Shown here: positions 1 through 33,869 of the stretch, piece after piece
How the letters are laid out: each line of letters opens with the position of its first letter
Position numbering within the stretch: position 1 is the first letter of the stretch
Origin: a virus
Virus record (IMG/VR): IMGVR_UViG_3300017963_006601
Coordinates: 1 to 33,869 of that record
Reading direction: 5' to 3' (one strand)
DNA length: 33,869 bases
Program-made: the position numbers and the translations under genes
The notes under the pieces: model-generated
Databases searched by the model: none
Told to the model about the DNA's origin: nothing
The model's input: the letters and a program-made list of their open reading frames with translations, nothing else

Positions 1-27
1 GCTCAGAAAGATGTTGGAGATAGATGA
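1..27 (+). CDS. 3' end of an upstream gene (partial)
   Basis: Frame 1 is open from the window edge and ends in TGA at 25-27, giving the tail AQKDVGDR. The stop overlaps the ATG of the next gene as ATGA, the coupling arrangement seen at several other junctions in this window. Only eight codons are visible, so identity is unknown and the call rests on the overlap alone. Confidence 0.35.
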   Translation, partial: AQKDVGDR

Positions 28-593
28 ATGCAAAGATATCTAGTGGAAATAGCAAGTTGGGTAAAATCCCTAACGTATCGCTTCGTCCTGTAGCTGATTG
101 TACCAACTGTTCGGCCTGTAAGAAGTTATGTTATGCGCTTAAGGCCTGGAGAATGTACGAAAATGTTCGTACAGCCTGGAAAACTAATAGCCAAATGGCC
201 AGAGGTCCCAGAAGAGCCAAATGGTTTCGCAGCATTAACACCTACATCGCTAGACGTAAGCCATCCTACTTTAGATGGCATGTTGCTGGAGACATTCTAG
301 ATCAAGATTACTATGAAAGAATGAAGACGATAGCAAAGAGTCATCCAGATACAAAATTTCTTTGCTTTACGAAACGGTTTGATCTATCCTATTCAGGAAA
401 GCCAAAAAACCTGGCCATAGTTTTCAGCATGTATCCCGGAATGAAAGCTCCTCGTAAAAAGATGCGGCGAGCATGGATGCAAGATGGAACAGAACATCGT
501 ATTCCAAAGAATGCTATAGAGTGTTCTGGGCACTGCGATACTTGTAATGCATGCTGGGATTTGCCCAGTGATGTCTACTTTCATAAACACTAG
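24..593 (+). CDS. GP88-family phage protein, Cys-rich
   Basis: This 189-residue protein resembles the phage 'gene product 88' family, whose biochemical role is not established. It has an N-terminal cysteine cluster (C26, C29, C32, C36, in CTNCSACKKLCYA), the aromatic/His motif FRWHVAGD at 83-90, and a C-terminal cluster (C167, C171, C174, C177). The two Cys clusters suggest bound metal, zinc or Fe-S, which is inference. The ATG at 24 follows a TTGGAGA Shine-Dalgarno site and overlaps an upstream stop codon. It opens the nucleic-acid metabolism run. The family assignment is from motif memory and is fairly secure; the function is unknown. Confidence 0.7.
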   Translation: MNAKISSGNSKLGKIPNVSLRPVADCTNCSACKKLCYALKAWRMYENVRTAWKTNSQMARGPRRAKWFRSINTYIARRKPSYFRWHVAGDILDQDYYERMKTIAKSHPDTKFLCFTKRFDLSYSGKPKNLAIVFSMYPGMKAPRKKMRRAWMQDGTEHRIPKNAIECSGHCDTCNACWDLPSDVYFHKH

Positions 594-603
594 GGAGGTG
601 AAT

Positions 604-924
604 ATGTCCTGTCTTTATGACTGTTTTTTAAAGCCAGCAAAGTGGCATGATAACGTCCTGTCAATTGAAGATTCCAACTGGAACGTACATCACAATTATT
701 TTGATTGCACAAATGTGTCCAAGGAAAACTCAGCGGTTGTTCATGTTGACACAAAGAACGATAACAAATATGTTAGACCCCTGGTTGTGCTTAATGCCAA
801 GGGTCAAATGATTGCTGACCTATGTGGTATGGCCGTAATCCCGCGCAAAGAATATGAAGAATTAACTCGACCCAAATCATTATTGGAAAAGGTTTACGCG
901 TTACTGACGCACAAATTATGGTGA
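604..924 (+). CDS. Hypothetical protein
   Basis: This 106-residue protein is not one I recognise. The ATG at 604 is chosen over an in-frame ATG at 547 because it directly follows a strong GGGAGGTG ribosome site (593-600) and avoids overlapping the GP88-like gene. The sequence is mixed and soluble-looking, with a short hydrophobic stretch around residues 58-78 (VRPLVVLNAKG, then DLCGMAVIP) and no signal peptide or clear motif. Its last bases lie beside the start of the next gene, consistent with one operon. Confidence 0.6.
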   Translation: MSCLYDCFLKPAKWHDNVLSIEDSNWNVHHNYFDCTNVSKENSAVVHVDTKNDNKYVRPLVVLNAKGQMIADLCGMAVIPRKEYEELTRPKSLLEKVYALLTHKLW

Positions 925-929
925 TAATT

Positions 930-1214
930 ATGCATTTACGAAAACTAAAAGAAGTAACACAGTCTATTGAATACACCGAGGATATCGTCTGTAACAAATG
1001 TGGTAATTCTCTTAGACGAGAAGAGGCTGGAGATCCACCTATCTTCTGTGGTCTTACAGAATGTTATGTGGAGGGAGAATATTATTCCCCTGTCTTGCCA
1101 GATGGTGTATCCTATAAATTCGATCTATGTGAGAAGTGCGTCATGGAACTGATCAACTCATTTCAGGTGCCAGCAGAAAAGACAGACTGGAAAGACTGGC
1201 TGGCGGAAAAATAA
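930..1214 (+). CDS. Small zinc-ribbon-like protein
   Basis: A 94-residue protein with paired cysteines: CNKC at 21-24, C40 and C45, and CEKC at 67-70, a pattern that usually binds zinc. A GGTGA ribosome site at 920-924 is well placed for the ATG at 930; an in-frame ATG at 918, overlapping the previous stop, is the alternative and would add four residues. The middle is rich in aromatic and acidic residues. Similar small double-CxxC proteins occur in many phages without a known role. It lies between two unknown small genes in the + strand operon. Confidence 0.6.
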   Translation: MHLRKLKEVTQSIEYTEDIVCNKCGNSLRREEAGDPPIFCGLTECYVEGEYYSPVLPDGVSYKFDLCEKCVMELINSFQVPAEKTDWKDWLAEK

Positions 1215-1223
1215 GGAGAAATA

Positions 1224-1427
1224 ATGTTACACGCCCTACTATTCGCTATGACAATTATTCTTCAACCCCCGATTATTCTAGACAATGACAGTAACGATCC
1301 CTCCTGCTGGGAGGGGAACTGCCGTTTTGGCATTGTCGATGGAGAAGTTTACGAAGTATGTCAGGCATACTGCAATCCCGCAGCTATCAATGATGGCGGC
1401 TGGAAGAAACATGCTCCAAGGAAGTAG
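1224..1427 (+). CDS. Small probable exported Cys-rich protein
   Basis: A 67-residue protein starting just after an AAGGAGAAATA ribosome site. The first ~19 residues are hydrophobic (MLHALLFAMTIILQPPII) and could be a signal peptide or membrane anchor, although they lack an early positive charge. The remainder carries four cysteines (C28, C33, C46, C50) suited to two disulfides in the periplasm. No family is recognised. It is followed after two bases by another membrane protein gene. Confidence 0.55.
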   Translation: MLHALLFAMTIILQPPIILDNDSNDPSCWEGNCRFGIVDGEVYEVCQAYCNPAAINDGGWKKHAPRK

Positions 1428-1429
1428 CC

Positions 1430-1636
1430 ATGATTAGCGCATGGTGGCTTCTACTCGCACTACCATTATTTTGGTATACATTTAAATTCGGTTTTTACCT
1501 TGGCGAATTTCATTATTCAAAAACCAAGGCAATGGATTTCTATCGTAAGCTGCGCCAATTACTTATCTGCAATCAAATAACACTGGCTCGCAAGCTGCTC
1601 GATACAGTAATCACAGATAAGCCGCAAACATCGTGA
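1430..1636 (+). CDS. Small single-pass membrane protein
   Basis: A 68-residue protein with one clear hydrophobic segment at about residues 3-25 (from SAWWLLLALPLFWYTF), then a basic amphipathic tail. AAGGAAGTAGCC upstream is a good ribosome site. Its TGA stop overlaps the GTG start of the polymerase gene as GTGA, so the two are probably translationally coupled. Function unknown. The link to the polymerase gene is positional only. Confidence 0.55.
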   Translation: MISAWWLLLALPLFWYTFKFGFYLGEFHYSKTKAMDFYRKLRQLLICNQITLARKLLDTVITDKPQTS

Positions 1637-4284
1637 CAGACCTAGAACTCTATTTTAGATTTCGATGTGAAAAAGGACTCAAGGAGAGGGGTCTGTCTGA
1701 TAAGCCAGAATATAAAGAGAGGTTAAAGCATGAAATCGATGTTATATCTAAGATGGGATTTGCTGGTTACTTTCTTATTGTCTCAGATATCGTCCGTTGG
1801 GCGATCAGCAATGGAATACCTGTTGGGCCTGGTCGTGGATCGGCTGCGGGTTCTCTTGTATCGTATGTGCTCGAAATTACCCACCTCGATCCCATTAGAT
1901 ATGGACTCATTTTTGAGAGGTTTCTCAATCCAGAACGCGTCAGCATGCCAGACATCGATCTAGACTTTTGCGAAGAACGACGCGGCGAAGTATTTAATTA
2001 TGTCATAGACAAATACGGCCATGACAGCGTGGCGCATATAGGTACTTATGGCACCATGAAGGCGCGCGCATCCATCCGTGATGTAGCGCGCACTCTTGGT
2101 TTTCCATACGACCTTGGAGACAAGCTAGCTAACCTAGTCCTGCCACCCATTGAGGGTAAAGCTCAGCCACTAGCAACCTGCTATGATAAGGTTGCTGCAC
2201 TGAAGAATATTCGTAACGGCGAGAATACCGACGAAAAACTTGTCCTTAAATGGGCCGAGAAACTTGAAGACCGAATCAGGAGCTTCGGCACTCATGCATC
2301 TGGAGTCGTAATCTCAGAGGGGCCCATTACACAGTCTATTCCACTCTACAATTCTACAGATAATGTTCCGGCCACGCAGTTCGAAATGTATACCGTGGAA
2401 GATGTTGGCCTCATTAAGTTTGATTTTTTAGGGCTAAGCGCACTGACCACTGTTCGGCGTTGTGTTCATTATATTGAACGTTATCATGGGATAAAGGTTA
2501 ATATATTGAACATTCCGGTGGATGACGAGGAGACCTATAAGAACCTCAGGGCCGGCAACGTTGAAGGTGTATTCCAGCTAGAAGGCTCAAGTGGCATCAG
2601 GGACTTGCTGGTTCAAATCCGCCCGACTAAGCTGGATGACCTGGCTGTTCTCGTTGCTATCTATAGGCCGGGTCCACTTGGCAGCGATATGCTCCAACAC
2701 TACTTGAGGGTGCGCGCTGGCGAAACCACCCCTACATTTGCCCACCAAGATCTTGAACCAATCCTGGGTCCCACTGACGGCATGTTAATTTTCCAAGAGC
2801 AAGTACTTGAGATCTGTAAACAATTGGCTGGCTACACAATGGGAGAAGCCGACCTGATGCGGCGTGCCGTCGGCAAGAAAAAAGAAAAAGAAATGGCTGC
2901 CCAGGAAGGCAAGTTCAAGAAAGGAATGACAAACAATGGATATGACATCGCTACAGCTGAAACTTTATGGAATGACATCAAAGCTTTTGCCTCTTATGGA
3001 TTTAATCGGGCCCATGCTGCCTGTTATGCATACATTGGCTATCAGATGGCTTGGCTAAAAACTCACTATCCACGTGAGTTTATGTGTGCCTGCCTAATGA
3101 CAGATGCGGGCAACGAAGACAAAATCATCCGATATATCGCACACTGCAAAACTATGGGAATCGATGTTTTGCCTCCATGCATTAACCGTTCACATGAAAA
3201 CTTCGTACTAGCAGAAGACACCAAAGATATTTTATTTGGGCTAGGGTCCATAAAGAACCTGGGCAAACCAGTATTTGATATTGTGGACGAACGAAAAAAG
3301 AATGGACCATATAAAGATATTCTCGATTTAATAAATCGTTCCGGAGATTACAAGATAAATAGCCGACAACTAGAGTCCTTGGTGTTGGCAGGAGCATTCG
3401 ACAATACTCCATATAATAGACATCAGTGCATGAGGGCCATTGAAGATTATTATCTCTATAAAAAACAGTTAGATAGCTACAATAATAAAATGGAAACTTA
3501 CCGCAAATATATACAGCGGTATGAAGAGAGACAAAAAGAATGGGATTATTGGGACGGGCTGACAAAAGAAGAAGCAAAAGAATTACGGAAACAGGGGCGG
3601 AAAAGGCCTGGTAATTTAAAAATTCCTAAGCCGCCAGAAAAACCATTGCAGCCAAAGTTTTCTGCTCTGTCAGATTTTACCACCCTCGAAAAGCTAGATA
3701 AAGAGAAAGAATTATTGGGCTTTTATATTTCTGGGCATCCACTTGATTTTGTTCAATCGGCCAAATGTATTTCAATTGATCATCTCAAAGAGCATGGAAT
3801 CAGCGATAGAACCTATACGATTCTAGCTGTTCCTGCTATCATGAAAGAGATCACTACCAAGCACACCAAGAAAAGAATGTCTTATGTGGTGCTCGAAGAT
3901 AAAACTGGTACAATACAGGTAGTGGTTTTACCCAAGCCCTTTGCAGAATATGGCAGACACATCGCAGTTGGTCAGCCAGCATTGTATACGGGAAAGCTAG
4001 AAGTTACTGAGGGCGATGAAAAAAGAATTTTCAAAGTCCTTATTAATGCAATAGAACCTGTTACAATGAGCGAGCCCGAGGTTAAGGAGATTAATGTGGT
4101 AGTACCTCTCGAGATAGCCCAAGACACTGCTAAGTATCTAGCTGACAACAATGGATCTCAAACAACCGCTAATTTTCGTATTTGCCACGGAGGAAATACA
4201 TGGGATTTCGGGCCGATAGGATCTCGTATTCCTGTGCAAGCCATACGAAATAGATTAGGAGAAAAATATGTTCGAGATATTTGA
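1633..4284 (+). CDS. dnaE: DNA polymerase III alpha subunit (DnaE type) lacking the PHP domain
   Basis: A C-family replicative DNA polymerase of 883 residues, against about 1160 for bacterial DnaE. The sequence starts where the family's palm begins, so the N-terminal PHP domain is absent. Diagnostic palm motifs are present: GPGRGSAAGS at 65-74, PDIDLDF at 106-112 (D107 and D109 match catalytic Asps), and KFDFLGL at 262-268 with D264 as third catalytic Asp. The fingers (YGFNRAHAA), the LLGFYISGHPLD segment and a C-terminal OB-fold region follow. A long charged Lys/Glu/Pro-rich linker lies around residues 610-690. The start is GTG overlapping the previous stop as GTGA. No intein is seen. It probably copies the phage genome; proofreading must come from elsewhere. 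Confidence 0.95.
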   Translation: MTDLELYFRFRCEKGLKERGLSDKPEYKERLKHEIDVISKMGFAGYFLIVSDIVRWAISNGIPVGPGRGSAAGSLVSYVLEITHLDPIRYGLIFERFLNPERVSMPDIDLDFCEERRGEVFNYVIDKYGHDSVAHIGTYGTMKARASIRDVARTLGFPYDLGDKLANLVLPPIEGKAQPLATCYDKVAALKNIRNGENTDEKLVLKWAEKLEDRIRSFGTHASGVVISEGPITQSIPLYNSTDNVPATQFEMYTVEDVGLIKFDFLGLSALTTVRRCVHYIERYHGIKVNILNIPVDDEETYKNLRAGNVEGVFQLEGSSGIRDLLVQIRPTKLDDLAVLVAIYRPGPLGSDMLQHYLRVRAGETTPTFAHQDLEPILGPTDGMLIFQEQVLEICKQLAGYTMGEADLMRRAVGKKKEKEMAAQEGKFKKGMTNNGYDIATAETLWNDIKAFASYGFNRAHAACYAYIGYQMAWLKTHYPREFMCACLMTDAGNEDKIIRYIAHCKTMGIDVLPPCINRSHENFVLAEDTKDILFGLGSIKNLGKPVFDIVDERKKNGPYKDILDLINRSGDYKINSRQLESLVLAGAFDNTPYNRHQCMRAIEDYYLYKKQLDSYNNKMETYRKYIQRYEERQKEWDYWDGLTKEEAKELRKQGRKRPGNLKIPKPPEKPLQPKFSALSDFTTLEKLDKEKELLGFYISGHPLDFVQSAKCISIDHLKEHGISDRTYTILAVPAIMKEITTKHTKKRMSYVVLEDKTGTIQVVVLPKPFAEYGRHIAVGQPALYTGKLEVTEGDEKRIFKVLINAIEPVTMSEPEVKEINVVVPLEIAQDTAKYLADNNGSQTTANFRICHGGNTWDFGPIGSRIPVQAIRNRLGEKYVRDI

Positions 4285-4426
4285 AATTCTGTTCTATCTA
4301 GGTGCCAGCGCTTTGGTATGGGGCAAAATTGGGTCAATGATTTTAGGCCTGGGTATTATTGGCTATGGTTGCTATCGATTTAACCGTATGCTCAGACGTG
4401 CCAGGCTGTTGAGGAGCTATGCATAA
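4268..4426 (+). CDS. Small membrane protein
   Basis: A 52-residue ORF starting inside the last codons of the polymerase gene and ending in TAATG, which overlaps the next start. An AGGAG site at 4257-4261 is well spaced from its ATG. The sequence begins MFEIFEILFYLGASALVWGK and has one long hydrophobic stretch or two short ones (about 5-37), followed by a strongly basic tail (RMLRRARLLR), suggesting a cytoplasmic C-terminus. Function unknown. The ribosome site plus overlaps on both sides support it as a real gene. Confidence 0.6.
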   Translation: MFEIFEILFYLGASALVWGKIGSMILGLGIIGYGCYRFNRMLRRARLLRSYA

Positions 4427-5619
4427 TGTCAGTAAAATTTTGGAACGATGACGAAATAGCATTACTGGAGGCACTGAGACCAGTATGCAATACCCGCGAA
4501 ATTCAACGGGTATTAAAATCTCTGGAATTTGATCGCACCATGGAGGCTATTTCCAAAAAGGCTAGGACCCTGGGAGTGTCCTTTAAAGATTTTGGCCTCC
4601 CAAGTACGGCTGGGCTAAGCGAAGAAGCCATTGATATGATCAATGTGATGCTTCAGGACCGGGAAGAACAGCTCTCTGCTGTTAATCCACCCATAGCCGT
4701 TTCGTCCGCACAAAAAGCCCAGAACACTATGAAAAGCCGCAACATCGCGGCCGATCTCTTGAACGATCTTCAGGAGATCAGGGCACAGGTCCCACGGACG
4801 TCTTCTGTGTCCACCAGGCGTGCATCTGGCGACAAAGAATCCCTGGTTGTTGTTATGTCCGACAATCATTTTGGTCGCACTTTTGAAGATGAAGATGGAA
4901 CTGTATTATATAATATGCAGATTGCACGTGAGCGCGTCATTAGTACCCCTGAGAAGATTGCAGATGCGCTATCCCGTGAAAAAAGGAAACAAATTGATGA
5001 GGTTGTATTGTGTCTAATCGGCGATCATATCGACGGCGAAGGCGTTTTTCCCGCCCAGGAAATGAGCCTTGAGACACATATTGTTGAGCAGGTCAAACAA
5101 TGCGTTCGAGCTTTCTGGGAATGTATTCAGAAGCTTCGCTCCATGTTTCCAATGGTGCGTGTCATCACAACACGCGGTAATCATGGACGCGGCGGAATAT
5201 CTCCAGAATCCAATTGGGATAACATTGTATATCAAGAGCTCGAGCTACTTATTGATATAACAGCAGATCCAAACCTTACTATTAAAAATAAATACGGCGC
5301 ATATAATACGCTGGATGTTAAGGGATGGAGAGGAATGCTTAGACACAAGGCTCCAGTTCAGGCCGATACAGCATCAGCGCTAGCTAAGTATGCTGGATGG
5401 CATGGAATCCATGAATGGGATTTCTTTTGCTATGGTCATTGGCATCACTGGGGCATTATGACATGGAACAGCAAGCCTATCTTTCGTAATGGTACGATCA
5501 TGGGCGCAGATGATTATGCTGAATCACTGGCTGTCAAAGATGAACCAGTTCAACTATGCTTCTGCGTAAGTGAGAAACAAATACCAACCAATATTATGCC
5601 AATACGCTATCAGGAGTAA
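4426..5619 (+). CDS. Calcineurin-like metallophosphoesterase with N-terminal HTH/Myb-like domain
   Basis: A 397-residue two-domain protein. Residues about 4-52 (FWNDDEIALLEAL through ISKKARTLGV) look like a SANT/Myb-like DNA-binding helix bundle. Residues 138-395 carry the metallophosphoesterase metal-site series: SDNH 145-148, GDHIDG 199-204, GNHG 251-254, H307 and GHWHH 337-341. This family includes nucleases such as SbcD and Mre11 as well as phosphatases. With a DNA-binding domain and an overlap (TAATG) to the polymerase-linked small gene, a DNA nuclease role is a reasonable inference. The substrate cannot be told from sequence; a nucleotide phosphatase is the alternative. Confidence 0.85.
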   Translation: MSVKFWNDDEIALLEALRPVCNTREIQRVLKSLEFDRTMEAISKKARTLGVSFKDFGLPSTAGLSEEAIDMINVMLQDREEQLSAVNPPIAVSSAQKAQNTMKSRNIAADLLNDLQEIRAQVPRTSSVSTRRASGDKESLVVVMSDNHFGRTFEDEDGTVLYNMQIARERVISTPEKIADALSREKRKQIDEVVLCLIGDHIDGEGVFPAQEMSLETHIVEQVKQCVRAFWECIQKLRSMFPMVRVITTRGNHGRGGISPESNWDNIVYQELELLIDITADPNLTIKNKYGAYNTLDVKGWRGMLRHKAPVQADTASALAKYAGWHGIHEWDFFCYGHWHHWGIMTWNSKPIFRNGTIMGADDYAESLAVKDEPVQLCFCVSEKQIPTNIMPIRYQE

Positions 5620-5622
5620 CAC

Positions 5623-6213
5623 ATGTCTTGGATGAATGATTTTCTGTGGCTTGATGCCTTAGCGAAAAGCTATGATCCCTCGATTGAATTACACACCAAA
5701 GACAATTGGTTTCAATACGCTATTGCGTGGATCTTATTTCTAATTACCTTTGGTCGATTCAAGCGCCAAGATTATTTAACGCGCTTTGCAACAACCGTTG
5801 GCAATCATCATTACTATCCTAAAGAGTACACCAAATGGCAGGTGGAGCGCATCCTTCCTCATGAAGCTAGACATACCAGACAGTTTCGCTGGTTTGGATT
5901 GATGATACATCCGCTGTTAGGGCTTCCCGTTGCTATGCTGGTATATCTTTTCCTTCCTCTTCCCGTATTCATGGCGTGGGGGCGGTTCTGGATGGAACTA
6001 GATGCAGACAGGGCAAGTTATCGTCACCGGTTAAGAGAAATGGGCTATGCGACAGGTACCATCCTTCAACTAGCCGCCAGAAAATCAGAAGTGGTTTCAG
6101 GCCCCTCGTATTTCTGGGCTGTCCCAGAGGCATGGGCGCGACATATTTACATAGATATGGCAAAGGAAGTCATAGATGAATACGAAGACGAAATCTCCGC
6201 GCCAACGGCCTAG
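5623..6213 (+). CDS. Membrane-associated zinc metallopeptidase-like protein
   Basis: This 196-residue protein carries HEARH (80-84), an HExxH-type zinc site, and a downstream ELDADR motif (125-130) resembling the acidic third-ligand region of gluzincin-like peptidases. Two hydrophobic segments (about 31-44 and 94-120) flank the HEARH region and suggest an integral membrane protein with a cytoplasmic or membrane-facing active site. An AGGAG site precedes the ATG by 7 bases. The 3' end overlaps the dCMP deaminase gene by 38 bases. Substrate unknown: it could process a phage or host envelope protein. The metallopeptidase call is motif-based and not tested. Confidence 0.6.
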   Translation: MSWMNDFLWLDALAKSYDPSIELHTKDNWFQYAIAWILFLITFGRFKRQDYLTRFATTVGNHHYYPKEYTKWQVERILPHEARHTRQFRWFGLMIHPLLGLPVAMLVYLFLPLPVFMAWGRFWMELDADRASYRHRLREMGYATGTILQLAARKSEVVSGPSYFWAVPEAWARHIYIDMAKEVIDEYEDEISAPTA

Positions 6214-6757
6214 CTGGGACGAATTCTGGATGAAGTATTGTGACCTCGCATCAGAGCGAGGCACATGCGACCGCCGGTATGTCGGTGCTGTCCTTGTTAA
6301 AGACAACCAGGTACTAGCCACCGGATATAATGGCTCCATCCCAGGCGAGCCCCATTGCGACGATCCAGAAATTTTCTATCAGTGCCAACGATGTGGTGAC
6401 AAAACAACCATCCCTACTCATCGAGCTGATGGTCGAGGAACTGTATGCTCGCAATCACTTTGTGGAGGAACCACTATACAACAACATGGCGGGCACGACA
6501 TGGAAAACGGCCACTGCGTACGCACCGTGCATGCAGAAATTAATGTTATTGCTCAAGCTGCTAAGAGGGGTGTGGTAACGGAAGGAGCAACCCTTTATTG
6601 TAATACCAAACCGTGCTGGGGTTGTTTTAAAACCATTCTAACCGCTGGAATCAATCAGATTGTATATAGAGATGAATACGATAACCAAGACAATGACCGC
6701 ACCTCAAGAGTTGCCGCAAAGATCCCTGGATTTATATTTAGGCGACTACCAACATGA
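6176..6757 (+). CDS. dCMP deaminase with extra cysteine-rich insert
   Basis: A cytidine/deoxycytidylate deaminase-fold enzyme of 193 residues that would convert dCMP to dUMP for dTMP synthesis. The catalytic zinc motif is complete: HAE 119-121 (H119 ligand, E121 general acid/base) and PCWGC 146-150. Between the first strand pair and HAE is an insert with C70, C73, C91 and C96, probably a second, structural zinc site. AAGGAAGT precedes the ATG. The gene overlaps the metallopeptidase gene by 38 bases and the next gene by up to 86. Its position with a guanine-nucleotide enzyme fits a nucleotide-supply cluster. Other deaminases of the fold are less likely because of length and context. Confidence 0.9.
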   Translation: MNTKTKSPRQRPSWDEFWMKYCDLASERGTCDRRYVGAVLVKDNQVLATGYNGSIPGEPHCDDPEIFYQCQRCGDKTTIPTHRADGRGTVCSQSLCGGTTIQQHGGHDMENGHCVRTVHAEINVIAQAAKRGVVTEGATLYCNTKPCWGCFKTILTAGINQIVYRDEYDNQDNDRTSRVAAKIPGFIFRRLPT

Positions 6758-7193
6758 GCTGCAAGATATTGACAGTTATCTGTATCTTGAAATAGATAAC
6801 TGGTATTTGCCCATCGAAACCATTTCCCTCACAGTCGTACAGAACGAATTTGCTGGTCAGCTAATGGGCCAGCAGTCTCCTTATATAGCTAGAGCTCTAG
6901 CTAAAGTAGATATGAACAGTTGGGATGATTACATGGGCGTAATCACTGGAGAACAAGAGAGGGGTAAGCCAATTGGTTTTGTTTTAGCCAGGGGAGACGA
7001 ACATCTCTTGTATGCACCAGACGTTTACTGTAATATGACAAAGTACGGAAACGCTTTTAAGATGAGCTCAGACTATATGCTATCCATAATAATTCCCCAA
7101 ATACTTACAACTACCATTCAACCAGTATCTGCGTTCCTAGACCGGATGAAAGACTTAGAAGACCGACTAGATGGAATTGTACGGAGTTTGTAA
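6672..7193 (+). CDS. Hypothetical protein
   Basis: An approximately 173-residue protein that I do not recognise. It overlaps the end of the deaminase gene. The ATG at 6672 is used here, with no strong ribosome site; an ATG at 6693 or a TTG at 6660 are alternatives. The protein appears soluble, with a mixed alpha/beta look, hydrophobic stretches around ISLTVV and SIIIPQIL, and a C-terminal charged helix (MKDLEDRLDGIVRSL) able to form a coiled coil. Its TAA overlaps the next start as TAATG, so it is probably in the same operon. Confidence 0.55.
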   Translation: MNTITKTMTAPQELPQRSLDLYLGDYQHELQDIDSYLYLEIDNWYLPIETISLTVVQNEFAGQLMGQQSPYIARALAKVDMNSWDDYMGVITGEQERGKPIGFVLARGDEHLLYAPDVYCNMTKYGNAFKMSSDYMLSIIIPQILTTTIQPVSAFLDRMKDLEDRLDGIVRSL

Positions 7194-8275
7194 TGCGAAT
7201 ATTAGATCAAGCTGGACTAACATTTGATGATGTTTTACTTGTTCCCGCCAAGGGATATATTAATAGCCGCAATCCTAAGGGTACTGATATTGATGTAAGC
7301 ACTCAGCTCACCCCTAAAACATTTCAACTAAAATATCCTATTGTATCTGCCAATATGGATACCGTTACTGGACAAGAAATGATGTTAGAGATGCACAGGC
7401 TTGGCGGACTGGGAATCGTTCATCGTTTTATGTCCTTTGAGGACCAGGCAGATATACTTAATGACGATAAAAAAGTTATCGCCTGCATCGGCGCCGTAGA
7501 AGCCGAGAGAGAACGCCTAGTGTTCCTTCGCAAACATGCCCGCAATATCGCGGCTGTACTTATTGATACTGCGCATGGTCATTCTCAAATGATGATCGAT
7601 CAGATTCACTGGGTGCGAGAATGCCATTCAGATATTGATATTATTGCTGGCAATGTATGCACGGCAGATGCAGCCCTCGCGTTAATCCGTGCTGGCGCAC
7701 ACTGTGTCAAGGTTGGTGTTGGCCCAGGATCTATGTGCACAACACGTATTCAAACTGGCAATGGTGTGCCTCAACTTACCGCCGTTATGGATGTTAGACG
7801 TGGTATTGAAAAAGTGTACGCTCAACAGCGCGGAAAAGATTGGCGACCAAGAGTAATCGCCGATGGCGGTATCCGTAATAGTGGAGATATTGTTAAGGCT
7901 TTGGCCGCTGGTGCTGATGCGGTAATGATAGGTAGCTTATTTGCGGGTACAGATGAGGCTCCCGGGGAAACAACAACTGAGCCACATGCGGGGCCTCTCG
8001 CTAAAATCCTCAAGAAATATCGCGGGTGCGCGTCTCGAGATTTTCAAGAGGACTGGAAGGGTGAGGTTTACTCTGTGGAGGGAGAATCAGCCTGGATAAC
8101 AGCGCGCGGACCCGTCCATGATATTTTCCAGAGTTTAGTCGAGGGCATCTTATCGGGAATGTCTTATCAGGGGGCAGATACACTCGATGACCTATTCACT
8201 AACTCAGAATTTATCCTTCAGTCTCCTGCCGGTTACACGGAGGCTACCCCGCACGGCCTAAAGACTACTTGCTAA
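7193..8275 (+). CDS. IMP dehydrogenase/GMP reductase family enzyme, CBS-less
   Basis: A 360-residue (beta/alpha)8 purine nucleotide oxidoreductase. Seen: SANMDTV at 52-58, the catalytic loop GPGSMCTTR at 177-185 with nucleophile C182, and the phosphate-binding DGGIRNSGD at 224-232. It has no CBS (Bateman) insert, which most IMP dehydrogenases carry, and its length and short active-site flap (KYRGCAS to EGESAW) are closer to GMP reductase (about 346 residues). The loop after C182 (NGVPQ) is more like IMP dehydrogenase, so the direction of reaction is undecided: IMP to XMP, or GMP to IMP. GGAG precedes the ATG. It fits a nucleotide-pool role next to dCMP deaminase. Confidence 0.88.
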
Positions 8276-8282
8276 TCCTACC

Positions 8283-8350
8283 GCTCCTAGTATACTAATA
8301 GTATGACGCCTCGAGGAGCACGCTGTCATTTTAAGACTCTAGTCGCGTGC
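8283..8350 (+). promoter_or_regulatory. Structured leader with overlapping inverted repeats upstream of phoH-like gene
   Basis: The longest non-coding gap (8276-8386) holds nested symmetry. GCTCCT at 8283-8288 pairs with AGGAGC at 8314-8319. Inside it lie TAGTATACTA (8288-8297, perfect palindrome) and ATACTA-A-TAGTAT (8292-8304). GCACGC at 8318-8323 pairs with GCGTGC at 8345-8350, enclosing the inverted repeat GACT-CT-AGTC (8335-8344). The two outer stems share bases 8318-8319, so they would partly exclude each other. A TATACT at 8291-8296 could also be a -10 box, but no good -35 is visible. No U-tract follows, so a standard terminator is unlikely. Confidence 0.4.
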
Positions 8351-8372
8351 CGTACAACATTTCCATATAGTT

Positions 8373-8377
8373 AGGAG
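8373..8377 (+). promoter_or_regulatory. Shine-Dalgarno site selecting a TTG start
   Basis: AGGAG lies 9 bases before a TTG at 8387, normal spacing. Another in-frame TTG at 8378 directly abuts this site and is too close to be used. This decides the start of the PhoH-like gene. Confidence 0.6.
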
Positions 8378-8386
8378 TTGACTGGA

Positions 8387-9247
8387 TTGAGTGACCTATA
8401 CGTAGGATTCCGAACAATAGAGGTAAATGACTCTCTGGTTAGCACTCTGAATGCAGAACAAAAAATTGAAATTTGGGACAAGCGCCTAGCTCTTTATCCA
8501 AATATGTATGTTGAATTACGTTCCCTGGATGTTGATAAGCATGTCAGTATGGGGCGCGTAGATGCTACTGGAAACTTCGTTGAAAAAATTGAGATTCCAG
8601 ATCTGGGTGGAGACTTGGCTCCACGCAATAGAGAACAAGCATTCGCACTCCACGCCCTTATGGATGACAGGATTCCGGTTGTGGTATTGACTGGCACTGC
8701 AGGAACAGGAAAAACCATATTAACTCTAGCGGCAGCCATTAAGAAAATAGAACAAAGACAATATGCCAAAGCTATTATTACTAGGCCAATGTCCCAGGTG
8801 GGGAAATACCAACTAGGTGCCCTACCGGGAGGCATTGACGAAAAGTTTAACCCATATCTTATGAACTATGTCACTAACTTAGAACAATTTGTGGGCCCGG
8901 GCAATGTAACAGATTTAATTGATCAATGTCGTCTTGAAGCAATGCCCCTTCAGTTATTTCGTGGTGCCTCGTTTAACAAGTGCTTTGTTATTGCAGACGA
9001 AATGCAAGTGTGCGATCATATGGAAATACTAACAGTCGGAACCCGGATTGGTGAGGGCAGCAAACTTGTCATCATGGGAGACCTCAACCAACGGGATGAA
9101 AGAATCGCAAAGGAAAAGACTGGTTTGCATAAATTGATGACTGATCGCAAAATTAAAGAATCTCCATTAGTTGCAGCGATTGAGCTCATCAAGTGTGAAC
9201 GCAGCGAAACGGCCCGACTGTTTGCCGAGGTTTTTGAAGAAAAATAG
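8387..9247 (+). CDS. phoH: PhoH-like P-loop ATPase
   Basis: A 286-residue protein of the PhoH family, common in large phages. Walker A is GTAGTGKT at 103-110, the Walker B region is VIADEMQ at 201-207 (usual form DEAQ, here with Met for Ala), and GDLNQRD follows at 231-237 as the family's sensor-like motif. ITRP at 131-134 is also typical. The family shows ATPase and, in some members, RNA helicase or ribonuclease-linked activity; the phage role is not settled. No PIN domain is visible in its ~90-residue N-terminal part. The gene begins with TTG after a structured 110-base leader, suggesting it is regulated separately from the genes upstream. Confidence 0.9.
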   Translation: MSDLYVGFRTIEVNDSLVSTLNAEQKIEIWDKRLALYPNMYVELRSLDVDKHVSMGRVDATGNFVEKIEIPDLGGDLAPRNREQAFALHALMDDRIPVVVLTGTAGTGKTILTLAAAIKKIEQRQYAKAIITRPMSQVGKYQLGALPGGIDEKFNPYLMNYVTNLEQFVGPGNVTDLIDQCRLEAMPLQLFRGASFNKCFVIADEMQVCDHMEILTVGTRIGEGSKLVIMGDLNQRDERIAKEKTGLHKLMTDRKIKESPLVAAIELIKCERSETARLFAEVFEEK

Positions 9248-9256
9248 CACGATGAC

Positions 9257-9290
9257 TTGACCCCTACGTTTATAGGGGGCACTATATAAT
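9257..9290 (+). promoter_or_regulatory. Hairpin with promoter-like boxes
   Basis: The gap after the PhoH-like gene contains TTGACC (9257-9262), a perfect 6-bp stem CCCCTA (9261-9266) / TAGGGG (9273-9278) with a 6-base loop, and TATAAT (9285-9290). The boxes match sigma-70 consensus well but their 22-base spacing is too long for a normal promoter. It may be a promoter with an operator hairpin, a promoter for a modified polymerase, or a weak terminator without a U-tract. The GAGGG ribosome site of the next gene follows directly. Confidence 0.4.
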
Positions 9291-9302
9291 CGAGGGATCG
9301 AC

Positions 9303-9530
9303 ATGAAACCATCTTCATTTGATGAGTTTGAGGCGGCTCAAACACGTATTCAAGACAGGTACAAGGTAACGGTCGAGTTTGTCGTAGATGCAGACTGTAT
9401 TGAATCGGCAGAAAAAAACGTCCTGGACCTCATTCAAGAGGGAATCTTAACTCTCGTACAGCAATATGACAGAGAACCTGTAAATGATTATGAATTTGTA
9501 GAAATAGAACGAGCAGAAATTGATATCTAA
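9303..9530 (+). CDS. Small hypothetical protein
   Basis: A 75-residue acidic protein with no recognised family. The segment YKVTVEFVVDADCIESAEKN resembles the strand-then-helix 'ADS.EEA' pattern found in many small phage proteins, including the later gene at 10403. ATG follows GAGGGATCGAC. Its end overlaps the proposed start of the uracil-DNA glycosylase gene by 11 bases. Confidence 0.55.
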   Translation: MKPSSFDEFEAAQTRIQDRYKVTVEFVVDADCIESAEKNVLDLIQEGILTLVQQYDREPVNDYEFVEIERAEIDI

Positions 9531-10179
9531 ACCCCTTCATCCAACAAATCATTCGCAATTCGCGAATTGCGAACAGCTTAGAGACGCCCTGCGGAAGCGG
9601 GGGTGTGTAGGCTGCAATTTAGGCTTTCAGAAAGACTACTGTGGTCCTGTCGTATTCAGGGGCAACCCAGAATCCAAAAAGATGCTGGTGGGAGAAGCGC
9701 CTGGTATGCGAGAGGACATTAAGGGTATCCCATTTACCGGTCCAGCCGGCCGCATATTGGATAAGATGTTTGCAGATGTAGGCTGGGATACAAATAAAGA
9801 CTGGTATATAACCAATACCATCAAGTGTAGGCCCGTAGCCCCCAGGGGCAGTGGCAAGCAGAACCTCACCCCTACGAGCTCTCAGAGGGCCTCCTGCTGG
9901 CCCTATCTGGAATGGGAGATCTCGACCCTCAAGCCCCATACAATCGTCCTCCTGGGCGGCGTAGCGGCTCAGAGCGTGCTCTCTACAGACCTTCCTATGA
10001 GGGACCTATGTGGCAAGGTATTTTTTAATGATAAATGGCCCGGAACACAGATGTTTGTCATGTATCATCCAGCCTATATTTTAAGGGCCCAGAATGACCC
10101 CCAGAAAAAAGACTATATTGGCAAGTATATTACAGCCCATATGGCCCTATTAAGACAGCTAGTAGACGAGGCAGAATAA
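9520..10179 (+). CDS. Uracil-DNA glycosylase, family 4-type with Fe-S cysteines
   Basis: A 219-residue DNA repair enzyme that would excise uracil from DNA. Motifs of the Fe-S (type 4/5) branch are present: GEAPGMREDIKGIPFTGPAG beginning at 58, NTIKCRP at 99-105, and the HPA of VMYHPAYIL (183-185). Candidate cluster ligands are C29, C32, C103 and C126; the C103-C126 spacing is longer than usual because of a Ser/Thr/Gly-rich insert. The start is uncertain: TTG at 9520 has no clear ribosome site, and no ATG precedes the conserved region. A perfect palindrome lies over codons 11-18. With dCMP deaminase nearby making dUMP, a role in keeping uracil out of phage DNA is plausible. Confidence 0.88.
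   Translation: MISKPLHPTNHSQFANCEQLRDALRKRGCVGCNLGFQKDYCGPVVFRGNPESKKMLVGEAPGMREDIKGIPFTGPAGRILDKMFADVGWDTNKDWYITNTIKCRPVAPRGSGKQNLTPTSSQRASCWPYLEWEISTLKPHTIVLLGGVAAQSVLSTDLPMRDLCGKVFFNDKWPGTQMFVMYHPAYILRAQNDPQKKDYIGKYITAHMALLRQLVDEAE
9552..9573. repeat. Perfect 22-bp palindrome
   Basis: The 22 bases read the same on both strands: TTCGCAATTCG followed by its exact reverse complement CGAATTGCGAA. Flanking bases (A at 9551, C at 9574) do not extend it. It also contains nested AATTCGCGAATT symmetry. It lies at the very 5' end of the glycosylase reading frame, so it may be an operator for a dimeric or tetrameric repressor, or an mRNA hairpin controlling translation. Confidence 0.75.
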
Positions 10180-10406
10180 TGACCCCACTGACAAGCTATG
10201 ATAAATACATTATTTTAACCAAGGCGACAGTCGCACTCGAATCGCAGAACCCAGGTCTAGCCGACAGTCTTAGGGACATAATGGACGAGGTTTACTATCA
10301 GCTTACTGATGAGGAAATCGCAGATATTACTAAGGAAATAACCCATATCCTTAAGGCTCCGACGAATCGCGAGCTAGACAATATAGCCAGAGCGGTTAAG
10401 TTATGA
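10179..10406 (+). CDS. Small hypothetical helical protein
   Basis: A 75-residue protein starting at an ATG that overlaps the glycosylase stop as TAATG and ending in an ATGA overlap with the next gene. It looks fully alpha-helical and acidic (from DSLRDIMDEVYYQLTDEEIA) with no cysteines or membrane segment. No family is recognised. The double overlap makes it a confident gene of unknown role. Confidence 0.6.
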   Translation: MTPLTSYDKYIILTKATVALESQNPGLADSLRDIMDEVYYQLTDEEIADITKEITHILKAPTNRELDNIARAVKL

Positions 10407-10621
10407 TCTACGTTTTAGAGGCCTTCTATGAACAGCCTATATATGGCTCCAATTACCTAGTGATTGTAGAAGCTGATTCTAGTGAAGAGGCTATTGATAA
10501 AGCCAAGCGCCAATTCGTAGCCGAATGGCCGGTCATTGAAAGCTACCGCGAGATCAACAAGTGGCAGTTTTCTGTTGTCAAATGCGGTGAAGATGCGCTA
10601 ACATATGAAGTGTTATGGTAG
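10403..10621 (+). CDS. Small hypothetical protein
   Basis: A 72-residue alpha/beta protein starting MIYVLEAFYEQ with the segment VIVEADSSEEAIDKAKRQF, a strand-helix layout seen in many short phage proteins and resembling the gene at 9303. It overlaps its upstream neighbour by ATGA. Function unknown. Confidence 0.6.
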   Translation: MIYVLEAFYEQPIYGSNYLVIVEADSSEEAIDKAKRQFVAEWPVIESYREINKWQFSVVKCGEDALTYEVLW

Positions 10622-10630
10622 GAGAACACA

Positions 10631-11167
10631 ATGAGTGAAGAAAAGAATGGAATTCTAGATCCCAGCACCCAAGAGATGGTGGCTGAAATTGCTAAAGAAC
10701 AGGCTCAAGAAGAAGAACAAACACAACAACCCCCAGAGAACCCGAGGCAAGAATTTGATGTCGATAAGGCAGCCGAGCAATTTGACGTAACCCGCAAGGC
10801 AAGGCAGGATGCGTTCAATCATGTAGAAAAAGTTCTGTCTCGGGCTTCTCGGGGTTTCAAATTGGATCGCAAAGAGATTACCAAGGTACTCAGTAATCTA
10901 TGGATGGTCAATAAGACACACGATATGCTGCTGATCGCCATCATGGGCGATATGATGCGTACAGTACGAGCGACAGCAGAGAATGAGGGTGGCGTTATTA
11001 ATCTCGAAGCCAAGATCAGAACCTTGGCGACAGCACTTAATGATTATGATGTTCTCTCAGAAGAGCAGATCGAAAAGACCCACCGAGAGAAGACCTATCC
11101 TGCCCTAAAACAACAATTAGAGCAGGCTCAAGGTCAACCTCAAGATGACGATGATGATCTGGACTAA
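10631..11167 (+). CDS. Acidic helical hypothetical protein
   Basis: A 178-residue protein after a clear AGGAG site. The N-terminus (10-50) is Glu/Gln/Pro-rich and probably disordered; residues about 55-165 are helical with coiled-coil tendency; the C-terminus ends in an Asp run (DDDDDLD). A basic patch, SRASRGFKLDRKEITK, lies near residues 70-85. Acidic-tailed proteins in phages can be scaffold, ssDNA-binding or DNA-mimic proteins, but none of these is shown. It is the last gene of the + strand run and overlaps the convergent gene by four bases. Confidence 0.6.
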   Translation: MSEEKNGILDPSTQEMVAEIAKEQAQEEEQTQQPPENPRQEFDVDKAAEQFDVTRKARQDAFNHVEKVLSRASRGFKLDRKEITKVLSNLWMVNKTHDMLLIAIMGDMMRTVRATAENEGGVINLEAKIRTLATALNDYDVLSEEQIEKTHREKTYPALKQQLEQAQGQPQDDDDDLD

Positions 11168-11607
11168 ACGGATCCGAGTCGGTAGGTAACCTTAATAAAA
11201 GGCTTTCCAAATTCCCAATTAAAATTGTCCATATTGGCTCTTGCTTTCAGCAAGTTGACCATCAATTCCCTAAAGGTATCTTCAGACACAGTGAGCTCAG
11301 TACTTCCTTGGCTGCTATAGGTTACCAGGACAGACGTATCTCCTACCTTCCAACTCAACCCCAAAACGTTCTGACGATAGGCCAAACATTGCAAGAAAGC
11401 ATCAGCCAATTCATCTCGGCTAGCCACCTTGACATCAGTCATTAGGGGTAGGGTAACGAGATCAGTACGCACCTCATCGCCACGCCGATCAATATTAAAG
11501 ATGAGATCTAGGTTCGGGATCTTGAGTTTGTCAGTAACTACTTCCCCCGCACCCAAAGACCGCAAATGATGGGTAACAATGTCTGCTTGTGTTCTTGGTT
11601 CTGGCAT
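11164..11607 (-). CDS. Hypothetical protein
   Basis: A 147-residue protein with an excellent ribosome site (GGAGGATATT before ATG). It appears alpha/beta: a strand-rich centre (DLIFNIDRRGDEVRTDLVTL) and a C-terminal helix followed by FGKPFIKVTYRL. No family is recognised. Its start lies inside the 3' end of the upstream sigma-like gene (77-base overlap), and its stop overlaps the convergent + strand gene by four bases. Confidence 0.6.
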   Translation of the reverse strand: MPEPRTQADIVTHHLRSLGAGEVVTDKLKIPNLDLIFNIDRRGDEVRTDLVTLPLMTDVKVASRDELADAFLQCLAYRQNVLGLSWKVGDTSVLVTYSSQGSTELTVSEDTFRELMVNLLKARANMDNFNWEFGKPFIKVTYRLGSV

Positions 11608-12205
11608 GAATATCCTCCATTTTTTTTCGTAGTTTCTCGGTTAGCCTGTTCGCTTGCCGAGGATCACATAATAGCGCCTTACAAATCTCCTGTCTAGGCA
11701 ATTTAAGTTCATAAGCCAAATAAGCAAGATAAGTATCAAACAATCCCAAAACATCATGGTGTTGTATTACCATGTCTAGTTTCTTGGGCTCGTTAGGCTC
11801 AACAGCATGAGCCATTTGCTCTTCATATATATATTTTTCCTGCCAACTAGTTTGGCGGGCAAAAATTTTCTGATCAGAAATAAGCCAATCACGAAGATAC
11901 CTTGCAATATATTGAATAATATTACATTGGGCTGGAATATTGTGATGAAGAATAATTAGGTAAATCTGTTGACGAATATCTTCTTCTTCGATCCACCAGG
12001 CCCCCTGTATACATTCCCGAATATCCCATACAGTTTTAGGTACACCAATTACGGTGCTTGTTAGAAAGAGTTTGTAGAACCAGTCGCCAGATCGATTGTA
12101 AACGCGTCCTTTGGTTAAATCCAGCAAATACTGGAGCGATTTCTCTTCTATTCCCAGCCTGGGATCTGATTTTTGAACTTCTTGTTCAACTCCGGGTAGT
12201 ACCAT
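11531..12205 (-). CDS. Possible sigma-factor-like / HTH protein
   Basis: A 224-residue protein whose layout faintly resembles small sigma factors. EEEDIRQQIYLIILHH (73-88) and NIIQYIARYLRDWL (95-108) are similar in pattern to sigma region 2, and LAYELKLPRQEICKALL to KLRKKM (162-195) reads as a helix-turn-helix like region 4. If correct, it would direct host RNA polymerase to phage promoters. This is a pattern judgement, without a diagnostic motif; it could be another DNA-binding protein. The start ATG has a weak ribosome site and overlaps the upstream nuclease gene by 58 bases. The C-terminal 25 residues look unlike the rest. Confidence 0.4.
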   Translation of the reverse strand: MVLPGVEQEVQKSDPRLGIEEKSLQYLLDLTKGRVYNRSGDWFYKLFLTSTVIGVPKTVWDIRECIQGAWWIEEEDIRQQIYLIILHHNIPAQCNIIQYIARYLRDWLISDQKIFARQTSWQEKYIYEEQMAHAVEPNEPKKLDMVIQHHDVLGLFDTYLAYLAYELKLPRQEICKALLCDPRQANRLTEKLRKKMEDIHARTKNTSRHCYPSFAVFGCGGSSY

Positions 12206-12750
12206 TTTATCTTCACGCCTTGCTCTCTCATGAAAGCCGCTGTTTTTGACTTCGGTCCCGGCGTAATTGCAACCAATCTCTTGAATTCATCCGGATAATA
12301 CTTCTTAAATCTCCGGATCTTCGTTTTGTCTGGCTGCTTCATTAAGCCACCCTTAACCTCAATCCATTCTATTGATCCATCTCGGTATGTGACGCGAAAA
12401 TCTGGGGTATAACTCACAGTACCTTTGTGGTGTCCGAACTGCCAGAAAGTGAAATCCTTTGGTTCGTACTCTATCAGTTTAACCCTCTTTTTTGTTTTTA
12501 GCAATCGAAAAACATTGGCTTCCCAGGAGGAACGAAAAAATTGCCCATCGCAATCGGGACGTTTTCCGATCTTGGACCTAATTTCTTTGGGCTGAGCAGG
12601 GTTAGTTATTTTTCCGTCCAGCTCCTGCAGCTTAGTTTTCAGGGCATTTCTGCTCTTAGCTAGGGCTATGCATAGCTGATTCGGCGAATGATTTCGATGG
12701 GTTTTAAGATAGTCGATCTCAACTGGAGACCAGACTACTTTGGATCGCAT
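12148..12750 (-). CDS. PD-(D/E)XK nuclease with N-terminal HTH
   Basis: A 200-residue protein. Residues about 5-45 (VVWSPVEIDYLKTH, then NALKTKLQEL) look like a SANT/HTH DNA-reading domain similar in style to the one on the metallophosphoesterase at 4426. A nuclease core follows: SSWEANVFRLL with E77, YTPDFRV with D117, and WIEVKGG with E131-x-K133, the classic PD-(D/E)XK set. Such proteins include resolvases, TnsA-like endonucleases and phage homing-type enzymes. The lack of a transposon context argues against TnsA. AGGAT lies before the ATG. The nuclease call is strong; its role (recombination, host DNA attack or homing) is open. Confidence 0.75.
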   Translation of the reverse strand: MRSKVVWSPVEIDYLKTHRNHSPNQLCIALAKSRNALKTKLQELDGKITNPAQPKEIRSKIGKRPDCDGQFFRSSWEANVFRLLKTKKRVKLIEYEPKDFTFWQFGHHKGTVSYTPDFRVTYRDGSIEWIEVKGGLMKQPDKTKIRRFKKYYPDEFKRLVAITPGPKSKTAAFMREQGVKIKWYYPELNKKFKNQIPGWE

Positions 12751-12755
12751 GGTAT

Positions 12756-12947
12756 CTATCCTATTCTAGTGGGTTCCTGACAAATACAAGATTTCTTATC
12801 CTTAACTAGGTCAGCTCCACACTTTACACAGTAGCCACAGGCTAGCTTTTCTATGATATCGGTGCGCTCATAGTCCTCCAGAGAGGGCATCATTGAGCTA
12901 ATGAGCTGCACCAAATACATTGTTAAGTCGTATAGTTTGGGGGCCAA
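12756..12947 (-). CDS. Small Cys-rich zinc-ribbon-like protein
   Basis: A 63-residue ORF with C37, C40, C43, C54 and C56 (CGYCVKC then CIC) at its C-terminus, a likely zinc knuckle. The N-terminal half is helical. The longest form starts at TTG (12947); an ATG at 12920 would drop nine residues and has no ribosome site, while a GGAG lies 13 bases upstream of the TTG. The start is therefore unsure. It fits tightly between the endolysin and nuclease genes. Confidence 0.5.
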   Translation of the reverse strand: MAPKLYDLTMYLVQLISSMMPSLEDYERTDIIEKLACGYCVKCGADLVKDKKSCICQEPTRIG

Positions 12948-12956
12948 TTCGAGCCA

Positions 12957-13625
12957 TTATCTCCTCAGAAAAAGTCCCAACCTCGATTCGCGCGGGTCAA
13001 AATCACACAACGCATGAAGTGATTTTGCTCCAAAAATACCATCAATAGCACCACGGTATAGCCCCTCGTCCTTTAGGCGCTTTTGGAGTCCACGAGTCAC
13101 CATGTCACGCAAATTATCTAGGTCAACCTTCATTCCCGGGCAGGCCTTCCTATATCTGACAGAGCCACGTCCAACAATTCTGGACATCCATGGCAATTCC
13201 CGGTGGCCATAGATCATCTGAGGACGCAATTTAATATAAAGGCACAAACGAATCAGATGTCGAGCCAATGCTGTTAATTGCTTGTCTGGAGGCGGGTCGT
13301 CCCCTCCCCGATAAGCCAATACAACACCAATTGATCGCTTATTCCAACTCTTAGCGTGCCAGGTAGAATCAGTATAATTATTACAATGATAAATTAGACC
13401 AGTTTCATCAATAAAATCATGATAGGCTAGCCCGGGGGCACCACGTTTACTGAGATGGTTTTGTTCACCTGGCGTGATGTGGTTTTGGGCCACCCTATTA
13501 GGGTTTTGTTGACTACTTGCTGTACAGTGAACCACAATGCGGTCCACTCTGGTGCGTGTCGACCACTTGCGCGTCGGATGCTTAGGGATCGTACGCCTGA
13601 TATCAATCATCCTGCTTCGAGCCAT
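12957..13625 (-). CDS. N-acetylmuramoyl-L-alanine amidase endolysin
   Basis: A 222-residue endolysin of the amidase_2/PGRP fold that cuts the bond between N-acetylmuramic acid and L-alanine in peptidoglycan. Zinc ligands seen are H33 (VVHCTAS), H141 (YGHRE) and C162 (KACPG); K160 and Y68 match the catalytic Lys and Tyr of T7 lysozyme. Residues about 177-207 (GLQKRLKDEGLYRGAIDG, then GAKSLHAL) look like a shortened peptidoglycan-binding repeat. No signal peptide is visible, so release would need a holin. A near-perfect AAGGAGGT site precedes the ATG. The gene overlaps the upstream nuclease-like gene by 23 bases. Confidence 0.9.
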   Translation of the reverse strand: MARSRMIDIRRTIPKHPTRKWSTRTRVDRIVVHCTASSQQNPNRVAQNHITPGEQNHLSKRGAPGLAYHDFIDETGLIYHCNNYTDSTWHAKSWNKRSIGVVLAYRGGDDPPPDKQLTALARHLIRLCLYIKLRPQMIYGHRELPWMSRIVGRGSVRYRKACPGMKVDLDNLRDMVTRGLQKRLKDEGLYRGAIDGIFGAKSLHALCDFDPRESRLGLFLRR

Positions 13626-14178
13626 TTCGAGACCTCCTTCGCTGCTTTAAGTACTCTTTCTGTTTCTGGTATTGGCTTTTTCTATAAGCGCGTGAACGCT
13701 CCTCTAATTCTACCTGATAACTATTTTTGCGTCTAGGTAACGATTTTCGTAATCTAGCTGCATTTTTTTGATCATCATATAAAGCCAATAAGTAGTCTTG
13801 ATTTATCTTATTATAGTCCCAGAAGGGTACTACAACATAAGTAAAACCAGCGTCTTCAGCTGCCTGTTGCTTAACCAGGTCGCGACGCTTTTGGAGGTGC
13901 AGTTTCGTCTCTTGTTCTTCTTTGTCAACGCCACCGAAACCCACAGTCGCATAATGCTGTTGTCCGTGACATTCAATCACCAAAAAGAGATCGAGAACCA
14001 CCCAATCAAACTTATGCGCAGCGTTAGGATAGGTGGGATTGATTTTATTAACAGGATATTCCTGATATATCTTCCGGTTAGCGAAGTAGCCATCGGGGGA
14101 CCTGAGTGTGTCCCCAACTTTCTTATGAAGCCTGCTAGATGTCTGGCGATAATCGTATTTAAACCTGTCTTGTCGCAT
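13603..14178 (-). CDS. Probable PD-(D/E)XK / DUF559-like nuclease
   Basis: A 191-residue protein whose core, KFDWVVLDLFLVIECHGQQHY (D58 and E69, with H71 in place of the usual Lys, and Q73/H75), resembles the Vsr/DUF559-type nuclease pattern. It is followed by RRDLVKQQAAEDAGFTYVVV, the helix-strand element typical of that group. The last 40 residues are strongly basic (KSQYQKQKEYLKQRRRSRNG) and could bind nucleic acid. The E-x-H rather than E-x-K makes activity uncertain. No strong ribosome site precedes the ATG at 14178, which overlaps the upstream gene by 20 bases. It may be a homing-type or resolvase-like enzyme. Confidence 0.55.
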   Translation of the reverse strand: MRQDRFKYDYRQTSSRLHKKVGDTLRSPDGYFANRKIYQEYPVNKINPTYPNAAHKFDWVVLDLFLVIECHGQQHYATVGFGGVDKEEQETKLHLQKRRDLVKQQAAEDAGFTYVVVPFWDYNKINQDYLLALYDDQKNAARLRKSLPRRKNSYQVELEERSRAYRKSQYQKQKEYLKQRRRSRNGSKQDD

Positions 14179-14452
14179 TGGGCTTTAGTTTCTGCCATAC
14201 CTTATCTGGCAGCAGTGGCTTGTTAATATCTAACACGCCGGCTTCGCGCAAAAACTCATGCAGCGCACCCGCAAGAGCCTCGTCCTCGATAAATTGCAGC
14301 GAGCCGCCAGTAATTTCTTCTATGTATATCTTTTGGGCACCCACTTCGGCAAAACACATATATTCTCTAATGCCATTATGTAGGGTGGCCAAATGCAAGT
14401 ATCTGTTATTCGTCCCCGGAAGATAAAACCGGTTAGAATCAACTAGCTTCAT
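14159..14452 (-). CDS. Hypothetical protein
   Basis: A 97-residue protein with no recognised family. The N-terminal half has strand-like segments (NRYLHLATLHNGIREYMCFA), and the C-terminal half is helical and acidic. It starts at the base where its upstream neighbour stops (overlap at 14452) and overlaps the nuclease-like gene downstream by 20 bases, consistent with one polycistronic message. Confidence 0.55.
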   Translation of the reverse strand: MKLVDSNRFYLPGTNNRYLHLATLHNGIREYMCFAEVGAQKIYIEEITGGSLQFIEDEALAGALHEFLREAGVLDINKPLLPDKVWQKLKPNATRQV

Positions 14453-14832
14453 TACACTCTCTCGGGTTTGGGCGCCGGCAATTGAACCGGGGCTTCCATA
14501 TTATCTAGAAATTTCTCATATTGCTTGCGAGCCAAGTCGCGTGCAGCAATTTGCACCTGAGGCTCATAAAGCTCATGACACTTCACACAACGAAAGACAT
14601 AAAATCCCATATCTCCGGCTGACGGAACTTGCTGTCCCAAAATGACATTATGAAGCTTGGGGAATTGCTGTACAAGAATCTGTTCAAAATAAGTGCATCC
14701 ACACTGACATTGAATTACGTCTGGTTCAGCAGCCTTTTCTGCAAGCAGGTTCGGGTCATACCATTGTTGGTTAGTCCGACCCGGTGGTTCCTGCCCCGGG
14801 CCCATAGGCCCTGTCGATCTATTAATTGGCAT
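14452..14832 (-). CDS. Zinc-ribbon-containing hypothetical protein
   Basis: A 126-residue protein with a Pro/Gly-rich N-terminus (residues 1-30) and a cysteine pair set, CQCGC at about 42-46 and CVKC at about 82-85, expected to bind zinc. The C-terminus is helical then Pro-rich. AAGAAGG directly upstream serves as ribosome site and lies within the preceding small gene, with which it overlaps by 11 bases. Function unknown; a virion or regulatory role cannot be distinguished. Confidence 0.6.
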   Translation of the reverse strand: MPINRSTGPMGPGQEPPGRTNQQWYDPNLLAEKAAEPDVIQCQCGCTYFEQILVQQFPKLHNVILGQQVPSAGDMGFYVFRCVKCHELYEPQVQIAARDLARKQYEKFLDNMEAPVQLPAPKPERV

Positions 14833-14977
14833 CCTTCTTCTCCTGTTTACGCTTTGTTTTTTTGGGCTTATCTGAGTCGCTGTCTCTCAAAATCAAGTCA
14901 TCGATAGGCTGAGGCTCTTCGTCATCGTCGCCCCATACCCACTTCAACTTACCTTCTTTATCTCTGATCTTTAACAT
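14822..14977 (-). CDS. Small highly charged protein
   Basis: A 51-residue ORF starting MLKIRDKEGKLKWVWGDDDE and ending with a lysine-rich tail (KPKKTKRKQEKKDAN). TAGGAGG lies 11 bases upstream of its ATG, and its 3' end overlaps the next gene by 11 bases. It fills a stretch that would otherwise be empty. The acid-then-basic charge split suggests a nucleic-acid or protein-binding peptide; no family is known. Confidence 0.6.
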   Translation of the reverse strand: MLKIRDKEGKLKWVWGDDDEEPQPIDDLILRDSDSDKPKKTKRKQEKKDAN

Positions 14978-14992
14978 AGAAACTTAAACCTC

Positions 14993-15709
14993 CTAGATTG
15001 TACATCTTTGATTATATGGACAATTAACACAATGGGCCGAAAAGGCAGGATAATCTACCTGTTCAGCCATACCGTATAGTATATGTTTAACTATTTTCGC
15101 AGTTTTGGCAAGCATTTCCTCATCTATACCTATAATAAGAGGCCGCACTGTTTCGGGCCCAATGAATATTCTAGCATATTTATCTGGCTTTGTACGGGCA
15201 GCCATACAAAAACCCCAGATCCTTGCATGGGTCACCATGTCGTTGTAAATGCCAATCTTATTAGGCTTTTTAATATTATCAATTTCAACAATATCGCATA
15301 ATTGGACCTCGTCCTCGATATGCACCAGATCAATCGTGTCCTTAAACAGCAGGTCGTTGCCAATGGGAACACTGATCGGAACATTGGTGATCGCCGGCCC
15401 AGGCATCTGAGTTTGGAGGGGGCCATAGTACCAGGTATGTAATCTCTGCAGTACGTTTTTCGCTTCGCCGTAACGCTCTGCTGGCAACATATCCCCTAGG
15501 GCTTTTTGGTAATATTTATCAATCCATGAAGGTATGTGTTTCCACCGGGGCAGGTTCCCACGCTGCGACTGATAGATATATGCCGCCTTGATCACATCTG
15601 AAACGATATGGGTATCAAAAGGAAGGGCTGATGTCTGGCCTAATTGATGGCTGGCCCGCTTGGGGCATATGGCATATCTGGCTACATCATTTGGTGTTGC
15701 AATACGCAC
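14993..15709 (-). CDS. Cas4/RecB-like Fe-S protein with degenerate nuclease site
   Basis: A 238-residue protein with the Cas4/PDDEXK_1 layout: an N-terminal Cys (C15 in YAICPKRA) and a C-terminal CVNCPYNQRC (C227, C230, C236) that together could hold a 4Fe-4S cluster. The middle carries KDTIDLV (D127) and CDIVEIDN (139-145), where the expected acidic-x-Lys is E142-x-D144, so the catalytic Lys is missing or displaced. It may be an inactive or altered paralog of the protein at 19732-20601. The start is GTG, six bases after AAAGGAT. No CRISPR array or other cas gene is present. Confidence 0.6.
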   Translation of the reverse strand: MRIATPNDVARYAICPKRASHQLGQTSALPFDTHIVSDVIKAAYIYQSQRGNLPRWKHIPSWIDKYYQKALGDMLPAERYGEAKNVLQRLHTWYYGPLQTQMPGPAITNVPISVPIGNDLLFKDTIDLVHIEDEVQLCDIVEIDNIKKPNKIGIYNDMVTHARIWGFCMAARTKPDKYARIFIGPETVRPLIIGIDEEMLAKTAKIVKHILYGMAEQVDYPAFSAHCVNCPYNQRCTI

Positions 15710-16058
15710 TACCGATCCTTTGTTCTACGGCGCGCAACAACGATCCATAAACAGGATGTATGCGACTGCGGTCCAGAATGACCACAACATCATACTTATT
15801 GAGGATGCCGAGGTCTAGCACGCCGTCCACCAGCAAGCCAATTGTTTCTGTTTCCCACCATCCACATACGGTTACGCGACCCAGGGCTTGATCTCGATCA
15901 CACGCCTTCCGCATCCGCACTTCCTGGCCATCCCTTGCGCACATTACAAGAATTTCATGTGCAGGATAAGCCTGCGGAATTAATGGGTTAAGATCAATAG
16001 TGTCAGCATAAGTGTCTGCGTAAACACTATTGCAATAATGTGACTTCCATTTGCCCAT
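15687..16058 (-). CDS. Hypothetical protein
   Basis: A 123-residue protein not recognised. The central part (TVCGWWETETIGLLVDGVLD, then KYDVVVILDRSR) has an alpha/beta look with a DVVVILD strand that could end in a ligand-binding Asp. Three scattered Cys residues show no zinc spacing. The 3' end overlaps the Cas4-like gene by 23 bases, and the ATG lies two bases after the upstream gene ends. It could assist the Cas4-like protein, but only position supports this. Confidence 0.5.
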   Translation of the reverse strand: MGKWKSHYCNSVYADTYADTIDLNPLIPQAYPAHEILVMCARDGQEVRMRKACDRDQALGRVTVCGWWETETIGLLVDGVLDLGILNKYDVVVILDRSRIHPVYGSLLRAVEQRIGSAYCNTK

Positions 16059-16060
16059 TG

Positions 16061-17005
16061 CTAGAAGACAACGCTAACCCCCAATCCTGCATGCGGAACA
16101 CCCGCTCCAAAGTCGTATCCTCCGTATGGAGTTAGCCAAGTATTGCTAATGACCGGTAAATACTCTCCTATATTAAGCTGGGCAGGAGAAAATGTCAAAG
16201 AGTATCCATGGTTGGTGATACCCGTCCCCACCCTTAAAAAGCGCCACTTAATATCATCCGGAGTTTGGCCGTAGGCCATGGCAGAAAACCCCACCTCGCC
16301 CGTCCAGGTGCCTCCTAGCTTGCTATTTAGGCCGCCCCCAACCATCAGATCTAATTTGGGATTCCACCACATAAATCTATCGGGCAAATCTTCAGCCCTA
16401 AGCACCTCAAAGGTTGTAAGCTCGAGCTCTCCAACTTCTTTATTGTTCTCGTCAATTTCAAACACCCGGGCATAGTGATTTTTGGCTCCAGATGGAAGCC
16501 TAGTTTCTACAAACTGGGCCTTAAATCTCTGGTGTAAGCTATAATTCAGTACCTGCTTTACTGCGTCTCCTTCGATAGTAATGCGAAAGTCCTTGTACGC
16601 GTAAGTCATTGAAGTCACTGGGATATATTCATTTTCTTCATTAAGGTAAAAAATTTTACCTTGTTCGATTGGGATTTCTCGATCCTTATAAACAATTTTG
16701 GTAAGAGTTTTGACCTTCTTTTTCTCGGCTTTATATTTAGCTTCTAGCTGAGCATAAAGAGATACGGCAGCTTTGCGCTTTTTAATCTCATCCTTCCAGA
16801 GGGCTGTTACCTCAGCCAGGGCAGCTTTGTGAGCCTTCTCCTGATTGACAATCTGGGTATGGGCTCGCCCCAACTCAAGATTTGATTGCATTAACTTATC
16901 ATTTTTGATAGCTAACAGCAATGAAGTGGCCCTATTCTCTTTCCAGAAATAGAACGCAAGTCCGCCCAGTAGGATAATAATGATTACCCATGGGATATAT
17001 TTCAT
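16061..17005 (-). CDS. Membrane-anchored coiled-coil protein with beta-barrel-like C-terminus (spanin candidate)
   Basis: A 314-residue protein starting MKYIPWVIIIILLGG after a GGGAGAG site; a longer frame to 17119 would run through the next gene and is rejected. Residues 5-21 form an inner-membrane anchor. Residues about 25-112 are a Lys/Glu/Ala-rich coiled coil. The remainder is beta-rich; the last ~75 residues alternate hydrophobic and polar (GGGLNSKLGGTWTGEVGFSA, later YGGYDFGAGV) and end in V-V-F, like the terminal Phe strand of outer-membrane barrels. This is the layout expected of a protein bridging both membranes, such as a spanin-like lysis factor. It shares a strand with the endolysin. 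Function is inferred. Confidence 0.5.
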   Translation of the reverse strand: MKYIPWVIIIILLGGLAFYFWKENRATSLLLAIKNDKLMQSNLELGRAHTQIVNQEKAHKAALAEVTALWKDEIKKRKAAVSLYAQLEAKYKAEKKKVKTLTKIVYKDREIPIEQGKIFYLNEENEYIPVTSMTYAYKDFRITIEGDAVKQVLNYSLHQRFKAQFVETRLPSGAKNHYARVFEIDENNKEVGELELTTFEVLRAEDLPDRFMWWNPKLDLMVGGGLNSKLGGTWTGEVGFSAMAYGQTPDDIKWRFLRVGTGITNHGYSLTFSPAQLNIGEYLPVISNTWLTPYGGYDFGAGVPHAGLGVSVVF

Positions 17006-17006
17006 G

Positions 17007-17198
17007 TTACTCTCCCATACGCCATTCGCTCCAAGTGCGATGTTTATAGTGTCCCGGATTCGAGATCTTTCTGATGGCAGGCATGTGGCACTCTGGACAG
17101 TTGACGCATCCAGAATCATCGATATCGTCTAACTTGACAAGCTCTTCAAATTCGTGGCCACAGTCTTGATTTGTGCATTGGAAATCGTAAAGAGGCAT
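17007..17198 (-). CDS. FmdB-like zinc-ribbon protein
   Basis: A 63-residue protein matching the FmdB-family zinc ribbon: MPLYDFQC at the start, then CGHEFEELVK, and CVNCPECHMPAIRKIS. C8 and C13 pair with C34 and C37 (C31 is extra). The family is often annotated as regulatory, and its molecular role is poorly known. AGGAGAAATC is a good ribosome site. It sits between the primase-helicase and the spanin candidate on the same strand. Confidence 0.75.
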   Translation of the reverse strand: MPLYDFQCTNQDCGHEFEELVKLDDIDDSGCVNCPECHMPAIRKISNPGHYKHRTWSEWRMGE

Positions 17199-17206
17199 GA
17201 TTTCTC

Positions 17207-19708
17207 CTATTCATCTTCGTCTTCATAGCTGCGCTTCCAGGCACCCATTTCCTTGTCGGGCTCAACATCCTGTTTGGCAGCATGCACATCATGCATGACA
17301 GTTTCATGCGATACATATCTATAATCGGATGCCGGGGGATAAAAATCAAGGAAAAGCGACCGCTTGATTTCAGTGATTTTATTCTTCCCAACAATCAATT
17401 CAATACGAGGTAAGATAACTGTTTCCCCCTTCCAGTCAACATCCCGATGCATCACCATACAAGAATCAGGGGTGTCACCCAACTCATTGTAAACATGACA
17501 GATAAAGTTAGTATCATATTCGAATTGCACGCTCTCTGCTACGTTAGTGTTGCTGGGTTTAATGCCTGGGGGCAATTTCGTATACTCAACAGAGCCCATA
17601 AATACACAGCGGCGCCTAAGCGCAATATTCTTGCAGGCTTCTGATATTTGCTTAAACCTGACACGCTCATCCTTGTTACTATAATCGCGTAACTTATGAA
17701 TATTATCCAAGATATAGACTACACTACGATCTGGATATTTTTCCTGAAAGTAGTGTATTAGATTCTCGGCAAAGGGCAGGGTTCCCCCGTGACTTATATC
17801 TTTTACTACTAAACGCCCTTCATTTGCCACTTTACGAAGTAAATTATATCCAGCAGATCTTTTCTCATCGACATATTCCACCCCTGCGGTTTTAGACCAA
17901 TAGCCAGGCTGCCTAACCATGTTTACAGATAACTTGGTGCTAGCTTCAGCAATACATACAAACCTGGGAATAATCTGATTCAGGGTATCATCGATACTAT
18001 GATAGATAACGGTCACATTATCATTGTTGGTGGCCAAAGAGTATGCAATCTTGCTTAAGAGGGCTGTTTTACCATGGTTGGGCTTACCCCCGAATGCCAT
18101 GAAGACATCTTTGCTCCAGGCGCCCCTGAGGATATCTCGAAGCTCACGTAAATCTTCGCCCAGCTCGAATCCAATATCAGTATTCGATTCGTCTTCCTCC
18201 CACAATTTCTGTTCATCAATATCTCTAACAAAACTTTCTTCCGACAGAGCGTCTGCGTCGTGACGACGACTAATCTCAGATAGTCCCGCGATAGCAGCCT
18301 GCAATGAGAGTTCTGCATCCGATGGGTTTTGGCGCAACTCATACATCGCTTTTTCAAGAACATCGCTGCGCTCCCTAGACCTTTGGATCGCTCGCTCATC
18401 CAGCATAAGGTCGAGTTCTTGTTGTACCGTTTTGAGTGTAATGCCTGTCCGCCGAGAAAGTGCCCTGCATTGTTGCTCGCGATTTACTGGTGATGGTTCG
18501 TTCATAATAAGTGGAACCATCTCCTTGCAAATAATCGCAGGATCTTCTTCTTCATCATACTGTTGCAGTTTCCACTCAAAGGCCGACCAACAAGCCAGGC
18601 CCTTAAAAGACTCCAGTCCAAACTCTCGCAAGTAGGAGTCGGGATCATGCCCTTCGGGCATCACAGTAACCCGCACCCTGAGATCACGATTACCAGCTAG
18701 TTGCTCTTGTAGGATTTGGTGTGTCCGTGATTGGCCAGATTCGTCACCATCAAAGCACAAAATGATATCATAAAGGCCCAAGTGTTTGAGTAAATGAACA
18801 TGATCTGCACGCAGCTGGTTGCCCGCTACCGCGATACAGTTATCTAGACCGTGCTGTCGTCCCGTAACAACATCTGTTTGCCCCTCAAAGATATAAGCGG
18901 GCGGATCTTTATCTTGAACGCCATCAATACCATAAAACCGGGTGCCCTTTTGAAAGATGTTACACTTGAGGCCCGTCGTACGCTGATTATTGTACTTGTG
19001 TACCTTGAGCTTTTCTCCTTTAGCTTCTGCAGCAGCCTTTTGTTTTTCAAACTGAAGGTTGCGACTTGTAAAACCAATTGGGCGCTTCTTCTCGTCGCGC
19101 CATGTAAAAATCATATTCTTTTCATTAAAGATATCGCGCCGACCCAGATCAATTTCATCTAGAAATGCCGCATTAAACCCCTGGGCTTTTAGGGCTTCAC
19201 GAAAATCGTTATAATTAGTAACGGTGCCTACTCCAAGCTCTTCGAGCGACTCCATGTTCCAGTTGCGTTGCTCAGCGTGTTGCAAGAAGTCTTTATGAAT
19301 GGTCTTGTCGAGATTGGTAGCCCGGATCAACTCGGCTGCAGCCCTGTAGGCCCGGAAGGTATCTAGCTCATATACCTGTTCTTCAGTTAGATCTTTCGTT
19401 TCTACGGAAATACCATATTTCTCGGCCAAATACTTGAGTGTTTCTTCAACCCAGTCCATGCCTAGGTTGGGACGTTTTTCTACGAGCTGAACGGCATCAA
19501 AGATATCTCCAGATCTACCGCACCCATAACAATAAAAACGTGGGTTGGGTCCGTCTTCTCCTACAAGATTGCAGCTAGGAGTACTATCGTTGTGATCTGG
19601 AAACAGACAGGTGAATCGTTTCTTGGGATTGATGCCATGTTCTTCGAGATATTGGACTAGATATGGCTTGAGTTGATTGACTGTGGATTCGAAATCATAG
19701 ATTTTCAT
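17207..19708 (-). CDS. Bifunctional DNA primase-helicase (DnaG-DnaB fusion type)
   Basis: An 833-residue replication protein, larger than T7 gp4 (566). Domain order: a CHC2-type zinc finger (C34, H39, C60, C63, with FYCYGCGRSGD); a primase core with TOPRIM motifs (E275 in YIFEGQTD, and LCFDGDESG with D320/D322); a linker of about 150 residues; and a RecA-like helicase with Walker A GGKPNHGKT (540-548), Walker B VVYILDNIH (663-671). It would unwind the fork and lay primers for the DnaE-type polymerase encoded in the + strand module. AAGGAA precedes the ATG. No intein is present. The helicase lacks an obvious full DnaB N-terminal domain. Confidence 0.93.
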   Translation of the reverse strand: MKIYDFESTVNQLKPYLVQYLEEHGINPKKRFTCLFPDHNDSTPSCNLVGEDGPNPRFYCYGCGRSGDIFDAVQLVEKRPNLGMDWVEETLKYLAEKYGISVETKDLTEEQVYELDTFRAYRAAAELIRATNLDKTIHKDFLQHAEQRNWNMESLEELGVGTVTNYNDFREALKAQGFNAAFLDEIDLGRRDIFNEKNMIFTWRDEKKRPIGFTSRNLQFEKQKAAAEAKGEKLKVHKYNNQRTTGLKCNIFQKGTRFYGIDGVQDKDPPAYIFEGQTDVVTGRQHGLDNCIAVAGNQLRADHVHLLKHLGLYDIILCFDGDESGQSRTHQILQEQLAGNRDLRVRVTVMPEGHDPDSYLREFGLESFKGLACWSAFEWKLQQYDEEEDPAIICKEMVPLIMNEPSPVNREQQCRALSRRTGITLKTVQQELDLMLDERAIQRSRERSDVLEKAMYELRQNPSDAELSLQAAIAGLSEISRRHDADALSEESFVRDIDEQKLWEEDESNTDIGFELGEDLRELRDILRGAWSKDVFMAFGGKPNHGKTALLSKIAYSLATNNDNVTVIYHSIDDTLNQIIPRFVCIAEASTKLSVNMVRQPGYWSKTAGVEYVDEKRSAGYNLLRKVANEGRLVVKDISHGGTLPFAENLIHYFQEKYPDRSVVYILDNIHKLRDYSNKDERVRFKQISEACKNIALRRRCVFMGSVEYTKLPPGIKPSNTNVAESVQFEYDTNFICHVYNELGDTPDSCMVMHRDVDWKGETVILPRIELIVGKNKITEIKRSLFLDFYPPASDYRYVSHETVMHDVHAAKQDVEPDKEMGAWKRSYEDEDE

Positions 19709-19731
19709 GTACGGGTTCCTTATCTGTCATG

Positions 19732-20601
19732 TTACTTGGCCCAGCAATGATTCTTGAATGCACAATACCTGCATTGCCAATCACCAACTGGATTTTTCTC
19801 TGGATTTTTCTGAAAGTCTTGGAAGGCTGTTTTAGATACTTCGCCTAGATCAAAAAAGGTTTGCACTTTGTTGGCATCCCATCGAAGTTCAAAGTCTGCG
19901 GGAGGTAGCTGGTTGTTGTTAATATAGGTATTGAGTTCTTCAAACCTATCATAAATCTCATCGACAGTAAAACGATAATCCATCACCCCATTAATGGTAG
20001 GCCGCTTCAGTCCATTGTCTTCAATGATATCAATATTAAATTCAGATCGTTTAGCTGAATCGCGCGCATAATAAATGAGCTTAAAATAATCTAGGATACC
20101 ATGCCGCTTACACAGGTCGGTGTAAATTAGGGTTTGCAATAGGTGTGCAGTCTTGGGCCGGGGTGCTTGATTGCGTGAGCCACAGATTTCTTTTGTCGCG
20201 TAATATCCGTAAAAAGACTTGCACTCCACGCCGAATAGGGTATTTGTGTCTGGCTCAACTAGCACTACGTCAATTTCTCCAGAGACCCTATGGTCCTGGT
20301 CGTAAAATTTAGCATTATTGGTTACCCAGATACCCATTTGCTTCCATTCTTCAACTAAAATTTCTTCCACCTTTTTACCAAGGCGAAAGATCCATTCGGA
20401 ATACGGATCAGTGGGCAGGCCCCTTTCTCCGGTTACTCGGTAATACGAGGCCCTAAGACAGCTTCCAGATACACGTGGAATATTGTTGCTGTCGATCCAT
20501 CTTACTGAGGATTCTGATGGGTAAAAATATTTGTTGCGTGGAAGGTGCACCTTTGGACGCACCATGTGCTGGTCGGTTGCTTCAATTAAATTGTATGCCA
20601 T
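19732..20601 (-). CDS. Cas4/RecB-family Fe-S exonuclease
   Basis: A 289-residue protein with a complete PD-(D/E)XK site: GEIDVVLVEP (D111) and GVECKSF (E126-x-K128), followed by the QTLIYTDL helix typical of RecB-like nucleases. C48 (SCLRASYYR) and the C-terminal CRYCAFKNHC (C277, C280, C286) are placed to bind a 4Fe-4S cluster, as in Cas4 and AddB-like nucleases. It lies directly upstream of the primase-helicase in transcription order, suggesting a job in replication or recombination, such as end resection. There is no CRISPR locus, so it is a stand-alone phage Cas4-like enzyme. GAGTGA before the ATG is a modest ribosome site. Confidence 0.85.
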   Translation of the reverse strand: MAYNLIEATDQHMVRPKVHLPRNKYFYPSESSVRWIDSNNIPRVSGSCLRASYYRVTGERGLPTDPYSEWIFRLGKKVEEILVEEWKQMGIWVTNNAKFYDQDHRVSGEIDVVLVEPDTNTLFGVECKSFYGYYATKEICGSRNQAPRPKTAHLLQTLIYTDLCKRHGILDYFKLIYYARDSAKRSEFNIDIIEDNGLKRPTINGVMDYRFTVDEIYDRFEELNTYINNNQLPPADFELRWDANKVQTFFDLGEVSKTAFQDFQKNPEKNPVGDWQCRYCAFKNHCWAK

Positions 20602-20612
20602 GTGTCACTCGT

Positions 20613-20816
20613 TTAATCTAAATTTTGCTGCAATATTCTGACTTGAGCCTCAAGCGCCGCAACGCGATTGCCAAGGCTATCAATTTCTCTTTGCTTTATG
20701 AGGAGGAGCTGTCTCATTTGAGTTTTGGTCATGAGATTACTAATAGCTGTACTCAAATCATTAACAGCTTCTTCGAGGGTGGTTACCCTGGTATTTTCTG
20801 CTTCAGTCCATGCCAT
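20613..20816 (-). CDS. Small coiled-coil protein
   Basis: A 67-residue protein that is almost entirely heptad-like (from VTTLEEAVNDLSTAISNLM and later VAALEAQVRILQQNLD), so it should form a coiled-coil oligomer. Its ATG overlaps the stop of the upstream membrane protein gene as TAATG, and the two are probably translated together. Function unknown; it may partner the membrane proteins next door. Confidence 0.6.
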   Translation of the reverse strand: MAWTEAENTRVTTLEEAVNDLSTAISNLMTKTQMRQLLLIKQREIDSLGNRVAALEAQVRILQQNLD

Positions 20817-21091
20817 TACTGATCACCACCATTAGATTCTACCACACCAGATGTCTGCTTGCCAACAACATATTTATTCATGACGTTGCCGGTAAAATAG
20901 AGAGACAAAACCCCAAGAATACCGCCAACAAAAGTAGGCAAAATGGCTACTATGGCTGCATACTTGACAGATAACAAAGCTACTCCGGTGAGCAATGCAA
21001 GGGCCATGATAGTTAAGATGAACTTGCGGCTCATCTTGCCGCCATCATGCAAATCAAGGGTGGTTGGTACTTTGGATTTCTTGCTGGTCAT
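20816..21091 (-). CDS. Two-helix membrane protein, holin candidate
   Basis: A 91-residue protein beginning MTSKKSKVPTTLDLHDGGK. The ATG at 21091 is chosen because AGGAG lies six bases upstream; the longer frame to 21172 would overlap the upstream gene. Two hydrophobic segments, about 22-42 and 44-67 (FILTIMALALLTG, then AAIVAILPTFVGG), are separated by a short turn, and both ends are polar. Size and layout fit small phage holins, and the upstream gene is XhlA-like, but many phages carry unrelated two-helix proteins. The endolysin lies about 7 kb further along the same strand. Confidence 0.5.
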   Translation of the reverse strand: MTSKKSKVPTTLDLHDGGKMSRKFILTIMALALLTGVALLSVKYAAIVAILPTFVGGILGVLSLYFTGNVMNKYVVGKQTSGVVESNGGDQ

Positions 21092-21099
21092 TTGGACTC

Positions 21100-21468
21100 C
21101 TATAGAAAGGCCAGAATGAGTTTTCCGAGACCTAATATAATGCCCGCTACTACTGTGCCGACTACGGTCCATGCTGCCTTCTCTTTCATAGTGGAGCGCT
21201 GTTTGAGGCCCCTGAGCTCTTCTCTGAGCTGTCCATTCATGTGCCCATTCAGGGCCTTTAGTGTGGCTTCTATGCTAGGAATAGATCCGTTTTGTTTTGC
21301 GATATGCTCTCGAATTTCACCCATCCCATGCGAAATATCATCAATTTTTGCGGTTTGATGCTCTAGACATGTCTCGATAGCATGGGTTTTAAATTCCAAA
21401 ATCGAGGTTCGCTTGTCTAAGCCATGTAGCGCTTTATCGCATGCGGGGGGTGGACGTTCATCCGACAT
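21100..21468 (-). CDS. XhlA-like coiled-coil protein with C-terminal membrane segment
   Basis: A 122-residue protein with a central coiled coil (about residues 15-90) and a C-terminal hydrophobic segment (about 98-122, from AWTVVGTVVAGIILGLGK). This tail-anchored layout recalls XhlA/hemolysin-type proteins that act with holins in some phage lysis systems. GGAGG lies about ten bases upstream of the ATG. It is the first gene after the only intergenic gap on this part of the - strand and may have its own promoter. The similarity is in layout, not in diagnostic residues. Confidence 0.5.
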   Translation of the reverse strand: MSDERPPPACDKALHGLDKRTSILEFKTHAIETCLEHQTAKIDDISHGMGEIREHIAKQNGSIPSIEATLKALNGHMNGQLREELRGLKQRSTMKEKAAWTVVGTVVAGIILGLGKLILAFL

Positions 21469-21523
21469 ATATCGTAAGCCTCCGAGCGTGGATAAGATTA
21501 ATTAAACATAAGTTCCACTAACT

Positions 21524-21551
21524 ATTGTATCAGACTATATTTTGTCTGCAA
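21524..21551 (-). promoter_or_regulatory. Possible sigma-70-like promoter
   Basis: On the - strand, TTGCAG (21551-21546) is followed after 16 bases by TACAAT (21529-21524), a fair sigma-70 match, in the 66-base gap between the gmd gene and the XhlA-like gene. It would drive the lysis-like and replication genes. Both boxes are common in AT-rich sequence, so confidence is low. Confidence 0.3.
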
Positions 21552-22518
21552 TACCTTCAATACGAAGATCATGCATGACCATCCGGTGTACTAATTCGTC
21601 AAATTGTACTTTGGGATACCATCCAAGATCATCCGAAATAGAGCTGTGATCTCCGACAAGAACTTCCACCTCGGCAGGACGATAAAAGCGGGGATCAATT
21701 TCCACGTAATCTTGATAGTCTAGGCCAACACCCTTGAAGGCGGCCTCACAGAACTCTCGTACACTGTGGGTTTGGCCAGTCGCCAGTACATAATCCTTGG
21801 GTTGAGCATTATCTTCCAGCATCATGATCATGCCCCGGGTGAAATCTCCGGCATAACCCCAGTCTCGTTTAGCATCCAGGTTACCTAGATACAGCTTGTC
21901 CTGTTTGCCAGCCTTAATTCTGGCTAGCGCCCTGGTAATTTTTCGGGTCACGAAATTGGTGCCCCGGCGTTCAGACTCATGGTTAAAGCAGATACTATTA
22001 CAGGCAAACATCTTGTAGGATTCTCGATAGTTAACGGTAATCCAATATCCGAAAAGCTTGGCGCATCCGTAGGGGGATTTAGGATAGAACCTAGCATTCT
22101 CATCTGCTGGTTCTGATGATACGCCACCATACAGCTCAGAGGTGGACGCCTGCAGAAACCGAGTATGGATACCAGACAGCCTGATCGCCTCTAGGCAGTT
22201 CAGGACGCCCATTCCAGAAACTTCGGCTGTGTATGACGGTTGCTTAAAAGACGTTCCTACGTGGCTCTGGGCGGCCATATTGAAGAATAAATCGGGCTTC
22301 GCCAGACTACACAAATGTGCCATGCCAGCAGCGTCCAGAAGGTCGCCTTCCACAACTTCTAGGCCCTCGGTACCCTCCAGGTGAGCCGAGCATCCGAGAT
22401 CCAGTCCTCGAGAAGATCTCCTAATCATTCCATATACTTTATAATCTTTCTCAAGCAATTGTTCTGCCAGGAATGAACCATCCTGTCCGCAAATGCCGGT
22501 GATAATTGCTGTTTTCAT
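21535..22518 (-). CDS. gmd: GDP-mannose 4,6-dehydratase
   Basis: A 327-residue short-chain dehydrogenase-fold enzyme converting GDP-D-mannose to GDP-4-keto-6-deoxy-D-mannose, precursor of fucose, rhamnose, colitose and related sugars. Seen: the NAD(P)-binding GICGQDG at 8-14, RRSSRG at 33-38, TSELYGG at 126-132 with catalytic Thr/Glu, Y150-xxx-K154 (YGCAK), and FNHESERRG at 179-186. GGAGG precedes the ATG. No second-step reductase or aminotransferase is visible here; it may be host-encoded, beyond the window, or unnecessary if this enzyme also reduces the product. It is the last gene of the glyco/sulfo cluster in transcription order. Confidence 0.93.
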   Translation of the reverse strand: MKTAIITGICGQDGSFLAEQLLEKDYKVYGMIRRSSRGLDLGCSAHLEGTEGLEVVEGDLLDAAGMAHLCSLAKPDLFFNMAAQSHVGTSFKQPSYTAEVSGMGVLNCLEAIRLSGIHTRFLQASTSELYGGVSSEPADENARFYPKSPYGCAKLFGYWITVNYRESYKMFACNSICFNHESERRGTNFVTRKITRALARIKAGKQDKLYLGNLDAKRDWGYAGDFTRGMIMMLEDNAQPKDYVLATGQTHSVREFCEAAFKGVGLDYQDYVEIDPRFYRPAEVEVLVGDHSSISDDLGWYPKVQFDELVHRMVMHDLRIEGIADKI

Positions 22519-22529
22519 AAATCCTCCGT

Positions 22530-23072
22530 TTAATCAATGGTTTCTAAAGTTTCTAATATTAGGCTAGCACATTCACCAGGGGAATGTCGAGAAGTATCTA
22601 TACTCAAAAGAAGAGCACTTGGGCTTTGCTCATACACCCCATCATATCCTGTCAATCCCTGAATCTCGCCCCGAACAGCTTTATCATATAGCCCCTTGGG
22701 ATCACGCTCTAGGCGCCTGATTAGGGGGGCATGAATGTAGACCTCATAATAATCTGCAGCCTGCATAATGAGCTTCTGGTTAGCTCTCCTATCAGCAATA
22801 AACGGCGCAATATTAGCCACCAAGATCAGAACATTGTCCATCTGAGAAGCCAGCATAAACGCCAGCGCCCCAAGACGACGTACATTCTGTGATCGATCCC
22901 GATCAGACAGCCCCAGCTCGGGCCAAAGCGCCCGGGCAATATCAGCATCCAGAATCATACACTGGTCATAGCCATGCATTTTTTGCATGTACTGAGCAAT
23001 AGTACTTTTGCCGGCCCCGGAAACCCCGGTTAGCCATACAACCTTACTTCGCTTTTTTGGCTTTTGCGGCAC
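22530..23072 (-). CDS. cysC: Adenylylsulfate (APS) kinase
   Basis: A 180-residue kinase that would phosphorylate APS to PAPS, the sulfate donor for sulfotransferases. Walker A is GVSGAGKST (16-24). The family segments LDADIARALWPELGLSDRDR and RDPKGLYDKAVRGE (123-136) with LTGYDGVYE match CysC closely. Two positions differ from E. coli CysC: DGD is DAD, and the ISP serine that is phosphorylated there is Ala (IAP 88-90). The start is a GTG at 23072, six bases after GGGAGG; the longer ATG frame to 23126 lies inside the upstream gene. No ATP sulfurylase is seen, so APS must come from the host. Three sulfotransferase-like genes lie in the same cluster. Confidence 0.9.
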   Translation of the reverse strand: MPQKPKKRSKVVWLTGVSGAGKSTIAQYMQKMHGYDQCMILDADIARALWPELGLSDRDRSQNVRRLGALAFMLASQMDNVLILVANIAPFIADRRANQKLIMQAADYYEVYIHAPLIRRLERDPKGLYDKAVRGEIQGLTGYDGVYEQSPSALLLSIDTSRHSPGECASLILETLETID

Positions 23073-23841
23073 GCTTAGCCTCCCTTCTTTGTCGCTTTTC
23101 TTCGCGCAAACGATGTTTTTCCTCATCTGACATCTGTTCTTTTTCGCGTTCTGGCTTGGTTACATCAACATAGTGTTGATAATGTTTTTTAGCTTGACTG
23201 ATCTCTTGATCAAGATCAAGAGGTTGATCATCTGCTGGCAATAACCTGTCGATACATCTCTCACCTATAGCCAGGCTTGGATTTTTGAATGCAATTAAGC
23301 ACACTTCTCCACAGCCATGGTTGGCGACCGATTCCGACTGAAAGCTGGGCTTGAAATGGGTCTCATAACGAAAGTCGTGCACGTACATTCCCAGCCCCTC
23401 TAGGCGTTTAATAGCCTTGCCTGCGGGAAGGGCGTGGAACCTGTTCACCGGAGATGACCTATCGTGATGGGGACTATTATGGGCTGCACCCCACGAAAGA
23501 AACATTACACCATCTGGTTTCAACAAGTTAACCATTTTCTCGAGGCTCCAGATCCAAAAGGGGTCGTGTTCCAGCATGGATGCGGAGGCCACGGTATCAA
23601 AGCTATTCTCGGCAAAGGGAACCTCGTGTGCCAATGAGATCAAGTCAATAGTCTTACTCTCTACTCCATTGGGCCGACCAGGTCTCCAGTCTACCCCTAC
23701 ATAATTAGAACACTGGAAATGGTCGCGAATACTTCCATTCTCGTTAAGGCTGCCAAATTCAATCACGCAACTCGGGTCTCGAAAAAAGGGCGTGTACTTC
23801 TTCTCGCAGCCCTTCCACCATCTTCTATTACTTCCATGCAT
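23044..23841 (-). CDS. SAM-dependent methyltransferase with charged tail
   Basis: A 265-residue class I methyltransferase of the type-11 style. Motif I is VIEFGS (26-31), the acidic end of strand 2 is VGVDWRP (D51), and SASMLEHDPFW follows as the motif IV/post region. It is a clear paralog of the next upstream gene: both begin MHxxNRxWW and share DHFQC, LEHDPFW, LSWGAAHN and the YxHDFRYE segment. Only this copy has an extra C-terminal tail of about 60 residues ending in a Lys/Arg/Glu/Ala-rich helix (from RLREEKRQRREAKRAAKAK). The acceptor is unknown; cluster context favours a sugar or glycan. AGGAG precedes the ATG. Confidence 0.8.
   Translation of the reverse strand: MHGSNRRWWKGCEKKYTPFFRDPSCVIEFGSLNENGSIRDHFQCSNYVGVDWRPGRPNGVESKTIDLISLAHEVPFAENSFDTVASASMLEHDPFWIWSLEKMVNLLKPDGVMFLSWGAAHNSPHHDRSSPVNRFHALPAGKAIKRLEGLGMYVHDFRYETHFKPSFQSESVANHGCGEVCLIAFKNPSLAIGERCIDRLLPADDQPLDLDQEISQAKKHYQHYVDVTKPEREKEQMSDEEKHRLREEKRQRREAKRAAKAKKAK
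23079..23084 (-). promoter_or_regulatory. Shine-Dalgarno site selecting the GTG start of APS kinase
   Basis: GGGAGG on the - strand lies six bases upstream of the GTG at 23072, inside the coding end of the methyltransferase gene. It supports the shorter 180-residue APS kinase, whose Walker A then lies at the usual distance from the N-terminus. Confidence 0.6.
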
Positions 23842-23850
23842 AACGTTCTC

Positions 23851-24513
23851 CTATTGGTCTCCATCGACAATCTCATCAATGAATTGTGTTCCGGGAGCTA
23901 AGCTCTCATCCTTAAATCCAACCAGAACAACTTCTCCGCATTTATGGTTTGGGCCACGATATATTCCGGTTTCTATATCCCTATAGTCCCTGAGAACTTC
24001 TTCGTATCCGGGCCGATATTCTGGTGGACTAAAATCATCAGTAATATGACACTCATATCGAAAGTCATGAATATATATCCCAAGTTTTTCTAGTAGATGA
24101 AGCGCCCGTCCCGCTGGCAAGGAATGAAATAATCCATCGGGGGCCTCCTTGAGACAATGAGAAAAATTATGGGCTGCCCCCCAAGACAAAAATAATATTC
24201 CTGTGTTTTTTAGGACCTGAACCATCTTAGTAATACTAGCTTCCCAAAATGGATCATGCTCTAGCATGGACGATGACACAACCGTGTCAAAGGCAGGTTT
24301 ATTAAACGGTGCTTCGTGGGCCAGGCTAACAATATCCACACCCCTTTGGGGCCTCCAGTCAATTCCAGTATAGTCATCACACTGAAAATGGTCTCTCACA
24401 GATCCACCACCCACCAAGGCGCTACCAAATTCAATAACCTTGCTTGGATTCTTAAAATAAGCTGGATATCTATTTTCACAAGCTCTCCACCATTGTCGAT
24501 TAGCAGGATGCAT
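23851..24513 (-). CDS. SAM-dependent methyltransferase (paralog)
   Basis: A 220-residue class I methyltransferase: motif I KVIEFGS (25-31), strand-2 acid in TGIDWRP (D52), then SSSMLEHDPFW. It is a tandem duplicate of the gene just downstream (23044-23841), with the same start (MHPANRQWW), the same LSWGAAHN and HDFRYE segments and a matching KCGEVVLVGFK end, but no charged tail. A short insert (around DDFSPPEYRPGYEEVL) is unique to this copy. The two may act on different positions of the same acceptor. The upstream ribosome site (GAGAG) is weak. Confidence 0.8.
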   Translation of the reverse strand: MHPANRQWWRACENRYPAYFKNPSKVIEFGSALVGGGSVRDHFQCDDYTGIDWRPQRGVDIVSLAHEAPFNKPAFDTVVSSSMLEHDPFWEASITKMVQVLKNTGILFLSWGAAHNFSHCLKEAPDGLFHSLPAGRALHLLEKLGIYIHDFRYECHITDDFSPPEYRPGYEEVLRDYRDIETGIYRGPNHKCGEVVLVGFKDESLAPGTQFIDEIVDGDQ

Positions 24514-24515
24514 AA

Positions 24516-24947
24516 CTATTCTTTTCTCTCAATCTGTTTAATGACCTGAGCTGGATTTCCACCCACAACGGTATAGGGCGGAACATCTTTCACTACAACA
24601 GAGCCGGCCGCCACTACGCTGTGTTGGCCAATTGTAACCCCTGGACATATAATTGCTCCGCTGCATATCCATGCTCCGCGCTTGATCGTAACTGGCTTGC
24701 TTTGAACCGCCCATACTCTCTCCTGGCCGAATTTACTGTAGTCGTGGGTTCCAGTTAAAACCATAACTCGATGACCAAAAAATACATCGTCTTTGATGGT
24801 AACCTGTCCCAGACAGTCAATGATAGACCCCCATCCTATATGTAAATTTTTCCCGAGCACTGGCTGGTGTGATCCTGGCGTATCCAATTGAAAGAATAGG
24901 GCATCATCCCCATGGGCACCCCATATATATAAATCTTCTGGCTTCAT
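24516..24947 (-). CDS. Hexapeptide-repeat acyl/acetyltransferase
   Basis: A 143-residue left-handed beta-helix acyltransferase of the maltose/galactoside O-acetyltransferase type. Hexapeptide repeats run from about residue 40 to 130 (VTIKDDVFFGHRV, AWICSGAIICPGVTIG, VVAAGSVVVKDV), with the catalytic-type His in GTHDYS and the family ending YTVVGGNPAQVIK. It would transfer an acetyl group from acetyl-CoA to a sugar hydroxyl. GGGAG precedes the ATG, and its start overlaps the upstream GT gene stop by four bases. Sugar acceptor unknown; the cluster suggests a decorated glycan. Confidence 0.88.
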   Translation of the reverse strand: MKPEDLYIWGAHGDDALFFQLDTPGSHQPVLGKNLHIGWGSIIDCLGQVTIKDDVFFGHRVMVLTGTHDYSKFGQERVWAVQSKPVTIKRGAWICSGAIICPGVTIGQHSVVAAGSVVVKDVPPYTVVGGNPAQVIKQIERKE

Positions 24948-26032
24948 CTTAAATCTCCCAGGAATTTCTCAACAAGACGCCTATCGTTATCAAAATTTAC
25001 TACATCACAAAATCGCTCATAGGCCTTTTCGCAAAACTGTTTATGAGAGACCGGGTCACTCAACTTTCGTAAATGATAAGCTATATCTCGCACAGGACGA
25101 TTTATATCGATACATGTTACCAAATCTTCTAACAAAAGTCCTGCTTTTTTGTCCGCATAGTCTCTAAGATTAACGATAGCGGGCCTCCCGCAGGCATAGG
25201 TGTTGTGGATGATATGCCCATAGGATTCTCCACCAGGCTTATAGTGCCAAGTAAATGCAGAATTGGCAATATGCTGAGCCAGCTCCTGTGTGGAAACAAT
25301 AATGTCAGATACGGGCCCCAGGGTTCTCGCCTTAAAACCCAACTGTAGCTCTGGCGCCAGATGGGCTACTTCTCTCATTAGATCCTCGCTCTGCGGAAAA
25401 TGAACATATGACCATATTGTCTGATGATTGATTGGTGATTTATACTTAAAGGTATCCAGACTAAACGGCTGGCAATATTCCACATAGTGCAATGCATCTG
25501 GATAATCTCGGGGCGAAGTATGCCACATCACATTGCGAGCCCCATTGGGCACTTCCCACTCCATGTTCCCCGGCCCCATGTGAAAAATATGTTTAGCCTG
25601 AGGCTGATAGAGGGCACGCAATTTCTCAAATAGTGGAAAATGCTGTGGAACTGAAGAAATAATAATATCAAATTTATGACTTCTAAAAGCCGACAATGTA
25701 ATAGCATTCTGGTAAGTGCCCTTGCTTTTGTCTAGCACTCTAAAGTATCCATTACCATCATTGATAATCGATCCTACCCGCAACAATTCAAAGCCATATC
25801 TGGCCCAAGACGGATCCGTAAACTCAGTATGAGCTGACAAGGATGATTCGCAGTGTCCATCCTGGCACGAGAGATATCCATCAACAACCAGTGGATGATG
25901 TGCAAGCCCCCAAAAACCCTCATCTTGCCACTCGCGTCCTATGGGCCGAAACACCCTATGGCCCATAGGGTTAAACAATAATTCAAATGAATGATATAGG
26001 TCAAAGTGGTGAAGGTCACACAGGATGTTCAT
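24944..26032 (-). CDS. GT-B-like glycosyltransferase candidate
   Basis: A 362-residue protein with a glycosyltransferase-like C-terminal half: FTWHYKPGGESYGHIIHNTYA then CGRPAIV resembles the donor-binding E-x7-E style region of GT4/GT-B enzymes. The N-terminus begins as a Rossmann-like half (MNILCDLHHFDLYHSFELLF). It is paralogous to the adjacent 345-residue gene, sharing the starting LHHF/CHHYELF pattern, DIIISSVPQH, AKHIFHMG and the whole C-terminal block. GGAG precedes the ATG; the genes overlap by four bases. Donor and acceptor are unknown. A classical DxD is not seen, in keeping with GT-B. Confidence 0.65.
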   Translation of the reverse strand: MNILCDLHHFDLYHSFELLFNPMGHRVFRPIGREWQDEGFWGLAHHPLVVDGYLSCQDGHCESSLSAHTEFTDPSWARYGFELLRVGSIINDGNGYFRVLDKSKGTYQNAITLSAFRSHKFDIIISSVPQHFPLFEKLRALYQPQAKHIFHMGPGNMEWEVPNGARNVMWHTSPRDYPDALHYVEYCQPFSLDTFKYKSPINHQTIWSYVHFPQSEDLMREVAHLAPELQLGFKARTLGPVSDIIVSTQELAQHIANSAFTWHYKPGGESYGHIIHNTYACGRPAIVNLRDYADKKAGLLLEDLVTCIDINRPVRDIAYHLRKLSDPVSHKQFCEKAYERFCDVVNFDNDRRLVEKFLGDLR

Positions 26033-27066
26033 CTCAGGTTCTCCAAAAAGGTCCTAATCTGAGCTTCTTCCTGATCAAAATTAACTACTTCTTGAAAGCG
26101 CTTATGCGCATTTTCGCACATACGGGCATGCTCTTCGGGCTGAGAGAACCGCCTGATTAGTTTCATGTTCTGCTGTATCGGACGACTCGAGATATCGATG
26201 CAGGTTTGCTGGTCTATCAGTAGCTGAGATGCCAACTTGGTATTATAAAATGGAGCCCAGATAATCGCCGGCCGGCCACATGCAAATGTGTTATGGATAA
26301 CATGGCCATAGCCATCCCCCTCTGGCTTGTAATGCCAGGTAAATGCAGAGTCTTTCATAGCCTGGGCCAAATCTTTTGTTTTCACAATATGGTCTTCCAT
26401 GCCTGCGCCATAAGAAGTCCACCTCCAATCAGGGACCCTAGAGGCATATTGATTCATCAGTTCCTTATTGTTCATCCAGTGAATATAGCTATTAACTACA
26501 TTGTGAACCTTGGGCGGCTCATAACTAAACGTATTGAGATCAAATTCCTGATGATAAAAACATGCGTTAATATCTGGCGTGACTGGAAATGGCGCAGCCG
26601 ATGCCAGGATATTTTGAACCCCAGGCAGATGTCCCCAGGCATTGCCAACCTGAAAAATATGTTTGGCCCTGGGCTGAAACTGTTGAATCAGTCGATTAAA
26701 GGGACCGATATGCTGGGGAATAGAGGAGATCACGATATCAAATTCAAGTTCCTTAAACTTGTCCAGGGTAATGCCCCTATTGACCTTGTCCTTGGTGGCA
26801 TCATTAACATAATAAATGCCATCCTCAACCCTAAAGTTCTTATTGAGACACAGAGAATAGTTATCCTCAAATTGCATATCTTTTAAGTGGTGTTCTGTTG
26901 AGAGGTATTGTTTTGCTGTATCAATATGCGGGAATACATGCCAGTACCCTTGATGATACCAGTCCATGCCTATCGGCCTATATAGCTCAGCATTTAGGCG
27001 CTTTTCGAACAACAGCTGCAACGAGTAAAACAACTCATAGTGATGACAGTCAGCCAATACACGCAT
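26029..27066 (-). CDS. GT-B-like glycosyltransferase candidate (paralog)
   Basis: A 345-residue protein, tandem paralog of the gene at 24944-26032. It shares the N-terminal MRVLADCHHYELFYS block, DIVISSIPQHIGPF, QPRAKHIFQVGNA, and the C-terminal FTWHYKPEGDGYGHVIHNT then CGRPAIIW, which is the most donor-site-like part. The middle thirds of the two proteins differ most, suggesting different acceptors. AGGAGA precedes the ATG; it overlaps the sulfotransferase gene upstream by 17 bases. The call rests on the pattern and on the neighbouring sugar genes. Confidence 0.65.
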   Translation of the reverse strand: MRVLADCHHYELFYSLQLLFEKRLNAELYRPIGMDWYHQGYWHVFPHIDTAKQYLSTEHHLKDMQFEDNYSLCLNKNFRVEDGIYYVNDATKDKVNRGITLDKFKELEFDIVISSIPQHIGPFNRLIQQFQPRAKHIFQVGNAWGHLPGVQNILASAAPFPVTPDINACFYHQEFDLNTFSYEPPKVHNVVNSYIHWMNNKELMNQYASRVPDWRWTSYGAGMEDHIVKTKDLAQAMKDSAFTWHYKPEGDGYGHVIHNTFACGRPAIIWAPFYNTKLASQLLIDQQTCIDISSRPIQQNMKLIRRFSQPEEHARMCENAHKRFQEVVNFDQEEAQIRTFLENLR

Positions 27067-27922
27067 AATCTTCTCCTATTCTAATGAGCGGCCTCGTATT
27101 GATCCGGTCTTTATTCTTCAAAACCCAGTTATACAGCTCAAGGTCGTAACGATTCATATCTTCAATTGCACGAATTAATTCTGGGCCACCCACATTTTTT
27201 TTCCTTAGCCTGTTCTCGTTCTTTTTAGATTGTAGAATATCTTGTTTTGACCAGCCAAATCTTGCTTCAAGCAACCTGCCACAATTACTGAAATTAGACG
27301 ATGTTTCCACGAAGGAGTAATTGTGTTCAAGATTGTTGATTGCCGCCTGCAAATGTTCTTCTGTAACCGAGATATAGGGAGAATCCACATACCGCGATTT
27401 ACTATGACAAGTAATACCAGCCAGGCAACGCACCAGATAATTATCCATAACACTCCTTAGCAAATGATGCATACTGGGTTCCATCTGGGCATAAACATCA
27501 TCGGTGACTAGCTGCCCAAGATCAAACCGTTTAAACTGGTGGTATAGGTCATTATGGCCATTAGATTGTGTATAAAACCAAAAGGCAGATAAAACGCGAT
27601 CAATGGGATACCTAACAAGGGTACACAAAACATATGGCTTATTGACAATGCGTTCAATTTCATCGCGAGTATTCCAATTTTGAAAATGTCCCCATACAAA
27701 CCTAATCTGTTGCTGTTTCTCGGGTGGCCAGTTATCGTAGTAATCCGGATGGGCTGGATCGATATTGAGCGAGTAGTATTTGTCTGCATAGTCCACCCTA
27801 CCCAGAGAGTCACGAAAATTCTGTAGAGCTAAAGCGCGAAATGAATTTCCCGCACACTTATGCAAGTGATGGAATAGTATTGTGTCGCCAGGGGTTATAC
27901 ACTCTATCTGGGTGCCATCCAT
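27050..27922 (-). CDS. Sulfotransferase (Sulfotransfer_2-like)
   Basis: A 290-residue protein with both PAPS-binding elements. The 5'-phosphosulfate loop is ILFHHLHKCAGNSF (15-28), close to the HxPKCAGT form of carbohydrate 2-O-sulfotransferases; the 3'-phosphate element is LVRYPIDRVLSAFW (102-114) with R104 and S112. Family members move sulfate from PAPS to sugar hydroxyls, in animals on heparan or dermatan, and in bacteria on surface glycans. No signal peptide or membrane anchor is visible, so it should work in the cytoplasm, where PAPS from the APS kinase gene would be available. AGGAAG precedes the ATG. Confidence 0.85.
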   Translation of the reverse strand: MDGTQIECITPGDTILFHHLHKCAGNSFRALALQNFRDSLGRVDYADKYYSLNIDPAHPDYYDNWPPEKQQQIRFVWGHFQNWNTRDEIERIVNKPYVLCTLVRYPIDRVLSAFWFYTQSNGHNDLYHQFKRFDLGQLVTDDVYAQMEPSMHHLLRSVMDNYLVRCLAGITCHSKSRYVDSPYISVTEEHLQAAINNLEHNYSFVETSSNFSNCGRLLEARFGWSKQDILQSKKNENRLRKKNVGGPELIRAIEDMNRYDLELYNWVLKNKDRINTRPLIRIGEDYACIG

Positions 27923-28758
27923 AGGTCATCTTCCTCGTAACCCAGGTCTACAAGCTCAGTGTTAGCAATAGATTTAAAGATATCTATTTCGTGATCAGTC
28001 CAGCGGTGCCAGCGTTGATTCATCTTAGTATCATCCTTAAATGAAGTGTGTTTCTTGCCCACCTTACGTTGTTTGATGTCATTAGCACGCTCCATGCATA
28101 TCTCGTGGTCAAGACTGAACCCAATCAAGTTAAACATCTGATCCATAATATCGACCGTATTGCTGATAAGGTCTTCGAAGCGAATAATATGATAATTAGG
28201 AACAGTCTTGGAACACTCTAGTGCCACCCGCGCCTTGTTGCGCCAGGCCTTACATAGCGCCTTGAAGTAATCCTCTGGATTTTCGGTATTTAGCTTCTCT
28301 TCGATGCCGCCCTTAAGATTGCGTAGTGATTCAGTGAGATTTCGCCCATCCCTAAGCACATTGACAAAATGCCACTCGCCAGGCGGTAATTGTAGAAGCT
28401 CTTTGGCACTCCACTTCATTGGCGATGGCCCTTCTAGGGGTTGTGGAATTTCATTGCTGGGTGTGTTACCCCACCAGTTACCTATGTGGGTCGAAATTGC
28501 AAAGGGCTTATCTCCATATTTCAACTCAGCTTCTTTAGCTAAATCTTCAATACCGCCAGAGTTAGTGTGTTTAATGCGGCATTCTTCTGGAGGTATTGTA
28601 GGCAGCCAATAATATTCTGGTACAGGCTTGCGCTTCCGCTCTGCCTTGTATCTAGCAAGCTCTTCGTCGCTCAATGCGAAGAAGGGAGTAGTGCTGACTA
28701 GATGTTGAAATAGCGTAGATCCACCGCGATAATGCAAAAAGAAAACAATCCGTTTCAT
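27904..28758 (-). CDS. Sulfotransferase-like protein
   Basis: A 284-residue protein starting MKRIVFFLHYRGGSTLFQHL; the ATG at 28758 is preferred to a frame reaching 28797 inside the upstream gene, and has GGAG nearby. YRGGST (10-15) is the 5'-phosphosulfate loop, and NVLRDGRNLTESL (133-145) with R136 and S144 is the 3'-phosphate element. This pattern fits the Sulfotransfer_1/3 group rather than the Sulfotransfer_2-like neighbour, so the two are not recent duplicates. The C-terminal KVGKKHTSFKD then WHRWTDHEID resembles the family's K-x-x-G end region. It overlaps both neighbours (19 bases downstream, 4 bases upstream). The acceptor is unknown. Confidence 0.75.
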   Translation of the reverse strand: MKRIVFFLHYRGGSTLFQHLVSTTPFFALSDEELARYKAERKRKPVPEYYWLPTIPPEECRIKHTNSGGIEDLAKEAELKYGDKPFAISTHIGNWWGNTPSNEIPQPLEGPSPMKWSAKELLQLPPGEWHFVNVLRDGRNLTESLRNLKGGIEEKLNTENPEDYFKALCKAWRNKARVALECSKTVPNYHIIRFEDLISNTVDIMDQMFNLIGFSLDHEICMERANDIKQRKVGKKHTSFKDDTKMNQRWHRWTDHEIDIFKSIANTELVDLGYEEDDLWMAPR

Positions 28759-29564
28759 GCCTTTTTCTCCAGTCGTAGTATATGGTGGGTTAACCATGGG
28801 CAGTTTTCATTGTGCAAAAATGTGCTCGTTTTTGATAATTGAATATCATTTTGGGCAGCATACTGCACAAACCACTTATATGGAAACCAGGTCATAGCAT
28901 AGCACCCACTAGTGCCATAGGCCCCGTCTTGCCCCTTAACATATATACCTTCCGCTCTGCCGGAAGATTTGACCTTGATGTTCTGCTCCTGTCCATTGGT
29001 TAAAAATACCGAAAAAACAACAGCGCCGCCACGATGTATAATGGGCAATAATTTGTCGCAGATCCGCCTGACTTCATTGGGCAATAAGTGGGTAAACACA
29101 CTGCCCAGAATAGCAATATCTGCACTTCCTACCGCTTCATCTTCAAAGGGTGTGTCGGTATAACCAAATTGCACACGATCATCGTGCCCCAGCAGTTCTC
29201 GGCCCTTTTCGATGCTTCTCTGTCCCCAGGGCAATGCGGGTTGTCGCTTAGACGGGGTCCATTTGCCGGCCCCCTGGGGTTCTGCACCATAATAAGTAAA
29301 ATCTTTCAGGTGGCCACTCACAAAATTGGCTAATCGCCCAGAGCCACTCCCGTAATCAAATATAGTCACCCCTTCTTTAAAATAATCTCCAGCACCCTCA
29401 CATAATGAAGCTAGCCATAATGCTCCGAGTCTCCAGTTGTCGCACCCGTAGCCATGATCTCTAAATTCAGGATTAATAACCGGATATTTGTACCCCTTTA
29501 GCCCGCCCATGGGAGCACCTTTTGGCGCCCACTTAGTTTGCCATAGTTCATCAGAAAATTTCAT
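28755..29564 (-). CDS. SAM-dependent methyltransferase
   Basis: A 269-residue class I methyltransferase. Motif I is VTIFDYGSGSGRLA (about 66-79), the strand-2 acid lies in YYGAEPQG, and ADIAILGSVFTHLLPNEV is the motif IV/V region typical of type-11/25 enzymes. It is unrelated at the motif level to the tandem pair at 23044-24513, so this cluster drew methyltransferases from at least two sources. GGAG precedes the ATG, which overlaps the upstream stop by four bases. Acceptor unknown; a sugar O-methyl group is a reasonable guess from context. Confidence 0.8.
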   Translation of the reverse strand: MKFSDELWQTKWAPKGAPMGGLKGYKYPVINPEFRDHGYGCDNWRLGALWLASLCEGAGDYFKEGVTIFDYGSGSGRLANFVSGHLKDFTYYGAEPQGAGKWTPSKRQPALPWGQRSIEKGRELLGHDDRVQFGYTDTPFEDEAVGSADIAILGSVFTHLLPNEVRRICDKLLPIIHRGGAVVFSVFLTNGQEQNIKVKSSGRAEGIYVKGQDGAYGTSGCYAMTWFPYKWFVQYAAQNDIQLSKTSTFLHNENCPWLTHHILRLEKKA

Positions 29565-30460
29565 GACTTATACTCCATGCATGTGCTTGCAGTCCACTTA
29601 TCCCATAAACCCAACACCGCATTGCGACCACCCATATGTTTGTATACCTGCCTCAGATTGTTGCGGATATGTTGCGGATAAATCTCATCTCCATAGGCTC
29701 TAGTTTGCGCTGCAAAATAGCCAATCCTAAACATGTCAGAGGGCTTGTCTGTCCGACATCTATGAATCGAAGCGTTTTCAACATGATAATAATACAGCAT
29801 TAAATTGCCAATATGAAACCATTCCTCGCCCCAAGCAGTCAATTTGTCTCTATAGTTCGCATAATGTGATCCAAATTTAGCCCCTAGCTTGTGTGCGGCA
29901 TAAACCAGTTTGCGATGGTGCCCTACCTCATCGACCTGTAGGGCATCCCAGAGCCTGCGACTCATTAGCCAGTGTGTAGTCTGCCAGTGCGGAGTAGGAG
30001 CAGGCACAACATCACCGTGTACAAAATCAATTTCTGGCACATGACTAATCACACGGCCGTCTTCAAACGAATAGTCATCTTGTTGCTTTTTAGATACTAG
30101 GTGACAAACCAGATCATAGTCACCTTCGCGAAATTCATCGATATACCCCTGAAGCTCGTCAACATTAGTTAGGAACAGGTCATTGTCAATAAAATATAGA
30201 CAATCATAGTTGAGATCATTTTTATGATGATCAGTAATTGCCTTAAAATTCATCATGCCGCCATCGTACGATACTGATGGCCTACCCATATCAATATATT
30301 GGCTACAGGGTCCAGCGTATGGCCCCCATGATTTGTTCCCCGTATCCTGAATCCAAAGGTTGCGATAGCCATTGTCCCAAAGTAACTGACACGTATCTTC
30401 GAAATATAGGCTGCGACGATGATGATTAGAAAACACCAGAACATTATTTGGAGACGACAT
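29561..30460 (-). CDS. GT-A-like glycosyltransferase candidate
   Basis: A 299-residue protein starting at an ATG seven bases after AGAGAGG; a longer frame to 30487 enters the upstream gene. Residues about 5-110 form a Rossmann-like domain ending in CLYFIDNDLFLTN (87-99), where DND (92-94) fits the metal/nucleotide-sugar DxD motif of GT-A enzymes. The C-terminal half is rich in His and aromatics (from HHRKLVYAAHKLGAKFG). Family unknown. Neighbours are a methyltransferase and a sulfotransferase, both overlapping it. Another DxD-bearing nucleotide-binding protein is possible. Confidence 0.55.
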   Translation of the reverse strand: MSSPNNVLVFSNHHRRSLYFEDTCQLLWDNGYRNLWIQDTGNKSWGPYAGPCSQYIDMGRPSVSYDGGMMNFKAITDHHKNDLNYDCLYFIDNDLFLTNVDELQGYIDEFREGDYDLVCHLVSKKQQDDYSFEDGRVISHVPEIDFVHGDVVPAPTPHWQTTHWLMSRRLWDALQVDEVGHHRKLVYAAHKLGAKFGSHYANYRDKLTAWGEEWFHIGNLMLYYYHVENASIHRCRTDKPSDMFRIGYFAAQTRAYGDEIYPQHIRNNLRQVYKHMGGRNAVLGLWDKWTASTCMEYKS

Positions 30461-31148
30461 CAATATACCTCTCTCTGTATTCCTCAAGCTGACAGTTCTT
30501 TTTTAGGGTACGATGTATGTAATCCACAACTTCGTCGCCCAACTCGTGTTTGGTCCCAGAGGTGTTCACCTTAGCAATACTGTTTTGATAGACATAGTCT
30601 ATTTCTTCGTCAGTAGGAACATAATCTTCTAGGCCCATCATTTTTGGGATATTATAAATAAACTCTCTATCTGAAGCATCCTCGTAGTAAATAAACCTGA
30701 CTTCCTTGACCATGCGCTTAAGCTGATTAATCTTTTCGCAGTAACGACAAAACCGTAAAACGCCATACTCCTCGCTCGTAATAAACTGGTTCAATTCGGT
30801 GGGTATATTTCCGCCCAGCGCATTCTTACGATTTTTGAGATAATAATAATGAGATACTACTGATTTCTGCGTATCCCTAAGAAGGACATATGCGATATCC
30901 TTGTTCTTTTTAAGGGGCATAGCAAATCTCATCACTCCGCTGCCGCCCACTGGAGCAAAACCAATATGCGATCCAACAAGTATCTGACTTAGGCAATTCC
31001 AGACATGCTTGGGCCCGACGGGGGCCTCAGGAGGAAATACACCAGGAAAGGTTTCCTGAAAGATATTATAATTCTTCTCCAGAAAAAGCTTCATTCGATG
31101 CTCTTGCCAAATGCGCCCCGAACGCGGATAAGAAATAAAATAGTTCAT
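30444..31148 (-). CDS. Sulfotransferase (Sulfotransfer_1-like)
   Basis: A 234-residue protein with FISYPRSGRIW (4-14), the classic YPKSGTxW-type 5'-phosphosulfate loop with Arg in the Lys place and Arg for Thr, and VLLRDTQKSVVSHYYYLKN (88-106), a good 3'-phosphate element (R91, S99). It is short for the family (about 250-300). The weak C-terminus lacks an obvious RKG motif, though VNTSGTKHELGD occupies that place. GGAGG precedes the ATG. It is the third sulfotransferase-like gene of the cluster and the closest to cytosolic-type sulfotransferases. Confidence 0.75.
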   Translation of the reverse strand: MNYFISYPRSGRIWQEHRMKLFLEKNYNIFQETFPGVFPPEAPVGPKHVWNCLSQILVGSHIGFAPVGGSGVMRFAMPLKKNKDIAYVLLRDTQKSVVSHYYYLKNRKNALGGNIPTELNQFITSEEYGVLRFCRYCEKINQLKRMVKEVRFIYYEDASDREFIYNIPKMMGLEDYVPTDEEIDYVYQNSIAKVNTSGTKHELGDEVVDYIHRTLKKNCQLEEYRERYIDVVSK

Positions 31149-31687
31149 TTTGCCTCCCTGAGTTGTTTCTTGACCACAGTTAGTCCTGGAAATGGATTAA
31201 ATACAAAGTGCTCATAGGGGCACTCAATCAAGACAGGAACAATGGGCGGGTGCCCATATGACTTAATCCATCCCTTATCTCTCTCTTCTGTACCGCCCTC
31301 CAATAGAGCAATTCCATTATCAGTTAGCTTATCCATATAGTGATCAAAAAAGACTTGGTATGTACGACCATCATTAGATACATCAATATGGAAAAGGTCT
31401 ACGCTATTGTTGGGCATATCTTTATAGTGTTGATAAAAATCGCCATACTGGATGATTTCGCCATATCTATCATAAAGATATTTATAGTCGGCGTGCCTAT
31501 ACTGATAATCGTCAAAGATATCATATGCCCTTACAATGGTTTCTGGCTCTACTGCATCAAGAATGCAGTTTAGACTGTATCCCCCCAAGATGCCAAACTC
31601 AACTACCATCTCTGGATTATAAAGGGCCACCAGACTTTGAATCAGTTGGCCGTAGTTATTCTCTCGGTATGAACTACATAAGTTCAT
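31145..31687 (-). CDS. Class I SAM methyltransferase
   Basis: A 180-residue protein with motif I MVVEFGILGGYSLNCIL (27-43), strand-2 acid in VRAYDIFDD (about 52-60), and VDLFHIDVSNDGRTYQVF, a motif IV layout found in O-methyltransferases of the Methyltransf_24-like group and in rhamnosyl/macrocin O-methyltransferases. The start overlaps the upstream GT gene by 14 bases and follows AGAGGA. No membrane part. It would most likely methylate a sugar hydroxyl; this is inferred from the cluster. Confidence 0.7.
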   Translation of the reverse strand: MNLCSSYRENNYGQLIQSLVALYNPEMVVEFGILGGYSLNCILDAVEPETIVRAYDIFDDYQYRHADYKYLYDRYGEIIQYGDFYQHYKDMPNNSVDLFHIDVSNDGRTYQVFFDHYMDKLTDNGIALLEGGTEERDKGWIKSYGHPPIVPVLIECPYEHFVFNPFPGLTVVKKQLREAK

Positions 31688-32510
31688 TGGTTCTGTCCTC
31701 TAAAAGATAGGATGGGATCTGGCCTTTAATTCGCCAACTAGACATGTCCACCCACCTAAAGCCATCAAATACCTCATACGCCTCCGTAAAGGCACGAAAT
31801 CTGAATCCTAAGTGATGGAGCTCGGTTGGGAAACCAACTTCCCCAAAGTCCACTCCGTGTATTCCCTTGTCAAAGTGACGTGGCGCTTTCGTAAATACCC
31901 CCATGGCATCTTCCATTTTTTGTAGGGCGTCGTACTTCATGAAATACAATCCGCCATCCGTCCATATCCTCTTGTTGGGCTTAAAGTGAGTAACAACGCG
32001 ACCCCAACCGCCATCACACCGACTTTCCTTAACCCCGTTTTGTAGGTAGCGCGCATATTTCAGTGGTTCCCTCTTCATGTTAATGTAACTAAACATGCCT
32101 ACATATATATATCCCTTGCGCTTGAGAAGGCGTGCCCTGTGGGGCCAGTGACTAAACAGCCAATCATCCTCACATGCCAGCACGTACTTAGACTTGATAT
32201 TTTCTTTCTTGAGAAATCTCCATGTATCCCATAGTGCACCAACTAGCATACCCCAGTTTTCATCCTTGAGGCAAACAATATCTACGTAGTCGGGACGAGT
32301 ATTTTCTTCAAACAAAGCCTGGGTAACCTGCCTCTCATATTCTTCGTGATCACCACGAACTGACACCACGAACAACACCCGCTTCTTGCCATCCTGAAGA
32401 TGGTTGTAATTGCATACAAACTGCAGGTGGCGACGCACATTGCCTGCCCCCCGGCGAGATCCTGCAAATATACATGTCATATAAACATAATGATATTTAC
32501 GCCTTAGCAT
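31674..32510 (-). CDS. GT-A-like glycosyltransferase candidate
   Basis: A 278-residue protein starting MLRRKYHYVYMTCIFAG after AGGA; a longer frame to 32660 is rejected because it lies within the acetyltransferase gene. VLFVVSVRGDHEEYERQV (45-62) resembles a nucleotide-binding strand, and YVLACEDDWLF (109-119) with EDD looks like a DxD-type metal site. WTDGGLYFMKYDALQKME and HGVDFGEVGFPTEL are long conserved blocks shared with the gene at the window edge (33047-33869), so the two are paralogs separated by a GNAT gene. Family not recognised beyond the GT-A likeness. Confidence 0.6.
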   Translation of the reverse strand: MLRRKYHYVYMTCIFAGSRRGAGNVRRHLQFVCNYNHLQDGKKRVLFVVSVRGDHEEYERQVTQALFEENTRPDYVDIVCLKDENWGMLVGALWDTWRFLKKENIKSKYVLACEDDWLFSHWPHRARLLKRKGYIYVGMFSYINMKREPLKYARYLQNGVKESRCDGGWGRVVTHFKPNKRIWTDGGLYFMKYDALQKMEDAMGVFTKAPRHFDKGIHGVDFGEVGFPTELHHLGFRFRAFTEAYEVFDGFRWVDMSSWRIKGQIPSYLLEDRTNELM

Positions 32511-33045
32511 CTTTTTCCTGTTGAATTTCTGCTCGATATTCATCCTCGAGTATCGACATAAGGATATAGTCATTATAAATACCATTACGGAAAATGGCAT
32601 CCCTTTGTCGTCCCTCTTCTCGAAAACCCATCTTCTTGTATAGTCCCAACGCAATAGCATTCGTGTTCATTACGGCTAGCCAGACACGATGCATGTTGAG
32701 AAAATCAAAGCAATATCTCAAAAGCAGATTGTAGGTCTGGGTCCCAAGGCCCTGGCCACGAAATTCCTTAGCAATATCAGCACCAATTCGTATAGATCGA
32801 TTCTGGTGATCAATTTCATCCATGCGCGCTAAGCCTACCGGATAGACAAATTTGTCCGATGCAATGATGTGATATTGCTTCCTCGAATCCTTAAGTGATG
32901 ACAGCCATGCCTCTTGGCTAGCCTCGGTAGGGGCCACAAGGGTTCCTAGTTGACTCCATACAGCGGGATCACTGCGTAGATACCTTAAGAAATCTAGGTC
33001 ATCTCGAACCACTGGTCGTATGTATAGGTCTCCATCATGGAACAT
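32497..33045 (-). CDS. GNAT-family N-acetyltransferase (RimJ/RimL-like)
   Basis: A 182-residue GNAT enzyme. The acetyl-CoA-binding motif is EFRGQGLGTQTYNLLL (RGQGLG), and the C-terminal AVMNTNAIALGLYKKMGF then EGRQRDAIFRNGIYNDYI is typical of the RimJ/RimL group, which also includes sugar-amine N-acetyltransferases such as those acting on amino-deoxy sugars. In this cluster an amino-sugar acceptor is the likelier reading, although ribosomal or virion protein acetylation is possible. AGGAT precedes the ATG. It lies between two paralogous GT-like genes. Confidence 0.85.
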   Translation of the reverse strand: MFHDGDLYIRPVVRDDLDFLRYLRSDPAVWSQLGTLVAPTEASQEAWLSSLKDSRKQYHIIASDKFVYPVGLARMDEIDHQNRSIRIGADIAKEFRGQGLGTQTYNLLLRYCFDFLNMHRVWLAVMNTNAIALGLYKKMGFREEGRQRDAIFRNGIYNDYILMSILEDEYRAEIQQEKDAKA

Positions 33046-33046
33046 T

Positions 33047-33869
33047 TTAAATCCTAAAAAATAGCTCTGGAGCCCTGCCCAAATTGCGATAAGGGCGATG
33101 TGATTCCGGGCCCAGACCTATAATCTTAAATCCGGCAGCCTGTAATTCTGTTGGAAAACCTGCTTCGCCAAAATACATCCCATCACGAGTATGGTTATAG
33201 GGTTTGTCCTTTGGGGCCTTGGTAAATATGCCAATCTTGTTCTCAATCGCCTGAAGAGACTCATATTTCATAAAATAAAAACCCCCGTCTGTCCAGTCCA
33301 GGTTCTCATACCCGTATTTTGCGTGTATAAAATTCAGGGCATTGCCAATAACAGGTCGATCATTCCGATGCAAAGTCCGATAGCCATGCTTGCTAACCCA
33401 ATATAGGTGGCCACAATGTTTCTGTGATAAAATCATGCCCACATAGATATACCCCAGTTCTAATAATCGTTCCCGCAAAGACCAGTTGCTGCTTATGTAG
33501 TCGTCTTCAGACACACTCACATATTGAGAAACAATTTTACCCTTGAGCACATCCTTCCATACATCCCAGAGACTACCTATGGTGCCTCCCCAATTGGTAT
33601 GACGTACAACTTTGAGATGAATATTGCTTGGCATACATAGGCCATCGAAAGCTTCCTGGACCTGCCTCTCGTAATCTGGACACAAGTCTCCACGTATGGC
33701 TACAACTAGCAAAACACTCTTGTCTCCCGTGGTCTTGACTCTTGCGTCTACGAATCTTGGGTAGACCCGGTCCTTGAGATATTCATATTGGCGCAAGAAG
33801 TTCATGTGGGCACGCGCTGTATGTAATACGCGGTTGCGTCCTGGCCAAATACACAGAATATATACATAA
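33047..33869 (-). CDS. GT-A-like glycosyltransferase candidate, 5'-truncated by the window edge
   Basis: The frame is open from 33047 to the edge. An internal ATG at 33805 gives 252 residues, but upstream codons remain open and read YVYILCIWPGRNRVLH, matching the paralog's YVYMTCIFAGSRRG, so the true start lies just beyond the window. Counted from that ATG, VLLVVAIRGDLCPDYERQV (31-49), SVSEDDYIS with EDD (100-102), LDWTDGGFYFMKYESLQ and MYFGEAGFPTEL align with the gene at 31674-32510. The EDD suggests a metal-dependent GT-A-like site. Donor and acceptor are unknown. Confidence 0.6.
   Translation of the reverse strand, partial: YVYILCIWPGRNRVLHTARAHMNFLRQYEYLKDRVYPRFVDARVKTTGDKSVLLVVAIRGDLCPDYERQVQEAFDGLCMPSNIHLKVVRHTNWGGTIGSLWDVWKDVLKGKIVSQYVSVSEDDYISSNWSLRERLLELGYIYVGMILSQKHCGHLYWVSKHGYRTLHRNDRPVIGNALNFIHAKYGYENLDWTDGGFYFMKYESLQAIENKIGIFTKAPKDKPYNHTRDGMYFGEAGFPTELQAAGFKIIGLGPESHRPYRNLGRAPELFFRI

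Follow-up and report, generated by a model that had tools for sequence, protein, structure and literature searches.

A divergent phage APS kinase that probably supplies PAPS to the sulfotransferases of a glycan gene cluster

What would a phage gain from encoding the PAPS-making step of sulfate assimilation by itself? The question is raised by a gene at positions 22530-23072 of a 33.9-kb virus record (the whole of which is here termed the window), which an earlier note had read as an APS kinase that would raise the PAPS pool for the phage's own sulfotransferases. Viral copies of cysC have usually been described as genes of assimilatory sulfate reduction, as in the COBRA paper (PMC10914622), the Challenger Deep study (PMC9529941) and the work of Kieft et al. 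(PMC8190135), and are routinely taken as the sign of a phage role in sulfate assimilation.

The longest open frame at this locus spans 22530-23126 on the minus strand. However, no ribosome-binding site precedes the ATG at 23126, whereas the GTG at 23072 is preceded, at normal spacing, by a GGGAGG Shine-Dalgarno sequence; hence the GTG is very probably the true start, and the coordinates of the earlier note are a better choice than the longest frame. A Pfam search with the protein recovered PF01583 (APS_kinase) with an e-value of 2.8e-36 (125.3 bits, cut-off 21.1), and the TIGR00455 (apsK) model scored 141.2 bits, barely above its cut-off of 138.7, the two together confirming the family identity that had been proposed. 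The best match in the PDB was 8a8h, the APS kinase of Methanothermococcus thermolithotrophicus (E 1e-30). No better match to a different P-loop kinase, the outcome that had been named as contradicting this identity, was obtained, the next Pfam families being the generic P-loop modules AAA_18 (29.1 bits) and Zeta_toxin (27.7 bits). A structure prediction from the single sequence was poor (mean pLDDT 56) and was set aside.

In the structure of Mycobacterium tuberculosis CysC, the residues that bind ATP and APS are the P-loop Lys, the LDGD Asp, Arg483, Arg497 and the lid residues Arg559 and Lys562, while the adenine of APS is sandwiched between two Phe residues (PMC4373884). Our alignment indicated that all six ATP- and APS-holding residues are kept in the window protein (numbered here from the 23126 start) as Lys40 of the P-loop, the catalytic Asp62 of LDGD, Arg65 of DGDxxR, the second phosphosulfate arginine Arg78, and Arg141 and Lys144 of the lid; the P-loop and the RDPKGLY motif are present as previously observed. 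The Gly of LDGD is replaced by Ala, such that DGD reads DAD. The place of E. coli Ser109 is occupied by Ala107, a substitution that had been pointed out before and that is both real and rare, with Ser seen in 76, Thr in 2 and Ala in 2 of 80 non-redundant relatives. The suggestion that regulation may differ on this account did not find support, as the equivalent Ser524 of the M. tuberculosis enzyme touches the sulfate via its main-chain nitrogen only, and the ATP in that structure is positioned for direct transfer (PMC4373884). Given these two features, the Ala is compatible with activity and says little on regulation; we found no studies of Ser mutants of APS kinase in the open literature. What appears to be the more unusual feature had been missed: both Phe residues of the adenine clamp are replaced, by Leu73 and Leu158, at positions where Phe or Tyr is found in 78 and 74 of the 80 relatives, respectively. 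The aromatic pair is typical of the family and lies outside its curated definition, and its absence weakens the claim of activity, though the family models are still matched.

In a tree of APS kinases the window protein forms a very long end branch (4.2 changes per site) with no supported neighbours; among the rows closest to it by path are CysN-C domains of Bacteroidota with the same GLTGYD lid. A group of 25 rows of viral enzymes was recovered with a support of 85 (not starred); the window protein falls outside it, and a forced union with it was not rejected (p 0.67). The proposed phylogenetic choice between host CysC and a viral clade thus ended, owing to the long branch, in no supported placement. 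Together with the Leu/Leu clamp, this branch length implies that the substrate or the rate may have changed. One could accordingly envisage a relative of APS kinase acting on an altered substrate, such as another adenylate or a sugar nucleotide, with glycan synthesis being served otherwise, and the DAD and Ala substitutions would fit with such a history. We hold it to be quite improbable: the phosphosulfate arginines, catalytic Asp and lid Lys are retained, the lid-position Leu (the second of the clamp) is shared by the archaeal APS kinase 8a8h and by CysN-C proteins of Bacteroidota, and other P-loop kinase families score far lower. The window gene is better seen as a member of the APS-kinase family with unusual substitutions, for which ATP-dependent conversion of APS to PAPS is predicted.

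The surroundings of the gene offer a use for this product. The main genes from 33805 down to 21535 are all on the minus strand, most of them with overlaps that range from a few bases to some tens (Table 1). This cluster combines three sulfotransferases with four methyltransferase-like proteins and several possible glycosyltransferases that belong to no family. The sulfotransferases lie 4-9 kb from the APS kinase, on the same strand and in the same run of mostly overlapping genes. The second of them falls under the Pfam cut-off, and we name it sulfotransferase-like given that both of its PAPS-binding motifs are retained in a distant homologue (L200:3781-4455). The third has no Pfam match on its own; nevertheless, a profile of its family matches human SULT1A1 (E 7.8e-11), both PAPS-binding motifs (SYPRSG and RDxxxxxxS) are present, and the PDB matches listed for its predicted structure are sulfotransferases or proteins with the sulfotransferase fold, at modest values (TM about 0.4-0.5, mean pLDDT 75).

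Table 1. The APS kinase of the window and the genes of the run in which it lies
Feature	Position	Strand	Evidence
GDP-mannose 4,6-dehydratase-like enzyme	21535..22518	-	PF16363 388 bits; gmd TIGR01472 393 bits, below cut-off 415
APS kinase (CysC-like), 180 aa, GTG start	22530..23072	-	PF01583, TIGR00455, PDB 8a8h, Shine-Dalgarno, active-site residues
SAM methyltransferase	23044..23841	-	PF08241 above cut-off
SAM methyltransferase	23851..24513	-	PF08241 above cut-off
Hexapeptide-repeat acyltransferase	24516..24947	-	PF00132 above cut-off
Suspected glycosyltransferase	24944..26032	-	No Pfam match; related to 26029..27066, both matching one single protein of a related phage
Suspected glycosyltransferase	26029..27066	-	No Pfam match; shares 40% identity with a protein encoded near gmd in the related phage G052
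Sulfotransferase 1 (Sulfotransfer_2 type)	27050..27922	-	PF03567 29.1 bits, cut-off 22; motifs HKCAGNSF, RYPIDRVLSAF
Sulfotransferase-like protein 2 (Sulfotransfer_3-like)	27904..28797	-	PF13469 22.6 bits, below cut-off 27; motifs RGGSTL, LRDGRNLTES
Methyltransferase-like protein	28755..29564	-	Weak PF08242/PF13489
Protein of unknown family	29561..30487	-	No Pfam match; start and length resemble L197:7306-8208 in the adjoining contig
Sulfotransferase 3 (cytosolic SULT type)	30444..31148	-	Family profile; motifs SYPRSG, LRDTQKSVVSHYY; paralogue L197:4813-5559
Methyltransferase	31145..31687	-	PF13578 above cut-off
Suspected glycosyltransferase	31674..32660	-	No Pfam match; judged from surroundings
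GNAT acetyltransferase	32497..33045	-	PF13302 61 bits
Protein without Pfam match	33047..33805	-	By eye like 31674-32660

A second contig of 94.5 kb (L152, the same as L193-L197; record G051) shares a stretch of 5,212 identical bases with the window and extends it rightward. Since this contig encodes a terminase, a major head protein and a tail sheath, the window phage has a contractile tail; its genome measures at least about 123 kb and may be incomplete here. In this contig the glycan cluster runs on just after the tail genes, where it includes, besides glycosyltransferases, a nucleotidyltransferase, a DegT aminotransferase, two epimerases and a SULT-like sulfotransferase, which brings the number of sulfotransferases to four. 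Among isolated phages the closest terminase shows about 33% identity, and the hits belong to phages of unrelated hosts, so no host was assigned. The order of the replication genes in window positions 1-21500 is common to L200, L201 and L203, a lineage seen here in metagenome contigs only. In this region the frame of the DNA polymerase III alpha subunit (1633-4284) does not include its N-terminal PHP domain, and in the relative L201 (14497-17181, 19075-19983) a PHP-like stretch forms a separate gene further along, so that the polymerase seems to be split. The window also encodes an IMP dehydrogenase catalytic domain (7193-8275, PF00478), which is likewise present in the relative L203.

A related phage, G052, has a similar gene setting with a sulfotransferase adjoining gmd, and no APS kinase was found in the part of it that was seen. 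Our expectation that a phage without the kinase would also be without sulfotransferases was therefore wrong, and phage sulfation can evidently do without an APS kinase of its own. The absence from G052 might also suggest that in the window phage the kinase is a passenger, acquired with the glycan cluster and since fallen out of use; yet its frame is intact, its ribosome-binding site is proper and its catalytic residues have been kept despite high divergence, and we consider such a history extremely improbable.

With regard to the rest of the pathway, we detected no match to PF01507, the family of CysH and CysD, or to the ATP sulfurylase family PF01747 in either the window or the overlapping contig (33.9 + 89 kb). 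The idea of a kinase without the remainder of sulfate assimilation is hence borne out for these two families in these two pieces of a possibly incomplete genome, and the check for ATP sulfurylase elsewhere in the genome, which had been recommended, likewise gave no match in either piece. For a wider comparison we turned to other viruses. When the single protein served as query, no viral relatives were recovered, but an alignment of six sequences retrieved 152 APS-kinase stretches in viral contigs, from which 80 loci were kept; the resulting survey set comprises 50 non-redundant APS-kinase viral records besides the window phage, of which a few, such as L014, may be bacterial. Annotated phage records gave five matches, of which four do not resemble phage APS kinases and were rejected: one is a Salmonella contig that has cysDNC genes of its own, two are short fragments of faecal origin and bacterial appearance, and one is L002 (OQ572406.1, 'Pseudomonas phage Y4', UNVERIFIED), where a sensor kinase and glycosyltransferases give the surroundings a bacterial look, so that contamination or mislabelling of the record is possible.

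A sulfotransferase was found in 30 of the 50 records (Sulfotransfer_3 in 17, Sulfotransfer_2 in 15 and Sulfotransfer_1 in 17), and in 22 of these 30 the nearest one lies within 5 kb of the APS kinase; it was not detectable in the other 20 contigs. As controls we used 50 viral records (6.1 Mb, against 6.3 Mb for the APS-kinase set) obtained with the window proteins gmd, PhoH and DnaE, and, to retrieve the window phage itself, one sulfotransferase; from these the window phage and two records with an APS-kinase match of their own, both of which also carry a sulfotransferase, were left out (n=47). Sulfotransferases were seen in 12 of these 47 (Fisher p 6e-4, the records being related by descent and the control non-random), and at curated cut-offs the counts were 25/50 against 6/47 (Fisher p 7e-5); diverged sulfotransferases like those of the window evade Pfam in both sets. 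At least 14 changes in the presence of a sulfotransferase are needed over the APS-kinase tree; this scatter argues against a single founder, and the link between kinase and sulfotransferase is thus not the accident of one lineage. PF01507 occurs in just 3 of the 50 records, one of which (L014) has a long CysN-C-like protein adjacent in a bacterial-type arrangement, and of the 47 records searched for PF01747 not one gave a match above the cut-off. In a separate 94-kb viral contig (L208), in which the window APS kinase has no counterpart by sequence match, about five sulfotransferase-like genes cluster among glycosyl- and methyltransferases (1012-6361), and a PF01507 gene lies elsewhere.

The enrichment and proximity of sulfotransferases, the near absence of PAPS reductase in the survey and the three sulfotransferases in the window's own run, where the reductive branch was not found, all support the earlier proposal that PAPS is raised for the phage's own sulfotransferases. 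The gene could instead boost host sulfate assimilation, with PAPS passing via sulfite to cysteine; this is the usual account of viral cysC in the three studies cited at the outset, and a host CysH, if present, would also consume PAPS. With no PAPS reductase found in window or adjoining contig, three to four sulfotransferases sharing the kinase's cluster, and PF01507 as scarce among the surveyed contigs as described, we judge this role to be improbable.

In 23 of the 50 viral records the APS kinase has a small NadM/PF01467-type HxGH nucleotidyltransferase close downstream (highly conserved examples being L035:10902-11366, L034:10536-11003 and L010:10891-11292) or fused C-terminally (L024, L054), and in 11 of 50 a HAD-like domain is fused to its C-terminus (L008, L009, L010, L012, L016, L035, L049, L052, L056, L057 and L060). 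Isolated phages have a shorter kinase-nucleotidyltransferase family, PHROG 10255; neither partner was found in the window phage. The partner nucleotidyltransferase resembles nicotinamide-nucleotide adenylyltransferases. ATP sulfurylase and the NadM-like nucleotidyltransferases are members of one superfamily, and for this reason the partner could supply APS. It may thus be a minimal ATP sulfurylase, with NMN adenylyltransferase activity in NAD metabolism or some other role equally open, and the fused HAD domain might act as a PAP phosphatase. It is tempting, though we think it unlikely, to generalize that phage APS kinases belong to sulfation systems, with the main viral group forming a self-contained PAPS factory in which the nucleotidyltransferase would be a new, minimal ATP sulfurylase and the fused HAD would clear PAP, the window phage being a variant dependent on host APS.

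Our preferred reading, to which we assign a probability of roughly 0.8, is that the window gene encodes an APS kinase with the predicted activity of making PAPS from host APS for phage sulfotransferases that act on a glycan built by the cluster. The host ATP sulfurylase would make APS, and the phage enzyme, going by its family and conserved catalytic residues, would phosphorylate the 3' hydroxyl of APS to give PAPS. The sulfotransferases encoded in the cluster would then transfer sulfate from PAPS to the glycan, whose sugars would be supplied and decorated by the GDP-mannose 4,6-dehydratase, epimerases, aminotransferase and acyl-, acetyl- and methyltransferases. The sulfated glycan would be displayed on either the virion or the surface of the infected cell. 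More generally, the survey suggests that the usual role of APS kinase in phages is in sulfation and not in sulfur assimilation, and the label 'assimilatory sulfate reduction' looks wrong for viral cysC in most cases. If most copies indeed feed phage sulfotransferases, ecological claims need revision, and the little-noticed making of sulfated glycans by phages becomes testable; sulfated surface sugars could alter the recognition of the phage or the infected cell by other phages, defence systems and grazers. The interest of the locus lies in this system and the general pattern rather than in the gene alone.

Like the typical CysC/APS kinase (EC 2.7.1.25), as represented by 8a8h and E. coli CysC, the window protein has the P-loop, DxDxxR and the RDPKGLY lid and is of stand-alone size, but it differs in its Leu/Leu clamp and in the Ala for Ser109, and has no cysDN or cysH beside its gene. 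The viral cysC auxiliary metabolic genes of previous surveys (PMC10914622, PMC9529941, PMC8190135) are likewise phage-borne APS kinases, in genomes that are larger on average; they have been filed under assimilatory sulfate reduction, whereas the context in the window is one of sulfation and the nucleotidyltransferase of the main viral group is absent. Sulfotransferase-family genes in tailed phages have been reported from OM43 phage contigs, where their function was called unclear (PMC10580990); in contrast, several of them share a single cluster with an APS kinase in the window. In the open-access literature we found no paper that joins a phage APS kinase with phage sulfotransferases. A further parallel is the rhizobial NodPQ-NodH system, with which the window shares the combination of a dedicated PAPS supply, sulfotransferase and glycan genes; NodPQ-NodH differs in being bacterial, in making a lipo-oligosaccharide signal and in that its NodPQ part includes the ATP sulfurylase.
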